A stretch of DNA of 64,000 nucleotides from Isoetes taiwanensis (Eukaryota; Streptophyta; Lycopodiopsida; Isoetales; Isoetaceae). Position 1 is the stretch's first letter. Every line of letters begins with the position of its first letter. The translations under genes and the position numbers were made by a program. The DNA lies in NCBI GenBank assembly GCA_021234155.1, contig JAJEKV010000053.1, forward strand, positions 6,044,488 to 6,108,487, in the 5' to 3' direction. Positions 1 through 64,000 of this stretch are shown here, in pieces. Below the pieces are notes generated by a model, which worked only from the letters and a program-made list of their open reading frames with translations, was not told the DNA's origin and searched no databases.

Positions 1-222
1 TGCGTACGGTACAACATTGCAAGTAACCCTCGTCCATTGGTTTCTTTCTTCTTTGTGATGTACAAGCTTTCTTGTGTAAGTCTCGCTTAAGGTTTTCACT
101 AGCAGGAGCTTTGAATTCGAACATAGAGTCATGTCGCTTTGCTACATCGTCGTCTGAGAGATCAACATCAGGTGTTTCTTCGTCCGACATGGGAGGAATG
201 GATGATATACTAGTAGATGCTG

Positions 223-1404
223 TGATAACACACCTAGGGGATTAAGGGATAACATAATTTTTTTTACTCTTAACATCAGGTCAGAAATATTTAAAAGAAT
301 TGCAATGGTTGGGAAACAAATTGAATACGAATGTCTATACTAAGGTACGGTAGATATCTGAGGAAACTATACTAAGGTACGATAGATATCTGAGGAAAAT
401 AGAGGTAATATCTGAACTAAAATAGCATATCTATGATTAGAGGAGATAAACTAGATAAGAATTTGTAAGAATAGGAAGATATTTCTTATAATTGAAAAGG
501 AGAGGATATTTTTCTAATTTTAGAAAAGACAGATAGCATAAAAAAAAGGCAAACTTTAAAACATGATAACTCGGCGAACGATTATCAGAATGGAGCGATC
601 TTAAGCATCCTGGAAAGCCCTCGGAGTCTAGTTTTAGAATTGGGGTGACACTCTCATAACTCCTTACGGTTAGAGAGATATCGCAGAAAAGGTGGACATG
701 GGTCAGATAAGACTGCACGTGGAAGATCCTTTGGTGGGTAGCCGAAGCCGGATCTTTGGAGTTTCTGTTGGTTTGGAGTCATCTTTTTTTTTTGTTTAGT
801 AGTTTGTTGAAAAGTTTACATGTATTATTTTGTTATTGATTCTTTGTGTTTGTGTTTGCAAATATAATAAAACATTAAAGAATGAATCTGTATGAAAGAA
901 CCCGCCCCTTTGTCGTTGCCGAAGGGCTGGGCGGTAAAGCAACGTGCATACCAGGTGATTGATATGTGAACGTATAGTCATGTCCAGAACGATATACGTG
1001 TGAACCCGGGTGAGGGATTGATCATCCCTGAATCACAGTAAGTTATAAGAAGATGTTCTATGTGTGACTAACATTTGTGTGCCTATTGTCTGTGTGACTA
1101 ACGATTCACCTCAGGTTAAGGTAATAGTTTACCCGCTTAGTCCTTCCCAGGACTAATCCCACCTTTCTCTTCGTCCTTCTTACAGAAGAGTTAGTAGCGA
1201 AGTGAGTTTTGCGCCACGAGAAGGGTGGGATAATAGCCAAGATGTCAAGGCATAGATCTTCTAAAGACTAAAAGTAGTTTGAAACTCGGATTTTGAGTGT
1301 CAAGGACAATTGTTACCTCATAATAAAAGAAAGTTATATATTATTTTAGTTCCAATTACTTCTCTGTTTGATTTTCAAGTGTTAAACGCCTTAGGAGCGT
1401 TTCA
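223..1404 (+). repeat. Left LTR of the 223-3006 element
   Basis: Direct repeat of the right copy at 1826-3006. It starts TGATAACACACC and ends GTTTCA immediately before the tRNA primer-binding site. Small minus-strand ORFs inside it recur in the partner LTR and are not genes. Confidence 0.85.
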
Positions 1405-1825
1405 TTTGGTATCAGAGCCTAGGTTTCCGATTATTAACCATAGTTGGTTATTGGGCCAAAGACCATTAAAAGTCATCAATATTGAAATTATGGGAAACCA
1501 AGAAGGAAGAAACTCCTTGGGAAGTTATGCAGCCGAGACATCTATCGTGGCCAGCAACGGGAAAAGGGAGAGTTCAAAATTTAGTTTCCATATTGTAAAC
1601 CTAGTACTAACTGTGAAATCCCCAAACATTAGTAGTCATCCAAATTAATCTTAAATGTTGTAGTGGTAAGTGTAGTCAACCCCGAAGGGTATATGGAGTG
1701 GAACATAGTTTTAGATATGTCTTGTACCTTGGATATCTTGGTTCATCTACAGAAATTAATGACTTGCAAGGAATTTACAGATTATCCCCATGAGGACATG
1801 GGTAAATTTTTAGTATGAGAGAATA

Positions 1826-3006
1826 TGTAACACACCTAGGGGGTTAAGAGATAACATAATTTTTTTATAATTAACATCATGTCAGAAATATTTAAAAGAA
1901 TTGCAATGGTTGGGAAACAAATTGAATACGGGTGTCTATACTAAGGTACGGTAGATATCTGAGGAAACTATACTAAGGTACGGTAGATATCTGAGGAAAG
2001 TAGAGGTAATATCTGAACTAAAATAGCATATCTATGATTAGAGGAGATAAACTAGATAAGAATTTGTAAGAATATGAAGATATTTCCTATAATTGAAAAA
2101 GAGAGGACATTTTTCTAATTTTAGAAAAGACAAATAGCATAAAAAAAAGGCAAACTTTAAAACATGATAACTCGACGAGGGATTATCAGAATGGAGCGAT
2201 CTTAAACATTCTGGAAAGTCCTCGGAGTCTAGTTTCAGAATTGGAGTGGCACCTCTCATAAGTTCTTACGGTTAGAGAGATATCGCAGAAAAGGTGGACG
2301 TGGGTCAGATAAGACTGCACGTGGAAGATCGTTTGGTGGGTAGCCGGAGCCGGATCTTTGGAGTTTCTGTTGGTTTGGAGTCATCTTTTTTTTTTGTTTG
2401 GTAGTTTGTTGAAAAGCTTACATGTATTATTTTGTTATTGATTCTTTGTGTTTGTGTTTGCAAATATAATAAAACATTAAAGAATGAATATGTATGAAAG
2501 AACCCGCCCCTTTGTCGTTGCCGAAGGGTTGGGCGGTAAAGCAACGTACATACCAGGTGATTGGTATGTGAACATATAGTCGTGTCCGGAACGATATACG
2601 TGTTAACCCGGGTGAGGGATTGATCATCCCTGAATCACAGTAAGTTATAAGAAGATGTTCTATGTGTGACTAACATTTGTGTGCCTATTGTCTGTGTGAC
2701 TAACGATTCACCTCAGGTTAAGGTAATGGTTTACCCACTTCGTCCTTCCCAGGACTAATCCCACCTTTCTCTTCTTCCTTCTTACAGAAGAGTTAGTAGC
2801 GAAGTGAGTTTTGCGCCGCGGGAAGCGTGGGATAATAGCCGAGATGTCAAGGCATAGATCTTCTAAAGACTAGGAGTAGTTTAAAACTCAGATTTTGAGT
2901 GTCAAGGACCATTGTTACCTCATAATAAAAGAAAGTTATATATTATTTTAGTTCCAATTACTTCTGTGTTTGATTTTCAAGTGTTAAACGCCTTAGGAGC
3001 GTTTCA
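1826..3006 (+). repeat. Right LTR of the 223-3006 element
   Basis: Starts TGTAACACACC and ends GCGTTTCA, then passes directly into the proline-rich repeat gene. It is the same unit as 223-1404 with scattered substitutions and one base fewer. Confidence 0.85.
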
Positions 3007-3599
3007 GGTTGGGTGTGGGGAGGTCTTGGATGGAACTGATTTGCTCTCTCTTGGAAAAAGTAGTCGAGGTTGGTGACATATTTGAGCTCCTGAAGTGTCA
3101 TAAAACACAGGAGTTGCATGGCACTGACTGCTCCCACTAAGAGTAGTATCAGGTAGCGCGACGGATGGTGATGGAGTGACTTGCGCCCGGGGAGGCTATC
3201 TATGCTGGACTAAGGGAGACGGACTAAAGCAAACTAAAGGAGGGAGTCTGAGCTCGTCTTCGGGTGGTGGAGTGAACTGAATGGGTGGAGGAAAGTTGCG
3301 CTGTTCTGTGGGATATGTTGGAGTAAAATGCATTGGTGGGGGCAAACGACGTTCAAAAGCAGGAGATGGTGGAGTAAATTGCACTGATGGTGGAAGACGA
3401 CGTGTACAAACGGGAGGGCTGGGGCAATGAATGTCAGAGTCAGAAGTATCCTGGCTAGCATTAGCTTCTGAAATATTCGTAATAGGATTAGCTTCCATTG
3501 CCATTGGGCAAGGTGTGAAAAGCATGGGAGGAGGGAGCCTGCGAGCAGGACGGGGTGGCTTAGACGCTCTCTTTTCTCCGGCCATTATGAGCAAGTAGA

Positions 3600-3712
3600 C
3601 TCAGACAGTATAAATTTATACCGTGTGGTATAAATTTATATGAAATAGAAGCATAACTGGTGATGGACTGGTATAAATTTATACAGAGATGGTATAAATT
3701 TATATGAGACCA
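3600..3712. repeat. Palindrome cluster between the divergent genes (four copies)
   Basis: Four copies of the palindrome family GGTATAAATTTATACC and close variants occur just upstream of the minus-strand gene start. The same motif fills three introns of the neighbouring methyltransferase gene and was not noticed elsewhere in the window, which links the two divergent genes. Confidence 0.8.
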
Positions 3713-3833
3713 GGGATAGGTTCAATACGCTGTACGTTTTATACGGAATACGTATGAATTGTATGGTACGGCACATATTTGCCGTATAAAACGTAAAAAA
3801 TACGGCAAAAAAAAATTCCGGCGTCAGAAGATT

Positions 3834-3915
3834 TTCGCGTACGCGAAACCTTCTAATTCGCGTACGCGAAAGTTTTTTCGCGTACGCGAAACAGTGAAAA
3901 TCGCGTACGCGAAAA
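3834..3915. repeat. Four copies of the palindrome TTCGCGTACGCGAA
   Basis: Four near-perfect copies of a CpG-rich palindrome with TCGCGTACGCGA core are spaced about 20 bases apart. Degenerate relatives (CACAGACGCT..., GGAAGGTTTC...) continue to about 4350. It lies between the divergent starts at 3585 and 4653, so it may be regulatory, a structural repeat or a mobile-element remnant. Confidence 0.75.
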
Positions 3916-4039
3916 ATATATATATATTTTTTTGAAATTCAAATTCCGGCGTCACAGTCGAAACCTTCTGATTCAGCAGACTGGAAAGTTTTTCAAAGTC
4001 GCATAAAAGCGGAAGGTTTCACGACGCTTAAAAATATAA

Positions 4040-4154
<115 letters not shown>

Positions 4155-4596
4155 ATTCAAATTTCACAGACGCTTGAACCTTCATTTCAGCGTGGCGAAA
4201 GTTTTTTCACAGACGCTATTACGGAAGGTTTCGTCTGTGAACCCCCAAAAAAAAAAAAAAAAAAAACAGAAAATTGTTTTATCGGCTTTGCCATTGGGCG
4301 ACGCGAAAAAAAAATTGGGCAGACGCTTTCATCGAAGCTTACAGACGTCTGTAAATTTTTTTCCTACCATGAGGTTTTTATCGTTAAATCGTATTTTATT
4401 AAAAATCGTATTTTTGACTTTATCGTCCGTGAATTTTAATTTTTAATGATAGAACCTATCCCTGTATGAGACCGTATACGGATCGCTATGGAAAAATGCT
4501 ATACGAAAACATACATAGCAGAAGTACTTAAGGGCGGCGGGGGCGCGTCCATTTCATGTATATGCTGTTTAGATTCGAAGGCGCTCGCGATCCGCC

Positions 4597-4604
4597 TTAT
4601 ATAC
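4597..4604 (+). promoter_or_regulatory. Probable TATA box of the methyltransferase gene
   Basis: TTATATAC lies about 50 bases upstream of the first ATG (4653), in an otherwise GC-rich stretch with no competing upstream ATG. Spacing fits a short 5' leader. This is inferred from sequence only. Confidence 0.5.
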
Positions 4605-4660
4605 TCGCCCCTATTTGCTCCTCCGAACAACTATAAGCAAGTCTATACAGACATGGCCAA

Positions 4661-5366
4661 GTAAGTCTCCAACCTGAACCTTTTTAGTTCTGCATTTCTT
4701 TCAATCTCTTTACTGTGCTTCTGTCGTCTGTCTATTCGTATGATTTAATACCGAGGCCTCTCTCCCTTGGTATACATTTATACAGAGGAGGTGATCTCTC
4801 AGTATAATTTTGCCTCGGTATATATTTATATTGAAAGAACAAGAGCGGGATAAATGTATCCCGACAGAGGCTCAAACAGTATAAATTTATATTGTGAGAA
4901 CTCTTGCGGTATAAAACTCTTGCAGTTCCCTCGCGGCCTCGCGGTATAAATTTATACTGACTCGGTATAAATTTATACCGAGAGAGTTCTGCAACGGTAT
5001 AAATTTATATCGTTTGTGCACGGGCGGTATAGAATTATACCGCTTGAGCCTCTTTCGAGATAAATTTATCCTGTCCGTGTTTTTTCGGTATAAATTTATA
5101 CCAAGGCAGAACTCTCGCGGTATAATTTATACCGAGAGACCGCCTCCTCTGTGTAAATTTATACCAAGGGAGAGAGGCCTAAATAATGGTATGAAATCAT
5201 ACGTTTTTGGATAATAGTGGTGTGTTTTAGAGGCTAAAGCCACCGAAAAGGGTATAATAACTCCACATTGAGGTCCTTTAAGGCGCCATTTCTAGGACTA
5301 TAGTTAGAAATGTTGAGATAAATTCAATTTTCGTGAAGTTAAAGAGTTATTTTTATGGCTTTTCAG
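4661..5366 (+). repeat. Intron 1 filled with GGTATAAATTTATACC-type palindromes
   Basis: Between donor GTAAGT (4661) and acceptor TTTTCAG (5366) there are about 14 copies or variants of the 16-base palindrome, roughly every 15-35 bases from 4769 to 5164. They are separated by short GC-rich spacers rich in CTCGCGG and GAGGC. Some copies have symmetrical shortenings (GGTATAATTTATACC), suggesting that the palindromic symmetry itself is kept. Confidence 0.85.
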
Positions 5367-5708
5367 CACCAAGCTTGTCTTTAAAGGCAAAGGTCAGCAG
5401 TCGTCTGTGAAGCCACAATCCTATGAACTGAAGGGTGTTACATGGTACGTGCACAGGGGAGCGAGAGAATGCTACCCCACTGACGTGTACCTGTACCTGT
5501 GCAATAAGACAGGAAGGGAGAAGTTCAAGCCTGAGGATTACTACCCCGCAGGCGAAATGACAAGCTTGACATCCACACTAAACGAGAACGAGATAGAATG
5601 AACTGTGTGAACGATGAAGGAGACATCGAGTACATTCTGAACAACAGAATGTTTCGAATTAGCATGTGCAAGCCAAAACGAGTACATCTCGGAAAACAAC
5701 AAGCTTGG
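5367..5708 (+). pseudogene. Methyltransferase gene exon 2, N-terminal module
   Basis: The first half reads in one frame (KGVTWYVHRGARECYPTD, ending KFKPEDYYPAGE). The second half reads in the frame containing GDIEYILNNRMFRISMCKPK, so a small indel lies near 5550. The exon ends in phase 0 at GTATGT (5709) and joins GATGTAGTAGAC at 5801 to give AWDVVDILSLVTLCDE. I cannot assign the domain; a chromatin-reader-like beta fold is possible but unsupported. Confidence 0.6.
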
Positions 5709-5800
5709 GTATGTAAGTGTGCGTTGTTCCTTCTGTTCTTCATGTCTTCTCCGTACAAAATTTATACTGACATCGGACTAATTAATCATCCTTACTATAG

Positions 5801-6465
5801 GATGTAGTAGACATTCTATCTTTAGTGACTCTTTGTGACGAGCGTGTTATGGTCAAAGGCTTGTGGTACCCACGTGCTAAGGAGGACGTGGAGAAAGAGA
5901 GCGAGCTGGAAGAGGAGGAAGAGGTGGGAATGAAAGGGAAGGGCAAGAGGAAAGCCCTGGTTTTGAAAACACAGGCTACGAAGAAATACAGAACCACAAA
6001 GGCCTTGACAATCGAGGAGTCGGCAGAAGCACTTCAAAAGGCTTCTGGGGTCGATATTGTTTTGAAACCCTCAGACAGATCAAGTGCTATCCTAAAAAGG
6101 GTTAATGAGACAAAGCTTTTGAAGCAAACAATATCATTGACACTGAGCGCGATCAAGAGGCCACCAAAAAATGAGGATGGGGTCAGAGTGGTTCAGGTGA
6201 GGAAGTTGTACGCGGCACATGTGGCTATCCTGAAGAGAGAATGCGAAGAAATCCACATGCACATGTGTCTCACTTGTTGTTATGGTAGGTAGAACGCAGG
6301 TCCAGGAGCTCAGGCACTACAGGAAGGCTGACTTCGAGGACTACACTTATTATGTACTTGGTGGCACACACAGGAAAGAGCTATCTAAAGAAGAAAGCAT
6401 GAACGAGGTCTAGAAGACCAGTGGAAACCCATATATACATGGAGTTGACAGACGAAGAGGCTAAA
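5801..6465 (+). pseudogene. Methyltransferase gene exon 3, 5' part: linker and ParB/Srx-like segment
   Basis: The frame is open from the acceptor at 5800. A Glu-rich stretch and a Lys/Arg stretch (KGKGKRKALVLK) lead to VRVVQVRKLYAAHVAILKRE. After a frame change near 6265 the sequence reads VSLVVMVGRTQVQELRHYRK, then YTYYVLGGTHRKEL. The small residues and GG-x-HR pattern resemble the nucleotide-binding core of ParB/sulfiredoxin-like domains, which in phage and bacterial proteins are often fused to DNA methylases. A second frame change follows near 6400 before IYMELTDEEAK, at which point the retrotransposon is inserted. Confidence 0.65.
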
Positions 6466-7219
6466 TGATACGGAGCGGCTCGGGGGAGAGGTTCAAGGCA
6501 CAAGGATCCAATGGCATGGGCATGGCTTATGGAAAGAAATAATAAATTGACCAAAATATCTTTGTTACTAAATTGTTGTGAACTGGCTGATAACGGCGGT
6601 CGAAATGGCAGTCACGAGTTACAGCCTAAAACCTCCCGGACTTGATCCAGAACTATTCTAAACAGATCGTCTCCACCATATAGGCTACCGGATTCCTTGA
6701 ACGTGCTGGGAAAAGGGATGATCCAAATAGAAAAAGGCAAATCTGCAACCGAAATTATCCTACCTATTCTTGGCTGCCTTTTCATGAACCAAATCTGTTA
6801 AAAGGGGAAAAAGGACCGTCCATCAATCTGTATAAAGAGATGCGAAATCCTGCATTGAATCCATCTGATCCCAGCCTAGCTCAAACTACCGCCTCTGATT
6901 GTAGCATCGACCCCTGCTCTGAACTTGTATTCCCGCCAAAGCCTTCTGAAAACCTTGCCATAGCCACTGCTGCCAGAACAAATTCCCAGGCAGACTTGCT
7001 GCTTCAGGGGACATTGGATCTTTGTTGCACACAAGATAGCGAATTCTTGTGCTTGGGCCCGGTTGGGTGGTTTGAAAGTGTGCTCCTATCAGTTGTCCAG
7101 GCATTGTGCCGGTTGTTTATCTCTGATTAATATAATCTTGATCTCTCTTGTTTACTCTTTGCATCAGTGTTGAATATAAACTGGGATTTTACTTCATTGC
7201 AATATCTTCATTCGTATCA
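6466..7219 (+). repeat. Left LTR of the gag-only element
   Basis: 754 bp, TGATACGG...CGTATCA. A TATA-like TGTATAAAGAG near 6829-6839 could be the promoter; a 96-codon ORF starting just after it is shared by both LTRs and is unlikely to be a gene. Confidence 0.95.
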
Positions 7220-7260
7220 AGTGGTATCAGAGCCTAGATTCTATTTCCATATCCTGTGCA

Positions 7261-8469
7261 ATGGCCAACCGCTTTAATATCTCTGATCAACAGTACCAGC
7301 AGGCATTAAGAACTGCGGATTTTATAGCCAAGCAAATTGCTAATCAAATTGCTTTGCCACCGCCTACATCTGAGCAAGATTATCAAACCAAGTTGGAGCA
7401 AATAGCTTTGCTTTACGGATTCTTACCTAGCAATTCCCAGCCTCCACTTCCAAATCAACCTCCACCTGTTAATCCGCCGCCGCCTACGAATTCCCCGCCA
7501 AACTCTCCAAATCCAGTTAATGCTTCTGCCAGGATTAAATGGCTGCAGAAAGTGGAGGGCATGCCGACTTTCTCAGGGGAAAAAAGGAGTCGCCCTACAG
7601 TCATGGGATTCTTAGCTGCATGGGAAAGTTTTTTTGAACGAGTTGGAGCCACTGAGTTGCAGAAACTTCAGGCAATGGATAAATATCTTACCGATGTAGC
7701 CCGAATTTGGTGACAGGGAAGGAAAAGAATGGCCCCAGTGATTAAAATATGGCAGGAATTTAAAAGAGCCTTCGAAAGCCATAATTTACCTGCAAGCTAC
7801 TTTGTAGACCTCCTAAGGGAATGGGATATATTCACACAAGGAGAACGAGAGTCTGTTTATCAGTACACAAGCAAATTTAACCATCTGTCGGTTCTAATGG
7901 AAGGTCTCAGTGATAAAGAGTTAACAAGGAAATATATTTCTGGGTTAAGGGATGAGTTGTATGCAGAACTCAGGCTCATTGAACTCCAAACACTGGACGA
8001 GGCGGTACGGAAAGCCGAAGCCGCAGAAAGAAAGTTTAATCCCAAGGGAGCCAAATATGACATATGGGAAGGTTACCCCCGGGAAAATAATGGCAAGCGT
8101 GACACGGATAAGGCGAGCAATAACGGAGCAAAAAGAGTTAGATTCAACGATGATCGTAGAGACTCGAATAACAGGAACAGGGGTCCAGAACAGCGTATGA
8201 CTCAAGAACGGGCAAATGCACCAGAAAGAGGTTGTTATATATGTGGTGGACCTCACTTCAAAGCTTCTTGCCCAAAAAGGCAGACACCTACAGACAAGCC
8301 TCAAACTGAAATTGAAGTTCCCAGGAGCAAGGAAGACAAAGGAAAAGTGTTAATGCATACTATTGCAGAAACATCTGACAGTTCTCATGGGAAAGCTGAC
8401 AAAGCTGCTGACAAAGCTGCAGTCAGGGAGTTTGAAAGAAGTCGATTAACTATCGGTCATTTATCTTAG
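7261..8469 (+). pseudogene. Retrotransposon gag (Ty3-type) with one in-frame stop
   Basis: An ATG 41 bases after the LTR opens a frame of about 400 codons, interrupted once by TGA at 7711. The N-terminal third is Gln/Pro-rich (PPPVNPPPPTNSPPNSPNP). The middle has the conserved retrotransposon gag core (WQEFKRAFESHNLP, then REWDIFTQGE). The C-terminus is basic and carries one zinc knuckle of the C-x2-C-x3-H-x4-C form (CYICGGPHFKASC). This is the particle-forming RNA-binding protein. No protease or polymerase follows; the remaining 400 bases to the right LTR are non-coding. Confidence 0.85.
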
Positions 8470-8872
8470 TTTGGTTTGAGTTTTAGTAGGTTATGCATAG
8501 CTATTTGAATGTATGAGATTTTTTTTTGAATAAAATGAAATTTTTATTGTTTCCTAGTGGAAGGAAACTATCTTTCTTGTTAGAAAGGGATTTACTTTCT
8601 GCCCGAGTAGGGGGGGACAACCTACTTGGAATATCAGAAAGGGCTGGGAATGCCATGACTGTTCAAGTGAGGGACGCCTACTTGAAGGATCAGCATGGAG
8701 ATTTTTCTGTCCAAGCGCGGACCCTGCCTTGAAGGATCAGAAAAAGAACATTTCCAGGGAAAAGAGATTGGCCTTAAGAAGGGAAGGACCAACACACCTC
8801 TTTTCATGACAAGGGTTTTCTTTCAGGGTTATAGAGCGATCGAGGTCGATCGACTGAAAGAAGGGAAGGACC

Positions 8873-9626
8873 TGATACGGAGCGGCTCGGGGGAGAGGTT
8901 CAAGGCACAAGGATCCAATGGCATGGGCATGGCTTATGGAAAGAAATAATAAATTGACCAAAATATCTTTCTTACTAAATTGTTGTGAACTGGCTGATAA
9001 CGGCGGTCGAAATGGCAGTCACGAGTTACAGCCTAAAACCTCCCGGACTTGATCCGGAACTGTTCTAAACAGATCGTCTCCACTATATAGGCTACCAAAT
9101 TCCTTGAACGTGCTGGGAAAAGGGATGATCTAAATAGAAAAAGGCAAATCTGCAACCAAAATTATCCTACCTATTCTTGGCTGCCTTTTCATGAACTAAA
9201 TCTGTTAAAAGGGGAAAAAGGACCGTCCATCAATCTGTATAAAGAGATGCGAAATCCTGCATTGAATCCATCTGATCCCAGCCTAGCTCAGACTACCGCC
9301 TCTGATTGTAGCATTGACCCCTGCTCTGAACTTGTATTCCCGCCAAAGCCTTCTGAAAACCTTGCCATAGCCACTGCTGCCAGAACAAATTCCCAGGCAG
9401 ACTTGCTGCTTCAGGGGACATTGGATCTTTGTTGCACACAAGATAGCGAATTCTTGTGCTTGGGCCCGGTTGGGTGGTTTGAAAGTGTGCTCCTATCAGT
9501 TGTCCAGGCAATGTGCCGGTTGTTTATCTCTGATTAATAGAATCTTGATCTCTCTTGTTTACTCTTTGCATCAGTGTTGAATATAAACTGGGATTTTACT
9601 TCATTGCAATATCTTCATTCGTATCA
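8873..9626 (+). repeat. Right LTR of the gag-only element
   Basis: 754 bp, nearly identical to 6466-7219, directly followed by target duplication CTAAA at 9627-9631. Confidence 0.95.
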
Positions 9627-9895
9627 CTAAAGTCATTGACGTAAGCTACAACCTCAACAATAACTTCAGGTTGAAGATGCTGAGCCTTATAGATAAGATC
9701 CGCTTCATGCACAGAGAGTATGCCGAGTTCAAACAAATGCATGGAGAGGACTTCACGAAGCAGAAGAACAAGCTCCAAGAACTTTGTGAGGCCTGTGTGA
9801 CTGAATGTTGGCTGAGCTACAATTCTGATAAGAATCCCCACATGGCAGTGAAGCAGTAAGATAACTACTTTCAACTTGCTTTCAGAGATGGCCAA
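9627..9895 (+). pseudogene. Methyltransferase gene exon 3, 3' part, plus a possible 10-base microexon
   Basis: From 9632 the host frame continues with VIDVSYNLNNNFRLKM, then a charged helical stretch, to HMAVK at donor GTAAGA (9856). A 30-base candidate intron ending TTTCAG leads to the 10-base segment AGATGGCCAA (9886-9895), followed by another donor GTAAGA. Joined to 10309 this reads KQDGQVWDLQEGIF with no stop. A 30-base intron is well below usual plant size, so the arrangement may be a relic. Confidence 0.6.
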
Positions 9896-10308
9896 GTAAG
9901 AACAATTATAGCCTTTACTTTCCTTTCAATTTAAGTTTGTTTCCACATCGTCTAGAACATGTCGATCAGATGGAAACCAACGTGCCTCCAGTATAAATTC
10001 ATACAGCGGCCACTGCCGCTTGAGTTCATACCCTGGCATGGAGCGGTATAAATTTATACCGTGGCATGGACTGGTATAAATTTATACCGTGACCTGGAGT
10101 GGTATAAATTTATACTGGTCCATGCCACGGTATAAATTTATACCACGGCCTTCAACGATATAAATTTACACCGTTGTGTGGACTCATATAAATTTATACC
10201 GCGGCCTGAAATGGTATAAATTTATACCGTGGCCTGGACTCTGACTCTAGCATCGTTGTACCACAATAGGCCATTTGCACTGAGCTACTTGTCTTCAACT
10301 TTTAACAG
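9896..10308 (+). repeat. Intron with about eight GGTATAAATTTATACC palindromes
   Basis: From 9990 to 10228 the palindrome or a variant recurs every 26-30 bases, often separated by spacers like GTGGCCTGGA. The intron ends at TTTTAACAG (10308). The regular spacing is tighter than in intron 1. Confidence 0.85.
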
Positions 10309-10754
10309 GTGTGGGATCTACAGGAAGGAATATTCTGTATATTCGAAGATGGTGAACTTAAAGAGCAAGCCAGCACCGCTGGAAAAAAACCAAAAAAAAA
10401 AAAAACTGAAATAAAATAAAAAAATATGAGCATAGTACCATGGACACAACTACAGGGCCTGAAGAGCAAACAAATTTTTGTGCGGCTCTTAGAAAAAGTT
10501 GTGGCCAAAGAATTTACTCTCCATGAAATGGCAAAGGAAGCTAAGATGTAAGCAGCATTTACTATGTAATGTTCTTTTTCCCTTACTTTGCCTTACAATC
10601 TCTTTCTCTTTGCAGTCAGAAGGATGTTGTCACCTTCCAGTCCAGGTTAATGAAGCAACTAAACCTAGAAGACTGGGAAGAGTGCAATCTTCTTTATCCA
10701 ACTTGTACGACAAACAGCATAATCAGAGAACACGCAGTGAACTTCAGTGGTTAG
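10309..10754 (+). pseudogene. Methyltransferase gene, two middle exons (10309-10547, 10616-10754)
   Basis: The first exon reads VWDLQEGIFCIFEDGELKEQ, a Lys-rich run over an A-tract with an in-frame TAA at 10417, then SIVPWTQLQGLKSKQIFVRL and HEMAKEAK to donor GTAAGC at 10548. The second starts after TTTGCAG at 10616 and restores phase (KIQKDVVTFQSRLMKQLNLE). It ends exactly on a TAG at 10752-10754 before donor GTGAGC. No named domain was recognised; the region is helical and charged and connects the ParB-like part to the methylase. Confidence 0.6.
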
Positions 10755-10813
10755 GTGAGCTTTGTAGAGAACATGTTTTGTCTTCGTGCCTTTGTCTTAC
10801 TGTTCACTTACAG

Positions 10814-11256
10814 AACAAAAAGAAAGGCCTGCCAGCAGGCTTTTTAAACCTGGTTCGGAGGGCCAAAGAGGAACGGCAAAGACTGAAGGCCATTGAACAG
10901 GAAAAGCAAGTCGCGTCAAGCAGCTTCAACAATGGCTATGAAAGATTTACTACATTTGGCTAGGGCTGCTTGTACAAGATTGTACAAGGTGACTGCACTA
11001 GGTTGGGGATTGTGGTGGACAAGCAGAACTTCACATTGTGTATAGTTGACATTCCATACGGCTTCAAGATTAAAGACAGCGCCTTCGATGATGAGGCTTT
11101 CACACATGTGCAAGTACGAGCTTTTTTGGATGGCCTGAAGGAAGTCACCCTGTCAGCAAATTGGCGGATTATTATTTTTCACTCCGACCTGCAGACAATG
11201 TCAGTGCTCAAATCAATTGGAGCAGTCTGCAATGCCGGCTTCGAAAACTGCATTTA
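10814..11256 (+). pseudogene. Methylase domain N-terminal half with motif IV (DIPYG)
   Basis: The exon opens after TTACAG with NKKKGLPAGFLNLVRRAKEE. It then contains an in-frame TAG at 10961, followed by LYKIVQGDCTRLGIVVDKQ and the catalytic-type motif CIVDIPYGFKI. This matches the D-P-P-Y-type motif IV of amino-methyltransferases, with Ile at the second position. A Rossmann-like stretch follows (SANWRIIIFHSDLQ). It ends at donor GTAAGC (11257). Confidence 0.75.
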
Positions 11257-11494
11257 GTAAGCTTTACATTCCTTCACATTCTGGAATCCTACGGTATAAA
11301 TTTATACCGCGGATGCCCTGCGGTATAAATTTATACGCCTGTTGCCTTGGGGTTAAATTTCTCGCCAGAAACTTGCGTTTAAACTTATACCCTGGTGTCT
11401 TGCGGTATAAATTTATACCATGAGAACACTGGCCGTATAAATTTATACCGTTTGCTTATTGCTTTTAGCTTACAATTTCTTTTTCTGCTATCAG
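11257..11494 (+). repeat. Intron with about six TATAAATTTATA palindromes
   Basis: Perfect and degraded copies of the 16-base palindrome lie between 11291 and 11450, spaced about 28 bases. The intron ends at CTGCTATCAG. This is the third intron of the gene to carry the repeat. Confidence 0.85.
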
Positions 11495-12177
11495 GCTGAA
11501 GACTAACGTCAAAGGTCATGGTGGTGGTCTGCGTTTAGTCAGCTGCTTTGAGCACTTTCATATAGGATATTACAGCACGGACACCAAAAACACCATGGTG
11601 CATTTTAATACACAGAATGAGAAGTCTCCGCCATGTAATGCATTCCAATTCCCAGTTGTCTTGCAAAAGCTGAGAGACCCACAGAGACAAGGCGATGTGG
11701 TGTTCCACTACCAAAAGCCTCAAAGGCTTATTAATAATCTAATACAATGTTTTTCTCGCCCGGGGGACTGGGTTCTAGACGCTTTTCCTGGAACTGGCAC
11801 CACCGCGATTTGTGCACTTAAGCAGGGACGTAATGTGGTGTCAGTTGACATAGACCCAGATAAGATCAATTTCATCAGGACCAGAATAAGTTCCTATGAG
11901 TCCTTTCCTGATGAAAATGAGGAATTGGGAGCAAAGAATGGTGTTGGGGATGTTAAAGGCACCTACACAGAAATCCAGACTCCAATCACGGGAAGAAAGG
12001 ATGAGGAGGTGGGAGTTTGTGGATCTGGAACCAGTAGAGCTAGAGCCCGTCAAACAGCTTGTTCTAATAACATTAGAATCAGAAGCAGGTGTCTCTGGCT
12101 TTGTGGCCTCTCAAAAAACAGATCCAAAGGGAGACGAGAGTCCTGTGGACTGGGAAGAACCACCTCCCCTCATATAA
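11495..12177 (+). pseudogene. Methylase domain C-terminal half with SAM-binding motif I, and acidic tail
   Basis: Reads LKTNVKGHGGGLRLVSCFEH, then DVVFHYQKPQRLINNLIQ, then the SAM-binding loop DWVLDAFPGTGTTAI (motif I, 11769-11813) and SVDIDPDK, the acidic turn that binds SAM ribose. Having motif IV before motif I is the beta-class order. Between about 11900 and 12010 the frame shifts; the C-terminal tail then reads FVDLEPVELEPVKQL and ends WEEPPPLI at 12177. Confidence 0.75.
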
Positions 12178-12249
12178 ATTTAAACATACGTTTCAATTTT
12201 AAAATGTTGGTATATACTTTTACGAGTATTGCACTACATTTTTTATAAA

Positions 12250-12714
12250 CTATGTACAAAAGGAATATAATATATTCATGTAAGATTTTTGAAAATGGAA
12301 GCTTGGAACTGTATCTTTAACAATGTTTAATTAGAACAACTTTTTTTGCTACATAATTTCTTCTTCTTCTTTTTTAAGTTCCACTTTAATAGCATCTGCA
12401 TTAATTATGCAAAAAGGCACTTTAATAGCATCTACATTAATTATGCAAAAAGGCACACTGTATTTGTTGTATTTTCATCAAAAAAAATTTGCTGGATCTC
12501 CAAAATTAGAGTTCTCCTCCTCAAAATTATTATTTTTTTTTTCATGCCTTTTTTTTTTCAAATCAAATAGCTGTAAAAATGTTACTTTTTGTGGGGTATT
12601 CTCAACACTATGTGCTCAACAATCTATCTTGCTCCATATTTTGTCTCTTTTTTCAAATTTTCAGAATTTACAAAGGAATCTTTCAAATGCACTTTTTAAA
12701 TAAGTGTGTTTCAT
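12250..12714. other. AT-rich intergenic, no gene seen
   Basis: Downstream of the methyltransferase gene. It contains a short tandem duplication (GCAAAAAGGCACTTTAATAG-type, about 12385-12455) and T-rich runs. No coding, RNA or mobile-element signal was recognised. Confidence 0.6.
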
Positions 12715-12987
12715 TTAAAACCTTGTTAGATGGCTAATTGCTTCAAAGAATGTCTGATGCACACAATAGATAAGAACTAGGTTCAGATCAGCTTCTGGTA
12801 ACCCTAGGTTAACCTGTATATAGCCCCCTGCTTTTGCCTCTTCCTTATAGATGGCTACTGCCTCCTGCAGATTGAATACGTGTTGATTTGCTGGCCTGAT
12901 TGGAATCCCTTCAAACTTCGTCCAAGATTTGTTCAGCAGCTCGAGGTACATCGACCTCTGCCTTTCTTCATTGGCCCACAAATCGCG
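12715..12987 (-). pseudogene. Unidentified protein fragment (about 90 codons)
   Basis: An open minus-strand segment with protein-like composition (SWTKFEGIPIRPANQHVFNL, YIQVNLGLPEADLNLVLIYC). It has no convincing start and is preceded by a stop. It lies tail-to-tail with the methyltransferase gene. Probably a remnant of an older gene or mobile element; I cannot name the family. Confidence 0.3.
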
Positions 12988-12999
12988 ACCCTAAATTTC

Positions 13000-13870
13000 A
13001 TGCTTTTTTAATTTTCTTTAGAAAAGTTCGTTGCCTTTTTTAAAATTGGCCTAGATATTATATGGAGTGGTTCATACAATAGTTTTTTTAAATTTGGCTT
13101 AGATATTATATAGAGTGGTTTATAGAGTGGTTTGACTTATAAAACCATGCACAAAAATCCCCAATTCTTAATTAAAAGTTCTTTTCCAACGAAAATTATG
13201 GTAAAAAGTATTTGCCAACGTAATCTTATATTACAAATAGACAAACAAATGTGTAAATAATAATAAAATGTATGCCAATATACATAATAATAATATGTAT
13301 AATGTGTTACTGCAAATTTAAAGATGGTTTGCAAATTTTGATGCAATGTACATATGCTCCTTTAGTTTGGTGTCTACTCATTTTGTTCTTTTGATCCGAG
13401 TTCAATTAACTCTCTTCTGAATAAACTTATTGGACTATCTTTAGGTTGCAAAACCTTCATGCCATAATGTTATGTATGAGAATTTCTTCATTCGATTTCA
13501 AATCGCATTTGATGAATGAGGTTTGTTGCACATACTTTTGGCGCTGCACTTGGGTTTAGGTATCAAAACTGTTCTTTTCTATTCTTTTTTGCATAAGGTG
13601 GTTCTGCCATTAAGTTTTTCTGCATATGGAGTCATTGGCATGTATATTCTTCTATTTATTTGCCATACATTTCGAGGAACAATATTCTGGCAGCCACTGT
13701 GCTCTAATATCACCATATCATTATAATAAATTTTGTATGATAGAAATGGAATAACAACCCTCAAAAGCAAAAAAAATCTGCGGATTAAACTAACAAATTC
13801 TAAGAGGTTCAAATGGGTTCAAGACAGAAATATAATAAGAATACTTTGTGAGGTCAAGAATATAATTATA
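13000..13870. other. AT-rich intergenic, no gene seen
   Basis: Includes a repeated phrase (TTAGATATTATATGGAGTGG / TTAGATATTATATAGAGTGG, about 13048-13125). Short ORFs here have no protein-like signature. Confidence 0.6.
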
Positions 13871-13877
13871 AGAGATA

Positions 13878-13907
13878 CTAGTAAATGTGTGCCCGGCGTT
13901 GCCGGGC
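13878..13907 (-). mobile_element. Helitron 3' terminus (minus orientation)
   Basis: On the minus strand the hairpin GCCCGGCAACGCCGGGC (stem 7, loop 3) is followed 9 bases later by CTAG and a host T, the classic Helitron 3' end (hairpin then CTRR|T). The element would extend rightward on the plus strand; its 5' TC end was not located. A near-identical end is at 19296-19323. Confidence 0.65.
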
Positions 13908-14614
13908 TAATGCCCTGGCATGTGTTTTTACTATGTGTAATTTTCGACAACAGCACATAGCACATGTTGATATTGGCAAGAATGGACATTATTTGTTTTT
14001 GTAATTACTTTTGTTTTTGAAATTGTCCAATGACATTATCATCAATACATTAAATTTGAGTTCACGGATTTCATTAGAGAAAATAATGCTCAAAATACAA
14101 AACAAAACTTATGCTCAAAATTAGGAAAGACAGGTCCAAAACTTATGCTCAAAATGTCACCCTTAGAAGTAGTTAAGTACATCAACAAAAAATAGGTACA
14201 AAAATGCAAAACACAGAATTTTGTCCTGATTCATTGCGTACTTTAGTTCATAATGGAACTCTACATATGCATCTCCATATGGCGCACATCACCAACCTAA
14301 TATTGTACTTTTTTTAGATGCTCCCTTGATATCTTCACTTCCTACAGATAACATCTTAGTCGGGGTAAAAGTGATAAATGCACGTGCGAGTCATTGATTT
14401 GAACTGCCCACGATGTCTTAATGACTATCAAGCACGTGAACGACTCATCCCGAAGATAGGCTCGTATAACGACATCAGATACCGCCTCCGGCCAAAACGA
14501 TTTGTAGACTCTAAGATGCGCTCCATAAGTAGGGGCATGTGTGTCTGACATTTTGTAGAGGTATGTGATATAAGATCATGCCAAGGTAGTTTTAGATATG
14601 TCTCCATGTAATGT

Positions 14615-14875
14615 GTGTATATTCACACGGGGGGTGACTCCGGGCAACGAGAGCTGTTGGATAGGCATATTCACCCCTTATTCCTTAATCTATACCGTAC
14701 GTAAAATTCCTCGTTTGTGGGGTATGCAAGTACAAAATTTGCTATACTGTATAACAAGATTCGCAAAATACTATAAGATTTCAAGCGGAATACTATATGG
14801 TGTTGATTTCGTACGTGCAAAATACAATTATGAGGGCTCTCGCTGCCCTACGTCAACCCCCGTGTGAATATGCAC
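14615..14875. mobile_element. Possible MITE with 24-bp inverted repeats
   Basis: Left arm 14615-14638 (GTGTATATTCACACGGGG...) and right arm 14852-14875 are inverted repeats with two mismatches over 24 bases, enclosing about 210 bases of non-coding AT-rich DNA. No target duplication is obvious, so the true ends may lie slightly outside. Confidence 0.45.
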
Positions 14876-15820
14876 CCAAACCAAAGGGGGTTTAAGGGGG
14901 ATTTTAATTTAAATGTGTTGGACCCAATGTTTGTGTTAATTAATGTCAATGATAGTTATGTGTTGGTTGTTAATGTCAATGGTTGTTATGTATTGGTTGT
15001 TATGTGTTGGGGGATTTAATTTTTATATGTTGGATGTTAATGGTTTTTGTTGCAAAAAAAAAAATTTGGCCCCTTCGGGACCTTACGTCACCCCCCCCAG
15101 ATGTGACAAAAATTTTAGAATTCAAACCAGGAAAAAACTAGAATTCATTTGAGGCTTTCATCACCTGTAGCTTTTGAATTTGATCACAATAAAACAAATA
15201 GAACATAAATAAAAGTTACCATAAAGATAGAGCAGATTGATCCCATTATTCTGAAAGTCATAAAATTTATAACACAAAGAAAACCCCCTGTTATTATGCT
15301 ACATATTGTTACTTCCGCTACAACTATTTCTCTTTCACAATGACACCATTGTTTATTAATCCATATGATTTTGGATGTTCCATCTCTAGCAAAGGTAATG
15401 CATGATTCAGCTTATGGTTCGATTAAACTTCCAAACCTACAATATAAATGCATTCTTGTGGCCACTGTTTGACTGATCTGCATGACATGGAAAAGGGCAT
15501 GGAATAATCCGCCTGTTGTGTGCATAAGAATCCGCTTGTTGATTGAAGCTAAAGGCTGGCTGCTATGAACAATCCGGCAGCCAGGAATATCCAAGAGTTG
15601 GAAGCAAACAGAGGGCCTAAACTTGAATCTGCAGCAAATCTTAGGAAGGAAACAAAAGGGATTTTTGCAGCACTACATTGTAGAATCAGGAAACCAATAC
15701 CTTGTAAAACAAAACATTATGCTAACTGAAGAAACATTAAAAAACAAATACTTTTGTAAGTGTGAGCAAAAAATCCATCTCGTGGTAGTAAAATCCACTC
15801 CGGCAATAAGAATCCAACAG

Positions 15821-17723
15821 GGCTTCTGGTAGTGGACTACGACGCTTTCTTCAACCTAAGAAGCTTGGCCAGCAGGAAATAAAGAGGCTAATTGATCCAA
15901 AAAAAAAAGAGGCAGTGGATAGACAGGTTGCTAGATGGTTCTATCATGACCACATCCCGTTTCGTGTTGCTAGGTCTGATTTTTTCCAGGCTATGGTGCA
16001 AGCTATTGCAAGTTATGGGCCAGGTTATGAGGCACCTAAATATGAGGATATTCGCACAACATTCTTGGAGAGGGAAAAGCAAACTATGCATGAACTTTTG
16101 TCGGATATTAGAAGCCAATGGGCTGATTTTGGAGTCACCCTCATTTTTGATGGATGGACGGATAAGAAAGGGCGTCACATTGAAGGTTCAGTTGCCTATT
16201 GTAGAGGCAAAGCATATTTCCTCATGTCTCATGACATATCTGCTTCAGGAAAAGGGGCCTCAAATTTAGCATCTACATGGAAAGAAAGCATTTTATATGT
16301 GGGTGCACAAAATGTTGTGCAAATTGTATGTGATGGAGAGAATGCCAATCGTGCAGCTGGACGTATTATTGAGGCGGAGTTTCCTCATATCTTCTTTTGC
16401 CCATGCATTGCACATTGTCTCAATAACTTGCTCAAAGATATTGGCAGCCTACCTGAAGTTGCGGATTTGGTGCAAAAAGGAAAGTCTTTGGTTACATTTG
16501 TGAATGGGCACACATCTACCCGTGCACACTTTCAAAGGCTCACACTTGCAAATCACAACGGTAAGACTTTGCTAAAATATTGTGAAACTAGATTTGGTTA
16601 CAATTTCATCATGCTTGAGAGATTGCATGATTTGCATTGGGTGTTGAGGTCATTGTTTGTTGATGATGTCTTTCGCAAGAGTCCACCTGGACGCTCTGCT
16701 GCAGGAAGGGCATGTAATGCTATTGTTTTTGATGATGCATTTTGGAAGAAGGTTAAACATCACTTGGAGGTTGTAGAGCCAATTGTTTTGATGTTGCGCC
16801 TTGTTGATGGAAATGATCCATGCCTTGGTAAGGTTTATGAAGGGCTTGACAGGATGAATGAACATATTATGAAATTGGAGAAGGATGCAACAAAAGCCGC
16901 GGAGTTGGTGGCAATGTGCAATGAAAGATGGAATAAATATGAGTCCCCAATTCAAGCTGCTGCATTTTACTTGGATCCTGAGTTCCAAGGACAAAAGCAA
17001 TGGACGGATCCCGCTATCTCGAGGCACTTTAATGACGTGCTTAACAGGATGGTTGATGATGCTGATAAGAGATTGAAAATAAGAGAGCAATATGCAATTT
17101 ACAAGAAGAAAGAGGGGAGTTTTGGAACCTCGGATGCGCAAGCGGCTCGCTTTAAATTTGCATCCGCACTTTGGTGGGAGGAATATGGAGGGGATACACC
17201 TGAATTGCAAGCAATGGCGGTTCGCATTCTTAGCCAAGGAGCGGCCTCCTCTCCACTTGAGAGGCTTTTTAGTGTCTTTTCACATGTGGCAAGTAAGAAA
17301 AGGAATAGACTTCTTCCATCAAGAACATCGGATTTGGTATTTGTAAGTGCAAATTTGAAATTGATTCAATCTCATAGGCAAGTGAGAAGAGAGCCTTATA
17401 TTGGCTTTGCAAATAAGGCATCTCTTCCAGAACCACAAGAATGGAATGATGATGATGGGGAAGAGCAAGAGGTAGATGAGCAAGTACTAGTGCAAGAGGT
17501 GGATGGCATGGGATTGGCCCTTGGCAATGAGAATGAGATTGATGTGGAAGAAGAGGAAGGAGATAATGATGACGATGGCGATGATGACAAGAATGATAGT
17601 GACTATGATGTTGAGGAAGATACGGATGCAACTTGTTACGTCTCGCCGAATTACATTCGTTCTTCACAACCAAATGTTCGTTACAGGGATTCTGGCACGA
17701 ATCCATATTCCATGCGTTACTAG
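15821..17723 (+). CDS. hAT-superfamily transposase, long open 3' exon
   Basis: An uninterrupted frame runs from a probable splice acceptor (AATCCAACAG, 15820) to TAG at 17723; the first internal Met-bearing frame starts near 15915. Features in order: basic stretch LIDPKKKEAVDRQVARWFY; DUF659-type core with IFDGWTDKKGR (first Asp near codon 78); VCDGENANRAAG (second Asp); CPCIAHCLNNLLKDIG; and the C-terminal hAT dimerisation domain SSPLERLFSVFSHVASKKR (from about codon 445), holding the catalytic Glu. An acidic tail of Asp/Glu runs follows. The N-terminal BED zinc-finger exon expected for plant hAT proteins was not found upstream. The catalytic residues look intact, so the copy may be recently active or domesticated. 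Confidence 0.85.
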
Positions 17724-17949
17724 TACTCTCTAACCTTGAACATTATGAACTTTTGATGTCATGCTATCATTTAGTTTCACATTATGTTATGTTCTTTGTT
17801 ATAAGTAAGTAAATCTCAAAGTTTATTGCTCTAAGTATGAGGAATTTATCATATGAGTTGTTTAATTAGCAAATATGCTATTTTGGACAAGCATATTTCA
17901 GATGATATTGTATTGAGTATGCCATATTAATATTATGAGTTAGTGTACA

Positions 17950-17994
17950 TTTTTTTTTTTTTTTTTTTTTTTTTGAACTTGCCGTTTTTTTGGC

Positions 17995-18025
<31 letters not shown>

Positions 18026-18215
18026 AATTTCCACTTGCCGTTTTCATTCCGTTTTCGTTTTCGGTAACTATGATGCACACATGCACACACATGCACACAT
18101 GCACTTGCACTTGCACTTGCACTTGCACAATACACATGCACATGTATATACATGCACATGCACATGCACACACATGCACATGCACATGCATACACATGCG
18201 CAGTGTTCATGCACA
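17950..18215. repeat. Simple-sequence tract: poly-T, (CGTTTT)n, (ATGCAC)n
   Basis: A T-run at 17950-17974 is followed by CGTTTT repeats and then 150 bases of ATGCAC/TTGCAC repeats. Apparent Cys/His-rich ORFs on both strands come only from the repeat. Confidence 0.9.
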
Positions 18216-18299
18216 AACACATGCAGAGGAAGACAACAACCCTCGGATTGTTCCAACCAACGAAAATCAACGGCCCATAAAGGGTGCACTCTAGAAATA

Positions 18300-19290
18300 C
18301 TATTTAGTACACCTCAACGAATACAACAACGAAATCATAGAAAAATTATGTGAAAAAGCGTATAAAAATCTAAAAGTAACCCCCTGTTATTGTGCTACAT
18401 ATTTATGTTATCACGCCTAAAGTTTATTATTATATGTAGAACCATGTTTTAATCCCAGATGCTTAACCCCATCGGTTGTTTATAGAATATTGGCATTAGC
18501 GTTGTGAAAATAACATTAGAAGAGGAGTATTAATAGTGCTTATATTCAACGCAATGATCACTTTGAAGTGATATTTGATTGACTCAAGAATAATAGTGTA
18601 TTGAGTCATTAACCAACATACAATAAAGCAATGTCCCTGGAATCTCAAATGTAATGTAATCCTTGAAAGCTTATGAATCCAATGTAAGAAGAATATTATT
18701 TTCCTCACCATGGTCAAAAGGTTCAACTTGCAATAGCGTTACGTCGAAACAAACATGCAATTGCAAGCAAACTTGTCACACCTTTTGTGGAATTTAAAAG
18801 GAAAATGACCAACTCATTGCATTAAACCAAGTTTGTTTTCATTGCTAGTATGATTTACCCAAGAATATATCAATGGAAATAGTGAACTTACTTGATATAT
18901 TTAGTGCGTTGATAAAAGGCATTTTTTAGGAATGTTCAAGAATTTGGTACGTCATTGGCGGCATTGCAAGAAATTATCTAACAATACCAGCAATTCTCTA
19001 AAACTACCATGCCACTTGCTCCTCAATCCTATTTACTCTGAATATCAGTGCTTGGACGATGGCACCATCTTTATCACATGTGAGTCTCTAACATAAGGGG
19101 AGACAAGTCTTTTAAATGGCAAAGAGATAGGACAAAAAAGAAGCAAGAGGAACTAGGAACTGGATGGGCTAGAAGAGAAAAAAAAGTAAGCAAACACAAA
19201 GAAAAAAAGGAATCCGGCAACTTGAACAAAAAGAGATCTACCATTCAAAGGAATAAGGCCACAAAATCCATATTATTTATTCATATAAAT
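18300..19290. other. Intergenic, no gene seen
   Basis: AT-rich DNA between the simple-sequence tract and the second Helitron end; no coding signal recognised. Confidence 0.5.
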
Positions 19291-19295
19291 GGATA

Positions 19296-19323
19296 CTAGT
19301 AACGGTGCCCGGCGTTGCCGGGC
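19296..19323 (-). mobile_element. Second Helitron 3' terminus (minus orientation)
   Basis: The same minus-strand hairpin GCCCGGCAACGCCGGGC is followed by ACCGTTA and CTAG, then host T. Its near identity to 13878-13907 points to two members of one Helitron family in the same orientation. The 5' end was not found. Confidence 0.65.
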
Positions 19324-19329
19324 ATAGCT

Positions 19330-21430
19330 ACATTAAAATAAATTAGAAATAGACATTACATAGGTCGTTAGTGTTCAATTTTGATTTTGTTGGACTTCTT
19401 TTAAAAGTGAAAATGTTACATAACTCTCTCAAGGCAACAATTTAATGGTACATGTACCACTAATTATGGGTAGATGGCATGACCATATATAATGTGGCAT
19501 TATAGATCACATGTAGGCGTAGACGTGCTATGACTATAGAGGGAATAGGTGATACAACTTACATAGGGTAGAGGACTGCATTAGCTGTAGTATTTTAGTC
19601 ATAAGGGGAAAGACATGGCACTAAGTCTGACAGTCCACTTCCCATGTTTTTATGTGCCACCCAACTATAGTGTTTGACTACTTACCTAGTTCTTCAGACA
19701 GCATAGCCGCACTACTAAACATTTATAAATCCTAGATATTGGTGTTGGCGTAGATGATATGTTCAATATAAAATACCAAGCTAAACTTAGGTTCCCACGT
19801 ATATTAAAGTTTGGAATCCTAAAGTTGCATCCCAAATGTGTGGGAGTATATCTTATAATCAAGATGGCATTGGAGGTGCTGCCAGCTAGCGTGTGTGCTC
19901 AATACCATCATGTTGCACATAGGTCTTTTAAAGTTCAATCGATATTGCATGCGTGGAACACTTTCTCATGATTTAATTATTTCAAATCGAGATTGGATTG
20001 GTGTTCATTGACTGAGAATATAAATAATATGCTACATTTATTCTCACGAATGGAATCCTACTTTATGACCACGATAGCTTGTGCATGATATAAATTGCAC
20101 TCTCGATATCTGATATCTGAATATAGGTTGTTCTATAGATGCTCGTAAGATATAAAGGATCGCATGCTCAATAGATATCTCATATGCATCTGTGCCTTTC
20201 ATGTGCTTTATATGCATAATCATCTTTCTTTCCTTACGTTCCTTGCTCTTGGACCTTATATTAATTGATTATAAAACTCGTCATTATTTTATAGATTGAT
20301 GCCACTACATACATTACATGCTAATGCAACAAAATGGCATAGATGTGGAAATAGAATGTCGGCTTCACATATACAGATTCGGAAAATGTAGGTATGCTTT
20401 AACTACATCTAACTGGAAGTTCTAATTTTGATATGGTGTTTGCTATATCTAGTTGACAGCACCTCCTGTGGCATAAAGTTGGTTTCCCCTTTCATGTAAG
20501 GAATGTTAGCATGGAGAGATGAAGAGATGTACGTGTGAGACATGAACAAATGTATTGTTCATCGACAAATGCTTACCTTTGTATCAGCCTTCTGAATGTT
20601 CAAGAAATATAAGTGTTTCTTATGTCATCAGTTGTAAATTTATTGTACATGCTAGGAAGTAAAAAGCATGAGATGCTAAGAAGCAAGCAGGTAATCAGAG
20701 ATATGGAACTGCAGATTGGTAAACATATGGACACATAGAAATTCAGTGCTCAAGCTAATTGCTGTAAATGAAATAATGGTATGACTCTTTAATAATGATT
20801 CTAACTGCTTTAAATGTAATAATGGCATGACGCTATAATAATGATGTTTGCATCTAGATGATAATAACTTGGCCAAGAACCGCTTGCAGATAAATAACCT
20901 CTCGCTACTTGGTGCTGCTGCTCACCAAGTGGACAGTAAATAAGCTTTCCTTATATTGATTAGTCCAGAAACTTAGAACTCAAGTTTACGATTTAAGGGA
21001 AAAAAAGTGCAGATTTAAAATAGGCTACGCCTTGGATGACATACTAAGCAATAGAAAGCAATAGATAGCCTGTGGACTTTCACATACATTGATTAGTAAA
21101 TCTGTGACACAATCATGGTAAAGTGCAAAAGGAGTAATTTTTTTTATCATTCCCCTGAACGTTGCATACTTGAGTCATTCCCAATTCATTCCAAATAATC
21201 CAGGAGATTGTAAACTATTTATGCTTAATTTGTCCAATGTCAAAGGCAAGAGCAGCTCTACAAAAGGAAAAGAGGATACGAAAAACCCTATGCTAAGAGG
21301 GACTCTTGACATGACCTATTTCCCCCGAAAGTGGTCGCAATGCCATACCTAGGTGGGAAAATAATTTCAGGCTATTTGTTAAACTGATAAAGGGCTTTGC
21401 AGACGTCATTGGGTGCAAGGAAAATGCAAG
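19330..21430. other. Intergenic or Helitron interior, no gene seen
   Basis: Two kilobases of AT-rich DNA without protein-like frames. It may be the body of the Helitron ending at 19296, but no helicase or Rep coding was seen. Confidence 0.5.
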
Positions 21431-21513
21431 GGCTAAATCAAAGCTTGAATCTATGCTTGGAACCTATGCAATAGCCCACAAACCAATCAGTGGCAATCTG
21501 TCCTTGTCTATGA

Positions 21514-24500
21514 TCAGAGATCTGACAAAATAGGAGCTTGAAGTAGACCTCGAAGATAATCACCAACCTCAAGACTTTTAGTAATGTGTCGTTGAATATT
21601 CCAAGCACTATCTGCAGAAAAATCATAAAGGGCAAGTTATAAGAGTTAAGAAACATTAACAGATAGAGGAGAATAGAAATGGAGCAGATCAGAAGTAGCA
21701 GCCATAAAAGCTTAGATCGATGTGGCAAAAATGACAATAATTCTTTTGCTCCACCACCAACCCAAGACAACTAAATTGTTTGTGAACCTACCAACACCAA
21801 ATTGGTTTAGACGACAAACTTCATGAGCTAGATGCATGTGTCATCGTGTTTTATGCAGAAAATATGATTATAGCTAATCTTCAAAAGCATGTAAGTTTGA
21901 AACTATGGACATGAGTGTATTTTCAAGTATGGAATAAATAGGCAAACTTACGTTATTGATCAATGAAAAACATTTCGTTATAGCCAGGATATGAAAGAGA
22001 AGGTTAACCTGCTCATTATTGACGTAATCTTAGAACACATGCACCTAAATAAATGCACCTAGCTATGTTAGGATTTATCATATTACTGAGAAAGAAACAT
22101 TCTTCAGACATCGAGAAAGAAACATTCTCGTACCTATGTTATAATGGCACCTACTAAGTTATCGTCATTGAGCTCTGCCACGCAGCTCAGTTGTAATATC
22201 ATTGCAGTTAGTACATGCCACGTAATATCACCTGATAGGGCCCATGTTAGTCCTCCATCAAGCATTTTTTCATCAAACAATAAAGAACCCTGAATAGAAA
22301 GAAGATGACTGACTTCCCTTGTAAGACGATCTGTGGAGAGTTTGACCTAGAAAAAAGAAAGCAGACTTTCATTTTGGTATGCTATAATAAATTGCAGTTC
22401 CATGGCCACATTTATAAGAGCTGATGGCCTTTTTGAGAAGTTCATCCATTCATGCTTTATGGTTTACAAAGAAATGCATGATTCCAAGAATCCCATTGCT
22501 TGTCAAATGAAGAGTTACAATAAAACTCATATGAAGTAAAAGCAGGGTATTGCTAGTAAACCCTAGTAAATCATGTGCATGACCATGATAGACATAAGTT
22601 GTTTGTATTGACAGGAGGACCAAAAGGTTCAAACTACTCACCTGGTTGGTGATGGAAACTGAATAAGTAAATAAGTTGAACATTGATATCTGCAGCACAT
22701 GAAGAGAGCAGCAACCTATTGTTAAGAAAATGCATTACATCATGTGTATTGCATGACATGTTAGATACAAAAGTAAGATCACAAAGAACTTACGGTCTCA
22801 GTTGATCGAAGAAGCTCCTCACACATGCAAAGTTATAGTGCTCCTCCAAGTGAGCTTTGAATTCCCGCTTGAACAGTCTGTTTAAAGAAATGATAAACCT
22901 TAAAAATGGCAAATATTAAAACGTATAGTTGTTGTAGCTCTACTGCCAGCATCTAAAAAATACTTTAAGATGATTGTCTAGCGTAAGAGAATTAGAACCA
23001 TAGGTCTGAAGAGAGTTTATTCTAAAACCCAGAAAATCTTCATCATGAAGAGCTGGAACAATACAATAAAATTGCTTGCCTATGGACAGGCTTGCCTCTA
23101 TGGCACAACGACCAAGAGCCTACTGCAATAGGCATGAAATTTGCTGAGGAAAAGAACTAACTGGCGCACAGAATGGTCAGTTCACATCTTCTACATCAAT
23201 ATGACTTATTAGACAAAATAATTTTAATGCCTCGTCTTTTCCTTGGAACTGCATGGCCCATTTCGTGCAATCATGTTAGAAAAGACTCACCTCTTCCTGG
23301 AAGAAATAATGCTTTCTAGATACAAAAGAAAGAAAGAAAAAAATGCATGAAGAATGGAAGATAAATGAATTTGGTCATGTCTTAACTGCATACAATGCAT
23401 GAAGAATGGAAGATAAATGAATTTGGTCATGTCTAGAGAAGAGAACTGCATGCCGAAAGGGGTTTTCCTTAGAGAAAGAACTAACCTGCTAATAATACTA
23501 CAAAAGAAAAGAAAGAGAGTTCTTCCCCATCCATGGCAGGACGAAAGCTTGTGATGGATTAGAACCTAGGCCAGATGATTGGAAATAAATGCACCTAGCT
23601 ATGTTAGGATTTATCATATTACTGAGAAAGAAACATTCTCGTACCTATGTTATAATGGCACCTACTAAGTTATCTAAGTCGAGGAAATAGAATCAGAGTC
23701 ACATATTGAACAATAACATGCGATCATAAGTTTAGGAAAAAATGAAGTCCATAGAAAGGTTACCACGGTGGTGTCAAATAGAAAGGTTGGAAAAAATCCA
23801 TCGATAGTCGGCAACTTTACTAACCGAGAAAACTTGCATGACGCACCTCCTCAATCGCATTGGGTGATTACGATGTGCCCTTTGTGACGCTTTGATTATC
23901 AGCTTGTGGATTCCAGTCCCGCTCATAGAAAATCACCGCAAAATATAGACCACATTATTCATGAAAATCTGTACATTGCATAAACCAGCTTCTTCCAGAA
24001 CCATTCAACAAAACATCACTATAGCCGTTGCTTCCAAAAGAAACGACAGAGATGAAAGGTAATCCATATCCTAAGGCATCGTTCGACCGGTGGAATGCAC
24101 TTGAAATACATGTCGACTCGGTTGGTCCAAAAGTCTGCAGATGCCATCGCCAGCCCATCCCATAGCTGGAGCTGAAAATTTCTAACAAAGAAGATGATTT
24201 AGGCTTTTATACATGGTCGGGTCATGCATCCGAGGCTATATGACAGATCGTATGAAGAAATAGATGACCTCCTCTGGCATGCTTTGGAGCCATGGCAGAA
24301 AAAGCAAGAAATCAACAAACCCAAATAAGCAAGATCAGCCCCATCAAAATGTAATGTAATCGTATTTTCTCGCAAGTGACTTGAGATACATTCTTACCGA
24401 AGGATTTTGAAGCAGATAATCTTTAGTTCGCTAATGCAAACCCATGAAACTCTTTTCGAAGACGGAAGTTTGCATAACCGATGCGTAATATGAAAATATC

Positions 24501-26865
24501 GGCCATGCCACCAATTCTTGCTAGATTTGTGGAGAGAAATCTCCTTTCTCGGATATGCATGCCGAGATCTTCCGACAGATAAAGAAGATCTAGCCGTCTC
24601 CTCACACATGAAGAAGGGCAATCCGAACCCTCGAACCCCTAATTTTTAGTCCAGTATTTCTTTTTTTGTTCATCTCATTTTTGGTTCATCTGGAAAAAAT
24701 TCCGGCAAACAAAAAACCCCAAACCATAGCAAAATAATCTAAAGAAAAAATCTAAAAAGTTTTTGGGGTTGCCGGAAAAACCAAATTTAAACAATAGATA
24801 TGGACTCAATATTGCATGCATTTTGCTTTGCCTCATGCCCCTATCTAGCTTGATGCTGCAACCCCTGGTTCCTCTAGGCCTTAACATCACAATATGCTAC
24901 CCAGTTCCAACAAAGCAGAACACTCGGAATATGATATGTACCAACTCATACTATCACTGTAACTTGATCATCCAAAAGTTGTAAAATAAACAGGATGTCC
25001 AAGAAAAAAAGAACATAAACAGATTGGCATAAATGTGATGGATTTGAACCATCAAGTCACCTCTAGTTCTATTCAAATGAAGTAAAAAAGCTACTTAGTT
25101 GCCTGACATCAATAGTTATAGCATCTTGCATAGTTGTATCATGTATGGAAGCAACAGAAAAGAGCAAATAGAAATTAGTATTGAAAGCTTATCGAGACAT
25201 GCTTTTAGGAATCAATTTGAGACTAAGTAACCACAATGAAGTGAGGACTTACAAACATAAACAGAAAAGTCATTACCTGCAGAATGGCTAAGCAACAGTT
25301 TCTGGATCACAAATGCCACCATTTAAAGCAAAGATCACAGTTTCTGAGAGAGACTCACCTCATTACTAACCTTGAATTCTAACAAATGTCAATTGGATGT
25401 TAATATTGCAACAGATCAAAGGCAGCTATAACGTTGACAATTGTGGCCAATGACCTTTAAGCTATACACCACTTCAATAAAATGCCAGATGCTGCCAGTA
25501 TGCCTTTCTACGGTTGAATATATGAATACCTGGTAATACAAATGTAATTTTATATTCTTACCTCATCGCACATTTGGTTATCATGGTATCTGCTGAAAGA
25601 ATATGCAGGAAAATATGCAGATCACGCCTTGGATCTTTTTCTCTTAAAGGAACTCATAAAGATTTGAGCTTTAAATGCCCTCCACCATTCTAGACTTCAT
25701 AAAATAACCTGCAAAGCCATCTTCAGTGATGGAAAACCACCAGCCAGCCTGTTAAGAAAGAGAGAATTTGTATACAAAACAATACAAAAAGCATATAACA
25801 CATGACTTATTGCGGTGCATAAGGAGTATAAAGTAAGATTGAGAAGGATCCTAAAGTGAGCAAAATTAAACACATTGCCAAAAATGAAAATCCAAGAAAT
25901 AAAACTTTGGCACTTACTGCACAATGATGCAATTGGACAAATTGATACCTATTAATAACGTACACAATATTATCATAGTTCGCACCATGGAAAATGGTAT
26001 TTCGACTGCAGTACAGAACCTTTTTCGATATTCATCTTCTTATTGAAGTCCATAAATTCTGGACTGCATTGAATGGGAAAAAAAACGACATGTTGCAGAT
26101 AGCAGATAAAAGACATGCATGAGTAGCAGAATTGAATGTCAAAAGAGGACCTGAAAAGTAGAGATACTCATAAAATTTAAAGATATGAATAAATCTGTAG
26201 AACAAAACTGAAAATTTGACGCTTTCCAGATATGACCTCAGATCCAAAACTGAGTTTGATCCTAAAATAGGCGAAACATCACCAAGAAGCAGAATGTAAG
26301 CTTTGTTAAAGTACCAAATCATACTGGTCAAATAAGGCCCTAATCACAAATAAGTCATGACTTGACAACAAATTACCTTTCTAGAGAAGATTCCAAGTTG
26401 TCACACCACATCTCTTTGGATAAGCCTCTGCCTTGAATGCCTAAAGAAAACGACAATGATACTATGAATTCATGGTGTCACAAACTGGCATCACATCTAT
26501 ACTTGCATAGATTAGCACTATTAGAAGGATTTATCATGCGACCAAGAACCCAACCTTCAGTTTGAAGAATTGTTTGGGGTGCTTGCCCTATGTAACCATC
26601 CACAAATCAAGAATAATAATGCTGATTTGAAGCTAAAGTTGCTGATGGATAGCTTCTGTATACAAATAACCTCTATGTCTTTTCATTTGCGTGGTTGGAG
26701 TGCAAATTGATAAAACCCTGCACATAATGCACATATAAACATGTGAAGAGACTCGGATAAACACCTGCAAAAGACTGGAACTATAAATCACCTGCAAATC
26801 TAGAAAACTCCCAACTTTACTCTTTCTTTCTTGTCTATGTCGATTACGAACAAAGCTCATGCATT
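21514..26865 (-). CDS. Unidentified multi-exon gene (minus strand, partial model)
   Basis: I do not recognise the protein, but several stretches behave as exons with AG acceptors and GT donors. In transcript order: about 26865-26793 (SFVRNRHRQERKSKVGSFLD), 26440-26377 (IQGRGLSKEMWCDNLESSLE), 26063-26019 (PEFMDFNKKMNIEK), 25748-25709 (AGWWFSITEDGFA), 22877-22794 (LFKREFKAHLEEHYNFACVR), 22689-22642 (ISMFNLFTYSVSITNQ), 22346-22232 (VKLSTDRLTREVSHLLSIQG, then a GGLTWALS end) and a terminal exon 21611-21514 (SAWNIQRHITKSLEVGDYLR, stop TGA). The 22689-22642 and 22346-22232 exons join in phase. Other joins are not all phase-consistent, so exons are missing or misplaced, or the gene is decaying. Exons average under 100 bases, with introns of 0.1-3 kb. 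Function unknown. Confidence 0.45.
22054..22165. repeat. Duplicated intronic segment (copy 1)
   Basis: AATGCACCTAGCTATGTTAG and following sequence recur at 23586-23677. Copy 1 has an extra internal duplication around GAGAAAGAAACATTCT. Confidence 0.8.
23586..23677. repeat. Duplicated intronic segment (copy 2)
   Basis: Second copy of the 22054-22165 segment without the internal duplication. A separate 50-base tandem duplication (GCATGAAGAATGGAAGATAA...) lies just upstream at 23343-23440. Confidence 0.8.
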
Positions 26866-26899
26866 TTGCTGATTTGCATGTTGCAGGCCCTTGCATGCC

Positions 26900-27860
26900 G
26901 TTTGAAGGTAATATTTTGCTTTTTTCTATTCCTTCCAAGTGATTTAGCACTAACACAACTATCGCAGCTATATACTCTGATCTTTCACAGCCAGCCAACA
27001 TCTAAAGATGATTCAATCTCGATTTTACGGCCAATACCTTGCCATAACATTTTACAAATGATATTCCAAGTGATTTACCCCTTTTTTTCTTCTCCTTCAG
27101 CCCAAAATCTTAGTCCCTGCACAACTTGAGCATAGGTTTAAGGAAAACTGGCATCAGCAGAAATGTTAGTAGAATGACCATCCTAGATCCGGCCATGGCC
27201 GCTCCAAAACTCCACTGCAAAACCTAAACGTCACATTTAGAGGAGGGAATCGATCCCGATGAGTAGCTGAACCCAAATGGAATAATAATTAAAGGAAAAT
27301 AACGTCTCCAAAATTACCTCTGCCGGATTTTCAAATCTCTGATCACGAAATTCCGCTTTTTTGCTGGATTTTAGTGTCTACAGGCGGCCGGAAAAAAGAG
27401 GACACACCCCCAACTGCAACTGAAGATGTCAACACTCCAAATAGGGATTGTGTCAAAAGTTGTAGGGGGTTTCCATGGCAGAAGGGAGACAACTTGAACT
27501 CCATAGCCAGTGATATGATTATTTTTCCTATAGAAATGTAGGAACACTGGCAACCTAGGTTATACTGTGGCAATGGGCCCCCAATGCCTCAAGACATGCT
27601 GGAATGAGAAGAGAGTTCAATGGCTAGCCAAATGGAATATACAAGAGCACAGGGCATACATGTGTAAACAGAAAAGGATCAGCATAGCTTGAGGTAGTAC
27701 CTTGGTGCTTGCTTCCTCAGTAAGCTTTGGGATGTCAGTGCCATTGAAGAGGTCAAGACAACACATTACCAGCACCACATAAGCTCCACATTGGAAAGGG
27801 GTCCGCAATGCTACATATGTACCCATTTGCCCATGAAAAAGTGCAGTCTCATCGCTTTGG
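26900..27860. other. Intergenic, no gene supported
   Basis: May contain the 5' end of the minus-strand gene ending at 21514; an ATGGCCGGATCT near 27203 on the minus strand is a possible but unsupported start. Other short frames look random. Confidence 0.4.
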
Positions 27861-27937
27861 TTCGCACAAGTGCACGCCGTCTTCGAATTGAGGCATGCAA
27901 ATGGATCAGGGAGCCATGCTAATATAGGCTTTGTTAG

Positions 27938-28126
27938 TGCTGCCAAGTGGGAGCCATTGAAGATGAATGTCACACTCTTCAGAGCTGTCTGGCATATGGT
28001 CAAATCCGAACATATTATGTTGAGTTGGTTAGGCCCATCCAGCCAGCTGCTACATATGATATTGAGCATGGGTTTATTACAGTTGCTGGGATCATACCTT
28101 CAGGAGGTCATGGATATGCAGGCTCA
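27938..28126 (+). pseudogene. Unidentified exon-like fragment
   Basis: A plus-strand open segment reads IRTYYVELVRPIQPAATYDI then EHGFITVAGIIPSGGHGYAG and stops at a good donor (GCTCAG|GTATGT). It looks like a coding exon fragment stranded among transposon debris. No family assigned and no continuing exon found. Confidence 0.3.
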
Positions 28127-28579
28127 GGTATGTCCCCAGGCATTCACTTAATGTGTATATATTTCATGATGTATATTTGTATAGTTTGTTACCATTCTTA
28201 TTATTGCCACAATTTTCAAAAACCCTTTGGGGCAGGGGTTTCTTAATCCAGACAGTAATACATTTGCTGCGCTCCTTTATTGACTCCCATAGGCCGATTG
28301 GTCTCCATGGACAATGAAAACCATTTAATTCAATTCAATTCAATTCAATTAGAAGACTGCATTGGCACCTTCAATTTTTCTATACAAAAATGCACATACA
28401 GAATTATTATGCAAGCAAACATGTGCAAAGCCAAAGCAGAAAACACCTCTATGTGGCCGCATATTACTTTTCTCATATAAGTTCAAAATTCTATTACAAA
28501 TACTCAGATGTGGATAGGTTGGATCCATATATCGATTTATATGATGACATTCAATAGCACAAATAATAGGAGCACATCA

Positions 28580-29225
28580 TTCTAGGTAGGGACTTTGATG
28601 CATATATATGAACAGAGTAATCAACAAAGTTCCTCTTCAATGATATGTTACAGTTTCATATGGCAGAAGACTTTTAGTCACCCACGTCGGACAATAGAGA
28701 CCATCTTGTCATGCGATTAAGAAGGTGGTTTCTTTACATATGCAACATCTTTGACTTGCTTATCTGCAATAGTCTCATATAGTGGCCATCCGTCTCCTTC
28801 TATCCCACTTTCAGGTTGTATGCAGTCAAACAATACGAAGCCTTTCTCGAAGGAAAGAATGTATAGTACATTGTGGAGAATCAATGGAAAATATTCTACC
28901 TCCTTGATCGTCACCCTAGAACATTTTGGAGAAGAGTACTGTAGAAACCTATGTAACCTGCGTGCAACATCTCTTCAAAACAGTGGATGAAGTACCTGAT
29001 GCAACTTTCTTCGACCCTAATGGGAACCAACACAGATGGATCCAACATTAGTTATAACAGAGACAGATGCCGCTAAAGGCTTGCAATATCTCGCAAATGG
29101 AAAGGCCTCAGACTTAGATGGCATGCAGACATAATTGTTAAAGTGGGTTGGATTACAGATTGTCCCCATCCTGGCTAGTTTGTTCAATAGGGCACTTCAA
29201 CAGCCACATGCATACTCTGCTCAGG
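28580..29225 (+). pseudogene. LINE-type reverse transcriptase debris
   Basis: Short, stop-broken plus-strand matches to LINE proteins: an endonuclease-like GRDFDAYI near 28590, and a reverse-transcriptase start with GLQYLANGKASDLDGMQT, stop, then LLKWVGLQIVPILASLFNRA (about 29070-29205). The NGKASG-DG and LLKW spacing is typical of non-LTR retrotransposons. Old and inactive. Confidence 0.5.
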
Positions 29226-30473
29226 CACCAACACACAGTCCACTGCACTAGATCTGCCCCTTGGTTCCTCCTGCCTGTAAGTGCGCTTGTGGGAGAATGG
29301 CCACTGTGCCAGCCCATCGCAAATTACCGAGTTAAAGATACCGTAGAGCAAAAGCAACTACCTACCACCGCATGTGACCTAATTGCCACCTAATACCCAT
29401 GGCCAAGCTCCTTTAGGGTGGCGCAGCTGTAACATATTGTCAGCCAAGGGGTCAAATTTCGTGGGCCATTGCAACCCCATGCGTGTTACATTGAAGTCTC
29501 TAAGAAGTATGTCACTGCATAATTGCTTGTGTTACTGTATGTCATCATATAGATCGACATAGGGGTCCAGCCTATCTACATCCGAGTGTGTGTGATAGAA
29601 GATTTTCTTGGCATGTGGGAAGTAGCAGGCTGCCACAAAGAGAGGGCTGCCACTGCAGTTTTGCAAGCACATCCACAGGTACTGGTTGTGCATGTCTGTC
29701 TTGCATAGGAAGATTGGTTGTGCCAGGGCTGTCTGGTAATAGCAAGCAACCTTCCCCTATCCCAGCTTTCTTGTGCATTTATTGAAGACTACGTAGTGCT
29801 GGTATCCTGGCAAGTCAAGAAGCTTGTGTCTTGCATGCTCCCATGTTGCCATGAGAAAGATGAGGTCCATATCTGCGGTAACCAAGTGAGACTATCTCCT
29901 TTCTGCTATAGAAAGCCCCAACAATTCTAGGAGACAAACACAAGGATAAAATTCTTATTTGTTAGCAGGACTCTGCAGCTGTAGATTCAGTGGTGGCAGC
30001 AGAAGGGGGCGGTAGAAGTGGAAGCAACATGTGGCATGCGTGCAATGGAAGGTGAGGCAACCAGAGCAGGGCGTGCGGCTAGTGAAGTAGGGATATGGTC
30101 AGAAGCAGTCGGGGCCTCAACAGAAGGGCCCTGATGGTTTGCAGCATTCACAGCAGCGTTTGGCAGCCGAAAGATCTGCATCTTGCCCTGATCAGTCCTG
30201 CAACATTCCCTTGTCTGCGGACGCTCTTAACTTTGGTCAGGTCGTGCTTGCGATTTTCCTATTGTGCTGGAGTAAAATCTCAATCAATATACATGGCGAC
30301 CCCCTTCAGCTGCTTGCCCTAATGCAATATAGCTGCTTGCACTTGCACATCTGCAACCGTGAATGTGACCATCAGGTAGCAATTAGGGCACTGGGCACCA
30401 TGGAAGCTTGCCTTAACAATGCGCACCGGCATATGGAACATCATTCAGGCGAGGATCAACTTTTGGAGAGGAG

Positions 30474-31498
30474 CTAGTTGATGAGGTTCTCCCCTGCTTC
30501 TTCTGTTAGGCCACGTACGATCACATTATAGATTCTGCATCTGAGCTCCTGGGTCAACGACGTAGTAGATGCTATTTGCAGTCTGCGGGGTGTGAGATGT
30601 GGCCTACGCTGTGATGGTGGTAGCATGGAAACAGCTTGGCGGTGCAGCAGTTGGCAGCCCTTACTTACGTCGCGCGGGCTTTTGAATGTGTGGATTGCCA
30701 GGTCTATGCAGCGGCCTCTCCTTCCCAAAGTCGAGAGCTTATCTCTTGCTGGAATTCTTGCTGCCTTGCCAATTCATGTATGCACTACTGCAGTTGCTCG
30801 TGAGCCTCTTGCATGGAAGCCCTTGCGTTGTTGGGTGACAGCTGCACGTAGCTCCTTCACCTTTAGATCTCAAGCAGCAAAGCTATGCTCTAGTTTCTGT
30901 ACGCATGAGTCAAGTGCAGGCTTCACTACCAAGCCATTACTCATGTTTCGACTCTACTGAAGGGCTCTTAGCTATGATTGGGTCTCTTCAAATGTGGCCT
31001 AAACCCTTCGCACCATAGCAGCGGTCTCCACACCTTCCAATCGAAGACAGGAGATGGTTGCCATCATCTCCTGCTCATAACATTGCTTGTCCTGTATCAT
31101 GGCTTTTATGGTGGTGGATAGGGAGTCCATGTGGGCCTGTAGGTCAGCAAGGCCCTGATTGTCCTGCTTCCTTTCGAGTGCGCCAAGAAGATGTTGTCTT
31201 CCATCTGCTGTGTGCAGATCTCCATCTCTACAACTATTTGTTTCTCCGTAGTCAATTGGTTTCTGAGTACTTGGGGTACTGAGGACTGCATCTCTTCTAT
31301 CAGGCCTATAATTCGGGTATTGCTACTCTCAATTCTCGCCTCAAGTTGTTTCCAGACCTCCGTTAATGCTTGATGTGTCGCCGGATCTGAGCAGCAACCA
31401 ATTGCCTGCTGAACGGTCTTTGTTGATTGGGCCTTTGCTTGTGCCTCCCTTCCCATGGAAGAGGCTTTCCCTTGCTTTTGCTGTCTAGTCTGGCCCAT
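30474..31498 (-). pseudogene. LINE ORF1-like debris (minus strand)
   Basis: On the minus strand a Lys/Gln-rich start (MGQTRQQKQGKASS) is followed by a predicted coiled coil (TEVWKQLEARIESSNTRIIG). Further along comes CRIYNVIVRGLTEEAGENLI, which matches the RRM-like segment of L1-type ORF1 proteins. Frames are broken in several places. Opposite orientation to the debris at 28.6-29.2 kb, so two insertions are likely. Confidence 0.4.
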
Positions 31499-32678
31499 TT
31501 TCGTGGTGACTCGTCCACTTGTTCCTCGCAGCAGAGCTCGTCATGCGAGGGGTTGTCAAGTTGCGGGTGTGCCTGGGCATGGGACTGGGTCTGGGGTTGG
31601 GTGTGGTTTGATGGGTGTCTCCATCCAAATTGGGATCGGAGGAGATGACTATATAAGTCACCATATATACGTCGCCATGGCTGTTTGGGATTGCGGGATG
31701 AGGTCCACATAAATTAGGGCAAAGCAAAGTGTTGCTCATAGGGCCTTTGGATGTTTAGAATCTAGAAAGAGGACTTAAAAATGTCATTTGCACAACAATT
31801 TAATTTGGGCCATGGGAACCTAGTGAGAGTAGGCAAGATCTTCTCGCCAAAGGTTAAGCGGCGCCACTAGCGAAGACCCTGCCGAAAACAGGCCGGAAAG
31901 AAAAAATCGGTAGCAAATTTCAAACCCTTTTTCTCGTTGTCCTGAACATTTCTTCCCGACGAAAATTACTCCTTCCGGAAAATGGTGTAGAGACGAACGC
32001 TGTTGCACGACATCTTAGATAAAGAATTTGTTACAAAAACTGCGAATCTTTTGTACATAAATTTGAGGGAACATTGTCCTCCTGTGGTCGGCTGCAAGTT
32101 CCAACTTAAAGTAATTCAAGTTAATGGCCTGCTACATTCTACTATTAAGTCAGAAACGGAAGCAGCTGGTTCAAAATACAGAACAAAGGAATCCAGCAGT
32201 TTTGCTGAAGAGCTGAAGCTACTGTGTAAAAAGGGGAGATTGAATGCTGCAGTTCTTATTTTAGAATCTATGGAGCAGCGAAGCCTTCAAGTGGATGTTT
32301 CTTGCTATACTAGTATCTTGGTAGTATGCTCAAAAACGAAGTCCCTGTACAAAGGAAGGCAAGTCCATGCATATTTTGTCAAAGCTGGATTAAATCCAAA
32401 TATTTTGATATCAAATGTCCTTATTGACATGTATGGCAAATGCAATTGTGCAAAACAAATATTCGAGACAATGCCTGAGCGAGATGTTATTTCATGGAAT
32501 ATAATAATTTTGGGTTATGCCAGGGATGGTGATGTTAAACAAGCCATGAAGGTCTTCGGACAAATGGTAGATGATGGTTTGAAGCCGAATGGGGTGACAT
32601 ACGTTTTGAGTGCATGTGCTGGATGGTTGGAACTGTGCAAGTATGTACATAGTCAATTTGTTAATAGTGGAATTGATG

Positions 32679-32694
32679 CCCGGGGGTGTCACTT
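32679..32694 (+). repeat. Left terminal inverted repeat of the 17.5-kb transposon
   Basis: CCCGGGGGTGTCACTT, exact inverse of 50133-50148, preceded by target duplication AATTGATG. Confidence 0.9.
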
Positions 32695-33247
32695 CTATAT
32701 ATATGGATACGCCATGTGCGTTACGAGGGTCCAAAAAAACCCCTTCGTATACGGAATTTCTCTAAGAAAACCCCATACCATACGTTTTAATGTTTCCAAC
32801 TTTTATCTATCCCATATCGTATTTATACCGCTTATTTTTTGTAATATTGATGACCCTTCTTGTATAAATACAAATTCAACTTAACACATCGCATACCCCT
32901 TATCATATAAATACGAAGATGTTAATAGAGGAGAATATATTAAAATGAGATGTTAAGAACATTTGTTCTAGTATAAGTATTTCTTAAAAAGGTACAAGGT
33001 AACACAAAAACTTTGGGAACAATCTACCAAACTCCTAGTCCCAATATGCCACTTGATATATCTTTGTAATGGAGCAATCTGAAATGCCAAAAACATACAT
33101 ACATTTCAAGTCAATTTGAAATAAATAAGGCAATATTATAACAATTTGAAAAATCAAAACTTACATCTTATATAGTGGAGGGCATAGCGCAACTCTATCC
33201 AAGCTTTTGCTTCCCTGCAAGATAAGTGAAATAATTAACAAATGAAT

Positions 33248-36200
33248 TTACTTTATCAAACATGTTAAACACATACCATCTATGGTTGCGCCATTCACAA
33301 ACTTATCAAGCTGGAACCTATCATTCACATCCAACTTATATTTATCTGTCTTTGGGTCATATGTCAAACATACAAGTGAGATGATCGATTCAAGTTCAAT
33401 AACTTGATTATCGGTCAAGTCATAAGTGAACCATGTGCAACCCGGCGTCAATTTTTCATGTTCAGCATACCAAGCAAGGTTAAAATGTACATTGTATGTT
33501 GGTCTGTCACTCAAATCAATAGGTTCTCTACTCTCTTTCCATATATTACCCACTTTTCGTCTCATGCTCAGCACCCTACCTATGTACCAACCTTTATGTG
33601 TAATCCTGCTCGCACATATTTGCTTTCCTTTTCTAACTGAACGTTTTCCTTTTTTTATACTCACATCTTCTTCTGGATCTATGTCAAAGAGCACAGCACA
33701 ATCCGAACCAATTCCTATTGATGTCACTGCATTTATTTTCTTTTTGGATGACGTCAAATATGCTTGACTTTTCACCCTAGTTAATCTATCCTTAGAAAGC
33801 CAAGGATTACAATTCAATTGGCTCACCAAAGTGGATTTACAAATCTGTTTTCCATCTATATTCACTCTATAATCAATCTTCATATCATTAGGGAACTCTG
33901 TCTCATCCAACATCTCATCAAACACATGCCTTAGCTCTGATTCTGCAGCCACCTCTTCACTCTCTTCAATGTCATAATGATCATGTCCAAGTTCTATACT
34001 TGTCTCCACAATATCTGTCTCATCCCCTATATGGTTGCTCTCCAACTGTGTATAATAATCAGGATGAAAGTAATCCTCATATACCCAAGGCATGTCCCAC
34101 CAATTCCTTCCATTTTTTTTACTGCATACAATTCCAACTGCACTGCACAATTCTTGAGCAATTGAAAATCCTTCTTTTAAAGCATCCACTAACTTGGAAT
34201 TTGTGCTTATAAGCTCATAATTGGAGAGATCACAAACTATTTCTTTTCCATCCATGTCAACTTTCTTTTCTAGCTCTTGCCAAATATGTTCCTGTTTTGC
34301 ATGTGCCTTTGGGAAAAGCAACTCTGACAAACTTTGAAATTCAGCTACACGATTCAATGCACTTGAACTCTCTAGCAAATCTGCTCCGCTGTAACATCTT
34401 TCATTTCTCACCATACCTCCAATTTTGGAAAAGAAATTTTCACAAACATCAGAGCCTGTAGATTCTAATGGAACAGCAAGATGCCCAAAATTGTCTCTAA
34501 AATATGTAATCAATAGCACAACATAGTGGCATGAGATCTGAATGTCCATAAAAGTTTGCTGAACAAAATTTTTGGATATACAGTGTTGATCATGATCTAT
34601 TAGCCACAACCTCCATAACCTAACACATATATTAGTTCATGTTAATTGGGTATGTTGTTTGCTTCCTTAAAAATAACATGGAAAATGCTAAATACATATT
34701 CAAAAATACCTGAAGAAAAAAGAGACAGTTGAAGCAGCTTTAACTCGATCACGCAAACCCATGGTAGGTGATAGAAAGATGTCAATATACAGTGCCACCA
34801 CTGAAAGATATGTTTCCGTACCTAGGGTTCTCATTGGTGGGCCATTCAAACCGTTACGAAGCTTTTGTAGACACATTTGTACTTTCCTAGATGCAATGCG
34901 TTGGGCTGCTCTCCAATTCTGCCTGTCTTTTCTTTCCACATCATTCAACTCTAATCCATGTTCACCTTGACAATTATCAAAAACATGCCAGACATCATTC
35001 AAAGTTACAAGGTCATTTCCAAGGTATAGTCTCCTTGATGCATTATCCATTGGGTTTATGAGTTTTTTTCCATTATGAATGAAATCCTGATCATGCAACC
35101 CATATATGCTTCCATCTTCCCTTATACTTGCATTGAAAATCATTCCTTCCCATGGTATGGCATAGCAACAATTCTTGCCTTTATGTGATGTGTAATCTTG
35201 GATCATGCAAGCTCTACGTCTTGCATCCCCGTCAGATGCATGTCCTATTAGTGGCCCTATTATGGATCTTAGATGAACATCCCATAATCTTAATATCTCC
35301 TCCCATTGAGATCTCACATAAGTGTGGTCAAACCTATTGCAAGTCAATTGCACTACCAAAACTAGCTTTGGCAACTTCACATGTAAAGGGTTAACTATAA
35401 GCAATGACATTCTTTTCAAAAGCTTGAACAATGTTATTATAGCCTACATCACTGGAGCCAACATATACAACAAATGATGCATCGCATTTGTGGTTTTCCT
35501 TGTTACCACAAAAACCAATCAAGCAATCATCTCTAGCAAGCCAATGAATTGATTGCTTGACCACAGTCTCATCCTCGGCTACTATTACTGGTACACTGCC
35601 TTGTGACAACTGTAATTTGTGCATATATTTCATGTATGTCTTTCCAAGATGAATAAAAGTTTGTTCTTGTATGCCAAGCTTATAGACAAAACTTTTTCTT
35701 GTAGATCTTCGGGTCGTAAAAATGCTTGGACCAGCAAAATTGATGGACAAGAAATTATGCATCCTAGTGCCTCCCCATATTTTAATTGTTTCAAAAAGTG
35801 CCTTTGTAGTGTCAGTGTATCTTTTGCTCTGACCTGGCCGAATGATATTCCGTGCAATATCTGTAAGAAAAGTCCACAACCCTTGCCTCCCATCAAACTT
35901 ACCTAGACGATGAGCCTCTACTATATCATGGCAGAACTTTTGCACATCTTTACGGTTCATAGATTCTGCCAAAGTCCCATGCAAAGATCTTGCCCGCATT
36001 GAAAGTGCAAGAGCTCTTTGTTTACTGAACCATAACTCTCTCTTTAACTTCCTTACCTCCATCCTTGCCGTTCTAGCTAATTTGGCTATTTCAGTATTTG
36101 TCAAATACTCTACTCTAATCCCTGTCTCTGTGCTTCTCGTACCCCTTGCCTGTTTACCTTCATGTTGTCTTTGAACCCTCATGTGAAAATCCTTTTCCTT

Positions 36201-39200
36201 GGGAATAGAGGCACAAAATGAGCATTGCAAATTCTCGAAACACTTTCCATCATTTGAAATCCTTGTACAATTGACATGCCTAAATGTCCCTTTAATTTCA
36301 ATAATTTCTCCTTTATATTCAAGCCTACCCTCCAACTTAGGCTCACAATACCATTTATTTCCAGCTTTGGATTCGTCCAAGAATGGTCTTAAATCTCTTA
36401 GAGTGTTGCCGTAACGATATTTCATTTGGTAGAATCCCCAACATAAATATGGTAAACATGGTGACTCTGAAAAGCATAGAGTAGGCTACCATTCTAGAAC
36501 TTTCTTGTAAACTTGCAAATATACTTAAAAAATATTGCAAAATGATAGTAGACTTACGAGTGCTTGAAGTCGATGCCACTTCCTTTGTTTCGGATGAAGC
36601 ACCTGCATGTTATTCCATAATGTTAAATGAAGCCTATGGAACTATAAAAATGTAGTACACATTTGTAATTCCATAATCGCATCGATCCGAGACATCGGAT
36701 CGCCATTCTAGAATGGGACGAGCATGCATGTCATGCATGCATGCGGGCGGCGCATGCCCGTTTTGGGTTGGGAGTTCGCTATTTCAGGCGCGTTTCTGCA
36801 TCCACGTCTCATCGGCGCTTCCTCTTCTCTCAGCAGTACCTTATTCTCTTTGAACCCACCCTCCCCCCCTTCTTTGTTTATTGTACAAGTTCTGTTTATC
36901 ATGTTTTTCCACCCGCTGGGTGATGCTTTTTTTCCACCCGCTGGGTGATGTTCTCGTTTGTTGTGTTGGTGATGTGCAGGTACAGGTTGGCGAGCGGCAT
37001 CCGTTTCGACTTCTCCATGCGGGGGTTTTTTGGGAGCGATTCTATGCCTTACGTTTGTCTAAGCCCCTTGCCGAAGGCTTATCACTAGGGTTTTTCCTCG
37101 AAAACCCGAAAGGGCGGGGTTTTTTAATCCCGGTGATAAGCTTTCGGCAGGTACATCAGCCACTCATCTATTAGCATTGTATTTTTTTTGGGGTCCAAAT
37201 GATATAATTGGATTTTCCCTTTATTTTTCGTGGGTAGTTTGCATGTGTGCGGCTACCCACTGTCCACCATTGTAGAAAATCTGCTGAGATGAATGAGAAG
37301 CCTATCTATCGGGCGCTTTGTTGGTTTCTTGCGAGTCCCATTCTAGAATGCATGTTAAATGTTATTCCTTAATGTTGACGAGGCCTGTAGTTCCTATAGT
37401 TCCTATAGTGCTTATAGTACATTCCATAATTCCTATAGTAGTCGACAGTGAGTGTTATTAAAACTATAAATACACATTGCAAAAGTTAAACCCCTTGGGT
37501 TAGTATTGAAAATTGTTTTAAACCCTTCGAAAGTAGAATCTCACAGATAGAACCTGGTGCCGGATTGGACATAGGAGTGCCGGATTGGACATAGTGAGTG
37601 CCGGATTGGACAGACTTGTTGGATTAAACTACTACTTGCTGTGAATGGACAGACCTGGAGTGGCCGGATTGTGGTGGTCGGACCAGGCCTGGTACTATCG
37701 AATACTTGAAAGAACATACACCAATTAGACAATATTTCAACTGAACAACATAGATAAGCTATTCATTCACTATTTCAACAATGGTCAGAATTTAATATTC
37801 AAATATCCGGCTACTACACGAACTTCGTTTCACCATGCCGACATGTTTCCGACCTTGGTATTCACCCCTTAATCACGTCCGATCAATCTGCTAGTCATTC
37901 TCGTGTCCAATTTCTATTGAACCGTAATCCATAGGCATAGTCATGCTGCATGTTTATTTGAATAGCTAGTCTAGTAAGATAGTAAGGTGTCCCCTAAACA
38001 AAGAATATTACATGAATCTTGATCAGTGCACCTTGAACTAGCTGTAATTCCTGTGCATTTTTCCTGTATAATTCTCACTACTATATAAGACTATATAATC
38101 GATCCACAAAGACTTTATGACACTCAACGATGCCCAAATGAACAGTGCTTTTGTCTATGTGAACATTGCTTTTATCCAATTTAGTGAGTTCTAGGAAGCA
38201 CCAGCAAAACTTAAACCACTTTGGCAGTCTTGAATATGCCACAGAAAACATGCTGTAAAACCTCTGAATAATGGAAAGTGAAACGTCCATGCTAAAAACG
38301 CAGAAAACCTCTGAATATAGGAAAGCAAAACATGCAATATCCAAATAAACCAAGTAAACAGACATGGATCAACAGAACTAAACCAAGTAAACCAAGTAAA
38401 AAAGATTCTTCAGTAAACCAAGTAAACCAATTCTAACTCAATCTTTTCATGCATGTTATAACAAATGGTACCTCGTGTAACGAAAGAAAACAAACTGAGT
38501 TGCTTTGGGTCTGCTACATCCTTCCTTGGACGACCACCAACATTATTTCCTTCCTTCTTTTTGATCTTTTCCTCAAGCGCCATTGCACTTCTGACGTGCC
38601 TGGATGACTTGATGTGCTCCTTTAAATTGAAACAAAGATCACCAGCACGTGGAAACAATGCCAAAGTCTTCAAACATACGCGGCAAATTATGTTTATGTC
38701 ACTTACACAAGGCCCCCAAAAAATAACTCGTATTCATAATCATGATGGAAACCAGTATAATGGTGGTTTTTAGTACATGCAACTCGTAATGTCAATGAAA
38801 ACTAGATGACTTTTATGGTTTTGTAATATCACTACTAGTTAGATCATAGTTTTTTTACTAATTCTATGTCTTACACTAGTTTCTTAAAATTATTGCTAGT
38901 TTAGGAGGTGATTTTTGAGCCTACATTGTCAATATTATAATCTACGATGATTTTACATACTGGTTAGCATGATCAGATACATGGTTTTAACCTAGTTTCA
39001 ATCCTCCCAAGCTTTTCTTATTAGTTCAAGAACCATGTTTAATTTTGGAAGTGTGTTATATGTTTTTGGCACATGCCTATTTATAATGCATGTTAGCAGG
39101 CTATTATGTTGGTTTATGATGTTGTTTTTTATACAGTTTTTTCAATCCTTAAAATCACTACGGACTTTGAGCATAATTTCTTATATGAATTAGTAATTCC

Positions 39201-42200
39201 AACGATTATATCTATTTTTGCACTCCTTTTAGAGCATGATCCTTATTCGTAAAACTTATGTTATGTACATCGACTTGTCTACTGGTTGCATGGTGTGGTC
39301 TATGTTTTCTACCATTATATGTAGCATAGTTTTATGTTGGGCCAAGTGTATATTTGTACTTATAGTTGCCAATGTATTCTTTGTGGTATAGTATTTAGTA
39401 TCCATAGAGTGCACATTTTGTATGAGGATTATTTTAAGTGTTTATCATGCATGATTTAGAGGTCCCTTGCATAATTGGAGTGATAAGGAGCTCTAGAGGT
39501 ATGGTGTAGATAATAACCCTTTTGCTACCAACAATGTATCTTTCTAGTGAAAAAAACTATTCTATTCTATTCTATTCTATTCTATTCTAGTGAAAGTTGA
39601 GGTCATAACTGACTTGTGACAGGGATATCTAGTGTCCTAATGCAAAACTCTATATAATGTTATGTTCATAAGTTGTTCCTTCCTTATAATTAGCAATGTT
39701 CAATTGTAGATGAATGGCCAGAGAAACAATGTGGTGAATCGATGATACATTTCTCCATTCTCATTTCTAATTAACCTTATTTTAGAAGTGCGTATATCAC
39801 TTAGCCAAACCGAACTTACTAAATGTCAAGAAAGTACATAAGATCCTTTTTTTAAACTCAAACAATATTCATACCCATTGTACCATCTAGCAAAAGGCAA
39901 TAGATGTTCAGATATTGAACTTACACCTAGGCAGCAACTTAGAATAAAACATGCTTCACTTTCATGTAATAAAGAGTTATGAGAAATGCAAAAGCAATCT
40001 TGAATTCAAAGCATGATCCTAATTGCATATATTCACATTATATTAACTTCTAGGGGAATGGAGCTTGCTTGTCTTTGGCTGAATGTAGATGCCTAGTTGG
40101 CAGTTCTTATTTATACTCTCAGATCTGATCGGATCGCCAAGAAATCATATGAGCTCTATGAATAACAATTTTCCTTGGCACTGTTTCATTCGATCGATTC
40201 AAAAGGACCTATATTTAGCTATAAGTATCAATGGTCATATGAGCACCAACAATTTTCTCATGAAATTGCTAGGTCAAATATGCATGAGCATTCATTCATT
40301 AAAGAAATTCGCTAGATCAAAGACTCATAATGACGCGATCGTTGACCTTCAAGTCTAGAATCCCATCACAAATATATGACTTTGTTATTTTTTCAAGCCA
40401 TGATACAAGCCATTCAATATAGTGGCGACAACTCACATGTTTTTTTTTAAGCCATTATAAATATAAGCCATTTAACATTTTGGCGACACAACCGACACTC
40501 AAGAATATTATCAGTGTTCAGCGCTAGGCTTGGAACTAAGTTTTACCGCTCCATTTTCGCTTAACTAAGTTATAATATTTTATGATGAAGCACCAGACAC
40601 AAGTATTATAATTTGCTTGGAGAAATTGAATATTTTTAAGCAATAAAATATTGATACATTTACTTACTATAGCAACAGGATTGTAATAAATTTATGGAAG
40701 GGACAAGTTTCAATGGTTGCAAAACACAATTTATTTATCATTCCAACTCTCTCAAATTAATCTATTGAAACCTTTTTACATTGTTCTCCATATCTTCGCC
40801 TACATCACACAGAGCAACATGTCATTTCCGAAATCCAGCAATAGGTTTAGAGCATCATGTTATTTCCGAAATCCAGCAATAGGTTTAGAGCATCCGACGA
40901 TAGAATAGCTCGGATGTAGCATGCTTCCAAAGTTGAATCTGGACCTGTCACTAGGTTATTCACTTTTGAACCTTAGTCCTTAATTTTAAACAATATCAGA
41001 AGGTTGAAATTTCAACCATGTACTATTAAACATCAAATGCAATGTGCATATGAAATACTTCGGCGATCAATCTGTTGATCCCACCGTTCAAATGGTAGCT
41101 CATGTCCTAAGAAACGTCTTCGAAAAGAAAAAATGGCCATCCCCCGCAGGGATGTGACAAGCCCCAAATTTTCCCCTTTCTGACGTAGGCAGGCGACGGG
41201 GAAATGAAGTGTCACCCCAGTTCGGCTGTTCTGATAAGCTTGAAATGCAGTTTTGACTTCGTATATGAGTTCAAAGCATTCAATTTACTCTTACACCAAT
41301 TAGTAGGACCAACAGAGCCAAACTCGACTCGCCATGGGCAATTACTAGTGGACCTTTCGCTCAACATGCTCGTCCCTGCCTACTAGTGTAATAAACATAG
41401 CATGCAAGTTTGGAACTGGTGCCTGGGAGGGGTTTTATTGTTCTCCATTCCTTCGAACCCTCGAGAAAACCTTGCACGCAAGCTCTCAGCCACTTCAAAG
41501 GCAGGGAGGGCTGCCAAAACGCAAACCCTACAGATTTTGTAGGGTTTAAGTATCCGGGTACCAAAGATGCTCCATCTGCTAATCCCACCGTTCAAATGGT
41601 AGCTCATGTCCTAAGAAATGTCTTCGAAAAGAAAAAATGGCCATCCCCCGCACGGATGTGACAAGCCCCAAATTTTCCCCTTTCTGACGTAGGCAGGCGA
41701 CGGGGAAATGAAGTGTCACCCCAGTTCGGCTGTTCTGATAAGCTTGAAATGCAGTTTTGACTTCGTATATGAGTTCAAAGCATTCAATTTACTCTTACAC
41801 CAATTAGTAGGACCAACAGAGCCAAACTTGACTCGCCATGGGCAATTACTAGTGGACCTTTCGCTCAACATGCTCGTCCCTGCCTACTAGTGTAATAAAC
41901 ATAGCATGCAAGTTTGGAACTGGTACCTGGGAGGAATTTTATTGTTCTCCCTTCCTTCGAACCCTCAAGGAAACCCTGCATGCAAGCTCTGAGCCACTTC
42001 AAAGGCAGGGAGGGCTGCCAAAACGCAAACCCTACAGGTTTTGTAGAGTTTAAGTATCCAGGTACCAAAGATGCTCCATCTGCTAATCCCACCGTTCAAA
42101 TGGTAGCTCATGTCCTAAGAAACGTCTTCGAAAAGAAAAAATGGCCATCCCCCGCACGGATGTGACAAGCCCCAAATTTTCCCCTTTCCGACGTAGGCGC

Positions 42201-45200
42201 GCGACGGGGAAATGAAGTGTCACCCCAGTTCGGCTGTTCCGATAAGCTTGAAATGCAGTTTTGACTTCGTATATGAGTTCAAAGCATCCAGTTTACTCTT
42301 AGACCAATCAGTAGGACCAACAGATCCAAACTCGACTCGCCATGGGCAATTACTAGTGGACCTTTCGCTCAACATGCTCTTCCCTGCCTACTAGTGTAAT
42401 AAACATAGCATGCAAGTTTGGAACTGGTGCCTGGGAGGGGTTTTATTGTTCTCCCTTCCTTCGAACCCTCGAGGAAACCCTGCATGCAAGCTCTCAGCCA
42501 CTTCAAAGGCAGGGAGGGCTGCCAAAACGCAAACCCTACAGATTTTGTAGGGTTTAAGTATCCAGGTACCAAAGATGCTCCATCTGCTAATCCCACCGTT
42601 CAAATGGTAGCTCATGTCCTAAGAAATGTCTTCGAAAAGAAAAAATGGCCATCCCCCGCACGGATGTGACAAGCCCCAAATTTTCCCCTTTCCGACGTAG
42701 GCGCACGACGGGGAAATGAAGTGTCACCCCAGTTCGGCTGTTCCGATAAGCTTGAAATGCAGTTTTGACTTTGTATATGAGTTCAAAGCATCCAGTTTAC
42801 TCTTAGACCAATCAGTAGGACCAACAGAGCCAAACTCAACTCGCCATGGGCAATTACTAGTGGACCTTTCGCTCAACATGCTCGTCCCTGCCTACTAGTG
42901 TAATAAACATAGCATGCAAGTTTGGAACTGGTGCCTGGGAGGGTTTAATCTAAGCCATTTAATAGCACCTCATAATCTCAACCCTTCGGTGTTCCTTGCT
43001 AAGATATGCAGTTGCTGAATAGACACCAGCTGAAGCTAACCCAAGTCCGCCCATCATATCCACAAGAGACGCTATGCCTTCAGCCAAATATAAGAAGCAC
43101 CACAAGGCAATGCCAAAAGTTTTGCCAGATGTTCTGGAAAAATCGCTTTCCTATAACGAACCAAAAATGTTTAGCAAAATAGAAGCTAAAGTCAAACATT
43201 CTAAGACTTGATAGAAAGAACACTGCAAGCCTCGTTGTTCAGGAACTCGGGGCGTCGAAGCAGAGCATGGATCATATTTAAATCCATGAAATCTTCCTGG
43301 GGATGCATGTGGGTTTGGGAAGGGGATTTAAAACAGGCGAAGCAAATAGAAAAGCTGTGGTCTGCGCGGAAGCATTGTATACACTTGAATCCGTTTTGGA
43401 GAATGAACCTAGAGCACATATCACATATGGGTTTTGTTGAGATAACATAGAACATGGCCGTGCACTCTTCAGAGATATAATGTGGCAGGAACACAACCGG
43501 CTTACCTCGGGCACAAATCCCTTCAAGAAGACTTCTGTTGGCTTCTGATTTCGGCAAGATGCCCGCACTAATTCGTATGCCTTGCTATAAGAAGCATGGA
43601 ATTCAAAGACAAACACAATAGATCAAGTTAGAAAAGCCTGTTGGTCGGAACTGCATATCCATCCTCAAGAAAAACCGCTGCCTGCCTCTTGCATAGAACC
43701 AACGAAGATGAAGGAAGCAAATCGACACCTATCTAGCCAGGAATAGCAGCATTCGCCATCTGCGGCCCGCCCATGTGAAGCGCAGCCCTCCCGACCACAC
43801 AAATGCAGGAATCCAAACCCTAGATTCCCCTGTTTGGAATCTTGGGTGCCAGCATCAGCTTATACGATATTTACATACGGATACCAAACCATGCAAAATC
43901 TTATGTTACAAAAATACGAGATTATACATTTTAGGCGTAGGACTTGGCACTAAAGTTGAAAGGCTTAAGATAAAATAGGTGGATCACAGGGGAAGTTATC
44001 AGCCATATGACAGAATAGGGCAAATAAGGCAACGGGAGGAAGCAGATATGGCGGAAGAGTGCAGGTGGATCTCGGATAGAAGGATATCTTTTGGAAGAAC
44101 CAAGGTTTGCAGGCAAAGTAGAGCAAAAAGCTTGTGCTGGATTCATAGATATGACATAACTTTCTTGCAAATCCGGCCTTTGTTGTGCAGGTAAGCATAG
44201 AAAAGCAGAGCAAATACACGGCTATGGCGATTTCCTGGCAAATCCGGCATTTTTTGTACAGGTAAGCATAAAAAAGCAGAGCAAATACATGGCTATGACG
44301 ATTTCACGGCAAATCCGCATTTTTTGCGGTGTAAGCATAAAAAAAGAGCAAATACATGGCTATGGCGATTTCCTGGCAAATCCGGCATGAAATAAGGATG
44401 TGGGAGAGTAATGTGCTTTGGAATGCCTTTGGTAATGGTTTTGAAGCTACATTTTCCTTAGAATTTGGAACCCTTTATAAAGAACACAAGGCTCAAGGTC
44501 CCGAAAGTAACGGTGCTAGCGACGCCCGGATGAGCGACCAAGCGGTTAGTCTTCTTTATTATTTGTATGTATAATGATGTTTTACGTGAAGGTTTATCTC
44601 TATTGCTGCTTCCTTCATGTTGTTCCCCTCATTAGGACAATGCCTCGTGAAGAAGATGAAAAAATAGAAAACGTCAATTCATCATTGGGAAGAGCAAGGT
44701 GCTTAGTTTGATGCTAAAAAAATTTGCAAGTCAATCTGAAACAAAGAGTTGGATTTTGTTGGGTAACAGAATTCTAGCATTTAATTTTCGAGAAATTACT
44801 TGCCCATAAATGGAAGTAAAGTTTGCAATAAAAATGTATCTGCAAAACTGTCAATCCCGCCTTTGAGGACTAGGTCACTAGGATTAAGTTGGGCTTCCAT
44901 CTTAAGTGTAATATGATATGGGAGCTATAATGAGAGTGGCCTCTACTACTGTCACCTTCACAAATTTCACATCTCTTCTATTTTACGCAAGCATCCGCCT
45001 TTTGTAGGACTTGACATTTCATTTTATTCTTGTCCCAATTTAAATATCTTAAGAAGTTTACAATTAAAATGCATCTTCGGGGCGATGCTTTTGGGACTAG
45101 GTTTCAAAGAAACAATTAGAATTGTTGTCAATTCCAAACTTCATAGAATAAAGTTTTCATAAATAATATGGCTACACTGTGGGCGACCTCTCGGATGGGG

Positions 45201-46616
45201 GTGTGGTAGATTTAAATTGTGGCTTCGGGTCCATCGGCAAAAATACCTTACAAGTTTAGATTGGCGAGGATTTGAATGGAAATGCAAAGCTTAATTCAAT
45301 TAGGAGCAAGGGAGAATGAAAAATTATATATTTGAGAAATATATCCAAGTGGTCTTTGAGTGTCAATGTTAAATCGATGGTCAATTCAATGCAAACCAAG
45401 CTTCTTGTTCCATTGATATGCTTCTAGCATGCAAGTAGATATTAGAGAACTACGAACTCTCTATGTTGCTTGTTTATTAATTACTTGAACATTGTAATTT
45501 GAGTAACTCCGACTTGATCCCCGATGTGCAAAAGCGCGGTTAGTGTAGAGAACCCAATATTGACCAAGGATCCCGATTCGGGCAATGCCGCAAACCAGCA
45601 ACATAGCCGAGAACGGAACTCTTCCTCCTCCTCCCTCTTCCTCCTCCTCCTCCTCCTCCTCCTCCTCCTCGGTCTCAACCACGCAAAACCCCGACCGGGG
45701 TGTGCGTGAGAAGCGATCATTATTCCTTTGCACCCCACGACTTTAACTTATCCGGCATTTGGGCTAGATCCAAGTGGCGGTACTCATATGAAATGCCCGA
45801 ATCTCGGTCTCCGGGTTCACGGTTGTCAAACTTGATGGTAAATAAACATGACGCAGCGTGCATTCATGTTTAAGAACATTACATGTTCTCAAGATTCAAT
45901 TGTCTTGTCCCGTTGTTTGCGGCATTATGGTACGATCCAATGGGAAGCTATTATCGCCAACTTTTTAGATCGGTACGGATGGTGATGCGAGATTTTTGCC
46001 ATTCTTGACAACAAAACTGGGGAACAAGTTTCGCAGACCCGACCATATTATTTTCTTGCAGATCCGCCGGACTGAGACGAACGGGGACGAGCATGGATTG
46101 GATGCTTGAATTCGTTTTGCACAGAAACCACCATGTTTTTTCTTGATGGAGTTTGCAGATGCAGGGATGAAACGAGGTATCTTCTCTGCACATCTTTTGG
46201 CCATTTGAATTGTTTCTCTTGCAGGTAAAATCCACCAAAAATTTGCTTCCGAGAATATATTCGGCTTTCTCGGACTATGATTTGCATCATTCGATAACAT
46301 GAATAAGTATGGATCTTTTAGAAAATATCTCTTGCTACACCCGCTCTTGCTCTTCAAACAAATCAAGAACCGGGATTCATATGGGGAAGAAGAGACCGCT
46401 CAAATGAGCGGTTGTCCCTAAGCGGAACCAACTATTATCCATAAAAAAATGACAACTCAAGTATACCATTTCCAAATTATAGAAAGAGGTGTATGCCTGA
46501 TATTATTGTACTTTTATATCAAAATTCAATGGAAAAAAAAAATTGAGCATCTTGGTCTTCTGTAGTCTTTGCTTTTGTAATCAAAATACCGAAAATACCG
46601 ATAATAAGCAAATTTG

Positions 46617-46650
<34 letters not shown>

Positions 46651-48169
46651 TTAAATGAACCATATGCTGAAATAATACTAATTAATAGGAGACATCACAA
46701 TTTAGAATCATATAAAAAAAATCATGAACCCTCAAATTTTATTACGCTAATACATGAAGGTTGAATATGATGGTCTCTTATCGTATTACCAAACTTCTTG
46801 CCACATGAAGCACAGTAAGGTTGATATCATGGAAAAAAAAAACACACTAGTTTTTGACATTATCATGGAAGGAAAATATCTAAACCAAGCATAGTTTTAT
46901 TATTGATAATTAGTCACTATAAAATACCATAATAATTATACACTAAAATAACAAAGATGATTAATCGCTGTAAAATATAATACTAAATATGCACGTAAAA
47001 TTACAATGTCAATAAACCAAGGATAATAGACGTGATCAAATATCATTCCGATAAACGTGATAAATTAAGCAGTAGCACATATCATATATCCAAGTTGTCA
47101 TAAAAACTAGCTATAAATTATCATCTTTCAATACCATGTGAAGAAACACTATTCGTATGTCATGTTACTAAACTGCATTGATGAACTATATGGTATAACT
47201 AGACATGATTTGTAAACTTTTTGGCCCACATACCGGTATTGATTTTAGGAGTTGGTTTTTACTACGAAATCATTAGAAAAAGATCATACTAATTCAATTT
47301 TGGGGGCCTTGTGTTAGATTTGCGTAACCATTTACCGTAGCTTCATAGAGCTCAAAAGGAACACCGGTTTCCTCAACAACCTTAGCTACTTCCATCGACA
47401 AACATGAATCCACCTCAGCTTTGTTTTTTTCTTGGATGTTCTCAGCTGCAGAGTTACTTTCTGAACAAACTTTCGTGTCTGCGTTTTGGTGCTTGCGCTC
47501 ATAATTTTCAACATGAGATCTAGTCTTACAATGATGTTTTACAAAATTATAAATTGTGTCATGATTACCTTTTCCATACTGCATATCACACTCTATGCAC
47601 CAAACATATAATTTGGCCTGTCCATTCACATCAACAGACATTATCTCACACTGATCTTTCCTACCATGATTCCAATAATTATCGGTCATCTTTTGATTCA
47701 AGTCTCTTTGCCATTTCATAACCTGTGCCTTCCTCGCTAGCTTGCTTTGTAATCTGCTCTCAACTTTAACATGAGCACTACTAGCATCAACCGCCTTATT
47801 AACTTCCTCTACATCGTCTTCATCTCCTTCATCCTTGACCTCTATTATATCTGATTTTCTGCTCTCAGGCTGCAACAAAACAAGAGACTCATCTATACTT
47901 GGCTTCACCCTTTTCTCCATTTGATGATCCACGAATTTGACATGTATCTCATCCCCTTCGAAAGTGTACTTTTGTTCTTGCTTTGGCGACAACTGCAATC
48001 CTCTGTCGCCAAGGAAAACCCAACTACAGTCTTCAAGTAATTGCAGCTCATCACTCTCAATCTCTTGCCGCAGCTCAGCATATGTTGCTCCTTCGCGTAT
48101 CTTGACAAATCCAACTTCTACGCTGCCGCCTCCATTTGCCAAGTAAATATACACTGTTTTGTGATGCAT
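33248..48169 (-). CDS. Transposase-like protein gene of the 17.5-kb element (unclassified DDE type)
   Basis: Minus-strand exons: 48169-47294 (MHHKTVYIYLANGGG, acidic middle, zinc-finger-like CIECDMQYGKGN with paired H); about 38700-38465 (ICRVCLKTLALFPRAGDLCF, H and H, then GGRPRKDVADPKQLSLFSF); 36597-36552; 36475-about 35400 (SPCLPYLCWGFYQMKYRYGN); 35430-34700; 34628-33248. The last joins are in phase at GT-AG sites (TVSFFFR to LWRLWLIDHD). Conserved acidic positions suggesting a DDE catalytic core are PVIVAEDETVV, GPLIGHASDGDARRR and STGSDVCENFFSKIGG. The SDGD and D-x-x-E-x-FF motifs recall P-element/THAP9-like and KDZ enzymes without a clear match. A one-base frame change near 35400 interrupts the core. 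Its place inside perfect TIRs supports a transposition role. Confidence 0.55.
36703..37352. repeat. Possible small TIR insertion inside the 17.5-kb transposon
   Basis: CATTCTAGAATGGGAC on the left and GTCCCATTCTAGAATG on the right form an inverted pair. The flanks on both sides carry similar sequence (GTTATTCCATAATGTTAAAT and GTTATTCCTTAATGTTGACG). The interior is GC-rich with a 22-bp tandem duplication (CACCCGCTGGGTGATG, 36912-36950) and a long imperfect hairpin (37058-37152). No gene was seen inside. Confidence 0.4.
38720..41060. other. Long intron of the transposase-like gene, no gene seen
   Basis: AT-rich DNA inside the 17.5-kb element, with a (CTATT)n microsatellite at 39561-39588 and a 35-base tandem duplication (TTTCCGAAATCCAGCAATAG, 40822-40893). 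No coding signal. Confidence 0.5.
41066..42944. repeat. Tandem array, 504-bp unit, 3.7 copies
   Basis: Direct repeats with a period of exactly 504 bases (matching positions 41204, 41708, 42212, 42716). Each contains CCCACCGTTCAAATGGTAGC, GGATGTGACAAGCCCC and GACGGGGAAATGAAGTGTCA. Copies differ by a few percent, and copies 3 and 4 share variants (GACGTAGGCGC), suggesting stepwise duplication. The period is a multiple of three, so short ORFs recur in each unit, but they look non-coding. Confidence 0.95.
42945..43616 (-). pseudogene. Captured fragment: ZZ-type zinc finger plus membrane segment
   Basis: On the minus strand one segment reads YSKAYELVRASC. Another holds a zinc finger of ZZ spacing (ICDMCSRFILQNGFKCIQC, then SICFACF and HMHPQEDF). 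After a probable intron (acceptor GTTATAG) a hydrophobic exon follows: KTFGIALWCFLYLAEGIASL, MMGGLGLASAGVYSAT, stop TAA. Frames do not all join, so this looks like a piece of a host gene carried by the transposon. Identity unknown beyond the ZZ finger. Confidence 0.45.
44160..44395. repeat. Tandem repeat of about 75 bases, three copies
   Basis: Units contain GGCAAATCCGGCATTTTTTG, CAGGTAAGCATA, AAAAGCAGAGCAAATAC and GGCTATGGCGATTTC. Two of the units contain a CAGGTAAG string resembling a 5' splice site. Confidence 0.85.
44400..47290. other. Interior of the 17.5-kb transposon, no clear gene
   Basis: Contains a (CCT)n tract (45620-45670) and an A-run (46621-46646). Several minus-strand ORFs (45.5-46.4 kb) have simple-sequence or random composition. 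No family recognised. Confidence 0.5.
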
Positions 48170-48620
48170 AGCCTGATTTTATTTCATCAAAGTTAGTAAC
48201 TAACTCATGAGTTTATCTAATCAAAGTATTATAGAAAAATATCCTACCTCTCTACTCCGGATGGTGCTCATGATCGTGTATAAAAAAACTGGTTTTAATT
48301 GAAATTGAGGTGCCTGCATTCATTGAAAAAGCATAAAATAAGCATTTTCAGCATATGAACTGGTTAGCAGTTAGCATGTACGGATTTTCTTATATTGGTT
48401 TTGGTTAAGTGTTGTGTTGCACAAATTGTTTTCCACATGCTTTGCACAATTTTGGGTTCAAGTTCAGTGTAGGTCAATGCTTTTGCAGCAGGGGGGCTTG
48501 GATATCTAGTCCAGGGAGAATTCAAGCTGTCCTACTGAGATGAAAACCTCACATGCACCAGTTAGCATGTATTGTGGAAGGTTCCAAAATATTGTCATGG
48601 GAAGTGTCTTTTGAGGCTCA

Positions 48621-48929
48621 TCAAGCAGTCATTGCCACTTTCAGCCTTCTCAATTCAATCAGAGCTGCAGGTGTTATAGCCAAAGTGGAAATAATTTGTC
48701 CAACTCCAATCCTTTGTAGTAAGGTCAAGCCCCTTTGATGGCCTGTAAATCTGCGGATGAAGGGAACAATGTATTTGTCATAAAGTGGCAGGAGAATGCA
48801 AATGGTTAGTGTGATAAATAATGAAAAGGATGCTGCTGGGATCTGAAAGTGCGATCCGATGTGCCGATCCAGTGTCTTCCCTTGGCTAAGAAACATAGTT
48901 GCAACTTGCGCAGGGACCCAAAGAAGCAC
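48621..48929 (-). pseudogene. Captured fragment of an NPF (NRT1/PTR) transporter gene
   Basis: About 100 codons on the minus strand read LLWVPAQVATMFLSQGKTLD, then SHFQIPAASFSLFITLTICI, YDKYIVPFIRRFTGHQRGLT and LLQRIGVGQIIS. This is the distinctive mid-protein region of plant nitrate/peptide transporters (FQIPAAS, D-x-x-x-VP, RR-TG, LQRIG-G). The rest of the roughly 600-residue protein is absent, so it is a single-exon capture or remnant. It lies just upstream of the transposase first exon. Confidence 0.75.
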
Positions 48930-49329
48930 GTGATCCCTTCCCTGCCTGCACAGTTCTCAGCCTTTCAGCTCCCTTGCAACATTCCAATCTTCCTTTTAAT
49001 CTCTTCCCCCTGCAACTTCTAGTTTTCCCTGCACAATTCTCTGCCCTCAGTTTTAAATGCCCCTGTTCCTTCACCACAATTCTTGCCTCCTTTTCCAGCA
49101 ATCCCCATACACTTCTCTATATATTCATTCATCCTTTTTACCAATTCTTCACTCTGCACCCTCACTCCTCGTATTTTTTCTTCAAGTTTCTTCCCTGTTC
49201 GAATCTTCCTTTCGCAGATTATTCTGTATTTAGAACATGAATATGAATGCTGCAGGATGCATGCTAGCTTGATCATCATCATTTCCATCACCATTTTTGC
49301 AGTGAAGTTTGTTTCATGCTCTTGTCTTT

Positions 49330-49640
49330 ATACCAGGAGTTGCTTCTAATGTGCTTTGTTCTTCAGCAAGTTCTTCAACAAGTTCTAGCCTTACAATTCT
49401 TGCTCTTGCCGAAAACCATCTATCAGGACCCATCCCATCAGAATTTGGCATGCTTTCCAATCTGCAAAGGATTCTTCTCTATAATAATAGCTTGGAGGGT
49501 ACCATTCCCAAGAGTATGCTAACAAATTGCACCAATTTGAAAGGTTTATATTTATCATTTAACAATTTATCGGGTTCTATTCCTAGTGAAATCGGTAGAC
49601 TGCAGAACCTAGAGAGCATTAACAGAGCATTAGGAACATT
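49330..49640 (+). pseudogene. Captured fragment of an LRR protein gene
   Basis: The plus-strand frame carries about three plant-type leucine-rich repeats: LTILALAENHLSGPIPSEFG, LSNLQRILLYNNSLEGTIPK and LKGLYLSFNNLSGSIPSEIG. The 24-residue spacing and GPIP/GSIP phrase are those of LRR receptor kinases. No kinase domain or further repeats are nearby. Opposite in strand to the NPF fragment, so the two have separate origins. Confidence 0.7.
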
Positions 49641-50132
49641 ACCAGATGCACACACGAAGAAGCCTTGGGGTCTTCAAGTCCTCAGACCACTACTAGACGT
49701 TTGACGTTTGCTCTCCAAAGTCTTTTCCTGCAAGAAGACAATGCAAATCACCAATAAATGTCAATATAAAACTAACAAAAATGCATTTGCTGTGAGATTG
49801 CAACAGGTAACGTGATCTTACCTAAGGGGCCGAATTCAGGATATTAAAGCTTAGTTAAGAATGGGTAAATTATGAATCTAAATTCTTTCTTTGAATAGTT
49901 GATCTAGTTGATCGAAATGAAAAATGGCCAGCTCCCTTCCTAGCTAGCTCTGAGTTAAGCAATCAACCCATCTCGTGCCATACGAGAATTCCTATCCCGC
50001 CATCACCGACCCCTCATCGTACGGATATGGTTTAAAAACCAAAATACCTTATTTTACTAGTACGTATACGACACGTAAGACCCAAAAAAAAACCCCTTTT
50101 CGTCCACGCACGTGGTACATACGAATTATATT

Positions 50133-50148
50133 AAGTGACACCCCCGGG
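50133..50148 (-). repeat. Right terminal inverted repeat of the 17.5-kb transposon
   Basis: AAGTGACACCCCCGGG, followed by target duplication AATTGATG at 50149-50156 and then the PPR frame (GGTGAGATCTTTGTTGAAAG). Confidence 0.9.
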
Positions 50149-50195
50149 AATTGATGGTGAGATCTTTGTTGAAAGTATTCTTGTTTCTATGTATT

Positions 50196-50412
50196 TGATA
50201 AATTTAGGAGATCAAGAAGATAACTACAATGCACAATATATTGAATAGAACAGAAAAACTTGGTTGAACAGGCTTCAACCGTAGCCTAGATATATGCAGA
50301 CTCTATGAACAGACACGACTCTTCATGAACTCATGCGACTCTCTAGATTAGTGCCATGTCATATGATGACGTGGCTAATATAGATGAGGTGGAGGATTGA
50401 TATATTCCAACA
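50196..50412 (-). repeat. LTR of the LEA-carrying element (3' LTR in element orientation)
   Basis: 217 bp, same sequence as 52552-52768; preceded by target duplication GTATT. Confidence 0.95.
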
Positions 50413-50437
50413 CCCTCCCTCAAGACGAACACCTCAA

Positions 50438-52510
50438 CTATCCAAAGTCATCATGTCCAGGTTGATGCGTGAGCCATCTTTGGCGTTTTCTGCATTTTCT
50501 AATGTTCTTCCGAATGTTCTTGTTCTTGGAATATATATCAGAAAGTTTTCTCTTCATGTATGAATTTCTCCTTTCAAATTCTCCAGTTTCAGCTTGCGGA
50601 ATTTTATCAAAAACATTTACAACTTCTGGGAACATCAAATTCATATTACTGCCTTCCAAGATTGATTGCATCATGTCTGGATCGTCTGCAAATTCGTAAC
50701 ACATATCCCAAAGATCTGCTTGCTCTCTTCGACATGCTAAAGGAGTCATCTCTTCTTTCACATTCTTAAGCATGTCATTCCCTCCCTTAAGCAGCTAAAG
50801 ATTATGCCATTATAACTCAAATGGATACCTTTGGAATTAGTTTCTTTATCTTTATCTGCAATTTGAGTCTTGGGCCCTCCCTGAATCTCTGGATCTTCAA
50901 TTTGGACTGGGCCCGTGGAGAGCTGTGCGTTATGAGCAGCAGCATTGATGTCTTCTACTGCCTCAGATGTGCTGCCATGTGCTTGATCCATAGGTCTATT
51001 GCTCAATATCTTCATGGTTCCCCTGGCATTTATCTGTAATTTAAATAAATTTGGATCTCCAGTAGCGTGACCAGCATTGCCCTTTGCATAGTCTGCAGCC
51101 TCTCTAGCGTTCCTTTGGCTTTCATCTTTGGCTTGGCCAGCCTTCTCCTTTGCACTATCTGCATATTGACGAGCTCTGTCCTTTGCAGCCTCGCCCGTAT
51201 CTTTTGCACTTTGTGTAGCTTGGCCAGCCTTATCCTTGGCAGCATCATAAGCCTGACCAGCCTCCTCCTTTACGCCCTCCTTAGCCTCCTCTGTAAACTC
51301 CTTTGCAGCGTGAGCTTTCTCTCTTGCACTGTCAGAAACCTCTCTAGATAATTGTTTGGCATCTTCTCCTGCACGTCCACTTCCGTACTTGGCAGCTGCA
51401 CCCTTTTCATTTGCCATATCTGTAACCTCTCCTGCTTTCTGATTGGCCCCTTCTTTATTATTCAGACGGATTGGGTCATCTGCAGTACTGCCAGCAGCCC
51501 CAATAAGAGTCGCCTGAACTTCAATATTGTGCCCATTTTGATCTTCTTTGACAATTTGATTATCTGTAAGGGTGTCTTGCATCAGGGCAGTGTCTTGCAT
51601 CAGGGCCCCATCAATGCAAGAAATTTCGTGCAAGCAGCCACTGCATTTGGCTCTAAATTGCTCTTCTGCTTTAGTATCATCTGGAATGTCATTTAAGACT
51701 GCAATCTGGGCGATGTGGACTTCAAATCCGACCTCCTCTGGGTCCTTCTTAAGGATTGGGTCTTCTGCAGCATCCTTGCCTACCTTGCCATAATTTATTA
51801 GATCCCTTTTCATCTCCAACGGAGGGATTTCTTGACTGGACTGGTACGTGAAGACATTAAGGTCTTCAATGGCCATACAATCTGTTTTATTATCATTTCG
51901 GAAATGCATCTCTGTCTTAATCCTTAGGAATCCAGGATCTTCAAATACTTCTTCTGAAGCCTTTTTTGACGGCTTTTGCAGAATCTGTTACAACAGCAAC
52001 AGCCCTTCTGCTCTCTTCCACATAATTTTGGCAAAGGACTTCGAATTGGGCTATGTCTGCTTCGTAATTGAGGTTATCTGTACTCCCATCAAGATTGGCC
52101 TTGGCTCCAAAAATAGGAAATGCCTCCCTTTCTTGGCCTTGTTCTTGGTCTTCGATAGCCTCTTCTAAGCCATCAACGGCACTTGCAAGAGGTGCTCTGA
52201 ATTCTGGGATATCCATCGTGCGCTTCTTAGCTTTGTGAGATTCAACGCCGACCCTATCAAAGTCAGATTTGCCTACAACCTCTTCAACGGCCCCTTCCAT
52301 CACGGCCCCTTCTTTGACATAACCGCTCCTGGCATTATCTCTCCCCTCTTCCGGAATACAGGAGGAAATAGGAAAACATGCAGTTATGCAAGTTTTGTAT
52401 TTTAATTTGAATACCTTAAATCTCTTGGACACAGCATTCCGTTTCTTCTTCCTTGAAGTCTTCTCTGGTGTAGGCGGTTTCCCTGTATCTCTATCTGGCT
52501 TCTCCTCCAT
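50438..52510 (-). pseudogene. LEA-like (group 3 type) coding sequence inside the retrotransposon
   Basis: Coding begins at 52510 (MEEKPDRDTGKPPTPEKT), close to the primer site, and runs about 690 codons to 50438 with frame changes at an A-run near 51965 and near 50770. The central part (about 51440-51030) has 11-residue repeats typical of late-embryogenesis-abundant group 3 proteins: AREKAHAAKEFTEEAKEG, AYDAAKDKAGQATQSAKDTG, ADSAKEKAGQAKDESQ. These form amphipathic helices on drying and protect proteins and membranes. The N- and C-terminal parts are charged with no recognised domain; the end is basic (KNIRKNIRKCRKRQRW). It is either a captured host gene or an element-specific protein that evolved LEA-like repeats. 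Confidence 0.75.
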
Positions 52511-52551
52511 ACTCAGGTTCCAAGATCAAGAGCCTACAGGCTCTGATACCA

Positions 52552-52768
52552 TGATAAATTTAGGAGATCAAGAAGATAACTACAATGCACAATATATTGA
52601 ATAGAACAGAAAAACTTGGTTGAACAGGCTTCAACCGTAGCCTAGATATATGCAGACTCTATGAACAGACACGACTCTTCATGAACTCATGCGACTCTCT
52701 AGATTAGTGCCATGTCATATGATGACGTGGCTAATATAGATGAGGTGGAGGATTGATATATTCCAACA
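52552..52768 (-). repeat. LTR of the LEA-carrying element (5' LTR in element orientation)
   Basis: 217 bp, next to the primer-binding site (plus-strand CTCTGATACCA, 52541-52551); followed by target duplication GTATT. Confidence 0.95.
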
Positions 52769-54249
52769 GTATTCAAAATGTGGAGCTGTTGAACATGCCC
52801 GTCATGTATTTGACAGAATAGCTAACAAGAACATTGTTTCATGGACCTCAATGATATCAGGATATGCTCGTAACGGCCATGGTAAGGATGCCTTCAATCT
52901 CTTTGTAAGGATGATATGGCACGGATTGAGACCAAATGAAACAACATATGCTAGCCTTCTAGGTGCATGTGCTGATATGACCGACCTTCAATTAGGAAAG
53001 TACGTCCATGCACATCTTACCAGGCATGGATTTGATTCAGATCTTTTTATTCAGAATACTCTTGTTAACATGTATATCAAGTGTGGAAGCCTTGAGGATG
53101 CCCAACAAGTGTTCAACAGGATGTATAATTCAGACGTGGTGTCATGGACTTCATTAATTGCAGGACTTGTCGAAGATGCCAATGGAAGAGAAGCTTTTAG
53201 GCTCTTTATGGAAATGGAGAAGCTGGGGTTTGCGGTGAGATAAAGTTACTTATATCAGTCTTCTCAATGCATGCTCCAGTTTAGGGCTTTTAGGAGGGGG
53301 CAAGTGGGTTCATGCCCACATGATGAGGACTGGAACTGAGTTCAATGTCTTTGTAGGAAGTGCACTTATAAACATGTATGCTAAATGTTTGAGCATTAGT
53401 GAGGCTTGCCAACTTTTTCAAATGATGCAAAAACACAATGTTGTTTCATGGACTTCCATGGTTACAAAGCTACGTTGACAATGGAGCCAATATGGAGGCT
53501 ATTGATCTCTTCGGGAAAATCTTTGCAGCAAGACTTGAAACCGGATAATGTAACACATGCAAGCATCTTGATTGCATGTGGAAATTCAGGAGCTCTTGAG
53601 TATAGTAAAAATATCCATCTACATCTTCGGAAAAGTATTCCCGCATTGGATGCATCATCAACAACACACTTATTGATACATATTCTAGATGTGGAAGCGT
53701 GGGAGATGCTTTCTTAGTGTTTAATAGCATGGTCGTGAAAGATAGGGTTTCTTGGAATGTAATTGTGTGCGCTTATCTTTGAACATGGTGATGCCAAGAC
53801 ACAGACTCTTGAACTGTATCGAGGGAAATGCAGAGGGAAAGCTTCAAGCCGGATAAAGTAACATTTACTTCTATCCTTGGAGCTTGTAGCCATGTTGGAT
53901 TGGCGGATGATGGACATTTTTACTTTGTTTGCATGAGCCAAACGTATGAGCTTAGCCCGATTGTTTGAACATTATGCTTGCATTGTTGATCTTCTTGGAC
54001 GCGGGATGCTTGAATGAAGCACATGACTTTATTATTACAATGCCATTCAACCCCTGCTTTGTAAATTGGACAACGTTTTTTGGTTCTTGTAGAACATATT
54101 ATGATACAAGGCTTGCAGAGTACGCCATGGAAGAAGCCCTGGTAGCTCCACCGTACAACTAACGTGTGAAAAAACTATTGAAGATATGTTGGATGTGTCC
54201 ATGCAGAAAATCGTGGAAACGAAAAGCATGCCCATTTGAATTTCTACTA

Positions 54250-54670
54250 TATTGATATCCATAATGATTGCAGGGTATGTGCAGCATGGGGAGGGCCTTC
54301 CTGCTCTTGAACGTTTTAAAAAAATGCAAGAGGAAGACATAAAGCCAAATACAATTACGTTTTCAAGCGTAATTAAAGCATGTAGCAGCTTTGGACGCAG
54401 ACACCAACCCAGGCATATTCATGACCAAATTATTGATTGATGGTAAACGTGGTTTGGATGATGTTATATTGAGTGGTCTCATCGATATGTATGCCAGGTG
54501 TGGGAGTCTGGATGAAGAATGTTGTGAAGGTTTTGATCAGTTGTCAAAATGAGATGTTATCTTATGGAGTGCAATTATTGCATGACATGTACAACATGAA
54601 ATGGTCTACCTGATTTAAAACTTTATAAGGAAATACAGTAGGAGGGTGTGAACCCAGACATGGTTACCTT
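54250..54670 (+). pseudogene. Second PPR gene fragment
   Basis: Reads ISIMIAGYVQHGEGLPALER, KKMQEEDIKPNTITFSSVIK and, after frame breaks, SGLIDMYARCGSLDE. These are degenerate P, L and S repeats. It follows the E-like end of the larger PPR pseudogene, so it is a separate copy or a rearranged piece of it. Confidence 0.7.
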
Positions 54671-54887
54671 TCTAGTATTATGAAAATGAAAATGAAAATT
54701 ATACACTATCTGGTAGAGACCCTGCGTCTATGAGACGAAAACAAATACAAAAGTAGGTACAAATTATTCTTGTCCTTTTATATGAGATTCTCGCGCATAT
54801 AACAACTCATGTAAGTATGCTTGTAAGTATGCTGCTATTTTACGTGAATTCTGTAGATTGCCACTGATTACATGTTATTGTTTGCAG

Positions 54888-55931
54888 ATTGTTCGTGGAG
54901 CTGTGCTACTTCCTCATGGTAATGGCAAGGTTAGCAGACATTATTATTTAGATATTTGGCGATAGAAGTTTAATGAGATAAGGAATACAAGTACAGGTTG
55001 TGAGGGTTGCTGTATTTGCGGAAGGTGCTGCAGCAGAGGAAGCAGAAGCTGTGATCTTATTGCCAAGATAATAGAAAGTAAGTACACCACCACTTTTTAC
55101 ATACGTCATGGATTCATCGCCACCAGAAATTTTAGTACGTCTTTGTCCTATCTGTATCATTCAGCAGTTCTTGTGAGGGAAAAGATTGATCAAGACAAAG
55201 AACTTGTAAAATCAAAGGGGTTTCATGGATTACACGTCAATGCATCAGTGATTCTTGTTTCTACATTCTCTTCTGATATCCCTGCATGAGATGGTGTGTA
55301 GGATGAAGCATGAGCGTTTCACATTTGTAAAAAATGCAAATGCGTTGCACAATCCACAAGCATAAGTCTTTTGACCACTTGAATTTACTCAGGTGGTGGA
55401 AAAGTAGATTTTGAAAAATGTATCGCCACACCTGCATTGATGCCGAAACTCAGCAAGGTAATACCTTATTTACAAACCCGAGACCTCTTGTTTTGAACTA
55501 ATGTGCATAAGAGCATAATTCAGCTAATTGGTGGAATCTTGTAAGGTTGCTCGTATACTAGGTCCAAGGGGACTTATGCCTAATCCCAAAGTAAGAATTA
55601 GATATTAAATTGCTGCTTTTGTTGCCTTCTGGACACTAAGTCATGGTGTGTATCCAGGTTGGTACCGTAACAATGAATGTGGGCGAGGCAGTAAAAGCTG
55701 CGAAGCATGGGAGAGTAGACTTTAGAGCAGACAAGACTGGAATCGTACATGTTGGACTTGGGAAGGTAAACAAATGCCGCTGGTTGGAAGAGAATATAAT
55801 GTTTTGCATGTTTTTTTATGGAGAATTTAACATGTATTGGCAGGTTAGCTTTGGAGAGGAAGCCCTTCAACAGAATGTTGCTGCGTTTGCTGGATCACTA
55901 CTGGCAGCTAAGCCGGCTGGCTTAAAGAAAA
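54888..55931 (+). pseudogene. RPL1: Plastid-type ribosomal protein L1 (uL1c) gene, broken
   Basis: Six consecutive exons match bacterial/plastid L1: 54888-54929 (IVRGAVLLPHGNGK), 54997-about 55079 (VVRVAVFAEGAAAEEAEA, then a frame change before DLIAKII), 55392-55457 (FEKCIATPALMPKLSK), 55546-55590 (VARILGPRGLMPNPK), 55658-55765 ([26 protein letters not shown]) and 55844-55931 ([20 protein letters not shown]). L1 binds 23S rRNA and forms the L1 stalk of the plastid 70S ribosome. The first third of the protein, the transit peptide and the final exon are absent. The second exon is frame-broken. Sequence downstream passes at once into the helicase 3' end, so the helicase insertion may have removed the last exon. 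Confidence 0.8.
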
Positions 55932-55990
55932 GTGCATATTTTCATACATCACTTCATTACCTTTTTTAGCCGTTGGCCTTCCTACTTCTT

Positions 55991-58588
55991 TTACTCTTCC
56001 ACATCCTTCTTCTTATAATAATGTGGCGCGATTTCAAAAAGCCAATCAGGTTTCACCTCAATAACCTGGCGCATGTATTTTTTACTTGTGAGAACCAGTT
56101 CATGATACAGGACCCATCTGGGTAAAACCTGAGAAAGCCCAGAAGCAGGGTGTATATAGACTGTCTGGGCATTTTTTAAGGTCCGATAACTCCCATCTTT
56201 TTGCAACTTTGCAAAGTTGTAAAAATAACCTGAGGTGATTGCCTTTTTTATTATATCCACATCATTTGAATTGCTTGTTAAATCAATCTCCACTCTACTC
56301 AGTAATCCTTCCAGTTGATCCTTTATGTCACGAGCCTTTTTCAAACTTCGAACTTGGATGTAGTTCTCATAGCACCATTGTGTCGAGTAGTTTGTCTCTT
56401 TCCAGGATTCAAAAACTCTCAGTAGTGCAATATGATCCCCTACATCACCAGAATGAAAATTCATCCTTGCATTATCAGCATAAACCTGTTTATCCTTAGG
56501 ACGATAAAATATAGAACTTCCTACTGAAAGCATTGCACATATGGTTATGATTTCTTCTGAACATTTATATGTATCTGAGGCAATTATCATCTTTGACAGC
56601 GGAGGATCCAAGGGAAATTCTGCCATTTTCCTGCCCAACAATGTCAAATTTCCGCGACAACCTAAAGCTCCTAACGCATAAAGCTGCTCCATAGCTTGTA
56701 AAAGCATCGCAGAAGATGGAGGATCCATATAATCGAAATTAACCAGATCATTAATACCTATCTTCTTTAGCATCAAAACGACATTACCAAGACTAGTCCT
56801 CTGGATTTCTGGGATGGTGTTGTCATCCAGCTCATTTTGGAAAGCCCAAACAGTGTAGAGCCTAAAGCATTTACCAGGTGATGTGCGTCCTGCTCTTCCA
56901 GCTCTTTGCATTGCTGCAGCTTTTGAAATAGGAGTGACAGTTAAACATTCCAAGCCTGTACGTGGGTTGTAACTTTTGATCTTGCAAAACCCAGGATCAA
57001 TCACATACTTGATACCATCAATTGTGAGAGAAGTTTCTGCAATGTTTGTCGCAAGTACAACTTTTCGAGCACCTTCTGGTGTCGGTTCAAATATCTTTGC
57101 CTGTAAGTCAGATGGGAGATTTGCATAAATTGGACAGATGATCAATTCTCCAACCCTTGTGCCCAGACCTCTTGTTTTTCTTCTAAGACTCTCTTCTGCA
57201 CATTCTATTTCCTCTTGACCACTAAGAAAAAGTAGAACGTCTCCTGCTGGTTGAGTAATGTGTATCTGCAAAACTGTGATAACTGCTGCGTCCATGTAAT
57301 CTCCTTCTGGTGCTTTTGTATGCAAAATGTCTACTGGATATTTCCTTCCAGGAATTTTGAAAATGGGAGCATTATCAAAAAACTCGGAAAATTTGTCAGC
57401 ATCCAATGTTGCACTCGAAATGAGCAACTTTAAATCGGAACGAAACCTGGAAAGATCCTTAACTAGACCGAAGAGAATATCAGTAGACAAAGTTCTCTCA
57501 TGAGCTTCATCCACCATAATAACACTATAACTAGCAAGGTCAGGTTCACTAAGAAACTCACGAAGAAGCATCCCATCAGTCATGTATTTAAGCATGGTCC
57601 TTTCAGATGTGCAGTCTTCAAACCGGATTGAATAACCAACTTCGTGACCAAGTTTCACCTGCATTTCCTGAGCTACACGAGATGCAACACTCATAGCTGC
57701 CACTCGCCTGGGCTGTGTACATGCAACCATGCCTTTTTTAGTGTAGCCTGCTTCATAAAGATACTGAGGTATCTGTGTAGTTTTTCCAGACCCAGTATCC
57801 CCAACAATAATAAGGATTTGATGAGCTTCAACTGCCTTTAGCAACTCTTCCTTATATCCATATATGGGTAGGGTCTTCCTGTCCTCCAGAAGCCTTCTGT
57901 GATCAAATTTACAAGCTAATTTAATATTCTCCTTAAAGTTCTCGTCCATATTGTCATTCCCCTGCAACTCTGTCTGTATGAACTCAATTTGATCTTCAAA
58001 GATGTAATCACATCCTTGAAGTCTACTTTGACTAGCAGCTCCGAATTTCATAGTCGTCCTTCCTATTTGGTACTGCTCCCAAGCATCTTGTTCAGCAATA
58101 GGGTTTGTATTCTCTTCTGTGTCTAGATTTTTATATCTCTTTGAAAGAACTGCAAATCTTCTATCCTGCCTAACTTGTTCATGCTCATCATATGTTTCAG
58201 GCATCTTATATCTTACAAGTTCATCTAAATCTTTTGCCCTTGACTTCGCCAAATCATATAACTTCTTCTTATATATAAATTCCTTTTCTTCACTGGCACT
58301 CAACTTCACTCCCTCGAACATGTATTCTTCATCCTTAAGTGCATCCTTAAGCTCATCCAATTTTTTTCTTTCCCGCATTTTGAGATATTTCACCCTAGAC
58401 ATCTCTCTCAAAAATGGCAATTTATTATGGTCCTGCACAAGTGCCTGAGACATCACGTTCGTTTGTTTCTTTGCTTTCTTACACAATTTGAGTCCTGCGA
58501 TCTTCTTTGTGGCGCTTTGATCCCTCTCCTGCAATCTCTGCTCAAATGCATTCCTTTCCTTCTCATCCTGATCTATAGCTCCTTCCAT
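55991..58588 (-). CDS. DHX16: DEAH-box RNA helicase, DHX16/PRP2-like, intronless and N-terminally short
   Basis: A single 865-codon frame. After a charged helical N-terminus (to about 230) come helicase motif [11 protein letters not shown] (about codon 264), Ia [20 protein letters not shown] (about 359), [50 protein letters not shown] (about 560), then ratchet and OB-fold regions ending [19 protein letters not shown]. The family drives the first catalytic step of pre-mRNA splicing by remodelling the activated spliceosome in the nucleus. Family members are about 1,040 residues; some 170 N-terminal residues are missing here. No intron occurs over 2.6 kb, and the 5' truncation suggests a processed retrocopy. 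All motifs are intact, so it could still be expressed. Confidence 0.9.
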
Positions 58589-58762
58589 TTACTTTGTTTC
58601 TGATACGGCTTCAAAACTTTATAGCAAAGCAATAATCACAGAGTGAGTTTTATCGTGACAAATATAGCAAAGTCAGGTCGATTCGTTGATGCGGTCGGCC
58701 AGACGCTTTGCTCCCTCTGCATACTGCCGCTGCCGCCATGATATAAGGCTTGGACAAAAGGT

Positions 58763-58845
58763 AAAAAGGTTCGATGCCCACCTTTTTCCAAAATATCTTA
58801 TCTAGACTAGATAGAGGTTCGATGCCCACCTTTTTCCAAAATATC
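58763..58845. repeat. Direct repeat upstream of the helicase
   Basis: GGTTCGATGCCCACCTTTTT and the following CCAAAATATC occur twice (58769 and 58817), 48 bases apart. Non-coding on inspection, though short frames cross it. Confidence 0.85.
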
Positions 58846-58899
58846 CCTCCTCGCAGAAGTCGACGCCTGGCTGTGGGCGATGGCAAGAACTTCGACGGA

Positions 58900-61480
58900 T
58901 GGAAGCCCTGCACTTTGAAGGCGGCTGGGCCTGGAGCAGCCCCAAATCCGGCAGCCCCAAACCCAGGGACTTCGACTTGGAGCAGGTGGTTATTTCTTCA
59001 TCCCTTTTCTTTTAATCTGCCAGGGTTTTCCTTGGCCTGCCGGTGGGTTCAGCCTAGGGTTGGTTCGTTTGGGCCTCGACAACTGGAGCTTTGTGGCGTG
59101 TTGCCAAAATTGATCAGCCAATTTGCAGCTCTCTTGCTCTGGCAGCCAAACAGTCGCTCTGGTCTGAGGAAACCATTCCGGCTGGATTTATGGCATGAAT
59201 CTGTGGCCGCCATCTCCATTTGCAAGTCAGAAGCAGAGAATCTCACATTGTGACGACAGAGCATTTTTAAGAGCAGAAAAGAGGGAGATTTGAAATTTGA
59301 ATGTGTCAGGTTGTTAATCATGAATTTTTTTATATTTTCCATATAGATGTCATGCTGGTGATTTGAATTTAAGCTTTTCATGCCAGCGTATCTGCTGGGC
59401 CTACTGTATGTTGACTAGCACATCCAACGCTATAACCCATGGGAAATGTGGGAATCAGCTGTTGAACTAGAACTGAATTTATGGTTTAATTGCAAACAGT
59501 TGGCAGCTTTCTCATTCGATACTGTTCCCAATAGGGGTGAAAGTGTATTGTTGATGTACAGGATACACAAAACTGATTTTTTCATAGTATTTTATAATAT
59601 TTATTTCTTCCATTTCCAGGTATGATTTTCTGCAGTATTTTTGAAAAACTTCGCTCAGTAGGTTAACTGAGGAGCAAACATGTCTCAATCTTACAAATAT
59701 TTGAAGAATATAGTTTGATCTGTATGACAGCATGGCCATCAAATGGACGTAAAACAAGCTGAAGATCATTGAACATTTTTAGCTAACTCACAAATGCAGA
59801 TGTGTATTCAGTTATCATTGAACATTCCTTTTCTCACTTCAAGCGAATCTGCAAATTGCAGAATAAAGTATTAGAGACAGAAGCTTCATGCAATGGGATA
59901 TGCTACAAAAGTTGCATGACTGAGTTAGCTGCAATCAGGCGCCATCTATGCAATTTAAATATTTTGCATGTTGGCTACCAGGGAATCACTGAAAGAAGAG
60001 GATAATAGTTGTAGCACATGTCAGTTTTAGAATAATCCATCTTTAGAATGATGGCATGTATGCCATGTTAGCTATATGCTCGGTGATCTCTCTCAACCCA
60101 AAATAACGAGGAGCAAATGCATGAGACTTTCTGCACAACTAACAAACGGACATCTCTACAAACTGATCATTGAACATTTCTACAAACTGATCATTGAACA
60201 TTTTTAGCTAACTCACAAATGTAATCCGACAAACATTCTAGACTGGACTGATGCAAGAAAACAGATAGATGCACGAAAACTTACAGACTGGACTGATGCA
60301 GAGCAAAAAGCTATAATGGTTTTTAATCCATAGGTTAGAATTGAGATCGAAGTGTTTGATAACTGGGTGAACATTGGTTTTGTGCTGTTCTAACTGTGAA
60401 CAACAAACTATTTGCACACCCATGATGCCATAGTGGCCATGAGAATCGTATTCTACATAACTTGTGTGCAAAGAAGTTGTAGGGTTGAGGACCTTATAGT
60501 TAAATCTAGGGAAGTGAGGATAAAAAACAAAAATAGGTACTTTAAGCATTGCAAGGTACTGTTGTAATGTTGTACACTTTTATCATTCTATAATAGAATA
60601 ATTTATACCCTTCTTCATTCTATAGGGGGCCAATGAAGCCCACTTCGAAAATGAAGTTAAAAAGTTGCACTATAACTATCAAAAGTTGCATTTAATGTTT
60701 GAGCAAGGGCTTTTTTCATGATAAAATACTTTAAGGGCCTACCATGCTTTGAACTCATATTGTTTTTAGATATTCAAAGTCTGATATTGAAACATGCTTA
60801 GATAAAGGGTGTAACTCTGTTACCTTGAAATGTTCTATAACGATGTTTAAGTTGTCATTTATATAGAGATGATACAAAGATAAGCTAGACCCTTGCAAGC
60901 TAGAAATGAGATAACAAGCAGTTATTTGTAGAGATGGCTACCACTTCCTTCCTTCCTTCCTTCCTTTTTGCAAGTAAAAAGGTTTTGTTAATGAATGCTA
61001 TTGATCCATGATGGGGGGTTTAAGCCCCATTTTGCAAGCCCATAGCTGAGATCCTTTTTGACTTGATACAAAATCTACTTTGCCATGAGTTGGGTAAGAG
61101 AAATGTCCGCAGCGGCCTTGGCCGCCGCGATAAATTTCTTGTCTAGATAGATAGTATAAGACCCTTTTTCCACGGTAGTCTTATCTCTAAAAGTCACATA
61201 TTTTATCAAATGATGTTTGGCCACTTATTGTCTTAAAAGTAAATCATTTTTCCAATATTCATTTATTAATTTCTTAAAAGGCTTTATTAATTTTAACCTT
61301 GAACCTTTTTCTCTTATACGTACACAACAATTAGTTTTTGATGGAGGCTTTTAGTCTTTCTTTCTCTTTCTTATGCTCTACAGCTGCTCCCCCGAGCACC
61401 ACCATATCAGTTTCGTGGACCTGATAGACAATTGCCCAACTTCACTAACTACATCATCCTCATACGTCCCTTTTATAATA
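58900..61480. other. Intergenic, no gene seen
   Basis: Contains a repeated phrase (TCATTGAACATTTTTAGCTA at about 59768 and 60192), a duplicated ACTGGACTGATGCA (60241 and 60287) and a TTCC microsatellite (60948-60965). No coding or RNA-gene signal recognised. Confidence 0.5.
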
Positions 61481-61489
61481 TAATATAGA

Positions 61490-62234
61490 AGTAGTTGAGA
61501 CCTTTATTAAAAGGCCAACGATTTTAATAGAAAGTCCATTTCTTAAAGGCTTGAAGTCTTTATCCTGGTGTACCCAAATTGATGATATTTTGCTTCATCT
61601 TCATTTTACTCGTAGTCAAGCAAATTCGAGCCTTTATTTCTGCCTTCAGCCTCATCCTCGCATTGTCTTATGCTATGTAGATGATCTACTCATTGTGCCA
61701 TCCTTAAGCGAGTTCTCAAGTACATTATTACATGTGCTCTTTAGCTGAGACTTCGATATCAAATCATCACAGATATGACTCCTCTACATAGATACTCCAA
61801 TGCCAATTGGGCTAGTGACAATCACGATTGCCGATCCATTTCTGGATATGTTTTTATACTTGCTGGCAGATACATTAGATAACACAAAAGCTGAGTACAT
61901 TGCAGTGAATTATGTTTCCTGTGAAGCTATTTGGCTTCAACGTCTCTACACCGAAATGCACCTTCTTTTGACTCCATCTCAACTTTGATTCACGTCGATA
62001 ATCAGAGAACTGTGGCCATAGCTCAAAATAAATGAGTCAAACACATCGAATAAGTTTCATTATGTTCAAAATTTAGTTTCTAGTGGCATGCCTCAATTTC
62101 TTTGTTATCCAACCACAGTAATGCCTGTTGATATCTTCACCATACCATCCTAGGGGGATCATGCCATCATCCTCTTCTTCAAGTGAGGGTTCTTCATGTA
62201 ATGATCAAGATTCCATCATGACACTGAATGAGGG
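61490..62234 (+). pseudogene. Copia-type pol debris (reverse transcriptase and RNase H)
   Basis: Broken plus-strand pieces match Ty1/Copia polyprotein: FTRSQANSSLYFCLQPHP followed by VLCYVDDLLIVPSL (the YVDD box, about 61664-61700), then RNase H pieces TKAEYIAVNYVSCEAIWLQR (about 61890-61945) and VDNQRTVAIAQNK. Stops and deletions throughout; inactive. Confidence 0.75.
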
Positions 62235-62491
62235 TGTTGAAGAAAGAAATGACAAGTAATAGTCTGATAGAATCCTAATATTGGATAGTTTGTTAAATAG
62301 TTATATCAGATAATTATATCTGTCTATTCATGTCTAGATGTGGCATACTACTATAAATAGGAGTGATATTTTCAAAAATAACATGCACCTTCCAGTTCTT
62401 ATATGCGCTCCTGTGCCATCATTCTCTTGAGTTGCTCTCTACCTTCTTCCTTGTTTTTCTCTCTTTCAAGTTTCTTGACATAAGAATATCA
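62235..62491 (+). repeat. Probable 3' LTR of the Copia remnant
   Basis: After a purine-rich GAATGAGGG the sequence starts TGTTGAAGAAAGAAATG, contains a TATA box CTATAAATAGG (about 62352) and ends near AAGAATATCA. Position and TG...CA ends fit a Copia LTR; the 5' partner is not in the window. Confidence 0.55.
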
Positions 62492-62499
62492 TAAGCCAA

Positions 62500-63940
62500 A
62501 ATAGATGATGCAAATGCTCCCAATTCTACTTGAAAAATCAAGGATGAATGAAACAATCCCAAGCATCCACTGTGCAGACCAATGTAAAAGAAACTATTTA
62601 ATCATTATGCAAGAAGTAGATGGACAATTCACCAATTAATAGTGCTATGACCAAGGAGCTTGACATACATAGTAGAAAACTAGTTCTAGATGGTGCTTCT
62701 TTCATCTCCAACAGAAAACTCTTGCACCATTGCTGTTATATTTCCAGACTGCTCATATTTGGAGCTACAGTTAATGCTTGTGGCATTTTTCTACTATAAA
62801 GATGCATGTGCCAAGGATAGATTATGTACAGTTTTCTTAAAATCTATATATATTTTTTCAAAAAATATATTTTGGAAGTGTAAAAAGTGTTTTTGCCAAT
62901 TTAATACCCCAACCCCACTTTAAAAAAAAAAAAAAAAATGATGGATGCGACTCCGACGGCGCATAGACACATGTAAAAGTAAATGGAAAGCAGCCGGAAA
63001 CAGACGTGGCTGTGACATTATGAGGCCATATAATCCACACAAGCGGCTGCCAGATTCTCGATGCGGATGCGCCTATTCTAACCCTGGTGATTGCACAATC
63101 CTGAAAATGTAATTGCCAAAGATGCCTTGGGCTACAACCAGGAGCAAACGTGGTCAAAAGAAAATTCCATTACTCATTACCCTTATCAAAAATCTCATTT
63201 TCGTAGTCGCATCTAGTTGCAGAACACAGATGGGGCAACTTCGTGGTGTCCGCGATGATATGAAAGTGCGGCCGTAAACAAGTTTTGTGGCCGAAGGAGT
63301 TGCAACTTGCGGATGCACGCTTTATATGACGTCCGCATAGATGATATCTAGCGGCCGCATTAACTTGCGGCTGTGGTAATGTGGCTGTGTAGACGCCATG
63401 AGTTTAGCGCTGCCGCAAGTCCACCTTGAAGTGATCGTATAATATTCTGATTGTGCATCTACAGAGTTGCCAAACGCAGATGCCAAGTTTTTTACTCAGC
63501 CGCATTCCTGAATATTCGTGTTCATGACATTTTTCGACAATTTTCTATTGGCCATTTTTTCACGTATAAAATGTGTAAATTTGCAAAAAAAAGAGGAGCT
63601 TTCATACATTTCATACCTTTTTCGTGTTTTACGTATGCAACTTCGATCAATCATTGGCACGTGCAGTTATGCATGAACTATTGTTGCCAAAAGGTTGTTT
63701 TAGCCATTAGAGGTTTTTTGGGATCACTTATTGTGCCTAACTCGATGCCAACATGGAAATCGAGCGGCAAATAAAAATGCGAGCGCGTACAACCTTTTCT
63801 TCATCCATGCATACTTTCCCGTGCGAGGCATCATCAAGGTACAAGTTCGGCATTTTCCTTACCTACTGGCCCTAGAGGTTCGGTGGGGGGGAAGCAATAA
63901 TTACAAATTATTCCCGCACTTAATTACTGCCCAAATGTCT
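62500..63940. other. Intergenic, no gene seen
   Basis: A poly-A run at 62922-62938 is followed by GC-richer DNA with repeated GCGGCCGC/TTGCGG phrases (63240-63430). Short ORFs carry no recognisable domain. Confidence 0.5.
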
Positions 63941-63945
63941 GGGGT

Positions 63946-63954
63946 GTATATAAG
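63946..63954 (+). promoter_or_regulatory. TATA box of a gene beyond the right edge (tentative)
   Basis: GTATATAAG is followed by a C-rich leader-like stretch (CTCCAACCTTCCCGAGCCGC) up to the window end. It resembles a core promoter, but the gene itself is outside. Confidence 0.3.
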
Positions 63955-64000
63955 TACCTCCAACCTTCCCGAGCCGCCCGTCTTTTCGCGCCTCTCAGTC

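Follow-up and report, generated by a model that had tools for sequence, protein, structure and literature searches.

Accessory genes that unite a ParB-like domain with an N4C/N6A methylase have been described in Sola1-1_Ec32 of Ectocarpus and in transposons of green and red algae, encoded in each case on the opposite strand, and the authors suggest that these proteins bind to the transposon encoding them and modify it (PMC12477816). In Arabidopsis, the VANDAL21 element carries its own factor, VANC, together with arrays of a short motif in introns and upstream, where the motif varies by family and the components co-evolve (PMC5735166). Eukaryotic amino-methylation of transposons is further known from bdelloids, whose N4CMT is a PF01555 amino-methylase marking transposons (PMC8885841). 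In plants, 6mA is disputed (PMC12695648).

The methylase gene is cargo of a high-copy TIR transposon

The feature studied here was found in a 64,000-nucleotide stretch of an Isoetes taiwanensis contig, referred to below as the window, and represents, in decayed form, a TIR DNA transposon of high copy number, about 8.5 kb long and with a 4-bp TSD (Table 1). LEAFY is present in the genome, which identifies it as a plant genome. A sequence-only reading had delimited it as a gene at 4653..12177 with exons simply joining in phase. The feature is far larger: the whole copy (G000:C1060:6039323-6057214) measures 17,892 bp because nested insertions have enlarged it, and its methylase gene is disrupted by an LTR retrotransposon in the ParB exon, by stops and by frame changes. 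Both TIRs are present, the left one upstream of the window, with the TSD AGAT at each side. Among the two-ended copies a perfect 4-bp TSD was found in eight of ten and was absent from c8 and L036; left out of this count were c1, c2, c4, c6 and c9, with one end missing in the fetched stretch, and L037, with a left TIR only. TIRs common to the copies and a TSD of constant length, two of the marks of a TIR (class II) DNA transposon, were both observed, and exact TIR 30-mers number 1,221 genome-wide. A 4-bp TSD is typical of Sola1 and Sola2, and the one seen here agrees with the Sola-1 superfamily. An endogenous giant virus was considered and rejected, as the TIR boundaries fit a transposon; the search for viral genes comprised Pfam on ten window frames.

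The methylase gene occupies the right half of the element as its cargo and does not belong to the host. With the methylase exon as query, a genome search gave at least 148 matches, from the 147 scored of 3,365 first-look candidates, and many were stop-free with 84-90% identity, in line with the earlier expectation that this genome would hold relatives in better condition. In other copies the left half of the element holds a divergent gene matching Pfam DUF7869 (9.1e-43). Among the matches listed, methylase and DUF7869 places lying within 30 kb of each other form 47 neighbour pairs, of which 45 are divergent, with about 0.8 pairs expected by chance (147 methylase places, one of the 148 being dropped as a second piece of a copy already included, against at least 150 DUF7869 places). 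The DUF7869 protein is presumed to be a DDE-type transposase, with candidate acidic residues read by eye in VIDGMDQ, QLDNTTREN and GHTHDQID; its AlphaFold model has a mean pLDDT of 32.9. The DUF7869 pN/pS of 0.60, obtained from seven of eleven rows with the window row not among them (pN/pS estimates exclude rows lacking a sufficiently long match), is inflated because frame-broken rows were included; it is 0.45 without c7 and c10, and 0.35 for c5, c6 and c8 alone.

Decayed membership in a host family of methylase genes would account for the gene-like introns, the plausible ATG at position 4653, the complete domain set and the purifying selection on the exons reported below, but it is highly improbable given the high TIR count, the divergent DUF7869 partner and the presence of both TIRs and a TSD in the other two-ended full copies read as well, save the TSD of c8. 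For the window copy, which is not a host gene because it has TIRs and a TSD, this explanation is refuted. The ParB-like and beta-class methylase parts of the sequence-only reading stand; in proposing a eukaryotic gene family, that reading missed the TIR transposon carrying the gene as cargo, the divergent DUF7869 gene, and the repetition of the palindromes with the element.

Table 1. Features of the transposon copy, in window coordinates.
Feature	Position	Strand	Remarks
Transposon copy, right-hand 12.7 kb	1..12727	.	Ends at 12727
Piece of divergent left gene (presumed transposase)	20..225	-	Nucleotide match to c2-c8, c10
Nested LTR element	226..3006	.	LTRs 226-1404 and about 1828-3006, 95.3% identical
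Left gene, 5' part and promoter side	3006..3704	-	ATG near 3585 on minus strand, by eye
Palindrome array, intergenic	3607..3706	.	4 sites
Nested hAT-like MITE (CAGGGATAGGTTC...GAACCTATCCCTG)	about 3711..4464	.	8-bp TSD TATGAGAC; holds unrelated palindrome TTTCGCGTACGCGAAA
Exon 1 (ATGGCCAA)	4653..4660	+	Donor GTAAGT; from sequence
Palindrome array, intron 1	4769..5165	.	10 sites
Exon 2, N-terminal module (VTWYVHRGARECYPTDVYLYL...)	5367..5708	+	Frame broken; without Pfam family
Exon 3, first part: acidic linker, ParB-like core (YTYYVLGGTHRKEL)	5801..6465	+	Frame broken
Gag-only LTR retrotransposon within ParB exon	6466..9626	+	LTRs 6466-7219 and 8873-9626, 98.3% identical; TSD CTAAA
Exon 3, second part: ParB-like domain end, helical region	9632..9895	+	In-frame stop at 9857
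Palindrome array, intron after ParB exon	9990..10228	.	8 sites, mostly 28-bp spacing
Exons 4 and 5 (10309-10547, 10616-10754)	10309..10754	+	Possible helix-turn-helix region, inferred by eye
Exon 6, methylase catalytic motif IV (DIPYGF)	10814..11256	+	
Palindrome array, intron between methylase motifs IV and I	11293..11449	.	5 sites
Exon 7, SAM-binding motif I (DAFPGTGTT) and C-terminus	11495..12177	+	PF01555 8.7e-16
Right TIR (AACAAGGTTTTAAATGAAACACACTTATTT as read on minus strand), then TSD AGAT	12698..12727	-	Same terminal sequence in nine other copies

A conserved methylase and a candidate ParB-like region

The beta-class methylase called from the sequence was confirmed. Exon 7 matches PF01555 N6_N4_Mtase (8.7e-16) and, more weakly, a D12-class MTase (5.9e-5), and the same exon from a stop-free copy matches PF01555 at 8.1e-16. 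The PF01555 match, with F.G.G in motif I, identifies a beta-class DNA amino-methylase, and the motif order, motif IV preceding motif I, is that of this class. Ten other copies have DAFSGSGTT or DAFSGTGTT as motif I, and motif IV is DIPY in all 11 rows, with one P replaced relative to the usual (D/N/S)PP(Y/F/W) or DPPY. The nearest solved structures to the stop-free exon 7 are MboIIA, RsrI and CcrM, all adenine enzymes. Eukaryotic 4mC is known from few lineages; the Marchantia methylase is a plant amino-methylase for 4mC.

The methylase exons are under purifying selection (pN/pS 0.04-0.18), with 0.178 for the motif IV exon and 0.042 for the motif I exon, where pN is lowered by the choice of copies with a stop-free motif I exon. 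The ParB exon gave 0.139, or 0.065 when the calculation uses just the four longest rows free of stops. In scans of viral contigs neither the methylase exon nor the ParB alignment yielded a confirmed relative, and a scan of a genome-contig collection gave two short bacterial matches of 43% identity. By tblastn the methylase matched 112 phage and 69 plasmid records, all below 60% identity, the best 20 of each reaching at most 40.5%.

Upstream of the methylase, weak sequence similarity points to a ParB-like core, and the earlier suggestion of such a core holds to that extent. Profile-profile comparison (hhalign) to phage ParB gave an E-value of 4.3e-5 and a probability of 69%, against 0.52 and 0.1 for an unrelated control, with similarity over the G.H/G.R motif region and the strand that follows it. 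The ParB exon also matched the ParB group phrog_723 weakly (E 0.0061), and among phages it retrieved ten records (E 0.9 to 10), five of them annotated as ParB-like; against plasmids there was no match. No ParB-related match was found in Pfam, NCBIfam or PDB sequences: the PDB profile search returned six unrelated chains only (E 0.044 or worse), and the top Pfam match to the 345-aa exon was a calcium-channel tail over the acidic linker (8.4e-4, below cut-off). The AlphaFold model of the region has a mean pLDDT of 35.1.

Palindrome arrays repeat with the element

The palindromes previously noted in the introns are far in excess of chance. The 16-letter palindrome GGTATAAATTTATACC has 27 matches in the window with up to three mismatches, all between 3607 and 11449, where 0.48 are expected, and 7,218 sites genome-wide against none for a reversed control; close pairs number 2,394 genome-wide. 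Where sampled, GGTATAAATTTATACC is located in the element promoter, in introns and in short non-autonomous derivatives. Five full elements hold 100 exact copies of the 14-mer GTATAAATTTATAC versus two other 14-bp palindromes, and in copy c8 none of the 23 GTATAAATTTATAC sites lies wholly within methylase coding segments. Five clusters out of thousands were read, from the nine contigs heading the genome list: four lie within short two-TIR elements, three of these with a TSD, and the fifth adjoins a left TIR. A second palindrome, TTTCGCGTACGCGAAA at 3833-3912, was rejected as part of the system, since it lies inside the nested hAT-like MITE; none of the five other full elements and three short ones contains its core CGCGTACGCG.

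The arrays are partly the product of tandem duplication, because successive units share part of their spacer sequence, and this, with the regular 28-32-bp spacing in places, is what a functionless minisatellite carried along with the element would look like. A functionless minisatellite is nevertheless very unlikely: between copies, palindrome positions are 90-92% identical and spacers 64-76%, although in one of three arrays the loss of palindromes in gaps exceeds that of spacers (0.47 vs 0.33). Moreover, the corresponding place in a sister family is taken by another perfect palindrome whose arms are unchanged (2,585 sites genome-wide), and a third lineage has GGTATGAATTCATACC palindrome forms. 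The centre is AAATTT in the window family and TCCGGA in the sister family; a changed centre with arms kept is as expected under co-evolution of protein and site. The N-terminal module encoded by exon 2 is also present in the sister family (BLASTP of two copies, 1e-10), where it is the part of a putative methylase gene that the fetched stretch covers.

The palindromes could alternatively be binding sites of the DUF7869 transposase, comparable to the TnpA sites in CACTA and to other subterminal repeats, the methylase acting elsewhere or only modestly. Non-autonomous derivatives need transposase sites alone, and those read retain the array, which in both families stands in the shared promoter adjoining the transposase gene. 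We nonetheless regard this as unlikely, if worth keeping in view, given that the window copy has arrays in three methylase introns as well, that in other copies at least one kb, and up to several, separates the arrays from either TIR, and that five other full elements have no site (up to three mismatches) in the TIRs or in the first 3.5 kb, which comprises most of the transposase gene.

A possible address for self-directed methylation

The element pairs a divergent gene for the DUF7869 presumed transposase with one for a ParB-like/beta-class methylase, and we give about even weight to a model in which the ParB-methylase binds the palindromes as an address and marks the element's own copies. 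A protein encoded by the element, in all likelihood the ParB-methylase, would recognize the palindromes through the core GTATAAATTTATAC, and bases near them would be methylated, adenine being a more probable target than cytosine judging from the sequence comparisons. Only address-bearing copies would receive the mark, which might hold off 5mC silencing by the host and keep the element promoter open, or might separate the element from host DNA for transposition. By analogy, such a mechanism would resemble VANC anti-silencing in VANDAL elements, VANC itself not being described as a methylase.

The fuller version of this model, a plant transposon with its own sequence-specific amino-methylation, is held more tentatively, at somewhat under an even chance: it would comprise a ParB-type methylase, a parS-like palindrome all but confined to the element, marking of all address-bearing copies including non-autonomous ones, and a centre swapped as families split. 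Long reads offer a direct test of the amino-methylation question, given that the element is abundant, that purifying selection acts on its methylase and that one candidate target site occurs in thousands of copies.

Comparison with known systems

ParB-methylase accessory genes are already known from algal transposons (PMC12477816), and the novelty here is the palindromes. As in the algal systems, a ParB-like region plus an amino-methylase is encoded on the strand opposite the transposase gene, DUF7869 being the presumed transposase here, whereas Sola1-1_Ec32 comes from a brown alga and is 21.5 kb long (PMC12477816); the available part of that report mentions no palindrome array or family-specific site. 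We found no published report of a plant host, a DUF7869 partner or palindrome arrays for ParB-methylase transposons. Among phage ParB-methylase fusions, gp82 of Gordonia phage Portcullis likewise has a phage-ParB-like region before a PF01555 methylase (1.2e-16) within one protein, but in 404 aa and a single frame, and BLASTP of the plant ParB exon against it gave nothing significant (best E 0.10). The bdelloid N4CMT differs in being a host gene with a chromodomain fusion and not transposon-borne (PMC8885841).

In motif arrangement, VANDAL21/VANC shares with the Isoetes element a transposon-borne factor, motif arrays in introns and upstream, a family-specific motif and, on the proposed model, co-evolution. 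VANC differs in that it causes loss of methylation and, in the available part of the report, is not described as a methylase, in that its motif is non-palindromic, and in that its hosts are MuDR-type elements (PMC5735166). If the proposed model is true, the Isoetes element would provide a second example, independent of the first, in which a plant transposon and the address sequence it carries co-evolve, employing a writer instead of an eraser.

The methylase gene is carried by a transposon

The whole genome (1.658 Gb, 1,110 contigs) was searched with the methylase exon and 147 of 3,365 candidates were scored. At least 148 matches were found, many free of stops across the first 182 residues, so that the better-kept relatives which the sequence-only reading had expected from a decayed copy do exist. 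Ten copies (c1 to c10), each compared with 10 kb of flank per side, shared a block with sharp ends formed by the inverted repeats AACAAAGTTTAAAATGAAACGCACTTATTT and AACAAGGTTTAAAATGAAACGCACTTATTT. Perfect 4-bp TSDs were observed in eight of ten two-ended elements (AGAT in the window; TCTT, TTTT, CCAT, GTTA, ATAG, TTGA and AAAT elsewhere) and were not found in c8 and in a further genomic stretch, L036. The exact TIR 30-mer occurred 614 and 607 times genome-wide (reversed control, 0), and among the matches listed many convergent pairs lay at ~8.5 kb and some at ~2.2 kb. The carrier of the methylase gene is thus a transposon. The window copy is old and broken: its pS to other copies is 0.65-0.74, and it is interrupted by a hAT-like MITE, by nested LTR elements and by stop codons. 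An LTR element within its ParB exon showed an LTR divergence K of 0.017, an age of about 0.7-1.2 My if plant rates are assumed.

The left half of the element holds a divergent gene with the Pfam domain DUF7869 (9.1e-43), which in a related family is a single open frame of 987 aa (4.4e-51). Acidic positions picked out by eye (VIDGMDQ, QLDNTTREN, GHTHDQID) would fit a DDE/D transposase. Among the 147 methylase and 150 DUF7869 matches listed, 47 neighbour pairs lay within 30 kb (~0.8 expected by chance), 45 of them divergent, at a median distance of 6.0 kb.

Features with coordinates
Location	Strand	Feature
Window 10814-11256 and 11495-12177		Beta-class DNA amino-methylase, split over two exons
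Window 3711-4464		hAT-like MITE, 8-bp TSD TATGAGAC
Window 15915-17723	+	hAT transposase frame beside the element: 602-aa open frame, DUF659 and hAT dimerisation domain
Window 33248-36425	-	Three consecutive long open frames (453, 243, 344 aa), no Pfam match at 0.001; possibly another unclassified mobile element
L040:5784-6521	+	N-terminal module in the sister family

The window also contains PPR genes. Elsewhere in the genome, the LEAFY domain PF01698 exceeded the cut-off at four places (C907, C1059, C1034, C779) and in none of 14 control genomes. LEAFY is a gene of streptophyte plants, which usually have one or two, fewer than the four observed here. With the PPR genes, these matches place the host among the streptophyte plants.

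Domains of the ParB-like/methylase gene

The proposed methylase was confirmed by profile search, the motif I exon matching PF01555 at 8.7e-16 in the window copy and 8.1e-16 in a stop-free copy. The catalytic DIPYGF lies ahead of DAFPGTGTT, the beta-class order. The top NCBIfam match was the adenine-specific CcrM (1.1e-11) and the top PDB matches were MboIIA (1.3e-8), RsrI and CcrM, with the N4C enzyme PvuII the weakest of 13 listed; N6-adenine specificity is therefore favoured by homology. According to PMC8885841, either specificity has evolved repeatedly in this domain.

The suggested ParB-like core reads YYVLGGTHSYKARKELSKEE...AHIYVGVTDEEAKVIAVSHNLDNDFR in stop-free copies. Sequence searches of Pfam, NCBIfam and PDB returned no ParB-related match; PHROGs gave a ParB-like partition family (0.0061), and a core profile matched a profile built from six phage ParB-like proteins (probability 69%, E 4.3e-5, 54 columns, 30% identity), in register across the G.H motif and the next strand. 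The same phage profile against a DUF7869 alignment, as a control, gave 0.1% and 0.52. A ParB identity is thus likely on profile similarity, short of proof. The N-terminal module, for which no Pfam family exceeded the cut-off, may be a chromatin-reader-like domain.

Constraint differs between the two halves

Nei-Gojobori counts were made among copies other than the window copy. The motif I exon gave pN 0.022 and pS 0.524, a ratio of 0.042 that is optimistic because lack of stops in this exon was how the ten copies had been picked. No such choice was made on the ParB exon, with a ratio of 0.139 (0.065 in the four longest stop-free rows), or on the motif IV exon, with 0.178 when c8, whose frame is broken, and the partial row of c3 are counted. 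The DUF7869 frame, at a much lower pS (0.18-0.24), was under weaker constraint than the methylase-gene exons, with a ratio of 0.60 in seven copies, 0.45 once two rows with broken frames were removed, and 0.35 when three copies were used.

Between aligned copies c3, c6, c7, c8 and c10, identity was 92-95% in the transposase region and 76-95% in the methylase exons. Frame-breaking indels per kb numbered 17.5 in the transposase region, 18.9 in intergenic DNA, 7.8 in the ParB exon, 10.0 in the motif IV exon and 0.0 in the motif I exon. Two halves with different histories, or mobilisation in trans combined with a cis-acting methylase, would fit this pattern. Indels per substitution reached 0.25 in the left half versus 0.05-0.10 in introns and intergenic DNA, an excess that might be assembly error.

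Palindrome arrays within the elements

The palindrome GGTATAAATTTATACC lies between the two genes and within the methylase introns. It occurred 7,218 times genome-wide as an exact match (reversed sequence, 0), with 2,394 close pairs. All 27 near-matches in the window were within the element, and the flanks of five copies contained 2 in a total of 56 kb. In c8, none of 23 palindromes was wholly inside methylase coding segments, whose limits were drawn from open frames. Five full elements contained 100 such 14-mers and only 2 other perfect 14-bp palindromes. The core GTATAAATTTATAC was nearly invariant over nine elements and the outermost positions most variable, in a search whose tolerance of only 3 mismatches favours apparent core invariance. 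Alignment of copies gives a less biased comparison: in three arrays, palindrome positions were 92%, 90% and 92% identical versus 75%, 64% and 76% for spacers; gap rates were similar in two arrays, and in the third gaps took out palindromes more often than spacers (0.47 versus 0.33). CpGs flanking palindromes had changed C to T in 51 of 179 cases and G to A in 34 of 179, which suggests that the host places 5mC on these elements. The hAT-like MITE, an element of another kind, has a different array of its own, made of four CGCGTACGCG-centred palindromes.

Five palindrome clusters, a small sample from the nine contigs heading the genome list, were picked by their palindromes before TIR positions were known. 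Clusters C2, C8 and C16 each lay inside an element, 2.2-3.4 kb long, that had TIRs at its ends and a perfect TSD; apart from the left end and the array, BLASTN detected no part of either gene in these elements. C17 was inside a 2.2-kb TIR-bounded element without a TSD, and C5 adjoined a left TIR for which the stretch showed no partner. The non-autonomous copies among these clusters thus retain the palindromes, the putative address.

A related element in stretch L040, which ends short of any methylase and of the TIRs, encodes a DUF7869 protein 71% identical and lacks GGTATAAATTTATACC. Between the DUF7869 gene and a divergent frame homologous to the N-terminal module of the methylase gene (E 1e-10; 27% over 97 aa) it carries a longer palindrome, with the core GTGTATTCCGGAATACAC, in four perfect copies. 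This family 2 18-mer occurred 2,585 times genome-wide (control, 0). The two palindromes have GTAT...ATAC arms in common; what sets them apart is the central hexamer. No family 2 site (at most 2 mismatches) was found within ten family 1 copies; three lay near c4, outside that element. In L041, a third lineage whose DUF7869 is 73% identical, GGTATGAATTCATACC occurs together with mixed forms. The families would thus appear to carry different addresses.

Proposed mechanism and comparison with known systems

The target of bacterial ParB is a 16-bp palindrome, parS, and by this likeness the ParB-methylase would be a natural binder of the palindromes. Once bound, the methylase would put an amino-methyl mark on address-bearing copies, which might open chromatin, shield the promoter from 5mC or guide transposition.

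Among the matches listed in a literature search of papers outside subscription, there was no report of a gene of this type from land plants, none on DUF7869 and none of comparable palindrome arrays. According to PMC12477816, a gene joining a ParB-like domain to a methylase lies opposite the transposase in the Ectocarpus transposon Sola1-1_Ec32; the authors refer to further cases in green and red algae and suggest that the proteins bind and modify their own transposon. On these sources, the kind of system is already known from algae, and the land-plant case, the DUF7869 partner and the palindrome arrays are those for which we found no report. A close parallel to the arrangement is VANDAL21/VANC, whose motifs, according to PMC5735166, form tandem-amplified arrays in introns and upstream regions, change between families and serve as binding sites for an anti-silencing factor encoded by the TE.
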